Translations under genes and position numbers: made by a program | The notes under the pieces: generated by a model | What the model saw: the letters and a program-made list of their open reading frames with translations, nothing else | What the model was told of the DNA's origin: nothing | Database searches by the model: none | In this document: positions 1 through 64,000 of the stretch, one piece after another | Position numbering within the stretch: the first letter of the stretch is position 1 | Layout of the letters: every line of letters begins with the position of its first letter | NCBI GenBank assembly: GCA_946408345.1 | Contig: CAMJRR010000007.1 | Span: forward strand, 1 to 64,000 | Reading direction: 5' to 3' | Length of the DNA stretch: 64,000 bases | Source of the DNA: an uncultured Bacteroidales bacterium | Lineage (GTDB): Bacteria; Bacteroidota; Bacteroidia; Bacteroidales; F082

Positions 1-2542
1 CGGGAGCCTCCCAAGTCAGGTGAACCATGTTGCCTTCTATCGTGTAGGTCAAATTACGCGCAGGTTCGCAGAAACCCGAAACGCTGCTACCCACGGTGCA
101 GTTGATGTCGAAGACCTTGTTGCCACTGAAACCGCCTTGATTCTCAAAAATGACTGTGCCGTCCTCGTAAGTAACCTCAAAGCTACATTGTGAAGCACCT
201 TGTCCATTGTGCCAACGAAGCATGATTCTGGAACCTGAAGTCAGATGACGGGTAAACGTTGCCGAACTACCCTCTTCGATGGTCATCTGATCTGAAGGCT
301 GTCCATCGGAATAGATCACAGTGAGATAATTATCCTGCCAACCATTGCTGTTAGCATCGTGCAAGGAAAAGATGACGTTGCAAGTGTTCTGATAATTGAA
401 AGTCAACTCCGTATGCTTTCCATTGAAATCCACCAGGTCGAGATTGAAAGGAATAACGAAGTCGTCAGGTGCAGCGGCATCAAGCGTGATATTGAAATCG
501 GCATAGCCCATCAGTTCGGCACCAATTGTGCTGAAGCTTCCTTGAGTTTCATTTATAGTAACAAATTCATAATCAGAAGACAATACACCCGTCACCATCT
601 CAGCCAATTGATTGCCCATATTGTCAATAAAGATACGTAAATCGGCGGTTTCGCCAGGATTGAGAAGGCCATTGCCGTTATCGTCGTTCAACACAGTCGT
701 GGTACCATATTCCAACTGATCATCATGAACTGTAACTACCAATCCATAAGTTCCCGTCCTTTCACCATCGACATACACCTCAAGATTGAAACGGATATCC
801 TGCTTGGCCACCACTTGGTCACTAACCGTGAAAGCGAAAGCATCTTCCAACATCAAGGCTTCATTGGGAGCAAAGTCAGGGCAAGAAGCCGTATTTTGCG
901 TAACAATAACGTTTTCATCCGAAGTTGTCAATACGACAGAGACATTGCTTACTGGATCCGAACTTATGTTCACCATAACGGCACTCAGCGTCACGGACTC
1001 TCCCGGATTCAAGACAGCGTTATTGTTACCCTCTGGATCGTGGATTTGATAAGAGTAATTATATTGGATAGCACCTACCTGAACGGCTTCCACAGCAGCC
1101 AACACATTCACGCGACCAAAACCATAGGTGTTGCTCTTGCCCGTAGCCAACGGGACTGCTGTTTCCTCAAGGATGCGGCAGACGTCTGACGGTGTAAGGT
1201 TAATGTCCTTGCTCAGCATCAAAGCCATACAACCCGCCACACAAGGCGTAGCCATTGAGGTGCCGCTCATGTAAGTATACCCCGTGTTAGTTTGGTAGTT
1301 CAACGACTTGATGTCGACACCAGGAGCACACACATCAGGACGGATAAGGCCAATGCCAGGTTGGTAGGGATAGTCGCCAAACTCGGTATTCTGCCAAGTG
1401 ACAGGTCCACGAGAGCTGAAATATGCAGCATTGTCGTTGTAGTCGACAGCACCCACGCACACCGAACAAGTCAAGTCGCCAGGATTCTCACTCTGCACCT
1501 CGTCCATATAAGGCGGAGGACAACTGCCAGGCACACGTACATTATTCGGGATAGGATACATATATTGAGTGTTGCCTTCATTACCCGCCGCAATGGCAGC
1601 AACGATGCCCGCATCCAAAGCAGTCTCACAGGTATGACGCAACAAAGTACGGTCGGGAATGCTTGAGAGAGGCAAGCCAAGCGACATGCTGAACATATCG
1701 CAGCCATGCTCCACTGCCCATTGTATGCCTTCGGAGATGTTTTGGGCTCCACCGTTACCAGTATTATCCAAGCATTTGACACACATCAGCGTAGCCTCAG
1801 GAGCCATACCCGTTTGCGAACCAGCAGTACCATCGCCCAATACCGTACCCGAGCAGTGCGAGCCATGCCCTTGGTCGTCCATTGGGTCGTTGTCATGGTT
1901 CTTCACATCATAGCCGTGATGTGGGAACTCAGAGCCACCATCCCATAGGTGGTCAGCTACATCAACATGGTTGTAGTTGACACCCGTGTCGATGACAGCC
2001 ACCACAACACCTTGCCCCATGTAGCCTTGCTCCCACACCTGGTCGGCACCCACTTTGATGACATTCTGCGTGATTTCGCGCGTGGCCGTTGCTGGACGAG
2101 GAGCATCGTCCTCAGGAATCCAATTGTACTCCTTGGCAAAACCTATGATTTCGATGTCGCTACGACGAGCGATATCTTGAATGGCAGCTTTCGTAGCATC
2201 AAAATATAACGCATTCGCCATCCACAAAACGGTAGGCTCAGTGACCATGCCATTGTGCTCCATTTCGGCCAGCGTGTGGCGCAAATCATACTGCGAAGCA
2301 GCTGAAAAGTCCTTCAACTCGTTGACCACAAACTCGCGCCGTTCGGCACGAGTGGTGTAATGATTGGCACGACGGTTGAGTTGTGTCCGGTCGTATTGCG
2401 ATTTCATAATGACTATAACCGTCATTTGCTCGTCATCGTTGCGACGGTTCATCTCCTCGCTCAGCAGCGGGTCAATGACAGCTTGGGCAAAGCCACCCAT
2501 ACAGAGCAGCACTCCTAACAAAAGAAATACTAGTTTTTTCAT
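1..2542 (-). CDS. S8 (subtilisin-like) serine protease, secreted, C-terminus cut by window edge
   Basis: Reverse-strand reading from ATG near 2542 (MKKLVFLLLGVLLCMGGFAQ...) gives VVVAVIDTGVNYNHVD, GHGSHCSGT and SGTSMATPCVAGCMAL catalytic motifs; close paralog of 2655..5621. Not in the supplied ORF list because it runs off the window. Confidence 0.9.
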   Translation of the reverse strand, partial: MKKLVFLLLGVLLCMGGFAQAVIDPLLSEEMNRRNDDEQMTVIVIMKSQYDRTQLNRRANHYTTRAERREFVVNELKDFSAASQYDLRHTLAEMEHNGMVTEPTVLWMANALYFDATKAAIQDIARRSDIEIIGFAKEYNWIPEDDAPRPATATREITQNVIKVGADQVWEQGYMGQGVVVAVIDTGVNYNHVDVADHLWDGGSEFPHHGYDVKNHDNDPMDDQGHGSHCSGTVLGDGTAGSQTGMAPEATLMCVKCLDNTGNGGAQNISEGIQWAVEHGCDMFSMSLGLPLSSIPDRTLLRHTCETALDAGIVAAIAAGNEGNTQYMYPIPNNVRVPGSCPPPYMDEVQSENPGDLTCSVCVGAVDYNDNAAYFSSRGPVTWQNTEFGDYPYQPGIGLIRPDVCAPGVDIKSLNYQTNTGYTYMSGTSMATPCVAGCMALMLSKDINLTPSDVCRILEETAVPLATGKSNTYGFGRVNVLAAVEAVQVGAIQYNYSYQIHDPEGNNNAVLNPGESVTLSAVMVNISSDPVSNVSVVLTTSDENVIVTQNTASCPDFAPNEALMLEDAFAFTVSDQVVAKQDIRFNLEVYVDGERTGTYGLVVTVHDDQLEYGTTTVLNDDNGNGLLNPGETADLRIFIDNMGNQLAEMVTGVLSSDYEFVTINETQGSFSTIGAELMGYADFNITLDAAAPDDFVIPFNLDLVDFNGKHTELTFNYQNTCNVIFSLHDANSNGWQDNYLTVIYSDGQPSDQMTIEEGSSATFTRHLTSGSRIMLRWHNGQGASQCSFEVTYEDGTVIFENQGGFSGNKVFDINCTVGSSVSGFCEPARNLTYTIEGNMVHLTWEAP

Positions 2543-2570
2543 ACAGATAAGAGTTAATCATTTAAAGGTG

Positions 2571-2578
2571 CAAAGTTA
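2571..2578 (-). promoter_or_regulatory. Probable Bacteroidetes -7 box (TAACTTTG) for the S8 protease
   Basis: Reverse complement of caaagtta, about 30 bp upstream of the ATG. Confidence 0.45.
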
Positions 2579-2654
2579 GCAATGTTTTTGGCTTTTCTGA
2601 GTTTTATTGTTCAGTTTTGACACCTTTTTGGATTACAAAGCCAAAAAAGAAACC

Positions 2655-5621
2655 TTATCGGATGATTAATCTCCGTATTATAGTCAGTTCACCTTTAAAG
2701 ATGCGTATCACATAGACACCATGTTTTAGTCCCTCAATCCAACAGGTATCATCCTTAACTTCAATACTTTGCACTAGACCTCCATCGATGGAAAAGACCT
2801 CGACCTTTGTCATTCCTGCGCATTGGATAGTCACCTTGTCGAAAGCGGGATTGGGAAATACACTTACTTCGTCAAGTGGATTTTCCGGCGTAGCGAACTG
2901 CATTTCCACTTCCTGACAAACGAATTCGCTTTGGCAGTCCTCGTAAACGGCATAAACACAATAGTCATAAATGCCATTTTCAACTATATCATTAGCTTTC
3001 AGCTCGTTAGTAGTCTCAATCAAAAATGTTCCACGAAAAATCTCGTATGCTGTTGGAGTGCCATTTTCGGGTGCCTCCCAAGTAAGCACCACCTGTTGAC
3101 CGATTGTCTCAGAGTTCAAGTTGTGTACGGGTTCACAAAACACAGGCACATTGTAGTCCGCCTCACAATTGATGGTGAAGGTCAAGGTATCGCTGAAGCC
3201 TCCGCTGTTTTGATAAATGACCCGCCCATCCTCGTAAACGATTTCAAAGCTGCATTCTTGACTCCATGCGCTATTGTGCCAGATGAGCGTCATGGTGGAA
3301 GTAATGGCCAAATCGTAAATGAAGGTGGATGTACTTCCATTTTCCATTGTCATCTGCACAGGAGGAGTGCCATCGGAAAATTCCACATTCAAATAGTTGT
3401 CTTCCCATCCATCGCCAAAGGAATCGTGCAAGTTGAAGAACACTTTACAAGCGTTTTTGTAGTTAAATGTCAACTCGGTGTGTCGGCCATCAGCATCCAC
3501 GAGGTCGAGGCTAAAAGGAATGATGGCCAAATCGGTTGCTGAGGCATCAAGCGTGACACTAAAGCTAGCCTGGCCCATCAACTCAGCCCCAATCGAGCTG
3601 AACGACTTTTCGGTTTCGTTCAAAGTGAGCAATGGGTAGGATGTCGACAAGACGCCCTTCACCATCGGTGCCATTTCGTTACCTTCGTTATCAACCATGA
3701 CAAAAAGATCGGCAGTCTCCCCTGGGTTGAGGAAGCCATCACCATTGGTATCGTTCGAAACGACAACAGTCGCATATTTCAACAGGTAGTCATGCACTAT
3801 GACCTTATCGGAATACACACCCACCAACTCACCATCGACAAACACCTTCACGCGGAATTTGATTTCCTGATAAGGTGACACCTGACCATCAACCGAAAAA
3901 GCAAAAGCATCGTCAAAGGTTATCGTTTCATTGGCAGCAAAAGGTGGAAACACAATGGTGTCTTGAGTTATGGTGATATGCTCGTCCTCCGTTATCAACA
4001 CTGCCGAGACACCATCAACTTGTTCAACGGATATATTATTGAGTGTAAGCGACATAGTGACCGACTCTCCTGGATTGAGTCTGTGATTGTTGTTTCCCAA
4101 AGTGTCGCTAATGGCATAGCTTTGGTATCTGATACCCCCTATAGGGATTGCTTCGACGGCAGCCAGCGCATCCACGCGGCCAAAACCATAGATGTTACTT
4201 TTGCCATCTTCTATCGGGACTGCCGTTTCCTCCAACAACCGACAGATTTCCGAAGGCATCAAATTGATGTCTTTGCTCAGCATGAGCGCCATGCAACCTG
4301 CCACACAAGGCGTCGCCATGGATGTACCACTATCCATGGCGTATCCATTACCATTAATGGCCAACGACAAAATATCCACGCCAGGGGCACACACATCGGG
4401 ACGAATCAAGCCAAAAAACGCACTAATGTCACTATTGTAAAGATAGTCATTATAGAAATCCATCTCGCTTGAAAACCAGGTCACGGGACCATGCGATGTG
4501 AAGGGAGCAGCATTGTCGTTGTAATCGACAGCACCGACGCATACAGAGCAGCTTAACCCTCCAGAATTATGGGCTTGAATTTCATCCATATAGGGCGGAG
4601 GACAGTTGCCTGGTGTTCGGACATTGTAAGGAATAGGGTACACGTCTAGCTTATTGCCCTCATTACCAGCTGCGATGGCAGCCACAATGCCCGCATCCAA
4701 AGCAGCTGCACATGTACTGCGCAACAGTTTTCGATCAGTAAGACCCGCGTTGACAATTCCCATTGACATGCTGAACATGTCACAACCATGCTCGATGGCC
4801 CATTGAATGCCTTCCGCGATATTTACCGCAGCGCAATACCCTGAAGCACCCATACTCTTCACACACATCAATGTGACTTCGGGCGCCATACCCGTATGAG
4901 AACCACCTGTGCCATCACCACACAAGATGCCAGCACAATGCGAACCATGTCCGTTATCGTCTACAGGGTCATTGTCGTGGTTGTAAACATCATAGCCATG
5001 ATGAGGAAATTCGTCGCCACCATCCCATAAATGGTCGGCCAAGTCCACATGCCGGTAATTGACGCCCGAATCAATGATTGCCACCACGACCCCTTCGCCC
5101 TTATATCCCTCTTCCCAAACTTGGTCGGCGCGCACTTGAATCACATTCGGCGTGATTTCTCTTATTTGTGAAGCAGGCTTTATCTCTTCGCCATCAGGAA
5201 TACATTTATACTCCTTGGCATAGCCGATGAGGGCAATGTCGTCGCGAAGGGCCAAGGATTGGATAACCACTTTGGAAGCATTGAAATATAAAGCATTGGC
5301 CATCCACAAAATCGTCGGTGACGACACCATGCCGCGATGCTCCATTTCAGAAAGGAATTGCCTCAAATCATACTGGGAAGCTTCGGCAAACGCTTTCAAC
5401 TCATTGACCACAAACTCTCGTCGCTCAGCACGAGTAACATAGTAATCCGCATGACGATTGAGTTGCGTTCTGTCGTATTGCGATTTCATGATAACGATGA
5501 CCGCGATGCTCTCGTCCTCATTACGGCTGAACATCTCTTCGCTCAACAACGGGTCAATGACTGGCTGGGCATAGCCTGAAACAAAAAGGAAAAACATTAG
5601 AAACAGAGTCAACTTTTTCAT
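2655..5621 (-). CDS. S8 serine protease with T9SS type A sorting domain
   Basis: VVVAIIDSGVNYRHVDLADH, GHGSHCAGI, SGTSMATPCVAGCMAL; C-terminal VSVFPNPAFDKVTIQC...GVYVIRIFKGELTIIRRLIIR sorting domain; signal peptide. Confidence 0.93.
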   Translation of the reverse strand: MKKLTLFLMFFLFVSGYAQPVIDPLLSEEMFSRNEDESIAVIVIMKSQYDRTQLNRHADYYVTRAERREFVVNELKAFAEASQYDLRQFLSEMEHRGMVSSPTILWMANALYFNASKVVIQSLALRDDIALIGYAKEYKCIPDGEEIKPASQIREITPNVIQVRADQVWEEGYKGEGVVVAIIDSGVNYRHVDLADHLWDGGDEFPHHGYDVYNHDNDPVDDNGHGSHCAGILCGDGTGGSHTGMAPEVTLMCVKSMGASGYCAAVNIAEGIQWAIEHGCDMFSMSMGIVNAGLTDRKLLRSTCAAALDAGIVAAIAAGNEGNKLDVYPIPYNVRTPGNCPPPYMDEIQAHNSGGLSCSVCVGAVDYNDNAAPFTSHGPVTWFSSEMDFYNDYLYNSDISAFFGLIRPDVCAPGVDILSLAINGNGYAMDSGTSMATPCVAGCMALMLSKDINLMPSEICRLLEETAVPIEDGKSNIYGFGRVDALAAVEAIPIGGIRYQSYAISDTLGNNNHRLNPGESVTMSLTLNNISVEQVDGVSAVLITEDEHITITQDTIVFPPFAANETITFDDAFAFSVDGQVSPYQEIKFRVKVFVDGELVGVYSDKVIVHDYLLKYATVVVSNDTNGDGFLNPGETADLFVMVDNEGNEMAPMVKGVLSTSYPLLTLNETEKSFSSIGAELMGQASFSVTLDASATDLAIIPFSLDLVDADGRHTELTFNYKNACKVFFNLHDSFGDGWEDNYLNVEFSDGTPPVQMTMENGSTSTFIYDLAITSTMTLIWHNSAWSQECSFEIVYEDGRVIYQNSGGFSDTLTFTINCEADYNVPVFCEPVHNLNSETIGQQVVLTWEAPENGTPTAYEIFRGTFLIETTNELKANDIVENGIYDYCVYAVYEDCQSEFVCQEVEMQFATPENPLDEVSVFPNPAFDKVTIQCAGMTKVEVFSIDGGLVQSIEVKDDTCWIEGLKHGVYVIRIFKGELTIIRRLIIR

Positions 5622-5654
5622 GGCTTATACAATTTGTGGTTCGTTAATATGGGA

Positions 5655-5662
5655 CAAAGATA
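5655..5662 (-). promoter_or_regulatory. Bacteroidetes -7 box TATCTTTG for the second S8 protease
   Basis: caaagata on + strand, about 34 bp upstream of ATG. Confidence 0.5.
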
Positions 5663-5764
5663 AAGAATATTTTTATTTTACAAGTAAAAAATATTGTTTC
5701 AACCATAATATTTCCGTTTCAATTCTCCATTTTCGGTGTTTTATGTCCTCTTTTCAAGTTTTGC

Positions 5765-5772
5765 TATCTTTG
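5765..5772 (+). promoter_or_regulatory. Bacteroidetes -7 box TATCTTTG upstream of the M16 peptidase
   Basis: gcTATCTTTGcag 18 bp upstream of ATG 5791. Confidence 0.6.
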
Positions 5773-5790
5773 CAGCCCAATTTTCTATCC

Positions 5791-7032
5791 ATGTTGGAAA
5801 ACAAGTACATTGAAGCTACCCTCCCGAATGGCATTCGGCTAATTCATAAGCAAAAACAAGGCGAGATTGCTCACTTAGTGCTAATGGTGGAGACAGGAAC
5901 GCGCGATGAGTTGGCCCATGAAAATGGCCTTGCCCACTTTGTGGAGCATACCATCTTCAAAGGCACACAAAACCGCAAGGCTTACCATATCCTGAGCTGC
6001 CTCGACAATGTGGGCGGCGACCTCAACGCCTTCACCACCAAGGAAGAGACCTGCATCCAGGCCACTTTCCTGAAACAGCATTACAGACGCAGCCTCGACC
6101 TCTTTGCCGACATCGCCTTCCATTCCACTTTCCCCGAAAACGAGTTGGTCAAGGAAAAGGAAGTCATCTTAGACGAAATCAATTCCTATTTGGACTCTCC
6201 ATCGGACGAGATCTACGATTTGTTCGAAGAAATGGTCTTCAAAGGGCATCCTTTGGCACGCAACATATTGGGTACTACAGAGTTGGTGAAAGGCTTCCAC
6301 CGCCAGGACATCCTCGACTTCATGGCGCATAACTACAGCACCGACCAAATGATACTGGCCTCCATCGGTGACATCAGCTTCAAGGAGTTCGAGAAGCTGG
6401 CCATGACCTATTTCGGCAGTCAACCAACACACATTATTAATAAAAAGCGAGAGATTTTCACGGGCTACACTCCCGAATGCCGAACCGAGACCCGTAACAA
6501 CCACCTCAGCCATTGCATCCTTGGAGGCCTTGCTCCCGAATTCAGCAGCCCATTACGCATGCCCATCGTAATGCTCAACAACGTACTGGGCGGTCCAGCC
6601 ATGAGCTCGCGCCTCGGTCTTAATATACGCGAAAAATACGGTTTTGCCTACAGTATCGAGTCGCAATACACCGCCTATTCCGATGTTGGCCTCATCAACG
6701 TCTATATGGGTGTCGATCCCGACTCTTTGGAGCGCGCCATCGATTTGGTACACAAAGAATTGGACAAACTCTGCACACAAGAGTTAGGTACTTTACAACT
6801 CCATCATGCCAAACAGCAACTCATCGGGCAAGTCGCCTTGAGCTATGAAAGCGGCATGAACGAGCTGTTGAGTGCAACCCGTTCTCTCATCATGGGTGAG
6901 CCAATTGAATATATGGACGACATTATTCAGAAAGTGGAAGCCGTCACGTCCAGCGACATCCTCGAAGTGGCCAACCGTGTGTTCGACAAGAAACAATTGA
7001 GTCAGATTGTGTTCAAGGGAGTCGAAGATTAA
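5791..7032 (+). CDS. M16 family zinc metallopeptidase (pitrilysin/MPP-like)
   Basis: HFVEHTIFKGT (HxxEH) zinc motif, ...LVKEKEVILDEI; start at MLENKYIEATLPNG preferred over the 5620 ORF start because the promoter lies in between. Confidence 0.92.
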   Translation: MLENKYIEATLPNGIRLIHKQKQGEIAHLVLMVETGTRDELAHENGLAHFVEHTIFKGTQNRKAYHILSCLDNVGGDLNAFTTKEETCIQATFLKQHYRRSLDLFADIAFHSTFPENELVKEKEVILDEINSYLDSPSDEIYDLFEEMVFKGHPLARNILGTTELVKGFHRQDILDFMAHNYSTDQMILASIGDISFKEFEKLAMTYFGSQPTHIINKKREIFTGYTPECRTETRNNHLSHCILGGLAPEFSSPLRMPIVMLNNVLGGPAMSSRLGLNIREKYGFAYSIESQYTAYSDVGLINVYMGVDPDSLERAIDLVHKELDKLCTQELGTLQLHHAKQQLIGQVALSYESGMNELLSATRSLIMGEPIEYMDDIIQKVEAVTSSDILEVANRVFDKKQLSQIVFKGVED

Positions 7033-7050
7033 TACTCTTTATAGAGAATT

Positions 7051-7100
7051 AAGGCGGAATATTCTTAATTAAAACGGAATATTTACGTTTAAAATCATCA
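7051..7100. repeat. 20-bp-phased degenerate array (copy A), consensus around AAAACGGAATATT
   Basis: aaggcggaatattcttaatt (7051) / aaaacggaatatttacgttt (7071) / aaaatcatca... (7091). Confidence 0.6.
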
Positions 7101-7180
7101 AAGCATGATAATGGATAATTTTTTTCACACTGAAAAACAGCGGCTTATCTCCTGTGACGAAAAATAATTGAAAAAAAAGC

Positions 7181-7210
7181 TTGACAAAACTTTTACAGTT
7201 TGTACTTTTG
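7181..7210 (+). promoter_or_regulatory. Promoter of ORF-less unit A (TTGACA 7181, TACTTTTG 7203)
   Basis: Matches Bacteroidetes -33/-7 consensus; upstream block similar to copies at 10390 and 13729. Confidence 0.65.
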
Positions 7211-7214
7211 TATC

Positions 7215-7332
7215 GCTGAAACGGAATAAAAATGTTTAAAACGGAAATATTAAGAGTAAGGCTTTTTTCATAATGATTTGATTTAGTTGTATGGAGGTGG
7301 AAGGTTGGTTTTTCGGCCTTCCACCTTTTTTA
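7215..7332 (+). ncRNA. Candidate short untranslated transcript (unit A)
   Basis: Promoter followed about 120 nt later by a strong hairpin plus T-run; no supported ORF between. Confidence 0.35.
7296..7332 (+). terminator. Rho-independent terminator
   Basis: GGTGGAAGGttggtttttcggCCTTCCACC followed by a T-run. Confidence 0.8.
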
Positions 7333-7341
7333 AAAAAAAGC

Positions 7342-7370
7342 TTGACATATTCAATTAGTTTGTACCTTTG
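7342..7370 (+). promoter_or_regulatory. Promoter for the first cassette gene pair (TTGACA, TACCTTTG)
   Basis: gcTTGACAtattcaattagtttgTACCTTTG about 40 bp upstream of ATG 7409. Confidence 0.7.
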
Positions 7371-7408
7371 TAACGACGACAATACTGACAACCACAAAAA
7401 CCTACGAT

Positions 7409-8818
7409 ATGAAAAAAGGAATTCTACTTTTCATGCTATGCGGCTTTGCCCTTGTTTCACAGGCCCAGCTGCAACCCATCTCCCACTGTTCGACCAACAA
7501 TGTTAGCCTGACCATCCTCGGGGACGGTTCCTGCATGATCAGCCAGCAAGAAGATGAAATGGGCTTTTATTCTTGTCCAACCTGGGAAGTTCCTGCAGGC
7601 AGTGGCAAACAAACCATTTTCCAACACTCGCTTTGGTTTGGCGGCCTCGATGCTGACGACAGTCTTCATTTGGCCGCCTATAGATTCGGTCAGATTGGGC
7701 ATGACTATTGGCCAGGACCGCTCAAGACAACCAATGCCACCATCGACATGATGACAGTCCTCAAGTATCATCATATTTGGAACCTATCCCGCGAAGAAGT
7801 CGACTACTTCATTGCTCATCATGGAGAGGCCGGCTACGAGGCACCTGAAGACATCCTTACCTGGCCTGCACACGGCGAGGGTGATTATGCTCCCGACCTC
7901 GCTCCTTTTATAGATGTAGATGGCGATGGCGTTTACAATCCCGAAGCGGGTGATTATCCCGACATCAAGGGCGACCAATGCCTGTTTTACATTTTCAACG
8001 ACAGTTTTATGGAACACGGAGAATCACACGGCAAACAGATTGGCCTTGAAGTTCATGCCATGGTGTATGCCTACGATGCTCCCGATGACGAAGCTTTGAA
8101 CAACACGGTATTTTTCAACTACAAGTTCTGTAACCGTTCTACCAACGACTATCATGATGTGTATCTCGGTCTCTGGACCGACTGGGACATCGGTTTCTGG
8201 TTTGATGACTATGTAGGTTGTGATGTGCAACGCAATGCATGCTTTGGCTATAATGGCTATCCTGCAGATGGTACTGGAGAACCCATTGCATACGGAGATA
8301 ACCCGCCCGTTCAGGTGTTGACCGTGTTGGCAGGAGCTTACACGGACGTCAACGAACGCTTAGGCATGACAGGATTCATGTACCACAACAACGCCGCCAA
8401 TGTAAATGGCGACCCAACCGATGCAGAAGACTATTATAACTACATGCAAGGCCTATGGAAAAACGGACAACCGATGATGTATGGTGGCGATGGCTATAAC
8501 AGCGGCACACTTAACCTTCCATGCAAATACATGTTCCCTGGCGACAGCGACCCCGACAACATAGGTACTAACGGCATCCAACCCGAAGGCTACGGCACCA
8601 ACGGCATATACTGGACCGAAGAGCAATGCGGCAATACCCCCAGTGACCGAAGAGGTCTGGCCTCGGTAGGACCTTTCAACCTCAACGCTGGCGGAACGCA
8701 GGAACTGGACTACGCCATGATTACAGTGTGGAAAAACGAAAGCCTGTCCGCCATGGAACGCAAAGGCGAGTTCATCGACCACATCAAAACGCTGTTCAAC
8801 AACGGATTTGCAAAATAA
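7409..8818 (+). CDS. Secreted hypothetical surface protein (paralog of 10595..12121)
   Basis: Signal peptide; conserved WEVPAGSGKxTxFQHxLWFGGLDADD, DVDGDGxYNPEAGDYPDIKGDQ; no sorting domain at its own C-terminus. Confidence 0.85.
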   Translation: MKKGILLFMLCGFALVSQAQLQPISHCSTNNVSLTILGDGSCMISQQEDEMGFYSCPTWEVPAGSGKQTIFQHSLWFGGLDADDSLHLAAYRFGQIGHDYWPGPLKTTNATIDMMTVLKYHHIWNLSREEVDYFIAHHGEAGYEAPEDILTWPAHGEGDYAPDLAPFIDVDGDGVYNPEAGDYPDIKGDQCLFYIFNDSFMEHGESHGKQIGLEVHAMVYAYDAPDDEALNNTVFFNYKFCNRSTNDYHDVYLGLWTDWDIGFWFDDYVGCDVQRNACFGYNGYPADGTGEPIAYGDNPPVQVLTVLAGAYTDVNERLGMTGFMYHNNAANVNGDPTDAEDYYNYMQGLWKNGQPMMYGGDGYNSGTLNLPCKYMFPGDSDPDNIGTNGIQPEGYGTNGIYWTEEQCGNTPSDRRGLASVGPFNLNAGGTQELDYAMITVWKNESLSAMERKGEFIDHIKTLFNNGFAK

Positions 8819-8851
8819 CCACATTGTCTAACCATCAGAAAAACAAGAAAT

Positions 8852-10183
8852 ATGAAAAAACTATACTTCATAATGATGCTCGTCATGACAGGCATCATGG
8901 CCGAAGCACAGACCAGCATTTGGAACGGCAGTAGAAAACTATGGACCCGTGGTGAAGGCACGGAAAGCAGCCCATATCTGATTGAGTCAGCTGAAAACCT
9001 GGCCTTCCTCGCTTATATGGTCAACGAAGGCTATGAAACGCGAGACCTGTACTTCGAACTGACCACCGACATCGACCTGAACGGCAGCGAAGACCAACCC
9101 TGGATGCCCATTGGGTTGGACAACAACTATTTCTACGAAGACGGTTGCCAGAGGGTGCCTTATACATCCCCCAACACCAGCTTCAGAGGTCATTTCGATG
9201 GCGGCGGTCATAAGATATACAACATTTACACCCAAGATGTTTCTATAGCCGGATTGTTTGGATCGGTAGACACCCCAGGCATCATCGAAAACGTCAGCGT
9301 TGAAAGCGGTTTCATTCAAAATGCCACATACGGCGGTGGCATCGTAGGAAAAGGCAATGCAAATGTTGTCATTTCAAACTGCTCGAACAGTGCCGACATC
9401 TCAGGCAATTATGTTGGAGGCATTGTAGGATATGGTTGTAATAGCGTGACCCAATGCTGGAATTCAGGCTACATCAAAGGCAATACGGTGGGAGGCGGTA
9501 TTTCAGGAATCATGACTAATGAAATCAGGGAATGTTTCAACACAGGCAGAGTCGTCGCCTATGGCAATGGCAGCGGCGGCATCATCGGTTTTAGCCAAAG
9601 AGAGATGACCATACTAAACTGCTATAACATGGGACGCGTCTATGGCACTGCCCAATATTCCGGCGGCATCGGTGGTTTCCTCCTCAAGGGATTGGTGAAG
9701 AACTGCTACAACGTCGGTGACCTTTCGGGTGGTCAAGGTACAATTGGTGGAATCATTGGCTCCAGCTTCGATGGCACGGTGGACAACAGCTATTACCTCA
9801 ACACCTGCGGTGGTGAAGGTCTTGGAGAAGCCTTGACCGACATTGAAATGCGCGACGAAGCCTTCGTTGGCATCTTGAACAACGACACGGATGTTTGGGG
9901 CTTCGACGAAAACTACCTCAACGAGGGTTTCCCCATCCTTGAAAGCAGCATCTTGTCGACTATTGAAACGGAAAAAATAACGATGAGTGTTTATCCCAAC
10001 CCCGCCAAAGACAACTTCACCGTGGAAGGCTCGGGCTTGCTGACCATCACAAACCTCCTTGGCCAAAAAGTCATGGAAAAAACCATTGAAAACCGACTGG
10101 TCATCACCCTTCCCGAAGGCTTGTATCTCTTGAAGTTGACCAGCGGCAACACTTCTATAACGCGAAAAGTAGTGGTTTACTAA
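8852..10183 (+). CDS. GLUG-repeat secreted protein with T9SS sorting domain
   Basis: Repeats such as GGGIVGKGNANVVISNCSNSADISGNYVGGIVGYG; C-terminal MSVYPNPAKDNFTVEG...GLYLLKLTSGNTSITRKVVVY. Confidence 0.88.
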   Translation: MKKLYFIMMLVMTGIMAEAQTSIWNGSRKLWTRGEGTESSPYLIESAENLAFLAYMVNEGYETRDLYFELTTDIDLNGSEDQPWMPIGLDNNYFYEDGCQRVPYTSPNTSFRGHFDGGGHKIYNIYTQDVSIAGLFGSVDTPGIIENVSVESGFIQNATYGGGIVGKGNANVVISNCSNSADISGNYVGGIVGYGCNSVTQCWNSGYIKGNTVGGGISGIMTNEIRECFNTGRVVAYGNGSGGIIGFSQREMTILNCYNMGRVYGTAQYSGGIGGFLLKGLVKNCYNVGDLSGGQGTIGGIIGSSFDGTVDNSYYLNTCGGEGLGEALTDIEMRDEAFVGILNNDTDVWGFDENYLNEGFPILESSILSTIETEKITMSVYPNPAKDNFTVEGSGLLTITNLLGQKVMEKTIENRLVITLPEGLYLLKLTSGNTSITRKVVVY

Positions 10184-10233
10184 TACAGAAACAGTGTTTC
10201 TTCATATTTAAAGATTTGGTTTTAGTTGATTTG

Positions 10234-10266
10234 ATAGAGACGGTATAGCGCCGTCTCTATTTTTTT
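10234..10266 (+). terminator. Terminator of GTAGAGACG palindrome type
   Basis: AGAGACGGtatagcgCCGTCTCTATTTTTTT. Confidence 0.8.
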
Positions 10267-10300
10267 CCACCCTCAATAGAAGCATAATACCTTTTGAATA

Positions 10301-10380
10301 AAAACGGAATATTATTGTTTAAAACGGAAATTTAAACAATAAAGCGGATTTTTATAAAATCAACGATTTTTTTCTTGTTG
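10301..10380. repeat. 20-bp-phased degenerate array (copy B)
   Basis: aaaacggaatattattgttt (10301) / aaaacggaaatttaaacaat (10321) / aaagcggatttttataaaat (10341) / caacgatttttttcttgttg (10361). Confidence 0.65.
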
Positions 10381-10428
10381 ACATACAATGGCTTATCTCG
10401 GGTGATGAAAAATAGTTGGAAAAAAAAC

Positions 10429-10458
10429 TTGACAAAATTTTATCAGGTTGTATATTTG
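10429..10458 (+). promoter_or_regulatory. Promoter of cassette B (TTGACA 10429, TATATTTG 10451)
   Basis: Nearly identical to the unit C promoter. Confidence 0.75.
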
Positions 10459-10594
10459 CAGCATGAAATAACCGTAATACTACTTTAAGCGGAAATTTTT
10501 GGATTAAAAAGTTTAATCAACACGCGGCTCAGGCCAACAAATTGACAACATGAAACACAATTAACGGAATCATTCACCCTCAAAAATTAAAGCT

Positions 10595-12121
10595 ATGAGA
10601 AAAAAAACTCTACTCCTTTTGGTGCTTTGCAGCTTTTACATGGCATCAATGGCTCAGCAGCCACCTCTCTCACGCTGCAACGCCAACAACATCAACGCAA
10701 CCATCCTTGGCGATGGCTCTTGCTTTGCGAAACTTGCCATTATCAACCCCAGCAACTGCCCTACATGGGAAGTGCCTGCTGGTAGCGGCAAAGAGACTGT
10801 TTTCCAGCATGCACTGTGGTTTGGCGGTCTCGATGCCGACGATAATCTCCACTTGTCTGCTTTCAGGTATGGCCAAGTCGGCCAGGACTACTGGTCAGGA
10901 CCACTCACGACAACCGATGCCACCATCGACATGATGACCCTGATGAAGTATTACCATGTTTGGAATCTGACCCGTGAAGAAATCAACTTTTTCATTGTTC
11001 ACCACGGCGAAGCAGGTTATGAGATCCCCGATGACATCCTGACTTGGCCCGCCCACGGTGAGGGCGACTACGCAGCCAACCTCGCGCCTTTTGTTGATGT
11101 GGACGGAGACGGACATTACAACCCTGAAGCAGGCGATTATCCCGACATCAAAGGCGACCAATGTCTGTACTTCATTTTCAACGACAGTTATAGGAACCAT
11201 ACCGAATCAGGAGGTAGCAAAATCGGGCTCGAAGTACACGCCATGGTATACGCCTATAGCGATCCCAAAGACGAGGCCCTTCATAACACTATATTTTTCA
11301 GCTACCAATTCTTCAACCGCTCAGCAGATGACTATCACGACGTGTATCTGGGACTTTGGTCAGATTTTGACATCGGATATGGCTGGGACGATTACATCGG
11401 TTGCGACGTACAACGGGGCTCCTACTTTGGCTATAACGGTACCCCCATCGATGGCAGTGGCGAGCCTGAGGCCTACGGCGATAACCCACCCGTGCAGGTG
11501 CTGACCATTTTGGCAGGTCCTTACATGGAAGCTGACGGGCGCGACAACCCAGAGTTCAACGGTGATTGCGATGCTCTCTTCAACGAAACGTACCCTGCCG
11601 ACAAATACGCCTATAACGGCTTCAATTTCGGAAACGGCATTGTAGACGACGAACGTTTGGGCATGACGGGGTTCATGTATCACAACAATGTTTCAGGCAC
11701 AAACGGTGACCCCAGTGAACCTGAAGACTATTACAACTATCTGCGCGGCAACTGGAAAAACGGCAACCACATGCAGTATGGAGGCAATGGCTTTGAAGGC
11801 CAAAATGTGGTAGGCCCCGAATGCAACTTCATGTTCCCAGGCGACAGCGACCCCTGCAACTTCGGCACCAGCGGCATCGCACCAAATGAAGACTACAACA
11901 CTGGCGACAAATTCTGGACAGAGGTTGAATGCCAGAACGCACCCAACGACCGTAGAGGTCTTGGCATGGTAGGTCCTTTCAACTTCAACGCTGGCAGCAC
12001 ACAGGTGGTTGACTATGCCTTGACCACAGTGTGGAAAAACGACGACCACTCTGCCCTGGAGCGCATGGATGCCATCATCGACCACATCAAGGACACGTTC
12101 AAAAACGGTTTTTCAAAATAA
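10595..12121 (+). CDS. Secreted hypothetical surface protein (paralog of 7409..8818)
   Basis: Same conserved blocks (WEVPAGSGKETVFQHALWFGGLDADD; GDYPDIKGDQCLYFIFND). Confidence 0.85.
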   Translation: MRKKTLLLLVLCSFYMASMAQQPPLSRCNANNINATILGDGSCFAKLAIINPSNCPTWEVPAGSGKETVFQHALWFGGLDADDNLHLSAFRYGQVGQDYWSGPLTTTDATIDMMTLMKYYHVWNLTREEINFFIVHHGEAGYEIPDDILTWPAHGEGDYAANLAPFVDVDGDGHYNPEAGDYPDIKGDQCLYFIFNDSYRNHTESGGSKIGLEVHAMVYAYSDPKDEALHNTIFFSYQFFNRSADDYHDVYLGLWSDFDIGYGWDDYIGCDVQRGSYFGYNGTPIDGSGEPEAYGDNPPVQVLTILAGPYMEADGRDNPEFNGDCDALFNETYPADKYAYNGFNFGNGIVDDERLGMTGFMYHNNVSGTNGDPSEPEDYYNYLRGNWKNGNHMQYGGNGFEGQNVVGPECNFMFPGDSDPCNFGTSGIAPNEDYNTGDKFWTEVECQNAPNDRRGLGMVGPFNFNAGSTQVVDYALTTVWKNDDHSALERMDAIIDHIKDTFKNGFSK

Positions 12122-12148
12122 CACAATCAATCATATAACACTTTAATA

Positions 12149-13507
12149 TTGAATGCTATGAAAAAGATATACCTCATTGTCATGCTCCTCATGACAGGCA
12201 TGATGGCCGAAGCCCAAACCAGCGTTTGGAATGGCAGCCGCAGACTTTGGACAAGCGGCGAAGGCACTGAGAGCAATCCCTACTTGATTGAATCGGCAGA
12301 ACAGCTTGCCTTTCTCTCCTACATGGTCAACAAAGGACTCGTCACAACTGATTTGAACTTCAAGTTGACCACTGACATCGACTTGAATGGCAGCGAAGAT
12401 CTGCCTTGGGTTCCCATCGGATTAGGCGACCGCTGGTTCAGCGAAGACGGTTGCGAGCGACTCATCGACCCATCCTACGCCCCAGTCTATTTTTGCGGGC
12501 ATTTCGACGGAGACGGGCACAGCATTTACAACCTTTATGTTGATGGCGGCACCTATGTCGGTCTGTTCGGATTAGTATCAGGACAAGGTTCTTTAATCGA
12601 GAACCTCAACATCGAAAACGGTTATGTCAACGGCACCTATAGTGGAGGCATTATCGGACAATGCACGGGCGCTGTAGATATTTTAAACTGTCTGAACAGT
12701 GCAGAGATTGTAGGCACAGAAGCTGCTGGAGGCATTGTCGGACAAGGAGGAAACATCATCCGCAACTGTAGCAACTCCGGCCATATCGTCAGTTCAAGCT
12801 ATGCTGGTGGTATAGCAGGTTCACTGGCCAAAGAGCTTTACGAGTGCTTCAACACGGGCGGTATCAACGTCAACGGCTCCGCCGCAGGAGGCATTTTAGG
12901 CAGAAGAGGCGGAGGAAAGCTTATCATCGTCAACTGTTACAACCGAGGCGATCTGTCGGGCAATGCAACCCCTGGCATCGGCGGTATTGCTGGCATCGCC
13001 AACGGTAATGCGACAGACATCCGCAACTGTTATAACGTGGGTAGCATCACCAACAACAGTGGCAACGCAGGCGGATTGTTCGGCTATGATAATGTAAACA
13101 ACATCAACAATGTCTATTACCTCAACACTTGCGGTGGCTGGGGACCTGGAGAGGACAAAACTGCCGAAGAAATGCGCGACCCCGCTTTTGTCGATTTGCT
13201 GAACCTCAACACCAATGTCTGGGGCTACGACGAAGACAACATCAACGATGGCTATCCCATCCTGACAGGTACCCTTATGTCGACCGAAGAGACTGCCGTC
13301 AACACGATGAGCGTCTATCCCAACCCCGCCAAGAGTAGTTTCACAGTGGAAGGCACGGGCTTGCTGAGCATCACCAATGTCCTTGGACAGACAGTCATGG
13401 AAAAGCCGATTGAAAAAATGTCAATTATTACGCTCTCCGAAGGAATCTACCTCTTGAGACTGACCGACGGTAGCGCTTCCACCACAAGAAAAGTAATTGT
13501 ATATTAA
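12149..13507 (+). CDS. GLUG-repeat secreted protein with T9SS sorting domain (paralog of 8852..10183)
   Basis: GGIVGQGGN..., GGIAGSLAKELYECFNTGG repeats; MSVYPNPAKSSFTVEG...STTRKVIVY. Start may be 12158 (MKKIYL). Confidence 0.88.
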   Translation: MNAMKKIYLIVMLLMTGMMAEAQTSVWNGSRRLWTSGEGTESNPYLIESAEQLAFLSYMVNKGLVTTDLNFKLTTDIDLNGSEDLPWVPIGLGDRWFSEDGCERLIDPSYAPVYFCGHFDGDGHSIYNLYVDGGTYVGLFGLVSGQGSLIENLNIENGYVNGTYSGGIIGQCTGAVDILNCLNSAEIVGTEAAGGIVGQGGNIIRNCSNSGHIVSSSYAGGIAGSLAKELYECFNTGGINVNGSAAGGILGRRGGGKLIIVNCYNRGDLSGNATPGIGGIAGIANGNATDIRNCYNVGSITNNSGNAGGLFGYDNVNNINNVYYLNTCGGWGPGEDKTAEEMRDPAFVDLLNLNTNVWGYDEDNINDGYPILTGTLMSTEETAVNTMSVYPNPAKSSFTVEGTGLLSITNVLGQTVMEKPIEKMSIITLSEGIYLLRLTDGSASTTRKVIVY

Positions 13508-13560
13508 AACACGAAGAATAAGTACTTTTTTCCATTATGATTTAGGTTTAGTTGATTTGG

Positions 13561-13592
13561 TAGAGACGGTGCATGCACCGTCTCTATTTTTT
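13561..13592 (+). terminator. Terminator
   Basis: AGAGACGGTGCATGCACCGTCTCTATTTTTTT. Confidence 0.85.
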
Positions 13593-13630
13593 TACGATCA
13601 AATTGATAATGATTGTTTGCAATAAATTCA

Positions 13631-13710
13631 ATTAAAGCGGAATTTTATTGATTAAAGCAGAAATATTACAAATAAAACAATTTATTTTACAAATAAGCGA
13701 TTTTTTTCTG
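13631..13710. repeat. 20-bp-phased degenerate array (copy C)
   Basis: attaaagcggaattttattg / attaaagcagaaatattaca / aataaaacaatttattttac / aaataagcgatttttttctg at 13631, 13651, 13671, 13691. Confidence 0.65.
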
Positions 13711-13762
13711 CTTGACATACAGCAATTTATCTTTGGTGACGAAAAATAGTTGAAAAAATAGC

Positions 13763-13792
13763 TTGACAAAATTTTATCAGATTGTATATTTG
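13763..13792 (+). promoter_or_regulatory. Promoter of ORF-less unit C (TTGACA 13763, TATATTTG 13785)
   Basis: Near-identical to 10429..10458, as is the downstream leader. Confidence 0.7.
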
Positions 13793-13798
13793 CAGTAT

Positions 13799-13977
13799 GA
13801 AATAACCGTAATACTACTTTAAACGGAATTTTTTTAATTTAAAAGTTTAATCGACATGCGGCTCAGGCCAACAAATTGACAACATGAAACACATTTGACT
13901 GTAAGTGCTTTTTTTTCATAATGATTTGGTTTTAGTTGATTTGGCAGAGACGGTGCGTGCACCGTCTCTACTTTTTT
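13799..13977 (+). ncRNA. Candidate untranslated transcript (unit C; cassette leader joined directly to cassette terminator)
   Basis: Leader tgaaataaccgtaatactacttta...cggctcaggccaacaaattgacaacatgaaacac is shared with 10463..10558, then runs straight into the conserved 3' element and terminator. Confidence 0.45.
13946..13977 (+). terminator. Terminator of unit C
   Basis: AGAGACGGTGCGTGCACCGTCTCTactttttt. Confidence 0.8.
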
Positions 13978-14107
13978 ATTGCTTTGGAATTGCTTCGCAA
14001 GAAATGCCAGTTATTCTTTAAAATTCTATTTCAAAATCTTTCAAAATATGTTTTTGATCGATTTTCAGGATGATTTTTGACAGATTTCTATCCTTTTGGA
14101 TATCCCA

Positions 14108-14614
14108 TTAATTCGTCTTGAACTTGTACTTCACCTCTTTCAGTTCAGCGTTGGCCTTGGTAATCTTGTTCTTCAGGTTCTCCTTGTAATTCGCCACTTT
14201 GGCAGCAATTTGTGCATCGCCTAAAGCCAGCATTTCGGCGGCGAGGATGGCTGCATTGAGGGCGCCGTTCACGCCCACTGTGGCCACAGGAATGCCTGGG
14301 GGCATTTGGATGATGGACAGCATGGCGTCGAGGCCGTCGAGCATACCCTTCACGGGTACGCCGATGACGGGCAGTGTGGTGTTGGCGGCAATCACGCCAG
14401 GCAAGGCGGCAGCCATGCCAGCGGCAGCAATGATTACTTTAATGCCGCGGCCTTGGGCTTCGCGGGCAAACTGTTCCACTTCATTCGGTGTGCGGTGCGC
14501 GCTGAGGGCGTTCATCTCAAACGGAATTTCCATCTCATCGAAGAACTGAGCGGCTTTTTCAAGAACGGGAAGGTCGGAAGTGCTTCCCATGATGATGCTT
14601 ACTGTTGGTGTCAT
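14108..14614 (-). CDS. purE: N5-carboxyaminoimidazole ribonucleotide mutase
   Basis: VSIIMGSTSDLPVLEKAAQFFDEMEIPFEMNALSAHRTPNEV; AAGMAAALPGVIAANTTLPVIGVPV. Confidence 0.96.
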   Translation of the reverse strand: MTPTVSIIMGSTSDLPVLEKAAQFFDEMEIPFEMNALSAHRTPNEVEQFAREAQGRGIKVIIAAAGMAAALPGVIAANTTLPVIGVPVKGMLDGLDAMLSIIQMPPGIPVATVGVNGALNAAILAAEMLALGDAQIAAKVANYKENLKNKITKANAELKEVKYKFKTN

Positions 14615-14682
14615 ATTATGTTGGTTGTTTAATTGTTTAATTGTTGAACTGTTGAAGAGAGACCAGAAACGACCACATTAAT

Positions 14683-14805
14683 GCTCTTTACCCTCATGGC
14701 GGAGGAACATGCCATCCCTTGTACGCGAAGACGACTGTCCTTTGCGCAAAGGATTGCGGGTCTCCTCATTCCGCGAATGTGGAACCGCAATGAGGGTAAA
14801 GGAGC
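14683..14805. repeat. Intergenic inverted-repeat element
   Basis: Arms gctcTTTACCCTCAT...ATGAGGGTAAAggagc, with internal palindrome CCTTTGCGCAAAGG. Confidence 0.55.
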
Positions 14806-14946
14806 AAAGAAAGTCATTCTCAGACAATCCTCACTTCTTTAGATGGCAAAAATAGTTTTTTTTCAGGTATGGTCAAACCTATGACTTCAATTTGTATATT
14901 TGTGTCGCCTAAAGCAAAAAAGCAAGCAAAATTCAATCCTTTGAAA

Positions 14947-15486
14947 ATGAAAACAGTAAAAGTTTTAGACAAGGAATTTGGGCTGTACATCCCCCAAGAA
15001 AAAATCGAGGCCAACATCCAAAACGTGGCTGACCAAATCAACAAGGACTTAGAAGGTATGAACCCGTTGTTCCTCGTAGTGCTCAACGGTGCCTTTATGT
15101 TCGCTTCCGAACTATTTAAGCGACTGACGATTCCCTGCGAGATTAGTTTCGTCAAGCTGTCGTCATACGCTGGAACGGAGACCACCAATGTCGTCCGTGA
15201 GCTCATCGGGCTGGATCATCCCCTGAACGGCCGCCATGTGGTCATCGTGGAAGACATCGTCGACACAGGCCACACCTTGCGCTACACCACCCAGAAACTC
15301 CGAGACTTGAAGGCCGCTGACGTCCGCATCGCCACGCTGTTCTTCAAGCCGAACAATTTCCAATACACATACCCCATCGACTACAAAGGCATGGACATCG
15401 GCAACGAGTTCATCGTGGGATATGGATTGGATTATAACCAACAGGGGAGAAATCTGCCGGATATTTATAAGATAATTGAGCAATAA
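14947..15486 (+). CDS. hpt: Hypoxanthine phosphoribosyltransferase
   Basis: PRPP motif VVIVEDIVDTGHTL; start at MKTVKVLDKEFGLYI. Confidence 0.93.
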   Translation: MKTVKVLDKEFGLYIPQEKIEANIQNVADQINKDLEGMNPLFLVVLNGAFMFASELFKRLTIPCEISFVKLSSYAGTETTNVVRELIGLDHPLNGRHVVIVEDIVDTGHTLRYTTQKLRDLKAADVRIATLFFKPNNFQYTYPIDYKGMDIGNEFIVGYGLDYNQQGRNLPDIYKIIEQ

Positions 15487-15490
15487 GCCA

Positions 15491-15547
15491 TCAGCCGTCA
15501 GCTATCAGCATAGTACAGCCAAGCTGACGGCTGATTGCTGATAGCTG
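15491..15547. repeat. Interleaved inverted repeats downstream of hpt
   Basis: TCAGCCGTCAGC (15491) pairs with GCTGACGGCTGA (15523); CAGCTATCAGC (15499) pairs with GCTGATAGCTG (15537). Confidence 0.6.
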
Positions 15548-15596
15548 AAAGCCAAACAATTAAACAATTCAACGATCAACAATTCAACAACATATC

Positions 15597-16166
15597 ATGC
15601 TAAACATCATATTATTCGGCCCTCCCGGGGCAGGCAAAGGAACGCAGTCACAGTTCCTGCGCGAGAAATATAACCTGACCTATATCTCCACCGGTGAAAT
15701 CCTGCGCGAGGAAATCGCTGCCGAGAGCGAATTAGGTCTTCAAGTGAAGGAAATCATCAGCCAAGGCAACCTCGTCTCCGACGAAATCGTGGCCAAGATC
15801 ATCGAGAAGAAACTCTCCGAGAACATGGACTCGGCCGGTTTCCTCTTCGACGGCTATCCGCGCACCGTGCGCCAAGCCGAAATCTTGGACGAGATGATGG
15901 AGAAATTCGACATGTCGCTGACGGGCGTGCTGAGCCTCGAAGTGCCCGAGGAGCTCCTCATCGAGCGCATGTTGGAACGCGGCAAGACCAGCGGTCGCGC
16001 CGACGACAACCTCGACTCCATCAAGCACCGCTTTGTGGAATATGAGGCCAAGACGCGCCCCGTGCTCGACTTCTATCAAGGCAAGGATAACCTGCATGCC
16101 GTGAATGGTGTGGGCGAAATCCCGCAAATCTTCGAGAACCTCTGCACCGTCATTGACACGCTATAA
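15597..16166 (+). CDS. adk: Adenylate kinase
   Basis: ILFGPPGAGKGTQSQFL P-loop; FLFDGYPRTVRQAE. Confidence 0.97.
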   Translation: MLNIILFGPPGAGKGTQSQFLREKYNLTYISTGEILREEIAAESELGLQVKEIISQGNLVSDEIVAKIIEKKLSENMDSAGFLFDGYPRTVRQAEILDEMMEKFDMSLTGVLSLEVPEELLIERMLERGKTSGRADDNLDSIKHRFVEYEAKTRPVLDFYQGKDNLHAVNGVGEIPQIFENLCTVIDTL

Positions 16167-16250
16167 TCTGAAGAATCTCTAACCGAATCAACCCGAATGT
16201 ATCCAAAACTATTCGGAATAATTCGGATCAGTTCGGTTAGAGATTTGTAA

Positions 16251-17000
16251 TCAGTGTTCCCACTGGATGTCGTGCTTGAGGACTGTTGGCGGGTTGCCGC
16301 CAATGACTTGATGCTCGCCGCTGAAAGATGAGGTAAGTAGTGTGCCTGCCGCCACGACCGTGTTGTCGGGCACCTCGGCACCTTTCAGCAACACACACTT
16401 GCAGCCAATCCAGACATGGTTACCCACAACGATGGGTTTGTCGGGATTGATGCGTTCGTTTTCCGAATTATTTGACACGAGACATGGGACTTCGGGACAC
16501 GGGACAGAACTAGAGTCCCGCGTCTCACGTCTCGTAGTCTCGTGTCTATTATATAGGGGATGTTCGTCGGTGTCCATCACGAGGATGTCCCAACTCAACA
16601 GGCAGTCATTACCGAAACGGATTTCCTTGGCGCAGACAATGGTGCTTTCCGCCGTCATATTGAAATCTGCGCCCAATTTCAAGGCACCGCGCACAGAAAT
16701 CTTCGAGCCATGCCCGATGCTCGCCTTGCCACCGAAACTCACCGTGCCGCTCACCTGCCAGATGCCGCGTGAGCGTTTGCGGTCATAATGACCCACATCA
16801 CCGAAGCCGATTTTCACCATTGCCCTTTCCACCTTTTCGGGAAGTTCGACCTTGCCATGCAATTCGCGCAGATAGGTGCGGTGCGACACCACGACAGGCA
16901 GCTTCAAGGCCGTCTTCAGGGGAAAATAATGCAGGTTGAAGCGCAAAGTCTTCGGAATTGAGCGGATGATATTGAAAAAATCGAAAGCGGTCATGGACAT
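16251..17000 (-). CDS. Hexapeptide-repeat (LbetaH) acyltransferase
   Basis: Hexapeptide repeats; DTDEHPLYN...NPDKPIVVGNHVWIGCKCVLLKGAEVPDNTVVAAGTL. Confidence 0.88.
   Translation of the reverse strand: MSMTAFDFFNIIRSIPKTLRFNLHYFPLKTALKLPVVVSHRTYLRELHGKVELPEKVERAMVKIGFGDVGHYDRKRSRGIWQVSGTVSFGGKASIGHGSKISVRGALKLGADFNMTAESTIVCAKEIRFGNDCLLSWDILVMDTDEHPLYNRHETTRRETRDSSSVPCPEVPCLVSNNSENERINPDKPIVVGNHVWIGCKCVLLKGAEVPDNTVVAAGTLLTSSFSGEHQVIGGNPPTVLKHDIQWEH
16474..16546. repeat. Palindromic repeat inserted in frame in the acyltransferase CDS
   Basis: Terminal inverted repeats GACACGAGAC / GTCTCGTGTC, with internal GGGACT / AGTCCC; encodes the extra peptide RHETTRRETRDSSSVPCPEVPCLVS. Confidence 0.75.
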
Positions 17001-17212
17001 CGTTTTGATTGGGCAAAAATAGGGTTTTTAAACATAATTGCCATTAATTGGACACGAATTTTTCAAAAACACATCCATGGCTTTTATTGTCCATTTTTGT
17101 CATCGAAAAAGAAAAATTAGATTTAAAGTATAAAAATTTGCATTTGAATTGAAACAATTTATATATTTGTCCCATCAAATTCATCGAATAACAACTCAAA
17201 AAAACATGAACC

Positions 17213-18505
17213 ATGAAACGACAACTCTACTATTCTATCCTGCTGATGGCCGCTTGCCTCATGGTTAGCCAAAGCACCACAGCCCAAGAACGCGCCATCG
17301 TACAAGGCATCTGCACCAACGAAAAAGGCAAAGCCATCGAAAACGTGAGCGTTTATGTAAGCAACTCACAGCTCATTGCGATAACCGACGAGAACGGTTG
17401 CTTCTCCTACACCCATGCCAAGGCGGGCGACCAACTTCGCTTTGCCCACATGGCCTACGAGCCCGCCTTTTACACCATTAAAAAGGGAGACCTAAACGGC
17501 AAGCCTGTTAACATCAGTATCAAGACCAAGAAACATGAACTGAACGAAGTGGAAATCACGGCCAACGCACCGCACATCGCCTTCGACAACCCTGTGATGA
17601 GCGTCCTCGACTACGTGATTTGCGAAGACGGCATTTATATGCTAGCTTATCGACGCAGAAACTCTGCCCTACTCCACCTTTCCTTCGAAATGGATACGCT
17701 ACACGAGTTGAAGATTTCCTCCGAATACAAGAATGTATTTAGGGATTTTTACGGTTTTGTGCATGTCATCAGCCACGACAAGGCCTGCCAGGTGGGGTTC
17801 AGCGGTTTTAGCGAAGGACAAAAGAAAGAAATGTATCTGCTTCCGCCTATCTCAATATCAAAGTTTTACGAACTTTACGGCCCCATCATCACTGCCTCCG
17901 ACAGCGTAGTCATTACCGGGCGGTATGCGTTTTTTGGTCTCGAGCAATATTATTATTGCGTGACACCTACAGCCGATACAGTGTACATGCTGCACCATAT
18001 CGTAGACGAAGAACGTCGTGACGACCTTGTGCAAATGCTGGAAAGCAAGGCTGGACTTGACAAATTTACAACCTACATGCTGTCTCTTTACCCTAAGCTC
18101 TATTACATCTTCAACCCGATTTTCGGTATCGACAACAAGTTCTACTTGTTTGCATACACTGATTGCGAAGTCCTCGTCTTCGATGCTGTGGGTAACGAGT
18201 TGGAACGCCATCCCCTAACCTTCCATAGGCTTAAGAAATGGAACGGCAAAACAGAAACCGATAATCGTTGGAAGAAAAAGATGATGGCCGACGAAGCCAG
18301 AAAGGAATTCTACAGCTATTTCGTCGATGACGGACTCTGCACCATAATGCACATTGATTTAGAGACCGGAACAGCCAAACCCATCATGGACCTCAGCGGC
18401 TATCCTTTCGCAGAAATGATACGCGTCCACGACGGCGTGTTGTATTTTCTCTATCCCACGGGGAACAATCACAGGAAGGCATTATACCAGGTAATGATTA
18501 TGTGA
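17213..18505 (+). CDS. Secreted protein: carboxypeptidase-regulatory-like domain plus propeller-like region
   Basis: Signal peptide; VQGICTNEKGKAIENVSVYVSNSQLIAITDENGCFSYTHAKAGDQLRFAHMAYEP; paralog of 19876..21162. Confidence 0.8.
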   Translation: MKRQLYYSILLMAACLMVSQSTTAQERAIVQGICTNEKGKAIENVSVYVSNSQLIAITDENGCFSYTHAKAGDQLRFAHMAYEPAFYTIKKGDLNGKPVNISIKTKKHELNEVEITANAPHIAFDNPVMSVLDYVICEDGIYMLAYRRRNSALLHLSFEMDTLHELKISSEYKNVFRDFYGFVHVISHDKACQVGFSGFSEGQKKEMYLLPPISISKFYELYGPIITASDSVVITGRYAFFGLEQYYYCVTPTADTVYMLHHIVDEERRDDLVQMLESKAGLDKFTTYMLSLYPKLYYIFNPIFGIDNKFYLFAYTDCEVLVFDAVGNELERHPLTFHRLKKWNGKTETDNRWKKKMMADEARKEFYSYFVDDGLCTIMHIDLETGTAKPIMDLSGYPFAEMIRVHDGVLYFLYPTGNNHRKALYQVMIM

Positions 18506-18534
18506 GACGAAACACACTCAAAAACTTAATAGCC

Positions 18535-19857
18535 ATGAAACACAAAAACCACATCTGCATCCTGCTGATGGTCGCTTGCCTGACAACAAGTCTGAGCGCC
18601 TCAGCCCAGCACAAGACCGTTGTTTACGGCAGTCTCGGAGTAAGTAACGTGAACATCGGCATCGTTAACACAAAGAGAGGCACATGCACCAATGCCAAGG
18701 GACACTATGCGCTGTCACTGTATGGCCGCACGAAAGACATCAAACTTTACTACTCTTGTATCGGCTATCAGGACACTTTGGTAAACCTCACGTCAAAACA
18801 GCTACAACGCGATTCTATCAACATCAGCTTTAAGATGCTCCCTAAGAGCTACGCCTTGAGCGAAGTGACCGTAAGCGAAAACAAGCCAGAGATTGCCTAC
18901 CATGAGAAAATGGTCAGCCTTGTGACATACGAAATCAACGAGATGGGAATATACTTAATTGGTTATCGACAGAGCGGCAATGCATTACTCCATCTTTCGT
19001 TTGACCTCGACACCTTGTCGGTTCTGCCCATTGCCAAGAAATACGACAGGCTATACAAGGACGTGTTCGGCCAAATCCATCTGATGAGCTATGATTCAAC
19101 ATACCAGATTGGACACCGGCAACTTGGCAACACCTTTTTAGATATGGAACTGTTTTACGGGATGACCATTGACGATTTCTTTTATATCATGGGCGACAAT
19201 GCCGCAGTGACTGACAGTGTTTTTGTTATCGCCACCTACGGCCAAGGAGGTCAAGAATTGTATTACCATTATTTCAATCGAGGCAATCCCAACGGGCATC
19301 TCTTGGAGTATGTCTTCGACCAAATAGGGCTGGACTATATAGAAAACATGAGAAAATTTGGCGCATTCGGCATAATGCCAACATTCGCTACTTCTTCAAG
19401 TCATTACGCCAATTTCATAATGCGTCCTGATTCTAAAAGTTGGACATCAACTCCTCCAATTTACGACCCTCTATTTTCCGCAGGAAATGCTTTGTTCCTT
19501 TTCAACTTTGAGGCCGACAAAATTGAGCATTTCGACTCGAAAGCGCAAATGATAGAGAAAACATCAATGAAATTTCACCGCTACAAAAAATGGAATGGGA
19601 AATGGCTCATGAAAGACGGATGGAAAAAGCAAGTATTGGTAGACATGACCAGAAAGGAATTCTATGCGGTTTTTGAAAATGAAGGCGTGATGAGCATCTC
19701 GAAAATCGACCTCAAGACGGGACAGACCAAAGTCGTGGCAACATTGTCAGGCTTCCAATTTGTACAACTCCCCATGGTGAATGATGGCACATTGTATTTC
19801 CTGTATCACGCTGGTCCAACTCATAGCAAGGCACTGTATCGGATGAGGATTGATTAA
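18535..19857 (+). CDS. Secreted protein: carboxypeptidase-regulatory-like domain plus propeller-like region
   Basis: GTCTNAKGHYALSLYGRTKDIKLYYSCIGYQDTL; start at MKHKNHIC rather than GTG 18502. Confidence 0.8.
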   Translation: MKHKNHICILLMVACLTTSLSASAQHKTVVYGSLGVSNVNIGIVNTKRGTCTNAKGHYALSLYGRTKDIKLYYSCIGYQDTLVNLTSKQLQRDSINISFKMLPKSYALSEVTVSENKPEIAYHEKMVSLVTYEINEMGIYLIGYRQSGNALLHLSFDLDTLSVLPIAKKYDRLYKDVFGQIHLMSYDSTYQIGHRQLGNTFLDMELFYGMTIDDFFYIMGDNAAVTDSVFVIATYGQGGQELYYHYFNRGNPNGHLLEYVFDQIGLDYIENMRKFGAFGIMPTFATSSSHYANFIMRPDSKSWTSTPPIYDPLFSAGNALFLFNFEADKIEHFDSKAQMIEKTSMKFHRYKKWNGKWLMKDGWKKQVLVDMTRKEFYAVFENEGVMSISKIDLKTGQTKVVATLSGFQFVQLPMVNDGTLYFLYHAGPTHSKALYRMRID

Positions 19858-19875
19858 CCCTAAAACTCACAAGCC

Positions 19876-21162
19876 ATGAAAAAGACCACCTTTTATCTAT
19901 TGCTTTTCTGCATCGGCTTCATTTTTCAGGCCACAGCCCAAGAACGCGCCATCGTGCAAGGTATCTGTACCAACGAAAAAGGCAAAGCCATCGAAAACGT
20001 GAGCGTTTATGTGCATGACTCACAACTCATTGCTATAACAGACGAGAACGGCTGCTTCTCCTACACCCATGCCAAAGTTGGCGACCAACTTCGTTTCGCA
20101 CACATGGCCTACGAACCAACTCTTTACACTATCAAGGAAGAAGACCTGAACGGCAAACCTGTCAACATCAGTATCAAGACCAAGAAACATGAACTTCATG
20201 AGGTGGAAGTGAAGGCCAACGCACCGCACATCGCCTTCGACAACCCTGTTAGAAGCGTCGTCGACTATGTGATTTGCGATGACGGCATCTATATGTTAGC
20301 TTACCGACGCAAAAACTCCGTCCTTCTTCACCTTTCCTTAGAGATGGACACGCTTCATGAACTGAAAATTTCTTCCGAATACAAGAATGTCTTCAAGGAT
20401 TTTTACGGTTTCGTGCATGTCATCAGCAACGACAATGCATGCCAAGTGAGCTTTACCGGCTACAGTGAAAGAAAAAAGGAAGAAATGTATCTGCTTCCAC
20501 CAATATCCATTTCAAGATTTTACGAGCTTTACGGTCCCATCATCACTGTTTCCGACAGCGTGGTCATTACTGGACGATATGCGTTTTATGGTCTTGAGCA
20601 ATACTATTACTGCGTCACGCCTACAGCCGACACGGTGTATATGCTATACCACATCGCAGATGAGATGGCTCGTGATGACGTGCGGTACATGCTGGACAGA
20701 CATGGGGGCGGTCTTGACAAATTCACATTATATATGATGACCCTTTATCCGAAAAACTATTACATCTTCAACCCTATTTTCGGCATCGACAACAAGTTCT
20801 ATCTCTTTGCATATACCGATTGCGAAGTTCTTGTCTTCGACGCTGTCGGTAACGAATTGGAACGCTATCCTCTGACCTTCCACATGCGGAAGAAATGGAA
20901 CGGAATGATTGAAACAGACAAGCGTTGGAAGAGAAAGATGATGGCTGACGAAGCCAAGAAGGAGTTTTACAGCTATTTCGTCGATGACGGACTTTGCACT
21001 ATAATGCACATTGATTTAGAGACCGGAACAGCCAAACCCATCATGGACCTCAGCGGATATCCCTTTGCTCAGAATATGAGGATTCATGACGGAGTTTTGT
21101 ATTTCATTTATCCGACGGGTGTTAATCGGCGGAAGGCATTGTATCAGGTAAAGATAGACTGA
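19876..21162 (+). CDS. Secreted protein: carboxypeptidase-regulatory-like domain plus propeller-like region
   Basis: Near-copy of 17213..18505 except for the signal peptide. Confidence 0.8.
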   Translation: MKKTTFYLLLFCIGFIFQATAQERAIVQGICTNEKGKAIENVSVYVHDSQLIAITDENGCFSYTHAKVGDQLRFAHMAYEPTLYTIKEEDLNGKPVNISIKTKKHELHEVEVKANAPHIAFDNPVRSVVDYVICDDGIYMLAYRRKNSVLLHLSLEMDTLHELKISSEYKNVFKDFYGFVHVISNDNACQVSFTGYSERKKEEMYLLPPISISRFYELYGPIITVSDSVVITGRYAFYGLEQYYYCVTPTADTVYMLYHIADEMARDDVRYMLDRHGGGLDKFTLYMMTLYPKNYYIFNPIFGIDNKFYLFAYTDCEVLVFDAVGNELERYPLTFHMRKKWNGMIETDKRWKRKMMADEAKKEFYSYFVDDGLCTIMHIDLETGTAKPIMDLSGYPFAQNMRIHDGVLYFIYPTGVNRRKALYQVKID

Positions 21163-21290
21163 ATTAGTATGGATTTTTCGCCAACCAAACACAAAAGTGC
21201 TATGATGTCGGCTTAATGTTTCTGAAAAAAAGATCCCTCTTTATGTAGTATTTCGCCCTTTTTTGCGTCTAATAAGCAAATGATTCTAAC

Positions 21291-21773
21291 ATGAGAGAAA
21301 AAGAGAAGGCTTTTTCCGACCTTGTCAAAAAGTACAAAAACACGGTATTCACCGTGTGCTACCTCTTCTCGAAGGACCAGGACGAGGTGAACGACCTGTT
21401 CCAAGAGACGCTCATCAACCTTTGGCGGGGCTTCGACTCGTTCAAGGGGCAATGCGACGTGAAGACTTGGATTTGGCGCGTCAGCCTCAACACCTGCCTC
21501 ACCGCCGAGCGCAAGAAGAAACGCCGCGTGGAAACCGTGCCACTCTCGATGGACATCAACCTCTTCACCGACACCGACGACGACACCCGACAAATCCAGC
21601 AGCTCTACAGCCGCATCAATAAATTGGGGCTGGTCGACAGGGCCATCATCCTGCTTTGGCTTGAAAACATGAGCTACGAGGAAATCGGGCAAATCATCGG
21701 CATCTCCACCAAGAATGTCTCCGTCAAATTGGTCAGAATCAAGGAACAACTGAAGAAAATGTCAAACGATTAA
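21291..21773 (+). CDS. RNA polymerase sigma factor, ECF type
   Basis: KEKAFSDLVKKYKNTVFTVCYLFSKDQDEVNDLFQETLINLWRGFDSF...SYEEIGQIIGISTKNVSVKLVRIKEQLKK. Confidence 0.9.
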   Translation: MREKEKAFSDLVKKYKNTVFTVCYLFSKDQDEVNDLFQETLINLWRGFDSFKGQCDVKTWIWRVSLNTCLTAERKKKRRVETVPLSMDINLFTDTDDDTRQIQQLYSRINKLGLVDRAIILLWLENMSYEEIGQIIGISTKNVSVKLVRIKEQLKKMSND

Positions 21774-21784
21774 AACGCAAAGCC

Positions 21785-22375
21785 ATGGAAAACAACGAAT
21801 TGGAAGAAATGAAGGCGCAGTTGGCCACTTTGAACGAAAAGTTGGAGAACGAAAACATCGTTGACGAAAAGCTTCTCGGCGAAGCCACAAAAAAGCATTT
21901 GTCCGAATTGCAGCGGAAACTGATTGGCAGAATCATCATGTTTACAGTGTTGGTGGCCTTTTTTTACTGGAAACTTGAGCTTGGGATATTTTTGCTCTGG
22001 AGTTTGGGGCTTCTTGTCACAAGCATCTACGTATATTGGGTAGTTCGCAAAGGCAATTCCGCCTCTATGCCTGTGTCGCAATATGCGCGACGACTGCGCA
22101 ATGCCCTGAAAATCTATAAAATAGGAAACAGATTTCTATGGATTTCAACCATTCTCCTCATATTGGCTTGGGGAATATACGTGCTCATTTTAAATTGGCC
22201 ATCAAACCTAGAAACAGTATTCGTCATTTTCTTTGTGTGTTGCTTAATTGCTCTCATCATGTGGGTTACCTATTACATTAGCAATGTGTGTGTGTCACCA
22301 GATGTGGAACTCATGTTGGAGCAGGTTCTGGTGGATTTGGATAAAGACGATCAGAGTTCGATTAAATCGGCATAA
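21785..22375 (+). CDS. Membrane protein co-transcribed with the sigma factor (possible regulator)
   Basis: Coiled N-terminus then several hydrophobic segments; starts 12 bp after the sigma gene stop. Confidence 0.65.
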   Translation: MENNELEEMKAQLATLNEKLENENIVDEKLLGEATKKHLSELQRKLIGRIIMFTVLVAFFYWKLELGIFLLWSLGLLVTSIYVYWVVRKGNSASMPVSQYARRLRNALKIYKIGNRFLWISTILLILAWGIYVLILNWPSNLETVFVIFFVCCLIALIMWVTYYISNVCVSPDVELMLEQVLVDLDKDDQSSIKSA

Positions 22376-22431
22376 TTTTTGTAATATTTAATCTGTTTTT
22401 CACATAGTTAAACCATTGAAAATCATATTCT

Positions 22432-23661
22432 ATGAAGAAAATTTACTTTCTAGTGCTTTTGGTGGCACTCTCATTCCAAAGCGCCATGGCGCAAAACGAC
22501 AATCTGAAACATCCTTTCGAAATTGCCAAAGAAGAGGGTTTTGGTTACCGCGGATTGAAGAAATTGATTGGTATGGACAGCGTTTATGCTGGTACTTTTT
22601 TTGAAAGCTCTTACCACGATTTTCTTAGTGTCTTGTATTCACAGGTCGGACGATACAAAGAAGCAAGGCATGAGGCCGAAGCTGCGGGAACTATGTTCGT
22701 TAACCATAAGAGATTCGCACATAATTACAAGAACGCGATAGCCATTCCTTTGTCCAAAGTGATGGACAGCATCATCGAGAACAACCGAGTCATCATGTTG
22801 AACGAGATGCACATTAATCCACATAGTAGGGCTTTTGTCATCAGTTGGTTGGAGAAATGCTATGAAAACGGCTACCGTTACCTTGCTGCCGAAACGTTGT
22901 CTGAACAAGACTCTTTGCTCAACGAAAGACGCACCCCACTATTGAGAACAACGGGATTCTATAGTGACGAACCTGTTTTCGGCGATCTATTAAGGATAGC
23001 TCTTAACATGGGCTATACATTGGTACCATACGAGAGTTATGATTTCAACAAAAGAGAGGAAGGCCAAGCGGATAACCTCATAAATAACATTCTTGGGAAT
23101 GACCCCGAAGCGAAGTTTCTGCTTTTAGGCGGTATGGGCCATATCACCGACCGAAACGGTTGGAACACGATGGGTCGTTATTTCAAGGAAAAATCCGGCA
23201 TTGACCCATTCACAATGGACTGTGCACTGTATTTTGACGACCCTTATTGGGAAGCAGACTCTTTGCAGGCAATCTATTTCGATCTTATTGATGCCATGCC
23301 CCTCCGTGAACCCGTAATTATTTACGACACAGCAAAGCATATCTACATCAACTTTACGGGTATGGATGCCACTTGCTGTCTACCCTGCACACGCTTCATC
23401 GAAGACAACATCCCCGACTGGAAACTCTACAACGGCAAGGTGCTTTACACTATCAACCGCCGTTTTATTAAAAAGAACGGCTTCTCTGAAGGCTGTGTGA
23501 GCGCGTTCCTGAAATCGGAAGGCGAGCAGTGTGTTCCTGTCGACCAATATATGTACGGTAAAGATGAGAGTGAGTTCAAATTGGCACTTTATAAGGGCGA
23601 GTATTTGCTGCGGTTTGACGACGGGAAGGAGTATCGGTATGTTACCGTAACGGTGAAGTAA
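22432..23661 (+). CDS. Secreted protein, possible ChaN/TIKI/EreA-like superfamily
   Basis: Signal peptide; VIMLNEMHINPHSRAF, YLAAETLSEQDSL, LLGGMGHITDRNG resemble the E/H motifs of this group. Confidence 0.5.
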   Translation: MKKIYFLVLLVALSFQSAMAQNDNLKHPFEIAKEEGFGYRGLKKLIGMDSVYAGTFFESSYHDFLSVLYSQVGRYKEARHEAEAAGTMFVNHKRFAHNYKNAIAIPLSKVMDSIIENNRVIMLNEMHINPHSRAFVISWLEKCYENGYRYLAAETLSEQDSLLNERRTPLLRTTGFYSDEPVFGDLLRIALNMGYTLVPYESYDFNKREEGQADNLINNILGNDPEAKFLLLGGMGHITDRNGWNTMGRYFKEKSGIDPFTMDCALYFDDPYWEADSLQAIYFDLIDAMPLREPVIIYDTAKHIYINFTGMDATCCLPCTRFIEDNIPDWKLYNGKVLYTINRRFIKKNGFSEGCVSAFLKSEGEQCVPVDQYMYGKDESEFKLALYKGEYLLRFDDGKEYRYVTVTVK

Positions 23662-23669
23662 ATGATGTT

Positions 23670-25040
23670 ATGAAAGCGGCTAAACTTTATACCCTGTATG
23701 CAATGCTGATGATGAGCATTCCAATCATAGCCCAAGAACATGCCTTGGTTCAGGGCTATTGTAAGGATGAAAACAACAAACCTGTTGAGAATGTGAATAT
23801 CAGCATCGTGAATACGCAATATGGAACCAGCACCGATGCCAAAGGGCATTATGAGTTGCCGCTTTATGACCGTACCAAAACTATCAACCTTTATTATTCC
23901 TGCATCGGCTATCAAGATACCTTGGTGAGCCTTACACCGAAGCAGTTGCAGCGTGATACCATCAACATCAGCTTCAGATTTCGGAAGATGAGCTATGACC
24001 TTCAGGAAGTGGGTGTTACGGCTTACAGCGACTTTTACCGAAGTCCTCGGGGTACCAACATTGCCGACATAGCCTTTGCCGATGACAGGATTTTGGTGCT
24101 TGAAAACAGGGCAAAATCTTCCTCCTTACGACTTCTCGACCTCAACGGCAATGAGATGGGCGTTACGGAGTTTGATGACCTATATGATGGACTGTATATT
24201 GATGCTTTCGGCGACTTCCTTCTTTTGGGTCAGGACACTTGCTTGCAGGTGTATTTTGACACGACAGGTAAAGCATTGCCTGTTTCCACCTTCACGAAAG
24301 ACCTATTTCGCGACAAGATTAGGAAAATCGTGTTTGAGTTCAACAACGCTTATCTATTGCGCAGCACTGCCTACGAGAAGCGCGACTATTATGTGAAGGA
24401 GTTTCATGGGCAGGCGCAGACTTACAACTATGTGCTGAAAAACGACACTTTAAAGCAACGGCATTTTCTCTACCGTTTCATCGATACGGTGGCAGTCAAT
24501 GTGTGCCAATCCTATCTGAATGAGATATTTGCCATCTACAACAGTGAGGTGCCAGAGAATGAAAACGAGCTTGTTTTGGGTGTTTGGAATGGCAACCTGC
24601 TTCGTTTGGCTGTCAATTACAAGGTACACAAGAGAATTGGCTGGTATTGCCAAGTGTTGGCCACCGAGTACCATACCATAGCCTTGAAATTTGATGGTTT
24701 TATTCAACTTGTTGATTTGGAAAACTTTGAAATCGTGGAGTTTGATAAGACGTTCCAACTATCCAACAAACGGCCACTTACGATTGCTACAGGGAAGAAC
24801 TATTTTGCCAATCAGTTCCTTACTGATGAAGCCACGGGAAAGATTTACGGTCTTTTCGTCCAAAACGGAATCAATTATCTGGGTTGCTACGACCCAACCA
24901 AAGGCACGGTTGGAATGGGGCAAAAAGCCAGCAACAACATCTACCCACGGGCTTTCAAGGTGCATAATGGCTATGCCTATAGTGTGTTTTTCGATTCGGG
25001 GAGCAATCGCGGGGTGATTAGTCGGATGAAAATCGAGTAG
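23670..25040 (+). CDS. Secreted protein: carboxypeptidase-regulatory-like domain plus propeller-like region
   Basis: VQGYCKDENNKPVENVNISIVNTQYGTSTDAKGHYELPLYDRTKTINLYYSCIGYQDTL. Confidence 0.8.
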   Translation: MKAAKLYTLYAMLMMSIPIIAQEHALVQGYCKDENNKPVENVNISIVNTQYGTSTDAKGHYELPLYDRTKTINLYYSCIGYQDTLVSLTPKQLQRDTINISFRFRKMSYDLQEVGVTAYSDFYRSPRGTNIADIAFADDRILVLENRAKSSSLRLLDLNGNEMGVTEFDDLYDGLYIDAFGDFLLLGQDTCLQVYFDTTGKALPVSTFTKDLFRDKIRKIVFEFNNAYLLRSTAYEKRDYYVKEFHGQAQTYNYVLKNDTLKQRHFLYRFIDTVAVNVCQSYLNEIFAIYNSEVPENENELVLGVWNGNLLRLAVNYKVHKRIGWYCQVLATEYHTIALKFDGFIQLVDLENFEIVEFDKTFQLSNKRPLTIATGKNYFANQFLTDEATGKIYGLFVQNGINYLGCYDPTKGTVGMGQKASNNIYPRAFKVHNGYAYSVFFDSGSNRGVISRMKIE

Positions 25041-25205
25041 TTGTTTTCACGCAAATCCGTGTGTTTTTTTAGCACGCAGAATACGCTGAATTATATGAAG
25101 CGCAAAGCGACGCAAAATCTACATCCGGCAGGTTCAGCGATTTCTGCGGATTAACTTCGTTGAATCTGCGATTTCTGCGTGAAATAATTTCCATACCTTT
25201 GCGGC

Positions 25206-27152
25206 ATGAAAACCCTATTCAGATTACGATACGACAGCCGCTGGGGCGAGGAATTGTTCCTCACGGGAAACAGCACAGAATTAGGTAATTGGAACCCTGA
25301 CAAGGCTGTGCCTATGGAATATGTGGGGCCAGGGATTTGGTCGGCCCTTGTAGAGACGCGATTCATCGCATCTCTGAAACAAACAAAATACATTGATAAG
25401 ACGCGATCAATCGCGTCTCTACAAACCACGGAATACAAATATTTCATCCGTGAAAACAACCAAATCCGATGGGAAGACGGCCCCAACCGCATTTTGCCTG
25501 AAGGAAAAGACCGCACCTGGGACTGGTTCGGCCTCACCGAACGCCAAACGATGCAAGGCATGGCCGTACCGCTGTTCAGCCTACGCACAGAGGACGATTT
25601 CGGCATCGGTGAATATGCCGACCTGCCGAAATTAGGCGATTGGTGCGTGGCCAAAGGACTGAAAATCATCCAAATCCTGCCTATCAACGACACCACGGCG
25701 CACTATGACTGGGGCGATTCTTATCCTTATAATGCGATTTCGGCTTTTGCACTGAATCCGATTTACCTCAATCTCAAGCAATTGGGTATCTTGGAAGACA
25801 CAAACTTCAAACGAACAAGGACGGTGCTCAACAAAGAGGAATCCGTCAACTATCCCAAGGTGCTGAAAGCCAAATGGAAGTATTTCCAAATCGCTTTTGA
25901 ACAGCAATGGGACGTACTGAAAGAAACCGCTGATTTCCAGCAGTTTGTCAAAGACAACGAAGACTGGCTCCTTGACTATGCCCATTTTTGCGCCGAGCGC
26001 GATGGCAACGGCATAGAAATCCATCTCTTCCTGCAATACCACTGCGACAAGCAGCTGCGCGAGGCGGTCAAAGCCTTGCACGACAAGGGCATACTGCTGA
26101 AAGGCGACATCCCCATCGGCGTGAATCCCAAAGGCGTGGATGTGAAAAGCCATCCAGATTTGTTCAACCTCGATGTGCAAGTGGGCGCTCCGCCCGACGA
26201 CTTTGCCGCTGAAGGTCAAAACTGGGGTTTCCCATCCTACAACTGGGAAACGATGGCCAAGGACGGCTACGCCTGGTGGCAACGCCGCCTGCAAGTGATG
26301 GCGCGCTATTTCGACGCATACAGAATTGACCACATCCTGGGTTTCTTCCGCATTTGGGAGATCCCAAAAATGGCCAAGTCGGGCTTGCTGGGACATTTCA
26401 GCCCTGCCCTGCCGCTCAGTGTGGAAGAAATCGAAAGTCAAGGTTTCCATTTCATCAAAAGCAAGCATGTGAAGAAAGGCGTGAACACCCTTTTCATCCC
26501 TGCCCCGAACGAGAAAGACAAATACATCCCGCGCATTGAACTGCACAAGACCAAGTCGTATCAAGCCCTCAGTGAAAAGCAAAAACAGGCCATCGATGCC
26601 ATATACGAGGACTTCTATTTCCATCGTCACAACGACTTCTGGAAGCAGAAAGCCTTGGAAAAACTGCCCGCTTTGGTTAATGCGACAAAGATGATTGCTT
26701 GTGGCGAAGACCTCGGAATGATTCCCGCCTGCGTGCCTGAAGTGATGCAACAACTAGGCATCATGAGCCTTGAAGTGCAACGTATGCCCAAGGTATTCGG
26801 TCATCAATTTGTGCAGACCGAAGACCTACCCGAAAATTGTGTCTATACCACTGGTACCCACGACATGCCCACTTTGCGTGGCTGGCTGGCCGAAGACCGC
26901 GTCCGCACCCGCCAGTTCCTTGACAGCCTCGACCTCGACGACCGAAAAGTCACAGCAAAGACCCTAAAAAAGATCCTGGAAAAGCATTTGGACAGTCCTT
27001 CAAAGTGGAACATATACCCTTTGCAAGACCTTTTGGATTTGGATGAAAAAAATTGGTCGCCCAACCCTGCGGATGACCAAATCAATGTTCCTGCCAACGC
27101 CAAAAACCAGTGGAAATGGCGGATGAAGATGAATTTAGAGACTTTATTGTAG
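25206..27152 (+). CDS. malQ: 4-alpha-glucanotransferase (GH77) with N-terminal CBM20-like domain
   Basis: ELFLTGNSTELGNWNPDKAVPM; DAYRIDHILGFFRIWEIP; ACGEDLGMIPACVP; YTTGTHDMPTLRGW. Confidence 0.95.
   Translation: MKTLFRLRYDSRWGEELFLTGNSTELGNWNPDKAVPMEYVGPGIWSALVETRFIASLKQTKYIDKTRSIASLQTTEYKYFIRENNQIRWEDGPNRILPEGKDRTWDWFGLTERQTMQGMAVPLFSLRTEDDFGIGEYADLPKLGDWCVAKGLKIIQILPINDTTAHYDWGDSYPYNAISAFALNPIYLNLKQLGILEDTNFKRTRTVLNKEESVNYPKVLKAKWKYFQIAFEQQWDVLKETADFQQFVKDNEDWLLDYAHFCAERDGNGIEIHLFLQYHCDKQLREAVKALHDKGILLKGDIPIGVNPKGVDVKSHPDLFNLDVQVGAPPDDFAAEGQNWGFPSYNWETMAKDGYAWWQRRLQVMARYFDAYRIDHILGFFRIWEIPKMAKSGLLGHFSPALPLSVEEIESQGFHFIKSKHVKKGVNTLFIPAPNEKDKYIPRIELHKTKSYQALSEKQKQAIDAIYEDFYFHRHNDFWKQKALEKLPALVNATKMIACGEDLGMIPACVPEVMQQLGIMSLEVQRMPKVFGHQFVQTEDLPENCVYTTGTHDMPTLRGWLAEDRVRTRQFLDSLDLDDRKVTAKTLKKILEKHLDSPSKWNIYPLQDLLDLDEKNWSPNPADDQINVPANAKNQWKWRMKMNLETLL
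25350..25422. repeat. Pair of GTAGAGACGCGAT...ATCGCGTCTCTAC palindromes inserted in frame in malQ
   Basis: GTAGAGACGCGATTCATCGCATCTCT ... AGACGCGATCAATCGCGTCTCTAC, encoding VETRFIASLKQTKYIDKTRSIASLQ. Confidence 0.8.
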
Positions 27153-27199
27153 CCAATCCAATAAAAAACCTTACCTTTGAAGCCTAAATTCAAACCACC

Positions 27200-28045
27200 A
27201 TGAAATTCAAACCCTACAACCATAGCGAAGCTGCGCTTAATGAGCGCATCGCGTTAATTCTCAACGAAGAGAAGAAAAAAGGTCACGAAAAGGATGCCTT
27301 GAAAACCATCTTCCAAAGCATCGACTTCACCACCTTGGAAGCCTTCGACAACGAGGCCAAAATCAAAGACTTTTGCGAGAAAGCCTTAGCCTTCCCGAAG
27401 CAGAAGCCTTACCTCAGCGTACCCGCCATCTGCATCTACAGTCCTTTCATCCGTCAGGCAAAACAACTGCTCGCTGGCAGTGGCATCCGTGTGGCCACGG
27501 TAGCCTGCGCCTTCCCCTCGGGTATGATGTCTTTTGACTTGAAAGTCAATGAGGTGGAGTATTGCGTCAACGAAGGCGCCGATGAGGTGGATATGGTCAT
27601 CTCTCGCGGCACGTTCCTCGCTGGACGTTACAATGAGATCTTCAACGAGATCAAGACCATCAAGGAGACTTGCGGCAATAAGGCCAGACTAAAAGTCATC
27701 CTTGAGACGGGCGAACTGAAAACGGTTGAAAACATCCGCAAAGCCAGCGAATTGGCCATCCTCGCCGGTGCCGACTTCATCAAGACCTCGACGGGCAAAG
27801 TGCCAGTAGCCGCCACGCCTTTGGCTGCCATTGTCATGATTGACACCATTAAGGAATACTACGAGGCCACCGGCAAGAAGGTCGGCTTCAAGCCCGCCGG
27901 TGGCATGAAGACCCCTGATGACGCCCTCACCTATTATTATTTAGTAAAAAACATCCTCGGCGAACAATGGCTCAACCCAAATCTCTTCCGCGTAGGCACG
28001 AGCCGCCTTGCTGGATTGATTCTTGAACAGATAAATGAAAAATGA
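27200..28045 (+). CDS. deoC: Deoxyribose-phosphate aldolase
   Basis: VATVACAFPSG; ADEVDMVISRGTFLAG; ADFIKTSTGK; VGFKPAGGMKT. Confidence 0.96.
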   Translation: MKFKPYNHSEAALNERIALILNEEKKKGHEKDALKTIFQSIDFTTLEAFDNEAKIKDFCEKALAFPKQKPYLSVPAICIYSPFIRQAKQLLAGSGIRVATVACAFPSGMMSFDLKVNEVEYCVNEGADEVDMVISRGTFLAGRYNEIFNEIKTIKETCGNKARLKVILETGELKTVENIRKASELAILAGADFIKTSTGKVPVAATPLAAIVMIDTIKEYYEATGKKVGFKPAGGMKTPDDALTYYYLVKNILGEQWLNPNLFRVGTSRLAGLILEQINEK

Positions 28046-28141
28046 TGAATGCAATATTTTAAATGCAGAACTGGAGCGAAGCCCAGCAGCGCATCGCGAC
28101 ATTCTGCATTCTACATTCTTAATTCTTAATTAAAAACATAT

Positions 28142-28552
28142 ATGGCAACTATAAAAGGAACTTATAAAGGCAATCTCCGTAACGAGATGACCCATGTGCA
28201 GTCGGGTAACACTATTTTGACCGACGCACCTACCGACAATCACGGCAAAGGCGAAGCCTTCTCGCCCACCGACCTCGCCTGCGCAGCCCTCGCCGGCTGC
28301 ATGATGACCATCATGGGCATCAGCGCACAAGGCCACAAATTCGACATCGACGGCACCACCTACACGGTGAAGAAGACCATGAATGCCGACCCGCGCCGCA
28401 TTGGGCAAATCGACATCGTGTTCAATTTCCCTGCAAAGGAATACACCGAGAAACAGAAAGCCCTGCTGTGGGCCGCAGCCGAAAGCTGCCCCGTGGGCCG
28501 CTCGCTGCACCCCGATGTCATTGTTAACATCACCATGAACTTTCAAGCCTGA
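28142..28552 (+). CDS. OsmC family protein
   Basis: EAFSPTDLACAALAGCMMTIMGISAQ; AAESCPVGRSLHPDVIV. Confidence 0.9.
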   Translation: MATIKGTYKGNLRNEMTHVQSGNTILTDAPTDNHGKGEAFSPTDLACAALAGCMMTIMGISAQGHKFDIDGTTYTVKKTMNADPRRIGQIDIVFNFPAKEYTEKQKALLWAAAESCPVGRSLHPDVIVNITMNFQA

Positions 28553-28932
28553 TGGAATACGACATGCTTAAAGGACTCCACAACAGAGTGACGCTGGTGG
28601 TGGAGCATAAGGATACTGCTGCAGTCTACGGCTCGGGTGCCTTGGAGGTCTTTGCTACACCCGCCATGATTGCTCTTATGGAGAAAACTTGCCTCGAAAG
28701 TGTCGCCGACAAAATCGGTGAAGGCAACACTACCGTGGGTATCGCAGTCAACATCAAGCACTTGAAAGCCAGTTCCGTGGGTTCAACCATTCGTTGTGAA
28801 GCAGAACTCATCGAGGTAGACCGCCGCCGTTTAGTCTTTGAGGTGAAATGCTTCGAGGGCGAGACCCTTGTTGGCGAAGGCATCCATGAGCGCTTTATCG
28901 TTGACAGCGAGAAGTTTATGTCCAAATTTTAA
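28552..28932 (+). CDS. Hotdog-fold thioesterase (FlK-like)
   Basis: VFATPAMIALMEKTCLESVADKIGEGNTTVGIAVNIKHLKASSVGSTIRCEAEL. Confidence 0.85.
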   Translation: MEYDMLKGLHNRVTLVVEHKDTAAVYGSGALEVFATPAMIALMEKTCLESVADKIGEGNTTVGIAVNIKHLKASSVGSTIRCEAELIEVDRRRLVFEVKCFEGETLVGEGIHERFIVDSEKFMSKF

Positions 28933-28990
28933 ATCCTTGAATCTTGAATCTTTGAATCTTGAATCCTGAATCTTTGAATTTTGAATCAGA
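28922..28990. repeat. Tandem TTGAATCT-type simple repeat
   Basis: aatccTTGAATCTTGAATCTTTGAATCTTGAATCCTGAATCTTTGAATTTTGAATC. Confidence 0.7.
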
Positions 28991-28991
28991 C

Positions 28992-29240
28992 ATGAAATAC
29001 ACTTACCGAACCCAAGGCACATGCAGCCAAGCCATTGAGTTTGAAATCGAGGACGGCATCTTGAAGAATGTGCAGTTCTATGGTGGCTGCAACGGCAACA
29101 CGCAAGGCGTAAGCGCATTGGTGGATGGCATGAAAGTTGATGAGGTACTCCAACGGTTGGAAGGCATCCGCTGTGGCTTCAAGAACACCTCTTGCCCCGA
29201 CCAATTATGCCGTGCCATTCGGCAGGCGTTAGAAAGTTGA
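28992..29240 (+). CDS. TSCPD domain protein
   Basis: MKYTYRTQGTCSQAIEFEIEDG...VQFYGGCNGNTQGVSALVDGM...CGFKNTSCPDQLCRAI. Confidence 0.85.
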   Translation: MKYTYRTQGTCSQAIEFEIEDGILKNVQFYGGCNGNTQGVSALVDGMKVDEVLQRLEGIRCGFKNTSCPDQLCRAIRQALES

Positions 29241-29314
29241 GAGTCTAGAGTTTTTTGTTTCACACAATTTAATTGATGCCATTACGTTATAGAACAGATT
29301 AAAAACTAACGAAT

Positions 29315-30418
29315 ATGAAGAAAAGTGTTTTATCGGTGGCTGTTTTGGCACTTGTTGTCACCCTCACCACCTTCACCAGTTGCAGAAAACCCAAGGCTGA
29401 AGACCACACTCCCGCCAAGGAAGGCCTTTACTTAGGCATTGTGGGCTTCAACAGCGAACTTTACACTATGCCTCTCGGCTTGCTTAATCAGGATACCAAA
29501 CACAATTTCGAAAACTTTGTTGATGGGCTGTCGATGCAGAACGGCACCATTCTTTATCATGCTGTCAACACAGGCCTTAACAGCTTAGCTTCGGCCAAAA
29601 TTCCAGAGAATCTCATCAATGTCTCCGTGGTCACCTTTACCGATGGCCTTGACCAAGGTTCTTATGTGCTTTCCGACAGCTACAATTCGGGTAGTGAATA
29701 CTTGGCCGCCGTCAATTCGAGAATCAACAATGAACTCATTGGTGGCACCAACATCTCGGCCTATTCCATCGGCGTTCGTGGCTCTGACGTTAGCGACATC
29801 GATGGTTTCCGTAACAGCCTGAACAAACTGTCGAGCGACCCCATCCACAATGTCTTTGAGGTCAGCAATATGAACGAAGCTTCTGACAAATTTGCACAAA
29901 TTGCCCAACAGCTTTACAACCAAAGTACTTTTTATAATGTCACATTGAAGCTTCCGGCACAAGAACCCAACACGAAGATTCGTTTCACCTTCGACAACGT
30001 GTCCGATGTCAGTGAATCACAATGTTATATTGAAGGTACTTATATCCGCAATGGCAATAAAGGTCAGTTGACTGACATTCAGTATGTTGGATTGGATTGC
30101 ATGTCGGGCGTTGCCGTTACAGCCTCAACCGAAGGTATCTTCGACCTGTTCTTGTTCCAAAACCTCACCGACCTGAACGGTACGCAAATCAGCACCGACT
30201 ATGTGAAACAATGGAATTGGCTGGAGTCGACTTCGCAGTGGCAATACAACAGCGAGTTCACGCCCTCGGGTAATACCCAGACCGTTAACGAGTACAAGAG
30301 CGCGATGATTATGCTCGTGCTCGACTGTTCAAGCTCACTTGGCAGTGACTTCGTCAACATGAAGACCGCCGCCAATGGTTTCATCGAGACTTTGAGCGGA
30401 AATTACAACGGAAGATAA
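29315..30418 (+). CDS. vWA-like lipoprotein (permuted MIDAS motif order)
   Basis: Lipobox-like FTSC; NGTILYHAVNTGL, VVTFTDGLDQGS, and C-terminal MLVLDCSSSLGSDF. Confidence 0.75.
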   Translation: MKKSVLSVAVLALVVTLTTFTSCRKPKAEDHTPAKEGLYLGIVGFNSELYTMPLGLLNQDTKHNFENFVDGLSMQNGTILYHAVNTGLNSLASAKIPENLINVSVVTFTDGLDQGSYVLSDSYNSGSEYLAAVNSRINNELIGGTNISAYSIGVRGSDVSDIDGFRNSLNKLSSDPIHNVFEVSNMNEASDKFAQIAQQLYNQSTFYNVTLKLPAQEPNTKIRFTFDNVSDVSESQCYIEGTYIRNGNKGQLTDIQYVGLDCMSGVAVTASTEGIFDLFLFQNLTDLNGTQISTDYVKQWNWLESTSQWQYNSEFTPSGNTQTVNEYKSAMIMLVLDCSSSLGSDFVNMKTAANGFIETLSGNYNGR

Positions 30419-30438
30419 TCCATTTGACCATGACCATT

Positions 30439-30487
30439 GACGATGGCCACGATTGCGTTAATCACAGTTGTGGTCATCGTCTTTTTT
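30439..30487. terminator. Bidirectional terminator between convergent genes
   Basis: GACGATGGCCAC...GTGGTCATCGTCtttttt. Confidence 0.7.
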
Positions 30488-30488
30488 G

Positions 30489-33056
30489 TCACTTGTCGGA
30501 AACGTTCTTATAATGGATGCCTGCGACTTCGATCACCGTTCCATCGGCCTGCGTCCTAACAGGAATAAACCCAAAACTCCATCGTAACCCTTGATAGGTC
30601 TTCGGCACCCGGACCTCCACTTGGTTTTCTCCCTTATTCAAATGAATCTGAACGGGTTGCCGCATCCAATAGAGCTGTTCGTCAGTGTAAGGTTCTTCCT
30701 CTTCGGGCTTGCCCCAGGTGTTGAAATGGTACGCGTACTTTCCAGGTTCTTCCCATAGCTTTGGCGGCAACACCTCTTTGCCGTTCACAAAGCATTGGCA
30801 ACCGCCTTCCCAATGACCTTGCTCACCAATGCCATAACCATTACGGTTGGAACGGGCTGGCGCACAAAAGCCCAACCACACCTCAATATTCATGTCTTGG
30901 TCGGCCACAATGACCGTTTGAGCTTTTGCCAAGGCCTGTTCACCTATTATTATATAATGCGCCTGACAAAAAGCATCCAAATCGACCGCGCCACCGTAGG
31001 CCAAAAAAGACTTGTTATCATCAATCTGCACATCCCATTCCATCTGTGAATTGGCTACCCAACGCATTTTGTCTTGGTGGAAACGATTGCGGTGAATAGC
31101 CATCTTTTCCTCGAAATTGGCCAAACGCGAGCCTGCCGTAGTCAAAGGACCTGGTGGAAGGTTCTCGTTTTTGATGGTTCCGGCATTGCCGCCGTTCCAA
31201 AAACGCTCCGCGAAAGCCATCACGCCGTTAATCATACCGTTGTGCAGCGAGATGTTCTCCTTGTTATCCACGCGCACGTCGTTCCAAAGGCAGAGGATGC
31301 CTCCCAAAGCCTTGGTTGTGTCGGGGACGGTTTGCGCTGCGGCGGTGTGCAGGAAACAACGGCTTGTGAACAGCATCGGGTCGTAATAGTTCAAATAACC
31401 CACAAAAGAATCGAGATATTTCCCCGCTTTGTTTGAAGCCGCCGCATTGGAGCCTTCCGCCTCGTTCCATATCTGACGAATCACTTTGTCGGAGGCTGGC
31501 AGACCAGGATCCCATGCGATAGGCTGTCGGTCATACTTTTCCATTAGATTTTCAATCCATTGCATGAAGCCTTTCGGGTCTTCGATATGGACTTCATCCG
31601 AACCGATATGGAAGTAGGGACAGTCGCTTTTCGGGATTTCGGTGAAAAACTCTTCAAGACATTTTTCCAACACCTTTCGGCCCTGCTCGGAATCCATCGT
31701 AAAGCCGAAAGCATTCTTGAAATAGGTGGAATGCCCAGGCATGTCGATTTCAGGCACAACAGTGATTCCCCGTTCTTTAGCATAGGCTATCACCTCTCGG
31801 ATTTCATCGTATGTGTAAAACTTACCCTCGTCGCGGCCAGGCCTTTGATATTGAGGATCATTGAGTTGCGGATAAACTCTACACTCGATGCGCCATGCAG
31901 GATAATCGGTCAAGTGCCAATGAAAATAGTTCAACTTGTAGAAACTCATCAAATCGAGTGTTTCCTTCAACTTACTGATAGGCTGGTAGTTGCGCCCCGT
32001 GTCGTGCATGAAGCCTCGGAAAGGATATGAGGCCCAGTCGTGAACTTCCAGATTGGAAATGCGACAATCCTCATCCACCAACTGTGCCAAAGTACTTTGT
32101 GCCCAATAGGGATTGCCCGAAATGGTCGCCTCGCCACATTTCACCACCAAGTGGTATTCATCGGGATTATCGAAATGTGTATTGGCATCGTAAACCACCT
32201 TTCTCAGTCTTTTCCTTTTTGTGCCCAACTGCTTAAACTCTTTCGGTTCAGGGATCACATCCGTCTTGGTATCCAGCTCATAATAACGAACATAATCCAC
32301 CCGTAATTCCACAGGCAGTTTGGCCGTATCGATGTATGGAGAGCGGTCGCGGCCCAATTGTGCATCCAAAATCAGGTAAAAATCGTGTTGGCTAAAGGGG
32401 AACTGGCCATCCTCACCCTTACGAAAACGCGGATAGTTATACGTTCGCTTCCCGTTGAGGTAAAACACGAGACTATCCTGAAAGCGCTCCATTCCATACG
32501 TGTTGTATTCACCCTCGTTATACCTGGGGTAAGCCACTTGCGAAGGTCGGTTGCGCTTACCAAGATTATAGGTGTAATGGCTATGAACAGTATGGTTGAT
32601 ATAAGGATTGTCCCGAAAATGCTCCATGATGTCGATTTCACCGCCATGAGGCCAATTCAAGGAAGTGCTGGTTTGAGGCAACATCCAAATGGCAGGCCAA
32701 AAACCTTGAGCCACATCGAATTTAGCCCGCACTTCAAGACGTCCGAACCCAAAGCTTTTTTTGTGTCTGCTCCACACTCCACCTGTAAGGAACGGAGCCT
32801 TATCGTTGGGCAAAAAGTCATTCACCATGCCACGTAACACTAAATCACCATTCTCAAATGCATAAAGGCTGTCGTGCGACGACATGTGAATGGCCCAGTC
32901 AGCCTGACTGCGGTATATCTTCGACCAAACCTTGGCGTCCAAGGCTTTGGAATTGAACTCATCGTTCCAAATCAAGGCATAACGGCGATGCTCTTGTGGG
33001 TATGCCAGTTTGGCCAAACACATGAAAGCCAATATTATAAGAAAATTCTTTTTCAT
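30489..33056 (-). CDS. GH16 - GH20 two-domain glycoside hydrolase
   Basis: N-terminal GH16 motif GGEIDIMEHF; GH20 motifs FRGFMHDTGRNY, YFHWHLTDYPAWRIE, VPEIDMPGHS, HIGSDEVHI, single continuous ORF. Confidence 0.9.
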   Translation of the reverse strand: MKKNFLIILAFMCLAKLAYPQEHRRYALIWNDEFNSKALDAKVWSKIYRSQADWAIHMSSHDSLYAFENGDLVLRGMVNDFLPNDKAPFLTGGVWSRHKKSFGFGRLEVRAKFDVAQGFWPAIWMLPQTSTSLNWPHGGEIDIMEHFRDNPYINHTVHSHYTYNLGKRNRPSQVAYPRYNEGEYNTYGMERFQDSLVFYLNGKRTYNYPRFRKGEDGQFPFSQHDFYLILDAQLGRDRSPYIDTAKLPVELRVDYVRYYELDTKTDVIPEPKEFKQLGTKRKRLRKVVYDANTHFDNPDEYHLVVKCGEATISGNPYWAQSTLAQLVDEDCRISNLEVHDWASYPFRGFMHDTGRNYQPISKLKETLDLMSFYKLNYFHWHLTDYPAWRIECRVYPQLNDPQYQRPGRDEGKFYTYDEIREVIAYAKERGITVVPEIDMPGHSTYFKNAFGFTMDSEQGRKVLEKCLEEFFTEIPKSDCPYFHIGSDEVHIEDPKGFMQWIENLMEKYDRQPIAWDPGLPASDKVIRQIWNEAEGSNAAASNKAGKYLDSFVGYLNYYDPMLFTSRCFLHTAAAQTVPDTTKALGGILCLWNDVRVDNKENISLHNGMINGVMAFAERFWNGGNAGTIKNENLPPGPLTTAGSRLANFEEKMAIHRNRFHQDKMRWVANSQMEWDVQIDDNKSFLAYGGAVDLDAFCQAHYIIIGEQALAKAQTVIVADQDMNIEVWLGFCAPARSNRNGYGIGEQGHWEGGCQCFVNGKEVLPPKLWEEPGKYAYHFNTWGKPEEEEPYTDEQLYWMRQPVQIHLNKGENQVEVRVPKTYQGLRWSFGFIPVRTQADGTVIEVAGIHYKNVSDK

Positions 33057-33154
33057 AAAAACTATGTTTTATGCCGTAAAAATACGGTTTTTTCAGCTTG
33101 ATTATGCCAATTTTGTTTTAGTTTGCTATTTTTGCACCTAAATTAAAGAATTAT

Positions 33155-34747
33155 ATGCGTCGTTTCATTTTTACTCTAGTCCTTTCCTTATTGTTTGCCC
33201 CTCTTTTCGGTAATGATGGCTTCCCAAAACCACGTCTTTTTTTAAAAAAAGTCTATTTTCCAGTTATTGAGACCCCAGCTTGCTTCACAAGTACTGTTCA
33301 CGGCAAAGATTTTCTGGTTTTCATTGAACACAGTGACAGCTTAAACATCAAGGGACATTATATGGCCTTGGAAGAAACGACGACAGATACCCTCCCATTC
33401 AGGCTGGAAGCGCGAAAACGCAATGCCATCCTTTACTACAATGGCGAAAAAGAGACCTTCCGACCTCGTATTATATCAATGGACAGCATACATGCAAAAG
33501 GCTATGCCCGATTGAGTGTATTGGGGACTGCAAGATTTCACTTTGACATACACGAAGCACCTGTTTTTCAGAACTTTGAAAACAAGCGCTATCAAGACAC
33601 CTTATTTGAGGTGGAAGAAATCAACGACATCCCATACGCCAATGTGTTGGGATTTTGGTCGGAATTGGGAGATGAAACTGCTGTCAGCGACAAGGTTTTC
33701 CGAATGGGCGATGCCATAAGCGAGATTCCCTTACAGCTCCACCTCGATGTTTTCCGTCCAAAAAACGACACTTTACAAAAACGGCCATTGGTCATGCTGA
33801 TTCACGGTGGTGCGTTCTATTTCGGGTCGAAAGACGACAAGTCGATTACCCAATGGTGCCGACATTTGACTTCGATGGGTTATGTGACTGCTTCCATCGA
33901 CTATAGGATAGGATTCCTTCCCACTATGGCCAGCATAGGGCGGGCGGGCTACCGCGCTGTGCAGGATGCTCATGCCGCGATGCGTTTCTTGGTGTCTCAT
34001 CAAGATGAATACGGCATCGACACTTCCATGTTGTTTGTAGGTGGCTGCAGCGCGGGAGCCATCACTACGCTTAACCTCGCTTTCATGACTAACGAAACTC
34101 GTCCAGAATATACCTACAGCAGCTTCCTGACGCCTGACCTTGGCAGCATCGACACTTGCGGCAACGCCATCAGATGCAACTTCCGCATCAAAGGCATCAT
34201 CGACATGTGGGGCGCCATGCCCGACACTGCCCTCATGCACAACCGCAACATTCCCATCCTTGCCTTCCATGGCGATGCCGACGATATTGTCCCATACGAT
34301 TTCGACTATCCTTTTGGCGTTGCTGGTGTCCTAAAAACGATGTTGGTCGAAAAAATGTACGGGTCGTCATGCATCGTTGACCGCGCCATCAAATTGGGGC
34401 ACAAAGCACAACTGGTCACGTTTTCGGGCTATAAGCATTCACCTCACGTGGATCCTGGGACCAAAGCCTTGAACGACAACTTCTTCGTTATTCAAGACAT
34501 GATGTCAGATTTTTTCCACGAAATCATTGTACCCCAAAAACTCGAAATTGTAGAAGAAAACGATTATTACTATGTGAGACCCTATCCTTTAGCCACCAGT
34601 TGGCAAGTCGAAGGCGGCGTTATCCTTGAATCAAAAGGCAACAGAATAAACGTGGTATGGATTGACAACGCCCCAAAGCATAGTGTCACAGCATCTGCAA
34701 TCTTGCCCAAAGGCCTCGGCATAACCACAACAGAAACAATCAATTAA
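33155..34747 (+). CDS. Secreted alpha/beta-hydrolase (carboxylesterase-like)
   Basis: LVMLIHGGAFYFGSKDD; VGGCSAGAITTLNLAF; ILAFHGDADDIVPYD. Confidence 0.85.
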   Translation: MRRFIFTLVLSLLFAPLFGNDGFPKPRLFLKKVYFPVIETPACFTSTVHGKDFLVFIEHSDSLNIKGHYMALEETTTDTLPFRLEARKRNAILYYNGEKETFRPRIISMDSIHAKGYARLSVLGTARFHFDIHEAPVFQNFENKRYQDTLFEVEEINDIPYANVLGFWSELGDETAVSDKVFRMGDAISEIPLQLHLDVFRPKNDTLQKRPLVMLIHGGAFYFGSKDDKSITQWCRHLTSMGYVTASIDYRIGFLPTMASIGRAGYRAVQDAHAAMRFLVSHQDEYGIDTSMLFVGGCSAGAITTLNLAFMTNETRPEYTYSSFLTPDLGSIDTCGNAIRCNFRIKGIIDMWGAMPDTALMHNRNIPILAFHGDADDIVPYDFDYPFGVAGVLKTMLVEKMYGSSCIVDRAIKLGHKAQLVTFSGYKHSPHVDPGTKALNDNFFVIQDMMSDFFHEIIVPQKLEIVEENDYYYVRPYPLATSWQVEGGVILESKGNRINVVWIDNAPKHSVTASAILPKGLGITTTETIN

Positions 34748-34763
34748 TATCAACATTAGCATC

Positions 34764-35288
34764 ATGGAGAAAAAAGAATTGCGGGCTCAAATCAAAGCCT
34801 TGAAAAAACAACATACCAAAGAGCAACTGATGGAACAGTCGGAAAAGATTTTGGCCAAGTTGGAACAGCACCCCGATTTTATCAAAGCTGAAAAAATCAT
34901 GCTTTACAGTGCCCTGCCCGATGAAGTGCAAACCCAAGCCTTTCTCGAAAAATGGCACCTTAAGAAGACCATCATTCTACCTACCGTGGTAGGCGACGAC
35001 ATCATCCCTGTGGCCTACGGAAAAGATACCAATTTTGCAGTGGGCGACTTTAACATACTTGAACCACAAAATGAACCTTATCATGGTGATTTTGACCTCA
35101 TTATCGTTCCTGGTGTGGCCTTCGACCGCAGTGGTAACCGTATAGGACGAGGTCGTGGTTACTACGATCGCTTCCTATGCCAGCATCTTGATGTAAAACG
35201 CATCGGTATCTGTTTCGACTTCCAACTTGTCGATGAAGTGCCCACCGAGCCTTTGGACATTCGTATGGACGAAGTGCTGTCGCTATAA
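34764..35288 (+). CDS. 5-formyltetrahydrofolate cyclo-ligase
   Basis: DLIIVPGVAFDRSGNRIGRGRGYYDRFL. Confidence 0.94.
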   Translation: MEKKELRAQIKALKKQHTKEQLMEQSEKILAKLEQHPDFIKAEKIMLYSALPDEVQTQAFLEKWHLKKTIILPTVVGDDIIPVAYGKDTNFAVGDFNILEPQNEPYHGDFDLIIVPGVAFDRSGNRIGRGRGYYDRFLCQHLDVKRIGICFDFQLVDEVPTEPLDIRMDEVLSL

Positions 35289-35373
35289 GGTTTTTTGGGA
35301 TTTCTTTTCCAAATCGAGCCCGCGCATCGATTATTTGCTTATTTTTGAAGCCTTTTAAACATCATTTCAAGCT

Positions 35374-38148
35374 ATGAAAAAACACCTTTTAATGCTTTTC
35401 GCCCTACTTTTGGGCATCAACTCTATGAACGCCAATCCCGTTGACAAGGAAAAGGCCAAGAACATTGGGCAGAAATTTGCCTGCGTTAAAATCAATAATG
35501 AGTTAAACAGCAACGACTTACAATTGGTCTACACGGGTACTTCCCTGCGCGGTGAGACTTGTTTTTATGTCTTCAATGCTGGCACGACAGGTTTCGTCAT
35601 CGTATCTGCTGACGACCGTTTTCGTCCCATCGTAGGCTACTCCAACGAGGGTATCTTCGACACCGAAAACATGTCGCCTGAGCTTGCCTTCTATCTTGAC
35701 AAGATCATTGAAGCCCGCACCAGCCGTAATGCAGTCCTCTTTGACAACACCGCTCAAGAATGGGAGAGCGTGGCCACCACGGGCAAACTGATTTCACGCA
35801 ACGGAGGCCGTGGTGTAGACTTCATATGCACCACTAAATGGAACCAAGACTCGCCTTACAACCTATATGCTCCTGAAGCCAGTAGCGGTCCTGGTGGCCG
35901 TTGCTATGCAGGCTGTGTGGCCACTGCCATGAGTCAGGTGATGAAGTATTGGAACCATCCCACACATGGTACCGGTAGCCATTCATATTACTGCTATGGA
36001 TACGGCTCACTGTCAGCCAATTTCGGAGCAACCACATACGATTGGGAGCATATGCCCGACCGTCTTGGTGGTGCTTCACAAGAGGAAATTGAGGCCGTAG
36101 CACTTTTAATGTACCATTGTGGTGTCTCGGTCGACATGAACTTTTCTCCTACTGGCAGCGGTGCCAACTCTTGGGATGTACCTTACGCTATCAGACATTA
36201 CTTCTCCTACTCCAACCAATGCAGCCTCGAAGGACGTGACGAGCACTCACTCTTGGCCTGGCAGAATATGCTCAAAGAACAGTTCGACTTAGGCTGGCCG
36301 GTATACTATTCAGGTTTCAGCGAAAGCGGTGGTCATGCCTTTGTGTGCGACGGCTACGACGACGATGACCTTTTCCATTTCAACTGGGGCTGGGGGGGCA
36401 GTAGCGACGGCTGGTTCGTCATCGACGAAATCGACTATGCTGGCTGGGCTCAAGCCATAATCAATTATGTACCTTCCGATGTATACTCATACATGCCTTT
36501 GCAGCCTGAAAACCTCTCGGTTGAATCCAGCAACGATTTCGATTATGCCGCCACTTTGAGTTGGACCAATCCTACCCAAAACATCCACCTCAACAACCTC
36601 ACCACAATCGATCAAATCGTGGTGACCCGCAACGGAAAAATCGTTTACACAGAAGATAATGTGGCCCCTGGTGCCAATATGAGTTATACCGACCACTACA
36701 TCCCCACTGTTGTGGAATATAAGGTTTATGCTGTTGTCCACAATGCCAAGGGATTGCCAGCGGTTGAGAGCGAAGTCCAATTAGGTCCAACCTGCAATTG
36801 GACCGTTGAAATGACTTCATCGGACCCTCAAGGTTGGCATGATGGAGCACTTTCTTTCGTCAATGGAGCTGGCGATGAAATAGCACATGTTACCCTCGAA
36901 AATAGTGATGCCACCCGTACCATCTCATTGCCATTTGGCCATATTGACATCCTATGGAAAAAACCAAGTCAAGCCATTGATAACTTGAGTTTTAACATTA
37001 AAAATTCTGCTGGCGAAAGCAAAGTCAGTTTCCAAGGATCTGTTAGCGACATTAACAACGGCATGTTCTTCATCGCCAACAACACATGTGGCGATAAAGA
37101 TGATGAAACAGATGGTCCCATCAACCTGAAGGCCAACCTCGTTGGAGACCACGTCACCTTGACTTGGGATGGTATTGATATCCAGAATGTAATACATTAT
37201 TACATTTTCCGCGACAACATCCTCATCGCTGTTTCCGAAAGTCCTCAATACACTGATGAACAAACTACCGACGCCTTCCATAACTATTTTGTTACTGCGG
37301 TCTTTCAAAATGGTGAAACCTTGCATTCCAATGTCGACAATGTAATGCAAGAATCACCTTGTACTATTCCCACCAATTTGCATTACGAGATGGTTAATCC
37401 TTCCAAGGTGAAAATCATGTGGGACGCTCCCGAAGCCGATGGAGTTACGGGTTATTACCTCTATCGTCGCGTCAAAGGCGAAGAATTCAAGCGGATCAAG
37501 GCTCTTACTAACACTTACTACAACGACAACCTTGCCTCACAACCCAACAATCGTTACGAGTATGCCGTAACAGCTTACTATAGGGATGAAGACTGCATCT
37601 CAGGCTATGCCACAGCTATGGACAACCCAGAGATGCACTTCGTTGAAGTCAACAAGACTATCATTCCGCAGCATCTTGGCTTCTATATCCACGAAGGACA
37701 TGTCGTTCTGCAATGGAGTGAAGCTACTATGGCCGAAAGCTATAATGTTTACCGTAACGGCCAACTTATCGGCCATTCATCTGGCACCGATTTCGTCGAC
37801 TATACGGCTACACCTCAACAGAGCTATCATTACACTGTGACAGGCTGCACTGCTTTCATCGAATCCAACCCTTCCAATATGGTTTATGTCGATTGGACGA
37901 CCAACGTCAACGAAACCAACTCGGCAGGATATACCCTCTATCCTAATCCAACAGAAGGCCAAGTCACCATCGAGACCAACGGACTTCGTCAGATTCGAGT
38001 CTTCAACGTGACAGGACAAGAGATCATCCATCAAATCTTGAATGACAACCACGCCATTATCGACCTATCATCTGAGCCTAAAGGCTGCTATTTCATTGAG
38101 ATAATGACCGAAAATGGCTGTATGACAACAAAACTCATTAGATTATAA
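35374..38148 (+). CDS. C10 (streptopain-like) cysteine peptidase with T9SS sorting domain
   Basis: GGRCYAGCVATAMSQVMKYWNHP; GGHAFVCDGYDDDDLFHFNWGWGGSSDGWF; YTLYPNPTEGQVTIETNG... C-terminus. Confidence 0.93.
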   Translation: MKKHLLMLFALLLGINSMNANPVDKEKAKNIGQKFACVKINNELNSNDLQLVYTGTSLRGETCFYVFNAGTTGFVIVSADDRFRPIVGYSNEGIFDTENMSPELAFYLDKIIEARTSRNAVLFDNTAQEWESVATTGKLISRNGGRGVDFICTTKWNQDSPYNLYAPEASSGPGGRCYAGCVATAMSQVMKYWNHPTHGTGSHSYYCYGYGSLSANFGATTYDWEHMPDRLGGASQEEIEAVALLMYHCGVSVDMNFSPTGSGANSWDVPYAIRHYFSYSNQCSLEGRDEHSLLAWQNMLKEQFDLGWPVYYSGFSESGGHAFVCDGYDDDDLFHFNWGWGGSSDGWFVIDEIDYAGWAQAIINYVPSDVYSYMPLQPENLSVESSNDFDYAATLSWTNPTQNIHLNNLTTIDQIVVTRNGKIVYTEDNVAPGANMSYTDHYIPTVVEYKVYAVVHNAKGLPAVESEVQLGPTCNWTVEMTSSDPQGWHDGALSFVNGAGDEIAHVTLENSDATRTISLPFGHIDILWKKPSQAIDNLSFNIKNSAGESKVSFQGSVSDINNGMFFIANNTCGDKDDETDGPINLKANLVGDHVTLTWDGIDIQNVIHYYIFRDNILIAVSESPQYTDEQTTDAFHNYFVTAVFQNGETLHSNVDNVMQESPCTIPTNLHYEMVNPSKVKIMWDAPEADGVTGYYLYRRVKGEEFKRIKALTNTYYNDNLASQPNNRYEYAVTAYYRDEDCISGYATAMDNPEMHFVEVNKTIIPQHLGFYIHEGHVVLQWSEATMAESYNVYRNGQLIGHSSGTDFVDYTATPQQSYHYTVTGCTAFIESNPSNMVYVDWTTNVNETNSAGYTLYPNPTEGQVTIETNGLRQIRVFNVTGQEIIHQILNDNHAIIDLSSEPKGCYFIEIMTENGCMTTKLIRL

Positions 38149-38170
38149 AATCAACAAAAAACAAAATATT

Positions 38171-39310
38171 ATGAATAGATTCATGAAATTGGCAGCCTTC
38201 GTGCTGCTGTTGGGCACGGGTTCAACACTTTTTGCCCAAGACAAAAAAGAAGAGAAAGACCCCGTCTATCAAATTACTGAGACCGTCAACGTGAAACACA
38301 CGCCCGTCGACAACCAAGGCAGCTCTGGCACATGCTGGTGCTTTGCAGGTATCGGCTTCGTCGAGGCAGAAATCCTTCGTATGTACGGCAAGGAATTCAA
38401 CCTTTCGGAGATGTTTGTCGTCCGTAATGCCTGGACGGAGAAGGTGACAAAATTCGTCCGTATGCATGGCAATAACACCCTCAGCCAAGGTGGCGAGGTG
38501 TGCGACGTGCTTTACATGATTGATAAGTATGGTATGATGCCCGAAGCCGACTACAGCGGCAAAGTCATCGGCGAGGATCGCCACGTGCACGGCGAGATGA
38601 ATGAAGTCATTTCTTCAGTAGCCCGCGCTATCATCAAAAACGGGAACAAGAAAATCTCTCCTGCCGGCCCCAAGGCAGTGCAAGGCGTTTTGGATGCCTA
38701 TCTTGGCGAAGCACCAAAAGAATTTACGGTTGATGGCAAGAAATACACGCCCAAGTCGTTTGCCGAGGCTTATCGCATCGACCCCGCTAACTACATTGAA
38801 ATCTGCTCCTTCACCAGCGAGGAATACAACAAGCCCTGCATGGTCGAAATCCCCGACAACTGGACTTGGACCCCTGCCTACAACATGCCTCTTGACAAGC
38901 TGATGGAAGCTGTCGACTATGCTCTTGAGCATGGCTATACCCTCGGTTGGGCCCAAGATGTCAGCAACAAGGGCTTTTCGGGAAAGACCGGCATTGGCAT
39001 CGTCCCCGAAGAGCCTGAAAGCGAGCAGCTTTGGAAAGAGATTGTCGCCGAGAAGAAGGTAACCGATGAAGACCACCAAAGAGCATACGACAACTGGGAT
39101 GCGGGCGATGACCATAGTATGCTGGTTGTCGGTATCGCCAAGGACCAAAACGGCAACAAATACTACAAGATCAAGAACTCATGGGGCGACAGAGGCCCTT
39201 ACCAAGGCTATTGGTACTGCTCCGAGCAATACCTGCGCCAATACACCATCTTCTTCACACTCCACAAAGACGCCCTTTCGAAGGCTATGAAGAAAGATTT
39301 GGGGCTTTGA
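38171..39310 (+). CDS. C1 family (PepC/bleomycin hydrolase-like) peptidase
   Basis: DNQGSSGTCWCFAGIGF; DDHSMLVVGIA; YYKIKNSWGD. Confidence 0.9.
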   Translation: MNRFMKLAAFVLLLGTGSTLFAQDKKEEKDPVYQITETVNVKHTPVDNQGSSGTCWCFAGIGFVEAEILRMYGKEFNLSEMFVVRNAWTEKVTKFVRMHGNNTLSQGGEVCDVLYMIDKYGMMPEADYSGKVIGEDRHVHGEMNEVISSVARAIIKNGNKKISPAGPKAVQGVLDAYLGEAPKEFTVDGKKYTPKSFAEAYRIDPANYIEICSFTSEEYNKPCMVEIPDNWTWTPAYNMPLDKLMEAVDYALEHGYTLGWAQDVSNKGFSGKTGIGIVPEEPESEQLWKEIVAEKKVTDEDHQRAYDNWDAGDDHSMLVVGIAKDQNGNKYYKIKNSWGDRGPYQGYWYCSEQYLRQYTIFFTLHKDALSKAMKKDLGL

Positions 39311-39388
39311 TTGAAATAATTTCCTAACTTTGCCACCTAATTTCAAATTTTGAATATTGAATTTTTAAATCTTTAAATCATAACAAAT

Positions 39389-40618
39389 ATGAAATTCAAG
39401 CATTTACTTACCGCAACCGCTTTGATGCTCAGCATCAGCGTCGTTGCCCAACCCCAGGCTAAGGAAGAAGCCAAGGAAGAAGAAGGCTTCAAGTTCACCA
39501 CCATTAAGGAACTCCCTGTGACCTCAGTCAAAGACCAAAACCAAGCTGGTACGTGCTGGTGCTACAGCTCACTGGCTTTCTTTGAGGCTGAACTGCTCCG
39601 TATGGGCAAGCCCGAGTACGACTTCTCCGAGATGTACATCGTTTACAAGACCTATCTTGACCGTGCCGAAGCCGCTGTCCGTACCCACGGCGACGTCTCC
39701 TTCTCGCAAGGTGGTTCCTTCGGCGACGTGCTGTATGCCATCAAACACTATGGCCTCGTTCCCGACGAGCTGATGCCTGCTGGTGCCATGCACGGCGATT
39801 CACTGTCGAACTTCACCGAGCTCTCCGCTGTCACCGACCCGTATGTGGAAGGTGTCATCAAGAGCCGCAAGATTCAAATGGACAAGGACGGCAACCCGCT
39901 GTGGAAGAAGGGTTTGGCTGGCATTTACGATGCCTATCTTGGTGTGCCTCCGACCGAGTTCACCTACAAAGGCAAGAAGTACACGCCCATGAGCTTCGCC
40001 GAATCGACAGGCCTCAACATGAACGACTACGTCAACTTGACTTCGTTCACGCACCATCCTTTCTACGAGCCCTTCGTCATCGAAGTGCAGGACAACTGGC
40101 GCTGGGGTCAAGCCTGGAACCTCCCCATCGACGAGTTCATGCAGGTGATGGACAACGCCATTGACAAAGGTTACCCGATTGCTTGGGGCAGCGACGTCAG
40201 CGAAGCTGGCTGGCTCCGTGGCAAGATGGCCGGTGTGGCTGTCCTCCCCGACCTCGAAGCCAAAGGCCGTGACCTCCAAGGCAGCGACATGGCCCACTGG
40301 CTGGGTATGAGTGCCGCCGACCGTAAGAAAGAAGCACAAAATGGTCCTACCCCACAAAAGTGGGTCACCCAAAAGGAACGCCAAATCGCTTACGACAACT
40401 ATGAGACTGGCGACGACCACGGTATGCTCATCTACGGTACTGCCAAGGACCAAATCGGCAACGAGTACTTCATCGTGAAGAACAGCTGGGGCGATGCTGG
40501 CCAATACAACGGCATTTGGTACGTCAGCAAGGCTTTCGTCCGCTACAAGACCTTGAACATCGTGGTCCACAAGGACGCCCTGCCGAAGGACATCGCCAAG
40601 AAACTCGGCGTCAAGTAA
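39389..40618 (+). CDS. C1 family (PepC/bleomycin hydrolase-like) peptidase
   Basis: DQNQAGTCWCYSSLAFFEAE; DDHGMLIYGTA; YFIVKNSWGDAG. Confidence 0.9.
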   Translation: MKFKHLLTATALMLSISVVAQPQAKEEAKEEEGFKFTTIKELPVTSVKDQNQAGTCWCYSSLAFFEAELLRMGKPEYDFSEMYIVYKTYLDRAEAAVRTHGDVSFSQGGSFGDVLYAIKHYGLVPDELMPAGAMHGDSLSNFTELSAVTDPYVEGVIKSRKIQMDKDGNPLWKKGLAGIYDAYLGVPPTEFTYKGKKYTPMSFAESTGLNMNDYVNLTSFTHHPFYEPFVIEVQDNWRWGQAWNLPIDEFMQVMDNAIDKGYPIAWGSDVSEAGWLRGKMAGVAVLPDLEAKGRDLQGSDMAHWLGMSAADRKKEAQNGPTPQKWVTQKERQIAYDNYETGDDHGMLIYGTAKDQIGNEYFIVKNSWGDAGQYNGIWYVSKAFVRYKTLNIVVHKDALPKDIAKKLGVK

Positions 40619-40639
40619 GCATTGGTTTTAAAACACGAA

Positions 40640-40676
40640 AAAAGGGAGAGCTTTTCGAAAGGCTTTCCCTTTTTTA
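40640..40676 (+). terminator. Rho-independent terminator
   Basis: AAAGGGAGAGCTTTTCGAAAGGCTTTCCCTTTTTT. Confidence 0.8.
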
Positions 40677-40778
40677 CTATGGCTTATGGCCTATGACTAT
40701 GACCATTTCACCCAATGCGTGAACGCTGTGCCCTCGGAAAAAATGGTCATTGTCATAGTCATTGGCAATTGTCAAAAG

Positions 40779-41669
40779 TCACTTCTTGATCTGCTCAAAT
40801 CCTTTGCCGTAAGCCCCCATTACTGTGTTCATCGTCATGAATGCCTTGGGGTCTTCGTCTTTCACGATTCTCAGAATTTGCTGTGACTCGCGCTTGTGGG
40901 CCACCACCATCAAGATAGGACCTTCCCGCTTGGTGTACCAACCTGTGCCATTGATGACCGTCACGCCACGCTGCATTTCTTTGACGATGCGGTTAGCCAC
41001 CTTTTCAGGCTCCACCGTAAAAATAAAGGCTTGCACTGTCTGCTTATTACCCGTCAGAACCAAGTCGATGCAATAGCTGCACACACCCATCACGACACAG
41101 CTGTAGATGAAGTCTTCCACCGTATTACCCACGATGAAGCCGCAAGCGATGATGATGATGTCGAGGATGAGGATGACGCGCCCTTGCGAGATGTTGCGGT
41201 ATTTGCACACAATCATGGCAATGATATCGGTGCCGCCCGTGCTGCCTCCTTGGGTGAAGGCCACGCCGATACTCAAACCCGCCAAGCCGCCACCAAGAAT
41301 AGCCGCTAAGAAATGATCGCTGACGAAAGGCTGCATCGTTCCAGCCATCATCGGATCAGTGATGAAATGCTGCAACAGCGACATGAACGCTGAAGCCATG
41401 ATAATGGAATAGGCTGTCTTGATACCGAATCCCACACCGATGATTTTCAACGCAATAAGCAACAAAATGGCATTGATGACAAACACTGTGATACCCGTGG
41501 AAATGCCCGTGCCCCAATACACCAATGCCGCGATACCACTCACGCCACCGCCCATAAGGTGGTTCGGGATGAGGAAGGCCGTCCAACCCAAACACATGGT
41601 AAACAGCGCAAGGGTGATGATGACATAACGTTTTACCTCTACTAAAACTTGTTTGTTCGATGCTTTCAT
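40779..41669 (-). CDS. YitT family membrane protein
   Basis: Multi-TM; LMGGGVSGIAALVYWGTGISTG; GGSTGGTDIIAMIV; C-terminal KEMQRGVTVINGTGWYT domain. Confidence 0.9.
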   Translation of the reverse strand: MKASNKQVLVEVKRYVIITLALFTMCLGWTAFLIPNHLMGGGVSGIAALVYWGTGISTGITVFVINAILLLIALKIIGVGFGIKTAYSIIMASAFMSLLQHFITDPMMAGTMQPFVSDHFLAAILGGGLAGLSIGVAFTQGGSTGGTDIIAMIVCKYRNISQGRVILILDIIIIACGFIVGNTVEDFIYSCVVMGVCSYCIDLVLTGNKQTVQAFIFTVEPEKVANRIVKEMQRGVTVINGTGWYTKREGPILMVVAHKRESQQILRIVKDEDPKAFMTMNTVMGAYGKGFEQIKK

Positions 41670-41785
41670 AATTCGTTGAGTTTTATTGGGCAAAAGTAAT
41701 ACATTTTATCGATTTAGTGGACACAACTATTTCTTTCCTTATTTTTGTGTCGCCCATGTCACAAAACGGCCTCTTCATTCGTCTT

Positions 41786-42262
41786 ATGATTGTAAAAGTT
41801 CCCAAGATGGACCCCGAATTTGAAAAGACATATCGAGACCACTACCCGAAACTGTACAGGATTGCGACTAAGATGCTGCAAGACCCAGAGGGCGCAAAGG
41901 ATGTTGTGCAAGACGTGTTCACGGCGTATTATTTTGCGATGAGCAACGAGAAAGTCATTCGCGACACGAAAAACTGGCTCGTCAGGAGTACCATCAACAA
42001 GGGAATCGACTACAAACGGAAAACGGCAAGGACTGTCACGATGGAAAAACCAACGTGCGAAACAGGTGAGCAAATGCTTGAAGAGGCTTCCGACATCCTC
42101 AATGCAATAGCGCATCTCAACGAGAAGGAACAAACGCTCGTCGCGCTTTACAGCGAGGGCTATTCCTACAAGGAAATCGCGGAGATGACGGGGCGCAACC
42201 TGCCATCCATCGGGAAAACCTTGTCGAGAATCATGGATAAACTCAAAAAACACCTGCTATGA
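41786..42262 (+). CDS. RNA polymerase sigma factor, ECF type
   Basis: YRDHYPKLYRIATKMLQDPEGAKDVVQDVFTAYY...GYSYKEIAEMTGRNLPSIGKTLSRIMDKLKK. Confidence 0.88.
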   Translation: MIVKVPKMDPEFEKTYRDHYPKLYRIATKMLQDPEGAKDVVQDVFTAYYFAMSNEKVIRDTKNWLVRSTINKGIDYKRKTARTVTMEKPTCETGEQMLEEASDILNAIAHLNEKEQTLVALYSEGYSYKEIAEMTGRNLPSIGKTLSRIMDKLKKHLL

Positions 42263-42705
42263 AACACCTGAACGACAAAACGATACAAAGTTATATCGAC
42301 AATGAATTGCCGGAAAGCGAAAGAAAATGGATAGAAACCCACCTTGAAAAATGCTTGGAGTGCAGACACAAAGTTGAATCGCAACGCACTTTCTCCGAAA
42401 AAATGAAGAAGTCTTTGGAAATCCTGACTCCGAATGCGGTCGAGGTGCCAGAGTTCAGTTTTGGTAGGGCAACAAGACCCGAAGTGAACGTTAACCGTAT
42501 TGTCCTTATCTCCTCTTTGTCAACGGCTTGTTCTATTGCGCTTATCGCAGTGCTAATCAACCTGTTGTCAAAGCCTAAGCCAACTGATTACATCTTCGAT
42601 TACTACACCATCGAAGATTACGACGCCAACAAACCTTCTGCCGAACAGGAATTTGCAGAGTTCAAAATGAATTTACAAACAGAAGAAACGGATATTAACC
42701 TTTAA
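42259..42705 (+). CDS. Anti-sigma factor with zinc-finger N-terminus
   Basis: IQSYIDNELPESERKWIETHLEKCLECRHKVE; one TM segment; overlaps the sigma gene stop. Confidence 0.8.
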   Translation: MKHLNDKTIQSYIDNELPESERKWIETHLEKCLECRHKVESQRTFSEKMKKSLEILTPNAVEVPEFSFGRATRPEVNVNRIVLISSLSTACSIALIAVLINLLSKPKPTDYIFDYYTIEDYDANKPSAEQEFAEFKMNLQTEETDINL

Positions 42706-42716
42706 ATATCAAAGCC

Positions 42717-43904
42717 ATGAAAAAATTGTTTTTAATTCTCGGTTTAGCCATTGCGACTTGCTTTCAAGTTGATGCGCAAGTGATTCAACTCATTCCTGAC
42801 GAAACCTACGGAGCAGGAAACAACTGGGACAAAATCTTTGACACCTATTATGACACCTTAATGGGCAGTCCTTATGGATTGCGGAAACAACTCGTCCTTT
42901 TCGACGACGGCAAAGCCATTGTCAGCCACGCCACAAGAAACAGGTATTCCCTCTTCGACGCAAACGGCAAGTTCTTGAAAGACATCACCTTGTACTTCGC
43001 CGACAAAGGCAAGAAGCCTCGTAACCTCCAACCCGTGGAAGGGAAGTTGGGCGACCTATATTTCACTCAAGCCAACAACACGGGCGACATTTACCTGTTT
43101 GACGACAAAGGATTGATTATCAAGGAACTGAAAATCAAATACCAAGCCTTGGAAATGTTAGCATTGGACGACCACCACATTGCCATCTACGGAGGCACGT
43201 CGTGGACTAATAAATACAGGCACTTGGTATCCATTTTGGATACAAAAACAGGCAAGGAGAAAATCCTTTGCGATAAATTCAGTGAGTCGAGTGGAGAACT
43301 CAAAAACAAGGGCTACTTCATTTACACTGAAGGCAAAAGGGATGACATGAAAGGCCAGTGGCAAATCGCGAAAGTCAACGGCAAGCTCATCGTTTCCAAC
43401 CCGATAGATGGGCTGGTGAGAACTTACGATTTCAGTGGAAACAAGATTTCGGAAAAACTGTTGGATTGGGAACCGCAAACCCTGTCTGTTGAAGAGCAGA
43501 TTACCTTGCAAAACGCACGAATCAAGGACTTGAAAGACGAGTTGCCAGGAGAAACCGACGAGAGAGTGCTTCGATTTTACAACGACCTAATTACCTTTTA
43601 CGAAAATGGCATCCAACACATTAAAGAGCCTATCAATATGGGGTGGTTCACCATGGCCATCAAAGGCAACGACGACAACATCCTTTTCTTTGGCGATGCC
43701 GAGGTAGCAGGTCAAAACAAATTCCACGTCTATTCGGTCAGCAAAGGGCAAAGCATTTCAACTGGCTCCTTCCAATGCGAAGACTACGACCTTGCCCTAA
43801 CGAAAAAACGCTTTGTGTGCCACGGCGGGTATTACTATGGCGTTCAAGTGCTGAAGGATTGTGATGGCATGCCGCTGCGGTTGGTGCGGTTTAAGTCAGA
43901 ATAG
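42717..43904 (+). CDS. Secreted propeller-like hypothetical protein
   Basis: Signal peptide; repeated beta-rich segments; adjacent to the ECF/anti-sigma pair. Confidence 0.65.
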   Translation: MKKLFLILGLAIATCFQVDAQVIQLIPDETYGAGNNWDKIFDTYYDTLMGSPYGLRKQLVLFDDGKAIVSHATRNRYSLFDANGKFLKDITLYFADKGKKPRNLQPVEGKLGDLYFTQANNTGDIYLFDDKGLIIKELKIKYQALEMLALDDHHIAIYGGTSWTNKYRHLVSILDTKTGKEKILCDKFSESSGELKNKGYFIYTEGKRDDMKGQWQIAKVNGKLIVSNPIDGLVRTYDFSGNKISEKLLDWEPQTLSVEEQITLQNARIKDLKDELPGETDERVLRFYNDLITFYENGIQHIKEPINMGWFTMAIKGNDDNILFFGDAEVAGQNKFHVYSVSKGQSISTGSFQCEDYDLALTKKRFVCHGGYYYGVQVLKDCDGMPLRLVRFKSE

Positions 43905-43933
43905 AAAAAATTGGCCTAACCGCTACAAAAAAA

Positions 43934-43975
43934 AACTCAACCAATTGAATAGCAACTGGTTGAGTTTTCTTTTTC
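43934..43975. terminator. Bidirectional terminator
   Basis: AACTCAACCAattgaatagcaacTGGTTGAGTTttcttttt. Confidence 0.75.
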
Positions 43976-44063
43976 GTACCCGAGGCCGGGCTCGAACCGG
44001 CACGGCTTTAAAGGCCAAGGGATTTTAAGTCCCTCGTGTCTACCAATTCCACCACTCAGGCAC
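43975..44063 (-). tRNA. tRNA-Leu (anticodon TAA)
   Basis: Reverse complement GTGCCTGAGTGGTGGAATTGGTAGACACGAGGGACTTAAAATCCCT...GGTTCGAGCCCGGCCTCGGGTAC; long variable arm. Confidence 0.93.
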
Positions 44064-44101
44064 TTACACAAAAAATCCCGACTTCCATCGGGACCTTGTG
44101 G

Positions 44102-44174
<73 letters not shown>

Positions 44175-44182
44175 AAAAGCGG

Positions 44183-44255
<73 letters not shown>

Positions 44256-44449
44256 TTTGCTTGCAAATCGGGATTCCTGTCACTCCGTTCAAGAATTCCG
44301 CTTGCGAATTGCGCGGCAAAAGTACAACTTTTTTCAATACTGCAAACATTTTTGAGAAAATTTTTCTTTCTTTGCAGTTTTTGTGCTGATTTTGAGCCTA
44401 ATAGACAAACGAAAAAAAATGTACTTTTGCAAGATGAAACAATAGAAAA

Positions 44450-45202
44450 ATGGACGAAGGAATTGGTAAAACGGTAAAACTTTTTCTGCTTTGGTTGGGC
44501 TTTTTTTTGGCTCTTCCAATCATCGGCTCAATCATAGGACGCTTCTTTACGAGCCCTACAAATTATGAAATCCTGAAATGGTCGCAACTGTTGGGATATG
44601 TCCTAATGATTATCGTTTTTTTCGGCAAACGCCATGTTGAGCTGTCATTTGGTCACATTGAGCGGCGTATGGTCTGGCCTGTGGTTGGCATGTCAGTTTT
44701 GGTTACAGCATCTCAAGCGTTTGTTTTATTTTCAGCATTGTCTTTGCTTGATGTTGACCTGTTATGTCAAGGCGAAGAATTAGAACGTCGTCAACAGTTT
44801 TTTTCCGGAATTGTCGGAGTGCTCAATGCTTGCATTTTTGCCCCAATAGGAGAAGAGATTGGTTTTCGCAGCATTCTTCTTGGCGGGTTGCTGAAAACGC
44901 GGTGCCGTCCGTGGATAGCCATCCTCATCTCTGCCCTCGTCTTCGCTTCATTTCACGGATTTGGGGCGAATTTTGTCACGGCTATGTTGTTTGGAATCCT
45001 CATCGGCTGGCTCTATTGGCGCACAGGCAGCATCATCCCTGGCATCATCATCCATATTATCAACAATTCACTCACTGCCATAGATTTGAGCGGTCAACCC
45101 AATGCCGTCCTTTGGCTTATTCTCGTTGTCAACCTCCTTTTGCTCGCTTTTAGTCTCTGGTGGTTTGGGAAAAAGCCCATCAGCGATTCAGCAACTTCTT
45201 AA
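44450..45202 (+). CDS. CPBP (CAAX/ABI) family intramembrane protease
   Basis: APIGEEIGFRSILLGGLL; FASFHGFG; PGIIIHIINNSL; multi-TM. Confidence 0.9.
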   Translation: MDEGIGKTVKLFLLWLGFFLALPIIGSIIGRFFTSPTNYEILKWSQLLGYVLMIIVFFGKRHVELSFGHIERRMVWPVVGMSVLVTASQAFVLFSALSLLDVDLLCQGEELERRQQFFSGIVGVLNACIFAPIGEEIGFRSILLGGLLKTRCRPWIAILISALVFASFHGFGANFVTAMLFGILIGWLYWRTGSIIPGIIIHIINNSLTAIDLSGQPNAVLWLILVVNLLLLAFSLWWFGKKPISDSATS

Positions 45203-45250
45203 TCTCATTCAGCTTCATCAAAGCCTCAATAAGAGTCATAGTGTTGATGT
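45185..45250. repeat. Remnant copy of the mutS 3' end
   Basis: gattcagcaacttcttaatctcattcagcttcatcaaagcctcaataag aligns to 46432..46480; reverse reading [18 protein letters not shown]. Confidence 0.85.
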
Positions 45251-45287
45251 AATACAAACCTTATCAATGGTTTTCAAAAAGACCTAT

Positions 45288-46400
45288 CTATAGAGAGCAC
45301 CTCTCTTCCAGCTCTACATAAGATTTGCTCCAAATAGAAATCAACTTTAATGGATCGTAACCCAAAATCTCTTTTCCTGCAGCATTCAGCATTGGTTTTA
45401 GACCTTTTTTTAGTGGTGCTTGCAAGCCTCCATATACATTAGGGGCACTGTTTCCTTCTATCAGCTCTATTTCACCGTCAGGACAGACATTCAAATCCCA
45501 ACCAGCAAAAACCAATTCTGGAACAACACTCGTCAGTTCTCCACAGAATTCTTTCACTTTCTCCCAATAAGGTATTACAAATCCTTTAATCGGTTTTGCT
45601 GTATCAGGATGCAATTTATATGTTTTACCATACTTATCATGGCCATCCGTCAGAAGTTCTCCCGTTTCCAAATCAATAGATGCAAAAACCCCACCAGATG
45701 AAGAATTGTCTACGAAGCTATCGCCAACTCCCATACGGAACAAAGCACCCAACATCTTGCAATCTCTCCCTTTCGAGACTGTCATTACTCGGATTGTATT
45801 CAAGGATTGGGGGTGGAACTCTTCTAAGTCTTTAATTGATCGTGCACATTCTTCAAGGACCATATTGTTCTCACAACAATTGGCATACAATTCCATCAAA
45901 TCTTTTTCATCATTTCTATTAATCTTAACAATACCTCTACCCAAAGAACCATATACGGGTTTTGCCAAACAATCAATAGAATTCACGAATTCACAGAAAG
46001 ACTCAAATGATGCCTTTGGCACATAAAGCCATCTCCTCCGAACATGCTTCCCAAACACCATAAGAGCCTGATATTTATTATCAATGATTCGCGAAATACT
46101 TTTCTTTACCGTCTTTCTATAAATACATCTCATTTCCGATTCAGAAATGAACTCGTTTCTTTGCTTTTCATCAATTCTCCAATACTCATACAAATACATA
46201 TACTCACGATATGTGATTCTGTGCTTTGCCAAAGCACGTTTATAGTCCGACAGACTACCATGCTTTGGCTTTTCAACCTTGAAGCTAAAAACTGCGTCTT
46301 GCCAAAACTGTCGTTTATCAGCTTTGAGTCTAGCAAATTCCCTATAAACACAATAAGGCCAATATACCTTCTTCAGGCTTTCCTTCAACTCTTTCATCAT
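45288..46400 (-). CDS. ATP-grasp protein (sugar-transfer-associated type)
   Basis: KPVYGSLGRGIVKINRNDEKD; LEECARSIKDLEEFHPQSLNTIRVMT; ELVFAGWDLNVCPDGEIELIEGNSAP. Confidence 0.75.
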   Translation of the reverse strand: MMKELKESLKKVYWPYCVYREFARLKADKRQFWQDAVFSFKVEKPKHGSLSDYKRALAKHRITYREYMYLYEYWRIDEKQRNEFISESEMRCIYRKTVKKSISRIIDNKYQALMVFGKHVRRRWLYVPKASFESFCEFVNSIDCLAKPVYGSLGRGIVKINRNDEKDLMELYANCCENNMVLEECARSIKDLEEFHPQSLNTIRVMTVSKGRDCKMLGALFRMGVGDSFVDNSSSGGVFASIDLETGELLTDGHDKYGKTYKLHPDTAKPIKGFVIPYWEKVKEFCGELTSVVPELVFAGWDLNVCPDGEIELIEGNSAPNVYGGLQAPLKKGLKPMLNAAGKEILGYDPLKLISIWSKSYVELEERCSL

Positions 46401-46426
46401 ATTTTTGAAAACTCATTATAATATAA

Positions 46427-49030
46427 CTAATGATTCAGCAGCTTCTTAATCTCATTCAACTTCATCAAGGCCTCAACAGGGGTCAACGTGTCAATGTTGG
46501 TGTTAAGAATGTCCTCCTTGATTTGCAAAAGCAATGGGTCATCCAACTGGATGAAACTCAACTGCATACCGTCATCGTTTTTTTTGGCGGCGGCTTTTTC
46601 AACGTCTTCGCTAGTGTGTGACTTCTCCAAAACGCTGAGCAATGCAGTAGCGCGTTCAATGACCTTGCGGGGCATTCCCGCCATCTCGGCCACGTGGATA
46701 CCGAAACTATGGGCACTACCGCCTCGCTTCAACTTGCGTAAAAACACCACCTTGTTGCCGACTTCCTTTACCGAAACGTGGTAGTTCTTGATGCGGGCGA
46801 AGGAGTCTTCCATTTCGTTCAGTTCGTGGTAGTGCGTGGCAAACATCACCTTGGCGCGACTCACAGGGTGGTCATGCAAAAACTCGGTGATGGCCCAGGC
46901 GATGCTAATGCCGTCGTAGGTACTGGTGCCGCGCCCAATCTCGTCAAGCAGCACAAGGCTTCGCGACGACACATTATTCAAAATACTCGCGGTCTCGTTC
47001 ATCTCCACCATAAAAGTAGATTCACCTGATGAAATATTGTCGGATGCCCCAACGCGGGTGAAAATCTTGTCTACCAATCCGATGCGAGCCGAAGCTGCCG
47101 GCACAAAGCAGCCCATCTGTGCCAAGAGCACAATCAATGCCGTTTGACGCAGTAAAGCCGACTTACCTGACATGTTGGGACCAGTGATGATGATAATTTG
47201 CTGCTTGTCGCGGTCGAGATAGACATCGTTAGCAATATAGCTCTCCCCTACTGGCATCATCTGCTCGATGACAGGATGACGTCCTTCTTTGATATCCAAC
47301 ACAAACGAATCGTCGATGACGGGTTGCACATAATTGTTTTTCAACGAAATATCTGCAAAACTGACCAAGCAGTCGATTCGGGCCACGATGGAAGCATCCA
47401 CTTGTATCGGCTCCACAAACTCCGTCACAGCCGTAACCAATTCATTGTAAACCCTTTGCTCGATGATGGCGATTTTTTCCTCAGCACCGAGGATTTTCTG
47501 CTCGTATTCCTTCAGTTCTTCGGTGATATAACGCTCGGCATTGGTTAAGGTCTGCTTGCGAATCCACTCAGCGGGCACCTTGTCTTTGTGTGAATTGGTC
47601 ACTTCAAGATAATAGCCGAACACATTGTTATAGCCTACTTTCAACGAGCTGATACCCGTCAGTTCCATTTCTCGGCGCTGGATGCCCATGAGGTATTCCT
47701 TGCCTGAACGCGACAAGTTGCGAAGGTCGTCCAACTCAGAGTCGACACCCTCGGCAATGTAGTTTCCTTTAGAAAGCAAAGCTGGTGCATCAGGGTTCAA
47801 GTCTTTCTTGATGCGCTCACGGATAGAGGCACAAGGATTGAACTGCTCAGCAAACCGCAGCAAGGCTGGATGTTGACTCTCCTCGCAGGCTATCTTCAAC
47901 ACCTCTATTTGGTCAAGTGCACGCCCCACTTGCAACAATTCCCTTGGATTCACACGCGACAACGACACCTTCGAGATCAATCGCTCCAAATCACCCACTT
48001 GACGGACGGCATCCTGGAACTTCTGAATCTGTTCGCGATGTTCCACAAAATAACGAACCACCTCATACCTCGACTCGATTTGCTCCTTGTTCTTCAAAGG
48101 CAGGCTCAGCCAACGGCGCATCAGTCGACCACCCATGGGCGAAACCGTCTTATCGAGGACATCAATCAAAGTCTTGGCATTCACATTGGAGGTGTGCAAC
48201 AATTCCAAATTACGGATAGTGAATTTGTCGAGCCATACGTATTGTCCTTGATCAATGCGAGAAAGCGAAGTGATATGGTTGAGTTTATCATGTTGCGTCT
48301 CAATCAGATAATGGATAGCTGCACCAGCAGCGATAATGCCTTTCGGAAAGTCATCGACACCAAAACCTTTCAACGAGACCGTATGGAAGTGCTTGTTGAG
48401 AATCTCGTTGGCATAGTCGTCAGTGAAGACCCAATCGTCGAAAACAGTAAGATAATATTTTGCGCTGAACAAGTCAATGAAGTCTTTCCGTTTATTGCGT
48501 TGCACCAACACCTCTGACGGGTTGAAGCTCTGCAACAGTTTGTCAATGTATTCGTTGGAACCTTGTGTCAAGAAAAACTCGCCCGTGGAAACATCGAGAA
48601 ACGACACACCTGAAACTTCTTTTTCGAGATGCACCGAGGCCAAGAAATTATTCTCCTTCTGTTCCAGCACATTGTCGTTATACGTAACCCCAGGTGTGAC
48701 AAGCTCCACCACACCACGTTTCACCAGTTTTTTGGCCAGCTTCGGGTCTTCAAGCTGCTCGCACACAGCCACTTTCAGTCCAGCACGCACTAATTTCGGC
48801 AGATAGGTATCCAAAGCATGATGCGGAAAACCAGCTAGCTCCACATCCGCAGAGGCTCCATTGGAACGCTTAGTGAGCACTATGCCCAAAATCTTCGATG
48901 ACTTTACGGCATCTTCCCCGTAGGTCTCATAAAAATCGCCCACACGAAACAGCAACATCGCATCAGGATATTTCGCCTTAAATGAGTAATACTGCTTCAT
49001 TAACGGGGTTTCGACTGCTTTGTCTGCCAT
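46427..49030 (-). CDS. mutS: DNA mismatch repair protein MutS
   Basis: [73 protein letters not shown]; start at [10 protein letters not shown]. Confidence 0.97.
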
Positions 49031-49159
49031 AGGAACAAAAATTAAGAGGTACAAAATTAGCGTTTTGTTTGAAACAATCGACCTATTCATCCAAAAATTT
49101 CCTCATTAATGGCCGCTGAACACCTTTTTTCTTTTATTTTGCAGGCAAATCGAAAATGC

Positions 49160-49693
49160 ATGCACAAACTCAGTATGGATGAGCTGAACCGAATCAGCAA
49201 AGAAGACTTTGGAAAGGCAGAAAAACTACCTATTATAATAGTACTCGACAATATCCGATCACTGAGCAATGTAGGTGCCTTTTTCCGCACCGCCGATGCT
49301 TTTCGCATCGGTGAGTTGTATTTATGTGGCATTACGGCTTGCCCACCCCATCGAGAAATACATAAAACCGCTTTGGGTGCCGATGAAACTGTCAAGTGGC
49401 GTTATTTTGAATCTACTGTAGCCGCTTGCCAAGAACTAAAAGCAGAAGGCTATCGGATTTTTGCTGTAGAACAGGTGGAGGGCAGTATTGCATTACAGGA
49501 TTTTAAGTTTGAACCTCACACAGCCTATATTTTAGGGAATGAAGTAGAAGGAGTCAGCGAAGAGGTTTTGCCTTTTTGTGAAGGTGCTATCGAGCTGCCA
49601 CAAGAAGGCACAAAGCATTCTATTAACGTGTCGGTATGTGCAGGAATTGTCATGTGGAAACTATTTGAGTCTCTATATTTGGTGTCAAAATGA
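49160..49693 (+). CDS. TrmH/SpoU family RNA methyltransferase
   Basis: VLDNIRSLSNVGAFFRTADAF; ILGNEVEGVSEEVL; PQEGTKHSINVSVCAGIVMWKL. Confidence 0.92.
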   Translation: MHKLSMDELNRISKEDFGKAEKLPIIIVLDNIRSLSNVGAFFRTADAFRIGELYLCGITACPPHREIHKTALGADETVKWRYFESTVAACQELKAEGYRIFAVEQVEGSIALQDFKFEPHTAYILGNEVEGVSEEVLPFCEGAIELPQEGTKHSINVSVCAGIVMWKLFESLYLVSK

Positions 49694-49863
49694 GCACATT
49701 TAGTGTCTTTTGGAGCAAAAAACATTGAAAAAACGCATTTTTTTTCAACTTTTTGTGTTGACAATGAAATAATTTCCTACTTTTGTTGGCTAATTGGAAT
49801 AGTATAAAAAGAGAATAATAATAGAATCAACTAATTAAATTACAAACCTAACACAATTACGTT

Positions 49864-51711
49864 ATGAAGAAAAATTTGACAATTTCGAAGCTCATGATGC
49901 TTATCGTCATGGCTATTCTTCCTTTCAGCATGTATGCTCAAGAAGGTAAGAAGAAAAGCAAACCCGTTGAAAAGTACTGGTACATCCAGGCTGACGGAGG
50001 TCTCTCCATCAACCATGGTGACTTGGCCAACTACAACGGTGGTGTTTGGGATGATTTCGACCATTTCAAGAACTTAGCTTTCAAGAACTTTACAAAGAAT
50101 TGGAACGCTCATTTTGGCGTTGGCTATCAGTTTGGTAAAGTTTTCGGAATGAACCTCAAAGGCGGATATGGACTCCTTTCGGGTCACAAACACTTAGTTA
50201 ACAACAAGAATCCTGAATTTGGGAAACAAACTCTTGGCTTCATCAACGGTCCTGCGGGCATTTACACCGACCTCGGCTTTGAAGGAACCAGTTACATTGA
50301 GGGCGATTTGAACTTGACCTTCAATCTCTTCAACATGTTCAACTATAACCCGAGAAGAGTCATCAACTTGGTGCCTCATATCGGTATTGGCGGTATCTAT
50401 TACAAAGCTGGTGCTGTCAGTCATCTTGACGACAATGACGTTGCTGAAACTCCTGCTTTGCAAAACGAAATGAGCAAACGCCAACTTGCCTTATCAGTTC
50501 CCGCTGGTATGGAAATCACCTTCAACATTGCTCCGAAGTTTGACCTCTTCCTTGACTACACATACAACTTCACCAATACCGACAATCTTGACCAAGTAAA
50601 GAAGCAAAAGTATTCAACAGCCTCTGCCGCTTATGTTGAAGAAAGCCGTGTCATCAACAACATGGATATGTACAGCCAAGTGAATCTTGGCCTCCGCGTG
50701 AAGTTCAACAATCCTTGCGACATCGAAAAGATGGCCCGCGAGTCGAAGAAGATCACCTATCGCGTGAATCCTGACCCGCTGGTTAAAGGTGATGACGGCA
50801 ATGTTTGCTTCGACGTCATTGTCACTATCCCCGCTGAATACTTCGAAAAGCAAGCTGTCATGAACCTGAAGCCTTATCTCGCCTACAATGGTGGTCAAAT
50901 CGACATCGATCCTATCACCTTCGTCGGTGAAAAGGTGAAGGGCCAAGGCGACTTCCGCGTCAACTATAAAGAAGGCGGCGAGTTCACCAAGCACTATTGC
51001 ATGCCTTATCAAGAGGAAATGGCCAACTGCGAACTCATGGCTGACCCGATGTTCTACGTCTACGAAGGCACCATCTATCCTACTCAAGACGAGATCGTGA
51101 AGAACGCTTACTTCACCCAAGGTGCTACTGAGAAGCTGGCTGACGGCGTCATCGTGAAAGATGAGTACATTGACCAAGTGGTTTACGACACCATCGAAAA
51201 GACTCATGCTGTCAAGAAGCTCACCTATTTCTACAACAAAGACAGATACAACATTGCTGATAGAAAGAAACTCAACAAGGAAGCTGACGCTGCTTTCAAC
51301 GACCTGCTGAATGCTGGTGAGAAGGAATTCGAAATCAGAGCTTGGGCTTCACCTGAAGGCGAAGAAGGCCACAACAACGAACTTTCCAACAACCGTAACA
51401 ACGCCGCTGAAAAGCAGATGAAGAAACTTGCCAAGAAGGCTGAAATCACCATCAACGGTCAAGGCTATGGTGAGGACTGGAACCTCTTCACTGAACTCGT
51501 CCAGAACTCCAACCTGAAGGACAAGGATGCCATCATCAACAACATCAACAACTCCAGCAACAAGCAGAAGACCATTAAGGAAATGTGCGCCATCTATCCT
51601 CAACTTGAAAAGGATATTCTGCCGCAAATCCGTCGCGCTGAAGTTTTCGTGAACGAGCCTTATAAGGAAGTCGTCACCAGAACCATCAAAGTGAAAGTGG
51701 AAAAGCACTAA
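49864..51711 (+). CDS. Outer membrane beta-barrel protein with OmpA-like C-terminal region
   Basis: Signal peptide; beta-rich; IADRKKLNKEADAAFNDLLNAGEKEFEIRAWASPEGEEGHNNELSNNRNNAAEKQMKKLAKKA. Confidence 0.8.
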   Translation: MKKNLTISKLMMLIVMAILPFSMYAQEGKKKSKPVEKYWYIQADGGLSINHGDLANYNGGVWDDFDHFKNLAFKNFTKNWNAHFGVGYQFGKVFGMNLKGGYGLLSGHKHLVNNKNPEFGKQTLGFINGPAGIYTDLGFEGTSYIEGDLNLTFNLFNMFNYNPRRVINLVPHIGIGGIYYKAGAVSHLDDNDVAETPALQNEMSKRQLALSVPAGMEITFNIAPKFDLFLDYTYNFTNTDNLDQVKKQKYSTASAAYVEESRVINNMDMYSQVNLGLRVKFNNPCDIEKMARESKKITYRVNPDPLVKGDDGNVCFDVIVTIPAEYFEKQAVMNLKPYLAYNGGQIDIDPITFVGEKVKGQGDFRVNYKEGGEFTKHYCMPYQEEMANCELMADPMFYVYEGTIYPTQDEIVKNAYFTQGATEKLADGVIVKDEYIDQVVYDTIEKTHAVKKLTYFYNKDRYNIADRKKLNKEADAAFNDLLNAGEKEFEIRAWASPEGEEGHNNELSNNRNNAAEKQMKKLAKKAEITINGQGYGEDWNLFTELVQNSNLKDKDAIINNINNSSNKQKTIKEMCAIYPQLEKDILPQIRRAEVFVNEPYKEVVTRTIKVKVEKH

Positions 51712-51731
51712 TCCATTTCACATGACAACAG

Positions 51732-51762
51732 AAAAGCCGCTCTAACCGAGCGGCTTTTTTTG
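51732..51762 (+). terminator. Rho-independent terminator
   Basis: AAAGCCGCTCtaacCGAGCGGCTTTTTTT. Confidence 0.9.
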
Positions 51763-51782
51763 TTCTCTTTCCCGAAATGCAA

Positions 51783-52424
51783 TCACAATGACACCCGATG
51801 CAACCCAATGTCATAAGGCCGGTCGATGGCATCAATGATTCGCTGGTAGTCTTTTTCATTAGCTACAAAGTCAAGACGGTTGGTGTCGAGCAACAAGATT
51901 CGCATGTTGTCCTGCTGTTGATGTAGGAAATCAAAATATCCCTGTTGGATGCTTTCCAAATAAGCATCGCTAATCTCTTGCTCATAACTGCGCCCACGTT
52001 TACGGATATTGGCTTGCAATCGCGACACATCGGAATAAAGATACACCAGCAACTCAGGCTTGGGCATATCCGAGAAAATGATATTGAAAAAACGGGAAAA
52101 CAACTGATACTCGTCTTCTTGCAAATTATTACGCGAGAAAATCAAAGACTTGGCGACATAATAATCAGAGATGATAAAATCATGGAACAGGTCAAGAGCT
52201 CCCAATTTATCCTTTAACTGCTGGAAACGCAAAGCCAAAAAAGTCATTTCCAACTGGAAGGAATACTTCTCTGGTTCCTTGTAGAATTTCGGCAGAAACG
52301 GATTTTTGTCGCCCTCAAACTCCTCGAGGACCAGTTTTCCGTTGAAGTCGTGGGCAATACGCGAGGCCAAGGTCGTCTTGCCAGCCCCAATAGTTCCTTC
52401 TATTGCTATATAATTGTAATGCAT
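51783..52424 (-). CDS. Deoxynucleoside kinase
   Basis: YIAIEGTIGAGKTTLASRIA; FLALRFQQL; DYYVAKSLIFSRNNL. Confidence 0.92.
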   Translation of the reverse strand: MHYNYIAIEGTIGAGKTTLASRIAHDFNGKLVLEEFEGDKNPFLPKFYKEPEKYSFQLEMTFLALRFQQLKDKLGALDLFHDFIISDYYVAKSLIFSRNNLQEDEYQLFSRFFNIIFSDMPKPELLVYLYSDVSRLQANIRKRGRSYEQEISDAYLESIQQGYFDFLHQQQDNMRILLLDTNRLDFVANEKDYQRIIDAIDRPYDIGLHRVSL

Positions 52425-52978
52425 TATTTTACTCTATTCTCTTCTAATAACATCTCTCTAACGATGCAGTCATCTGTACATTGCTCAAGCAATTCCTTTT
52501 GCATCAGTTTGAAAACCGGATGCTTGAAATCTGGAGCTACTTCACAAAGTGGCACCAAAGCAAATCGACGTAGATGCAAACGCGGATGAGGGACGATCAG
52601 TTTCTCTGTTTGGATGATACGACTGCCATAGTACAAAAGGTCCAAATCGGCCGTACGGGAACTGTATCCTTGAATTTCTGGATGCCTTACCCGACCCAAC
52701 TCCATTTCAATACCAAGCAACTGTTGCAGCAAATCCATCGGAGACAATTCCGTTTCCATGACAATGACCCGATTCAAAAACCACTCTTCTGCCTCGAAGC
52801 CCCATGGCTCCGACTCATAGGCAGACGAGATCTTCACCACCTGCCCACACCTATTATTAATTAATTGGCATGCCTGGGCAAAGATAGCTTCTTTATCGCC
52901 CATATTCGATCCAAAGAGCACATAACACTTTTCCACATTCCGCCTATGCCAAGTTTCCATCATTGAGATTTTCGGCAA
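52424..52978 (-). CDS. folK: 2-amino-4-hydroxy-6-hydroxymethyldihydropteridine diphosphokinase
   Basis: YVLFGSNMGDKEAIFAQA; RTADLDLLYYGSRIIQTEKLIVPHPRLHLRRFALVPLCEVAPDFKHP. Confidence 0.95.
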   Translation of the reverse strand: MPKISMMETWHRRNVEKCYVLFGSNMGDKEAIFAQACQLINNRCGQVVKISSAYESEPWGFEAEEWFLNRVIVMETELSPMDLLQQLLGIEMELGRVRHPEIQGYSSRTADLDLLYYGSRIIQTEKLIVPHPRLHLRRFALVPLCEVAPDFKHPVFKLMQKELLEQCTDDCIVREMLLEENRVK

Positions 52979-53028
52979 AGGTAAGTTTTTTTTATGTACT
53001 TTTGCGGTCTAAACAAAAACATAACATC

Positions 53029-54816
53029 ATGAAATTCGGTAAAGTTGTTCTTGCCGCTTTTTTAGGCACATTGATTGCATTGGTAATCAACTTCTTCATT
53101 AAAGTTGGCGTGGTTTCTTCCATGATTTCCAACATGTCAAAAAACATGCAGACTTCCACTACTGTGAAGCCCAATTCCGTGCTTTACATGAAACTCAACT
53201 ACGACATTCCAGACCGCACGGTCGACAATCCCCTCGGCGCCATTGATTTCCAGTCGATGGAATCGATTGATGCCACAGGTATGAACGACATCCTGCGCAA
53301 CATCGAACATGCCAAGGCCGACCCAAACATCAAGGGTATCTACATGGAACTGAGTAGTATCCCAACCTCCACGGCTACCTTGCAGGAAATCCGCAACAAA
53401 CTCATTGAGTTCAAGGAATCGGGGAAATTCATTGTCACTTATGGTGAAAGCTATTCGCAAAGCGCTTATTATATGGCATCCATCGCCGACAAGATTATCC
53501 TCAATCCCGAAGGTGCCCTCGACCTGCACGGCATGGCCTCACAAATCATGTTTTATAAACACCTGTTAGACAAGCTCGATGTTGAGATGCAGATTGTCCG
53601 CGGTCCCAACAACCGCTTCAAGAGCGCTGTGGAGCCTTATTTCTTGGACAAGATGAGCGAAGCCAACCGCGAGCAGATGGACAAGCTATTGGGCACAGTC
53701 TGGGGACAAATCCTTCAAGGCATCAGTCAAAGCCGCAACATCAGTGTTGAGCAACTCAATATGATTGCCGACAATTTAGAGACCTCTTTCGATGCAAACA
53801 AAGCCCTCGAATATGGCCTGGTCGACAACCTGTACTACAAAGATCAAGTGTTGGACGAACTGAAAGGCCTGACGGGCAGCAACAAGAGCATCAACGCCAT
53901 TGGCAATGCCAATTATGCCAAATCCTATAAAGACAAGAACGTGAGTAAGAACGAGGTTGCCATCATCTATGCCTCGGGACAAATCTTCGACGGTAAGGGA
54001 GATGAAACCACGGCTATCTACTCCGAAAATCTCTCCAAGACCATACGTAAGGCCCGCGAAAACGAAAACGTGAAAGCCGTTGTGCTGCGCGTCAACTCGC
54101 CTGGTGGCAGTGCCGTGGCATCGGCCATCATCGGTCGTGAGCTCGACCTCACCAAGGAAGTAAAGCCCGTCATCGTCTCCATGGGCAACTACGCTGCCTC
54201 AGGTGGTTACTGGATTTCTGCCAAGGGTGACTATATCTTCGCCGACCCCACCACACTCACGGGTTCCATCGGCGTGTTCGGTACTTTCCCGAATGCAAAA
54301 GGTTTCTTGAACGACAAGGTCGGTCTGACTTTCGATGTGGCCAAGACCAACGAAAACGCCGAGTTCCCCAACTTCACCGAACCGCTCACCGAGTTCCAAT
54401 ACAGCAAATTGCAAGAAAGTGTAGTTAACACCTATGACCACTTCACCAAACGCGTGGCCGAAGGTCGCGGCTTGACCCAAAGCTATGTTGATAGCATCGG
54501 TCAAGGCCGTGTGTGGGCTGGTGCCGATGCCATTGGTTTAGGTCTTGTCGACCAGTTGGGCGACATGGAAGACGCCATTGCTTACGCAGTCCAAAAAGCT
54601 AACCTCGGCAATGATTACAAGGTAACTGAATGGCCCAAACAGAAGGACTTCTTCACCCGCATGATGGAATCGATGAACAATAGCGGTTCCGACCAACTTG
54701 ATGCTGCCATGAAGCAAAGACTTGGTGCTTACTACGATTACTTCAAAGGCTTGGACAACCTGCAAAAGAACACGGGCATCCAAGCGAGACTGCCTTTTGA
54801 CATGATTATCGAATAA
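53029..54816 (+). CDS. sppA: Signal peptide peptidase SppA, 67K type
   Basis: VNSPGGSAVASAIIGREL; VSMGNYAASGGYWISAKGDYIFADPTTLTGSIGVFG; start at MKFGKVVLAAFLG. Confidence 0.95.
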   Translation: MKFGKVVLAAFLGTLIALVINFFIKVGVVSSMISNMSKNMQTSTTVKPNSVLYMKLNYDIPDRTVDNPLGAIDFQSMESIDATGMNDILRNIEHAKADPNIKGIYMELSSIPTSTATLQEIRNKLIEFKESGKFIVTYGESYSQSAYYMASIADKIILNPEGALDLHGMASQIMFYKHLLDKLDVEMQIVRGPNNRFKSAVEPYFLDKMSEANREQMDKLLGTVWGQILQGISQSRNISVEQLNMIADNLETSFDANKALEYGLVDNLYYKDQVLDELKGLTGSNKSINAIGNANYAKSYKDKNVSKNEVAIIYASGQIFDGKGDETTAIYSENLSKTIRKARENENVKAVVLRVNSPGGSAVASAIIGRELDLTKEVKPVIVSMGNYAASGGYWISAKGDYIFADPTTLTGSIGVFGTFPNAKGFLNDKVGLTFDVAKTNENAEFPNFTEPLTEFQYSKLQESVVNTYDHFTKRVAEGRGLTQSYVDSIGQGRVWAGADAIGLGLVDQLGDMEDAIAYAVQKANLGNDYKVTEWPKQKDFFTRMMESMNNSGSDQLDAAMKQRLGAYYDYFKGLDNLQKNTGIQARLPFDMIIE

Positions 54817-54838
54817 TCGCTGTAATTTCGACCAACAA

Positions 54839-54875
54839 AAATGCGGAGCGACATCATGTCGTTCCGCATTTTTAT
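54839..54875 (+). terminator. Rho-independent terminator
   Basis: AAATGCGGAGCGACatcatGTCGTTCCGCATTTTTATT. Confidence 0.85.
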
Positions 54876-54888
54876 TGGTATTTTCATG

Positions 54889-54936
54889 GTTCACAACTTT
54901 GTGGACCACAAAAATGTGGACCACAAGATTGTGAAC
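54889..54936. repeat. 48-bp palindromic direct repeat, left copy
   Basis: GTTCACAACTTTGTGGACCACAAAAATGTGGACCACAAGATTGTGAAC; identical to 56152..56199. Confidence 0.95.
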
Positions 54937-54951
54937 TATCGAAAAAAGATG

Positions 54952-54959
54952 TATCTTTG
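54952..54959 (+). promoter_or_regulatory. Bacteroidetes -7 box TATCTTTG for the ATPase gene
   Basis: TTG at 54929-54931, inside the left repeat, sits at -33 spacing. Confidence 0.65.
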
Positions 54960-54983
54960 CAGCGGAATAAAGGATTCGTCATT

Positions 54984-56111
54984 ATGAAAAAATCATTCAT
55001 CTATGGTGTAGCTGTTGAAGGCAACAACTTCACAGACCGTGAAAAAGAGACCCGACGCCTCAAGCAAGACTTTGAAAACGGGCAGAACATGATACTCATT
55101 TCTCCGCGAAGAATGGGCAAGACCTCGCTCGTAAGGAAAGTGCAGACCCTTGTCGACACGAAATCCATTGTGACGGTTTACATGGACATCTACGATTGCC
55201 GCAACGAATACGAGTTCTACAACAAATTTGCCGCCTCGCTCATGAAGCAAACCGCAGGCAAGGCAGAAGCCGTCATAAAAAACATCAAGGAATTTTTAGT
55301 TCGTTTGTCACCCACCCTCTCCTTCGGTCCCGACCCCAACAACGAGCTTTCCGTATCCCTTGGCATCACGCCCAAAGACTACTCGCCGGAAGAAATCCTG
55401 CAACTGCCTGAACGCATGGCCGCCAAAATGGGCAAACACATTGTCGTGTGCATTGACGAATTCCAACAAATTGGCGAGTTTCCGGACTCGCTGAAGGTCC
55501 AAAAGAAAATGCGCGGCATCTGGCAGTTGCAAAACAACGCTTCGTATTGCCTGTTTGGGAGCAAGAAGCATCTGCTCACCAACCTCTTCCAAAGCAAGAG
55601 GATGCCTTTTTACCAATTTGGCGACATCATGTTTCTCCAGCCCATCCCCACAGAAGACTGGATTCCTTTCATCCGCCAGAAGTTTGAGGAAAAGAAAATG
55701 AGCATTTCCGATGCCCTCATTGAAAAGATCTGCTCGACGGTGCAAAACCAATCCTCATACGTGCAGCAACTGGCATGGAACGTCATGCTCAACACCACAA
55801 AAAAGGCGGACGAGGCCACTTTGGAAACGGCCATTGAAGATCTGCTCAACCAAAACTCACTGCTGTTTTTGCAGCAAATCGAGAACCTGACTGCCTACCA
55901 GATGAACTTCCTAAAGGCCGTGGCCAAAGGCGTTCACACGGACTTCACCTCTAAAGAAGTACTATCCACCTATGATTTAGGCTCAAAATCCAATGTCTCA
56001 AGAATCAAGACCGTGTTGACGCAAAAGGAGCTGATCGAAAAAACACCAAACGGAATCGTGCTTACCGACCCCGTTTTTGAGCTTTGGTTTACTAAAGAAT
56101 GGTGCGAATAA
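54984..56111 (+). CDS. Archaeal-type AAA ATPase with C-terminal winged-helix domain
   Basis: NMILISPRRMGKTSLVRKV P-loop; IVVCIDEFQQIGE Walker B; C-terminal TSKEVLSTYDLGSKSNVSRIKTVLTQKELIEKTPNGIVLTDPVFELWF. Confidence 0.88.
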   Translation: MKKSFIYGVAVEGNNFTDREKETRRLKQDFENGQNMILISPRRMGKTSLVRKVQTLVDTKSIVTVYMDIYDCRNEYEFYNKFAASLMKQTAGKAEAVIKNIKEFLVRLSPTLSFGPDPNNELSVSLGITPKDYSPEEILQLPERMAAKMGKHIVVCIDEFQQIGEFPDSLKVQKKMRGIWQLQNNASYCLFGSKKHLLTNLFQSKRMPFYQFGDIMFLQPIPTEDWIPFIRQKFEEKKMSISDALIEKICSTVQNQSSYVQQLAWNVMLNTTKKADEATLETAIEDLLNQNSLLFLQQIENLTAYQMNFLKAVAKGVHTDFTSKEVLSTYDLGSKSNVSRIKTVLTQKELIEKTPNGIVLTDPVFELWFTKEWCE

Positions 56112-56151
56112 TCTATTGATTTTCAAACCAATTACAAACAATATACTAAAA

Positions 56152-56199
56152 GTTCACAACTTTGTGGACCACAAAAATGTGGACCACAAGATTGTGAAC
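56152..56199. repeat. 48-bp palindromic direct repeat, right copy
   Basis: Identical to 54889..54936. Confidence 0.95.
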
Positions 56200-56204
56200 C
56201 GAAA

Positions 56205-58157
56205 TCATTTCTCATATTCCGCCATCACCTCGTCACGTTCCATCTGCTTCTCGCCCCAGTCGTCCATGAGGTTTTGGAGTTGCTCTTTCTTTTGGCCGTA
56301 AGCCCAATACCAGTCGTTATCAATCTTGATGTCGGGATGTTGGTCAGGGTTGGCCATAATAGTGTCTTGGTCGGCTAACTCGGCTTCCAATTTGCCGATG
56401 GCTTCTTCGAGGCGTTGAATCTCTTTATCGACTTTGCGCAACTTGGCATCAATCTGCTTCTTGCGCTCGTAGTTGATCTTATTCTGTGACTGTGGTACGA
56501 CTTCTTGGACTTTGGTTTGTTTGGCAGCAATCTCCAACTCCTTCAAGTGGCTGAGATTCTTTTGCTCCAAGAAGTCGTAAATGTCGCCGATGTATTCCTT
56601 GATGTTGGGCTTGCGGAACTCGTAGACCTTGTTGGTCAGGCCTTGCAGGAAATCACGGTCGTGGGAGACGATGATTAATGTGCCGTCGTATTGGATTAAG
56701 GCATTCTTCAGGATGTCCTTGGAGAGCATGTCCAAGTGGTTCGTAGGCTCGTCGAGGACCAACAAATTCGTCGGGAAAAGCAGCATCTTGGCCAAGGAAA
56801 GACGGGCTTTCTCGCCACCAGAGAGCACCTTCACTTTCTTGTCGATGTCGTCGCCACGGAAAAGGAAGGAACCAAGCAAAGCCTTCACCTTGAGGCGCAT
56901 ATCGCCAACGGCAATATCATCCAAGGTCTCGAAGACGGTCTTATTCATGTCAAGCATGTCCTGCTGGTTCTGAGCATAGTAGCCAATTTTCACTTCATGG
57001 CCGAGTTTCACCTCGCCCTCATGGTCGAGCACACCACAGATGATTTTGGAAAGCGTAGATTTGCCTTCGCCGTTGCGCCCGACAAAGGCAATCTTTTCGC
57101 CTCTGGGAATAAGCAAATTCACGTCTTTGAGGATGACTTGGTCGCCGTAGGATTTGCCCACATGGTTGAGCTCCAGCGTCACCTTACCGGAATGCGGTGC
57201 AGGCGGAAACTTGAAATGGATGGCCGTACTATCGATGTCGTCGATGACGATTTCATCCATTTTTTCGAGCAACTTCACGCGGCTCTGCACCTGCTTGGCC
57301 TTGGTCGCCTTGTAGCGGAACCGCTCAATGAACGCCTCGATGTTCTTGATTTCGCGCTGCTGGTTTTCATAGGCCGAGCGTTGCATGTCGACACGCTCCT
57401 CGCGCAGACCGACATACTCGGAATACGGCACCTTGTAGTCATAGATTTTGCCATTCGAGATTTCCACCGTGCGGATGGTGATGTTGTCCAAGAAAGCGCG
57501 GTCGTGCGAGACCATCAGGATGGCACCGTAATAGGCCTTCAGGAAGCTTTCGAGCCATTGAATGGATTCAATGTCTAAGTGGTTGGTAGGCTCGTCGAGA
57601 AGAAGCAGGTTTGGCTTCTTCAACAGAATCTTGGCCAATTCCACGCGCATCTGCCAGCCATTGCTGAACTCACGCATGGGACGCAGCATGTCGTCGTGAC
57701 CGAAGCCCAAACCGACCAGAATCCTTTCCGCTTCGCCTTCGATACTATTGCCACAGAGTAAGGCCAAACGGTCATTCAAGTTGTTCAGTTTGACAATCAA
57801 CTTTTCGTACTGTGGGCTTTCGTAATCGGTGCGGTCGGCCAGTTCCTGCTGTAGGCGCTCCGAATCGCGCTCCAGCTGATGGTATTCATCGAAAGCGGAA
57901 AGGGCTTCATCCAAAACGGTCTTCGTGCTGTTGACATTCTTTTCCTGAGGTAGATAACCAATGGTAACACCCTGTGGGATGATGACGTCGCCTTTTGAAG
58001 GTTGTTCCAATCCGCAGATGAGTTTCAGCAGCGTGGTTTTGCCTGCACCGTTCTTGCCCACCAAGCCGATGCGGTCCTTCTCGCGAATCAAAAAGGAGAT
58101 GTCGGTGAAGAGGTCCTCACCGGTGAAGTGCATGCTTAGGTTTTGGATTGAAATCAT
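56205..58157 (-). CDS. ABC-F family ATPase
   Basis: Two ABC cassettes (GLVGKNGAGKTTLLKL; AFVGRNGEGKSTLSKI) with LLLDEPTNHLD and LVLDEPTNHLD, no TM domain. Confidence 0.95.
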   Translation of the reverse strand: MISIQNLSMHFTGEDLFTDISFLIREKDRIGLVGKNGAGKTTLLKLICGLEQPSKGDVIIPQGVTIGYLPQEKNVNSTKTVLDEALSAFDEYHQLERDSERLQQELADRTDYESPQYEKLIVKLNNLNDRLALLCGNSIEGEAERILVGLGFGHDDMLRPMREFSNGWQMRVELAKILLKKPNLLLLDEPTNHLDIESIQWLESFLKAYYGAILMVSHDRAFLDNITIRTVEISNGKIYDYKVPYSEYVGLREERVDMQRSAYENQQREIKNIEAFIERFRYKATKAKQVQSRVKLLEKMDEIVIDDIDSTAIHFKFPPAPHSGKVTLELNHVGKSYGDQVILKDVNLLIPRGEKIAFVGRNGEGKSTLSKIICGVLDHEGEVKLGHEVKIGYYAQNQQDMLDMNKTVFETLDDIAVGDMRLKVKALLGSFLFRGDDIDKKVKVLSGGEKARLSLAKMLLFPTNLLVLDEPTNHLDMLSKDILKNALIQYDGTLIIVSHDRDFLQGLTNKVYEFRKPNIKEYIGDIYDFLEQKNLSHLKELEIAAKQTKVQEVVPQSQNKINYERKKQIDAKLRKVDKEIQRLEEAIGKLEAELADQDTIMANPDQHPDIKIDNDWYWAYGQKKEQLQNLMDDWGEKQMERDEVMAEYEK

Positions 58158-58202
58158 CGTTTACCGTTTTAGGCGGCAAAGATAAGGATTTTTGAGAATT
58201 CC

Positions 58203-61160
58203 TCAATGAGTCAAAACGAATGGCTTTACCGCAACGCCATCTTGTGACATCACCTTAATCCAGTACAAACCATTCTCGAAGCCCGACAAATCAAGTTGCA
58301 ACACGTCGCTGCTGGACTCTTTGCTGAGCAAAGCCTGTCCCAAGGCATTATAAACCACCACCTTCTGTATCCCTTCCAATGCAATGGTGATTTGGCCACT
58401 CGTTGGATTGGGATAGAGCTTGAAATCAAGCACTTGGTTTTCGTCAGTCGAAGTCAGGTCAATGACCACATAGTTTTGATTGGGGTCGTTCAAGGCTGTA
58501 GCATAGTCCGACTCGCAGGTCTCGCCGTTGTCGGCCAGATAGAAGGCCGTCAAGCGATAATAGACATCCTCGTGATCATCATCAGACAGGTTGTCGCGAT
58601 ACTCATAATATAGCTGTCCATCAACGGCAGGAATCGATGCTGTCAGTTGGTAATCGGAATTATCAAATGAACGATACAGATTGTATTGTTGTATGGTATA
58701 GTCTTTACTCAACTCCATGGCTTGCCCTGTTTGGTTGGTGACAAAGGCGCGCAGCATCCAAGTGTAGTACATGTTGAAGGTATGCATGTCGGTCCAGGTC
58801 TCGCCGTCCAGCGACACCCAACGCCCATCGGGGTCACCCATATCCTCACAGGCGGCTGCCGGACGCGCCAAGCCTTGCTGCCCGACGACGATCCAAATCG
58901 GCTCGTTTTCAGGGATCTCTAAGGCCGGACTTATGGTTTCTTCATGCCAAGCTTGGGCACCAGCCAAAGTCATGTTCTGTGAGCGGACAAGGGTACGTGG
59001 TGCTGTTTCACCACCGACATAAATCCAAAGGTGGTAAGTGCCTGCCCCCACATCGTAAAGCGACACCTTCTTCAAAGCAATGCCGACATAATCCACTAAG
59101 TCCTCTGGCTCAAAACGGATAGCCCAGAAGATGCGTGGCTCATCATCACCGCCCAAGGAACGCTTGAACACACCATCATCGTAATACAACCACCCAGTAA
59201 TAGGCTCGGGACGCTCGCCCCACGAAATCAAAGCACCATGGTCGTTCTCGTCTTCATAATACACTGTGCCGTCCAACTTCACAGGCGGGTCGCAATATGC
59301 CGGAAAGACCGCAACGGTGTTTTGTTCACACGACATGGAATAATATGTGCCATCCAATGCACCATCATACACTAAACGCAAGCCATATTCCACCTCACCA
59401 TGAAGTTCCACGGTCTCATCCACAAACACATTCCCATCGGTAAAGCCTAAAAAATCGCCATCCCGGAACAAAACCGCCCCAATAAGACTTCCTTCTGGGT
59501 ATGTCCATGATAGCTGAACAGCCTCACTTTGCTGCGACCAATTCAACCCATTGGTGCTGCCTTCGAAATCACTACACAAGCGATATACCCACCGACAAGC
59601 GTACCAATCGCAAGTGTCCGACAGATAAATGGGACGTACCTGAGCCAAGCAAGTATCGCCTTCCGAAAGGCCATTCACATTAAACTGAAAAAATGTTGCC
59701 GTTGTGGTCGCCACAAAAACACTATCTAACATAATTTCAAAATACTGTAAATCACGGTTTCGTCCCTCGTCCAAGCTCCACATCGCCCAGCCCGTGGAAG
59801 AGACATACAGGCTGTCAACATCGTTTGTGGCTTCCCTCAACTCAATTTCGACTTGCGTCGGCTCAAAAACAGAGACCACTGAATCTGAAACATAGTCCAC
59901 AAAACCATCAAGATGCACCCTAAGGTCATACGCATCACGATAGACTACAGGCAATATCATATGCCCATTGGCATCCAAAGTCGATTGATAGGTATGTCCT
60001 TGTCCATCGTGCGACGAAAGCGTCACCAAGGCACCAGCAGGCGACAAGCCTATGTTGGTAGTGACATCAAGGGCAAAGGTCGTGGTCATGTCCTTGTCCA
60101 AATAGGCCGACCAGATGGTGTCAGAATGGCTCCGGTTGCCTTCGTAATAGCAACTCACGCCCCAACGGTATTGTCCCCAATCAAGACTACTCCAATTCAT
60201 TTCCATGAACACCGTGTCGGTCAGATGGGAGGCCATCATCACGGGATCCTCTTCGAAACGGCTGCGGAACAAGTCGTAGTATTGGAAAGAACGAACCGAT
60301 TTTGCACCATACTCCTGATAGAAGCGGATGCAGTCCACATAGAAACAGTCATCACCCACATCGGTGGAACCGTCTTTGATATATTCCCAACTGAATACAT
60401 GCTCTCCAACGGTGATATCAAACTGATGTTCAGTCCATCCCTCCTCGCCAGAGCATTCCATTTTCTTCACCCCGTCAAGATAAAAACGGCCCATATCCCA
60501 AGGGCTTTCCGATGAAATCTTGCTGTAGAAACTCATCTGTCCCTCCAATGGCACGTAAACCGAAACCTCAATCCTAGAAAGCCCATCTCCAACACCTTCG
60601 CAGGTCGATTTCATGCAATAGTCGCCCTCGTATGCATGGGTTCTATCGATGGCCCAAGGATAATCACTCACGTTGTTGCTCCAAGGGAAACGACTGAAGT
60701 CGCCCGCCTCGAAGTCTTCGAAAAGCAAAGGATCATGCATCGACCAACTGATGCGTACCAAATCACTCGTAAACTGCCTCGCCGCCACATAACGCACGGG
60801 ATAAAACAATTCATGAAGAAAGAAATTGATGCTATTATGCACCTGACCTTCTATTAAATGCAGAGAATCAGAAAGATACGCAGTGGCATAACCTTCGGCA
60901 GCAGCCCAAACGCGATAAGTGCCCGCCATCAAACTATTGGAATAACACCCTAATGAATCCGTAACAAAGTGATAAACAAGCGTGTCTCCCATCTCGCTGA
61001 TACCCGAAAAAGTGACCGAAGCCGCTTCTATGGGGGTAACGGCATCCTGTTCGTATACATTACCACTGACAGGCACCTGTGCCCAGACATAGCGACCCAT
61101 AGTGATAATAGCTAAAACCAATAAGGCCGCCCATCTTCTCATCTCTTCATCCTTTCTCAT
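58203..61160 (-). CDS. Large secreted protein: carboxypeptidase-regulatory-like, choice-of-anchor-J-like and Fn3-like segments, T9SS sorting domain
   Basis: GNVYEQDAVTPIEAASVTFSG; FEDFEAGDFSRFPWSNN...; LDFKLYPNPTSGQITIALEG C-terminus. Confidence 0.85.
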   Translation of the reverse strand: MRKDEEMRRWAALLVLAIITMGRYVWAQVPVSGNVYEQDAVTPIEAASVTFSGISEMGDTLVYHFVTDSLGCYSNSLMAGTYRVWAAAEGYATAYLSDSLHLIEGQVHNSINFFLHELFYPVRYVAARQFTSDLVRISWSMHDPLLFEDFEAGDFSRFPWSNNVSDYPWAIDRTHAYEGDYCMKSTCEGVGDGLSRIEVSVYVPLEGQMSFYSKISSESPWDMGRFYLDGVKKMECSGEEGWTEHQFDITVGEHVFSWEYIKDGSTDVGDDCFYVDCIRFYQEYGAKSVRSFQYYDLFRSRFEEDPVMMASHLTDTVFMEMNWSSLDWGQYRWGVSCYYEGNRSHSDTIWSAYLDKDMTTTFALDVTTNIGLSPAGALVTLSSHDGQGHTYQSTLDANGHMILPVVYRDAYDLRVHLDGFVDYVSDSVVSVFEPTQVEIELREATNDVDSLYVSSTGWAMWSLDEGRNRDLQYFEIMLDSVFVATTTATFFQFNVNGLSEGDTCLAQVRPIYLSDTCDWYACRWVYRLCSDFEGSTNGLNWSQQSEAVQLSWTYPEGSLIGAVLFRDGDFLGFTDGNVFVDETVELHGEVEYGLRLVYDGALDGTYYSMSCEQNTVAVFPAYCDPPVKLDGTVYYEDENDHGALISWGERPEPITGWLYYDDGVFKRSLGGDDEPRIFWAIRFEPEDLVDYVGIALKKVSLYDVGAGTYHLWIYVGGETAPRTLVRSQNMTLAGAQAWHEETISPALEIPENEPIWIVVGQQGLARPAAACEDMGDPDGRWVSLDGETWTDMHTFNMYYTWMLRAFVTNQTGQAMELSKDYTIQQYNLYRSFDNSDYQLTASIPAVDGQLYYEYRDNLSDDDHEDVYYRLTAFYLADNGETCESDYATALNDPNQNYVVIDLTSTDENQVLDFKLYPNPTSGQITIALEGIQKVVVYNALGQALLSKESSSDVLQLDLSGFENGLYWIKVMSQDGVAVKPFVLTH

Positions 61161-64000
61161 TGTTTCACAAATTTGGCCATCATTGTTCCCGTTGCGTCTT
61201 TCAACTGGATGAAATAAATGCCACTTGACAAGGAGTCGACAGAAATCTGTAGCTCACCCAACAAATTGGAAGTCAAGTAGGTTTCGGGTATTATCGTCAT
61301 ACCCAAACTATTCCGCACGACAACGCTATAAGATGTATTACCACTCAAACCGCCCATCGTCACCAGTTCTTCTGCGGGATTGGGATATACCCACAATTCC
61401 GTCAGAAGCTGGCCATTGTTTGGATAACTCATCCTTACCCTGCCCTCCTGATTGACATAGAGGTGCAAGCCTTCTACTGAAGGTTGCTCTGCCGAAAGGG
61501 TGATTTTCTCGCACATCCCACGACCATAGCGTGGCAGGTCGGCCATCACATGATAGGTACCGAAAGGCAAGTTCCTAAAGTTGAATTGTCCATTAGGACC
61601 TGTCAGGGCAAAACCCAAGATGCGTTGTTGAGTCGCATTGAGCAGCAACACTCCAACATTTGATAGTCCTTCCGTACAATAGTTCCCATCACCGCCTTCG
61701 CGCAGCCAGGACTGGCAATAGAAATCACGAGCTTTGAAAGGATTGTCAGGATAGTCGAAAACACCACTGATTTGGCCTTCTCCCACGTTGAATTCGGTCA
61801 TCATTGGAGGCAAGGCTATGTCCACATCATAGACATTGCCATCCACTTCAATCATGTTTGACTCATTCCATTGCAGGTCACCGAGGTAATAGCAGCCGCC
61901 CATCTCTACATCCAAAGTGTCGGGGAAGGCGTAAAGAATATAAGTATCGGGCAACAAGGCATCAAACTTAAAGAATCCTTCATCATCGGAAATCGTGCGA
62001 TAGAATCCAGAAACATAGGGGTTATCATCTCTCAATGCAGCGGCAATCACTTGAGTGTGAGGGCGCAACACTCCTCTCGACCAAGTTCTTCCCTCAAGGG
62101 AATAGTCCTTGAACAAATCGAAACGTACCACATCAGAAGCGTTGCCGCAGAACGACCATGCTTCAAGCACCAACTCCACGAAGCCTTGATCTTTGTCCAT
62201 CTCACCTGGATAATAAAGGGTCTGTAAAGCCAACGAGTCCTCGAAACGGCCGTCGCCCAAAGAATGCCAGCACAATGAGTCGTAGTTATAGGCCTCGGCT
62301 TGGTCGAGCACTAGTGATTGGTTCATGCCACAGAAGCCATCTTCGCCTGCATACACGCTCAAGGCTTTGTATAGGTCCAAATGCAAAGCATCCGTCTTGG
62401 TCACACCATTGCTGGTCACGCGCAAGGTAAGGGTCACTTTTCCAGCATCAAAGTCTGCTTCCGAAGGGAAATAAGTGGTGCGCAATGCAATAGAATCGGA
62501 AAACACACCCGAGCCCGAAGTCTGCCACACAAAATTGCTGTAAATGTATGGAATATTGGCGTCTCTGATGGAATAACCTGATTGTGAGGCACAAAGTGAG
62601 GCGTCGGGACCTGCGTATGGGTAATAGGTGGCAAAAGCGTAAGCGCTCTGCCCAATTGAAGCATACACATTGGGGTCATAAGCACGGTCACAAGCTATAA
62701 CAGCTACATTTTCAGCCTGCTGTGGTGTTAGAATATAGGAATTCTCAGCAATGTCATCAATATGCTGTGCGAACTTATAGTAATTAAAATCACCATAAAA
62801 CAGCACATAATGGTCAATGTCCTGTTCCAGATTTTCGTCCCACGAAATCAGCCATTTGCTGTTCACCAATTGTTTCTTCACCTTGAATGGAGGTGCTACA
62901 GGAGCTGTTGTATCGCATTCGGTCAGATAGTTTTCATAAACAATCTCACCCAAGGCAGGCGAGTCGTGCTTGTCGAGAATCACAGATTCGATGTCGGCAG
63001 TAGATTCAGCATCCCAAAAGTTGCCTCGCATATCAATATCTTCGGTCGTAACGTTGGCAAAAAGAATCGCATCCTTTTTGTAATGCATGAAGTTGTTACC
63101 GTTCATCTGCGATTTAGCCGAAGGGAAACTCACGATCCTCTTCTTCGCCTCGCTGATGGTATTGCCAACAAAACGCATCGACCCTGATGATTGTAGGTTT
63201 GTAATGGTCAACTCGTTGTCAAAGAAGGTGTTTTGTTCCACAACGAGATGGCACACTCGCATCATCCTAATAGCTTCATCATTGCTCCAAAACACATTGT
63301 TTCGGATGACAATCGAGTCCATGGCTGCCTTTAGACCATAGGACGAATAACCCGAACCTCCATCAGGCAAGTCAGAGGAAATCAGATTGTTTTCAATGTA
63401 ATTGGTAGCATATCTATCAGAAATGCCGCCTACCACATCAAAGTTGATAGCCGTGGCCGCGCCTTGGAAACAGTTGTCCGTGATGTGGTTACGATTGCAT
63501 TTGAAGCCATAAGCCACATTGGAAATCTCAATATTAATCTGTCCTTGGTCGAAGATGTTGTGCGAAAAAACGTTGTCCTCGCTATCGGCAGCACGGGCTT
63601 TCAACTCGATGCCCGACACACATTGATAGAAGAAACAGCTATCGACCAAAAAGTTATTGCAGTCGATGAGTTCGATGCCCTTCCCAGCATAGTAGTTGCT
63701 GAACGAACAATGCTTGATGGTAGCTTGGTTGCTGGCCGAAGCGTTAAGGGCAGTGAGGGCACCAACAACTTCGACATACGATATCCTCACGGTATCTTCT
63801 TCGTTGATATTCTTCAATTGGATACCTGCCCAGTCATGCGAAAACTCATAGCAGAGCAGATAAATCGAGTCGTTTCGTTGACCGTCAAGCATAAGATTGC
63901 CGCCATCGACACGTAAATAGGCCGATTGTCCGAAATACATCTTCACGCCGCTTTCCACACGCAAAGTGCCACCGTTTTGCACGGTAAGCGACTCATTCAC
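61157..64000 (-). CDS. Right-handed beta-helix surface protein with T9SS sorting domain, 5' end beyond window
   Basis: ENNLISSDLPDGG..., IRNNVFWSNDEAIRMMR...VVEQNTFFDNEL repeats; C-terminal ELWVYPNPAEELVTMGG; no credible start inside the window. Confidence 0.85.
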   Translation of the reverse strand: MNESLTVQNGGTLRVESGVKMYFGQSAYLRVDGGNLMLDGQRNDSIYLLCYEFSHDWAGIQLKNINEEDTVRISYVEVVGALTALNASASNQATIKHCSFSNYYAGKGIELIDCNNFLVDSCFFYQCVSGIELKARAADSEDNVFSHNIFDQGQINIEISNVAYGFKCNRNHITDNCFQGAATAINFDVVGGISDRYATNYIENNLISSDLPDGGSGYSSYGLKAAMDSIVIRNNVFWSNDEAIRMMRVCHLVVEQNTFFDNELTITNLQSSGSMRFVGNTISEAKKRIVSFPSAKSQMNGNNFMHYKKDAILFANVTTEDIDMRGNFWDAESTADIESVILDKHDSPALGEIVYENYLTECDTTAPVAPPFKVKKQLVNSKWLISWDENLEQDIDHYVLFYGDFNYYKFAQHIDDIAENSYILTPQQAENVAVIACDRAYDPNVYASIGQSAYAFATYYPYAGPDASLCASQSGYSIRDANIPYIYSNFVWQTSGSGVFSDSIALRTTYFPSEADFDAGKVTLTLRVTSNGVTKTDALHLDLYKALSVYAGEDGFCGMNQSLVLDQAEAYNYDSLCWHSLGDGRFEDSLALQTLYYPGEMDKDQGFVELVLEAWSFCGNASDVVRFDLFKDYSLEGRTWSRGVLRPHTQVIAAALRDDNPYVSGFYRTISDDEGFFKFDALLPDTYILYAFPDTLDVEMGGCYYLGDLQWNESNMIEVDGNVYDVDIALPPMMTEFNVGEGQISGVFDYPDNPFKARDFYCQSWLREGGDGNYCTEGLSNVGVLLLNATQQRILGFALTGPNGQFNFRNLPFGTYHVMADLPRYGRGMCEKITLSAEQPSVEGLHLYVNQEGRVRMSYPNNGQLLTELWVYPNPAEELVTMGGLSGNTSYSVVVRNSLGMTIIPETYLTSNLLGELQISVDSLSSGIYFIQLKDATGTMMAKFVKQ

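Follow-up and report, generated by a model that had tools for sequence, protein, structure and literature searches.

A single-gene ATPase cassette probably bounded by its own operator arrays in rumen Bacteroidales

Two identical palindromic repeats of 48 bp bracket a single ATPase gene on contig CAMJRR010000007.1 of an uncultured Bacteroidales bacterium, raising the question of whether they serve the encoded protein as regulatory sites, mark the ends of a mobile unit, or do both. The first-pass annotation of the 64,000-nt stretch analysed here (the window) had offered the first two as alternatives: that the ATPase regulates itself by binding the repeats on either side of its gene, or that these form the termini of a single-gene unit able to move or be excised. 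Comparison with relatives lends support to each, and the explanation that we consider probable is that of a 1.31-kb cassette (array, promoter, ATPase, spacer, array), the arrays of which are the ATPase's own operator, and which is exchanged as a unit and lost via recombination between its arrays.

Anatomy of the repeats and of the enclosed gene

An exact search of the window places the repeats at 54889–54936 and 56152–56199 (both on the forward strand), with no mismatches between them; the 48-mer has these two exact copies in the window, compared with no matches in 100 shuffles. A search of the whole genome (G000; 3.07 Mb), which the earlier annotation had suggested, returns only these copies flanking the ATPase gene when up to 3 mismatches are allowed, and a further copy is possible in the missing parts, given a completeness of 85.7 %. 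There are four occurrences of the core TGTGGACCACA in G000, always within the two repeats, and a genome-wide dispersed REP-like repeat was rejected as a candidate, with all four cores located at the ATPase gene. The repeat had been described as near-palindromic with two units 15 bp apart, and both the outer arms (GTTCACAA/TTGTGAAC) and the two TGTGGACCACA cores are as stated; on a finer reading, each repeat is composed of three 12-bp palindromes of the form CACAA-N2-TTGTG, set at 15-bp steps. Within the left (upstream) array, the proposed operator, these lie at 54892–54903, 54907–54918 and 54922–54933, and within the right (downstream) array, which has the same sequence, at 56155–56166, 56170–56181 and 56185–56196. 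The TTG of the left array's last half-site (54929–54931, forward strand) serves as the −33 promoter element, bearing out the overlap with the −33 position noted previously. It lies 20 bp from a −7 box of the Bacteroidetes TAnnTTTG type (TATCTTTG; 54952–54959, forward strand), which is assigned by its sequence and family-wide position.

Exactly one gene is enclosed, as had been claimed, encoding a 375-aa P-loop ATPase (54984–56111, forward strand; PF01637-like) with a C-terminal winged helix. Between its stop codon and the right array is a spacer of 40 nt (56112–56151, forward strand), which is similar within the focal clade at different loci. A Pfam search of this gene detects no transposase or recombinase between the arrays and no nuclease domain in the protein, in agreement with the first-pass annotation. 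The left neighbour is sppA (signal peptide peptidase; 52963–54816, forward strand), the conserved host gene of the insertion locus, and the right neighbour is a convergent ABC-F ATPase gene (56205–58157, reverse strand), which lies directly beside sppA where relatives have an empty site free of arrays.

The protein scores above the Pfam cut-off for PF01637 (ATPase_2; 38.7 bits vs 33.2), and the gene is under strong purifying selection (dN/dS of 0.01–0.09 in between-species comparison). An AlphaFold2 model built from 47 relatives (mean pLDDT 88.4) ends with a winged helix at approximately residues 304–373, confirming the C-terminal segment proposed from the sequence. Its best PDB matches are the archaeal ATPases 2qen (E-value 7.7 × 10−16) and 2fna (SSO1545; E-value 2.3 × 10−14), over 363–368 alignment columns, followed by ORC2 and Cdc6, with some of these matched structures being bound to origin DNA. 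Membership of a known defence family was rejected, as similarity to PADLOC PDC-S01 and NCBIfam DS41_1 (E-values of 1 × 10−5 and 7 × 10−5) is weak and confined to the P-loop region (residues ~23–100), with the DS41_1 match reaching 22 bits vs a 370-bit cut-off; nor does anything found here point to a defensive role such as that of these anti-phage candidates. An ATPase-nuclease of the DUF1703/DUF4143 type was likewise set aside, as the C-terminal PD-(D/E)XK domain is not present. The same applies to a virus or plasmid origin, given that four IMG/VR contigs and a few plasmid or phage records harbour distant relatives only (24–51 % identity), with those on Bacteroides plasmids being weak relatives at 27–31 %.

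The upstream array across the ATPase family

The family was assembled as 131 distinct homologues with flanks, drawn from whole genomes and GTDB contigs, and 130 bp upstream of each gene was examined for periods of 9 to 21 (p ≤ 0.025 per locus vs shuffles). An array with a 15-bp period is found upstream in 121/131 homologues, down to ~37 % protein identity, with period 15 alone standing out (a mean of 14.2 of 18 matches vs ~8.8 for other periods). The sequence of the array tracks protein relatedness (Mantel rho 0.68, with none of 500 permutations as high and the top permuted value being 0.17), and at least four array alphabets are in use, namely CACAA/TTGTG, TTATTAGTAA, TATATCATATA and ATTTCAAAT. 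As such a correlation can arise for any linked DNA from relatedness alone, the functional link between array and protein is argued from two other features: the 15-bp period persists across changes in array sequence, and the recognition helix is diverged beyond the rest of the protein. This helix, predicted from the secondary structure of the model at codons 335–347 (55986–56024, forward strand), has residues that differ by array type. It is the most diverged segment between two array types, with a ratio of between- to within-group identity of 0.65, compared with ratios of 0.78 (ATPase domain) and 0.80 (entire winged helix).

With regard to position, a half-site and a −7 box can both be detected at 74 loci, and at 65 of these the TTG of the last half-site is separated from the −7 box by 19–21 bp, which is the usual −33/−7 spacing of Bacteroidetes promoters. 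One subclade instead carries the array downstream of the −7 box and ahead of the start codon. Both positions would suit repression, and autorepression is the suggested mode, with activation as the alternative; the anatomy appears to be that of a private autoregulatory operator. Sequence comparison finds both of the features looked for in such a site, in that array and promoter of the gene overlap, and the array sequence varies in step with the DNA-binding helix.

The distribution of arrays amongst 90 genomes of the genus points in the same direction. The sequence TTGTGGACCACAA has 48 exact matches in 23 of these genomes, 7 of which are single cores within long open frames that are devoid of a second unit; the remainder have neighbouring units present and are located beside an ATPase gene or at a solo array. 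As non-coding arrays are found only in these two settings, nothing suggests that further genes are under their control. The initial reading was to be abandoned, as stated at the outset, if the repeats turned up at numerous unrelated sites without any tie in position to the ATPase; the arrays instead lie beside the ATPase or at a locus where a relative carries it. Taken with the promoter register and the co-variation of the helix, this supports the autoregulation first suggested, with binding itself being predicted, and the ORC/SSO1545-like ATPase very probably has its private binding sites in the arrays beside its gene.

The downstream array is far more restricted, and was rejected as a general family trait. 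Significant downstream dyad and period signals are present in 15/131 loci only, comprising 13 from the focal clade (>80 % identity) together with L162 and L158. Of the latter two, L162 (56 % identity) has an array at both ends, and the best left–right match of L158 is a different 30-bp repeat. The two arrays change together, being for example of the GGTACACC type at both ends in G048, G056 and G156, and of the GTTCACAA type in G000. Most of the family possesses the upstream array alone, and such homologues also occupy varied loci, indicating that the downstream array is unnecessary for dispersal.

Occupied, empty and solo-array sites

The array–ATPase–array unit occupies at least six loci amongst related rumen Bacteroidales, in data that are mostly metagenome-assembled genomes. 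Occupied sites are sppA/ABC-F (G000), sppA/island (G083, G019 and G081, with that of G075 split over contigs), lepB/dapB (G002 and G065), locus B (G021, G071 and G072), the leuS locus (G079, and G076 on its left side), priA (G018) and one further locus (G048, G050, G056 and G156). Relatives supply the corresponding empty sites, which are free of arrays at sppA/ABC-F (e.g. G031, G030, G089, G003 and G059), the comparison first proposed for this locus, and also at lepB/dapB (G000 itself, G089, G003, G062 and others), locus B (G042, G089, G003 and others) and leuS (G020, G051, G042 and others). The absence of arrays from empty sites at these four loci indicates that the arrays came with the gene, and that no landing array existed there. 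No target-site duplication is visible by eye at several loci, where the empty sites are too diverged to fix the junction to the base.

A third class of site retains an array in the absence of the gene. Solo arrays are found at sppA (G024 and G048, a shorter example in G058, and also at the duplicated sppA end of G018), priA (G007 and G012), lepB/dapB (G073 and G087) and locus B (G083), and each sits at a locus where some relative carries the gene. At two of these, one hybrid array lies exactly in place of the missing 1.2-kb unit with both flanks conserved: G024 at sppA and G007 at priA. When G024 is aligned with G083, the overlap of the flanking blocks is precisely the 48 bp of the array (query 48–2031 and 1984–2776; subject gap from 7953 to 9169), and for G007 against G018 the overlap is 17 bp, inside the array. 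Such hybrids are the products expected from recombination between two arrays. An identical picture would result if a circular form integrated at a solo array, such that the comparison would fit either direction, and solo arrays could predate insertion instead of being scars. Some losses are, by contrast, ordinary deletions, as at lepB/dapB of G073, where the right array and the last codons of the gene are kept.

Exchange between species is most clearly seen for G000 and G083, which have near-identical unit DNA next to sppA genes that have diverged. The ATPase genes display a dS of 0.02, compared with 1.0 for the last 90 sppA codons, which are <200 bp upstream. From left to right, identity is 90.5 % for sppA, 86 % for the spacer between sppA and the array, 100 % for the left array and promoter, 99.6 % for the CDS, 95 % for the second spacer and 92 % for the right array, dropping to 51 % beyond it; the step-up in identity coincides with the left array. 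Other pairs (G019 and G081) have coding sequences that are 95–98 % identical, with less sharp edges, and the 63 % identity of G019 sppA reflects an alignment spoiled by a broken gene rather than a measure of divergence. By sequence comparison, the locus thus displays occupied and empty sites together with exchange boundaries at the ends of the unit, which, alongside the hybrid solo arrays, supports the original suggestion of a unit of one gene, mobile or excisable, with the repeats as its ends.

Mechanism, alternative readings and related systems

On the preferred explanation, the winged helix of the ATPase would bind the upstream array, cover the −33 element and repress its own gene, as anatomy and co-variation suggest. 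The cassette is dispensable and horizontally exchanged, passing between species as a unit with edges at the arrays and residing at different chromosomal loci in different species. Recombination of array with array can lead to its loss, leaving one hybrid array behind, with the comparison of sites showing the event and loss being the presumed direction. The downstream array is a clade-specific second copy that would enable excision and perhaps a return to a solo array, and it may also bind the ATPase, with looping or insulation of the gene as its putative role.

That last function could instead be the primary one, with the downstream array acting as a second operator and the ATPase, at both arrays, looping the 1.26-kb gene for stronger repression or for insulation from convergent read-through, whilst mobility is incidental. 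The joint change of both arrays, the similar 40-nt spacer and the retention of both arrays in L162 make this a possible, if somewhat doubtful, account, as gene conversion between the copies can explain the joint change and most of the family has no downstream array. A self-mobilising element, in which the ATPase pairs the bound array ends and host enzymes (RecA, Xer or replication) excise or insert the unit, is less likely still. The arrays would then be att-like ends, with autoregulation secondary, and the coincidence of unit edges with arrays, the six or more loci, the array-free empty sites and the precise solo arrays are all in keeping with this, as is the far higher frequency of flanking direct repeats at superfamily ATPases than at other genes (see below). 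It must, however, be set against the lack of an encoded nuclease or recombinase, the absence of a visible target-site duplication, the movement of most homologues without a downstream array, and the ability of plain homologous recombination to account for loss. That the encoded protein itself drives excision or insertion is put forward as a proposal. Its fullest form, a minimal single-gene mobile element devoid of nuclease and recombinase, in which the operator array at either end of an ORC/Cdc6-like ATPase gene would be both promoter switch and recombination end and the protein would control its own excision and spread by way of host recombination, is similarly improbable; if true, it would mean that the wider Bacteroidales ATPase superfamily moves as single genes with flanking direct repeats.

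Two further readings are far less likely. Given that ORC/Cdc6 proteins are amongst the best structural matches, that the period is iteron-like and that the weak relatives noted above lie on Bacteroides plasmids, the locus could be a plasmid-derived relic, with an ORC/Cdc6-like initiator and its iterons forming a replication or partition site. This is very unlikely, however, as the register of the array is tied to the promoter, no other replication genes are present, and all close relatives found are on chromosomal contigs beside host genes. Scarcely credible is the notion that these are REP-like or terminator palindromes, unrelated to the protein and duplicated by chance around the gene: they are palindromic, and the right end does lie between convergent genes, but the arrays are exclusive to the ATPase in the genus sample and co-vary with protein clade, no T-run follows the palindrome and no Rfam family matches.

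Amongst characterised systems, archaeal ATPases of the SSO1545/PABY2304 type (PF01637; 2fna and 2qen) share a near full-length fold (TM 0.67–0.72), the P-loop and the C-terminal winged helix, whilst the focal family is 17–18 % identical to them, bacterial (Bacteroidales) and equipped with 15-bp operator arrays; to our knowledge, no binding site is known for the archaeal proteins. The ORC/Cdc6 initiators also combine an ATPase with a winged helix fold and use sequence-specific DNA boxes, but the focal arrays are situated on the gene's promoter, the cassette is dispensable and no replication role is seen. RAYT genes are single genes flanked by cognate palindromes, and resemble the cassette in this regard; the focal protein differs as an ATPase without a nuclease, with palindromes that are not spread through G000. 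Finally, the AAA-ATPase_like/PDDEXK_9 (DUF1703) and DUF4143 ATPases possess a related P-loop domain (the PF09820 match is above cut-off), and members near these loci are likewise flanked by direct repeats, whereas the focal protein ends after the winged helix with no PD-(D/E)XK nuclease. ATPases of the DUF1703/DUF4143 type are expanded and horizontally exchanged (PMC6387759).

The protein belongs to a known ATPase superfamily, and its operator code and cassette behaviour were not found described in the open-licence literature, where no report of such ATPases with iterons or flanking repeats was encountered, which is weak evidence of absence. The family is multicopy in rumen Bacteroidales, and no function for it was found described. 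An operator code that can be read clade by clade (15-bp period; four or more alphabets) offers a first testable activity in sequence-specific DNA binding and self-repression, and the occupied, empty and scar sites constitute direct comparative evidence of one gene behaving as a mobile unit bounded by its own predicted binding sites.

Direct repeats flanking other ATPases were surveyed amongst 549 genes in and around these loci (left–right repeats with a score ≥40 within 300 bp). They were found for 18/66 genes of the focal family, 6/16 other P-loop ATPases with an RRxGK-type motif and 6/467 other genes (Fisher p 4 × 10−7, ATPases vs other genes), with three of the last six cases resembling motif-missed ATPases by sequence (L146 twice and L171). 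Amongst these repeats are duplicated ends of genes, terminators, and palindromic arrays belonging to ATPases of other types, and the pattern is a lead rather than a finished test, as it was noticed post hoc and the loci were chosen around the focal family.

The interval between sppA and the ABC-F gene is an insertion hotspot, harbouring different ATPases, toxin-like HNH genes and a small zinc-ribbon gene depending on species. At the ABC-F end of the same island, L109 (14669–16093) and L117 (12773–14197) carry a different, 474-aa P-loop ATPase (MLIGRNEER...) with its own palindromic array on both sides (CTGCTAAGTC...GACTTAACAGCA). On L254 (G018:C4), the sppA 3′ end, a hairpin and the start of an array are duplicated (near 1288 and 3040, reversed) and surround a DUF4143-like ATPase and an AbiEi-like gene. 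For the ATPase gene at L136 (615–1928), 56 bp from the 3′ end of the gene before it recur identically on the far side, directly past the ATPase stop codon, and a superfamily ATPase cluster of L171 (Muribaculaceae Zag1; ~4000–15000) has GTTCACAA-type arrays between and around non-orthologous ATPase genes.

Elsewhere in the window, an intergenic REP-like element, GTAGAGACGGTGC(A/G)TGCACCGTCTCTAC, is repeated at 13560–13585, 13946–13971 and near 10200, and the leuS locus of relatives has hairpins resembling it. Next to a tRNA-Leu gene is a tandem pair of identical tRNA-Gly(gcc) genes (44099–44255), and several long direct-repeat pairs between 1062 and 24000 (70–88 % identity, spaced mostly ~2.7–3.3 kb apart) are probably tandemly duplicated genes.
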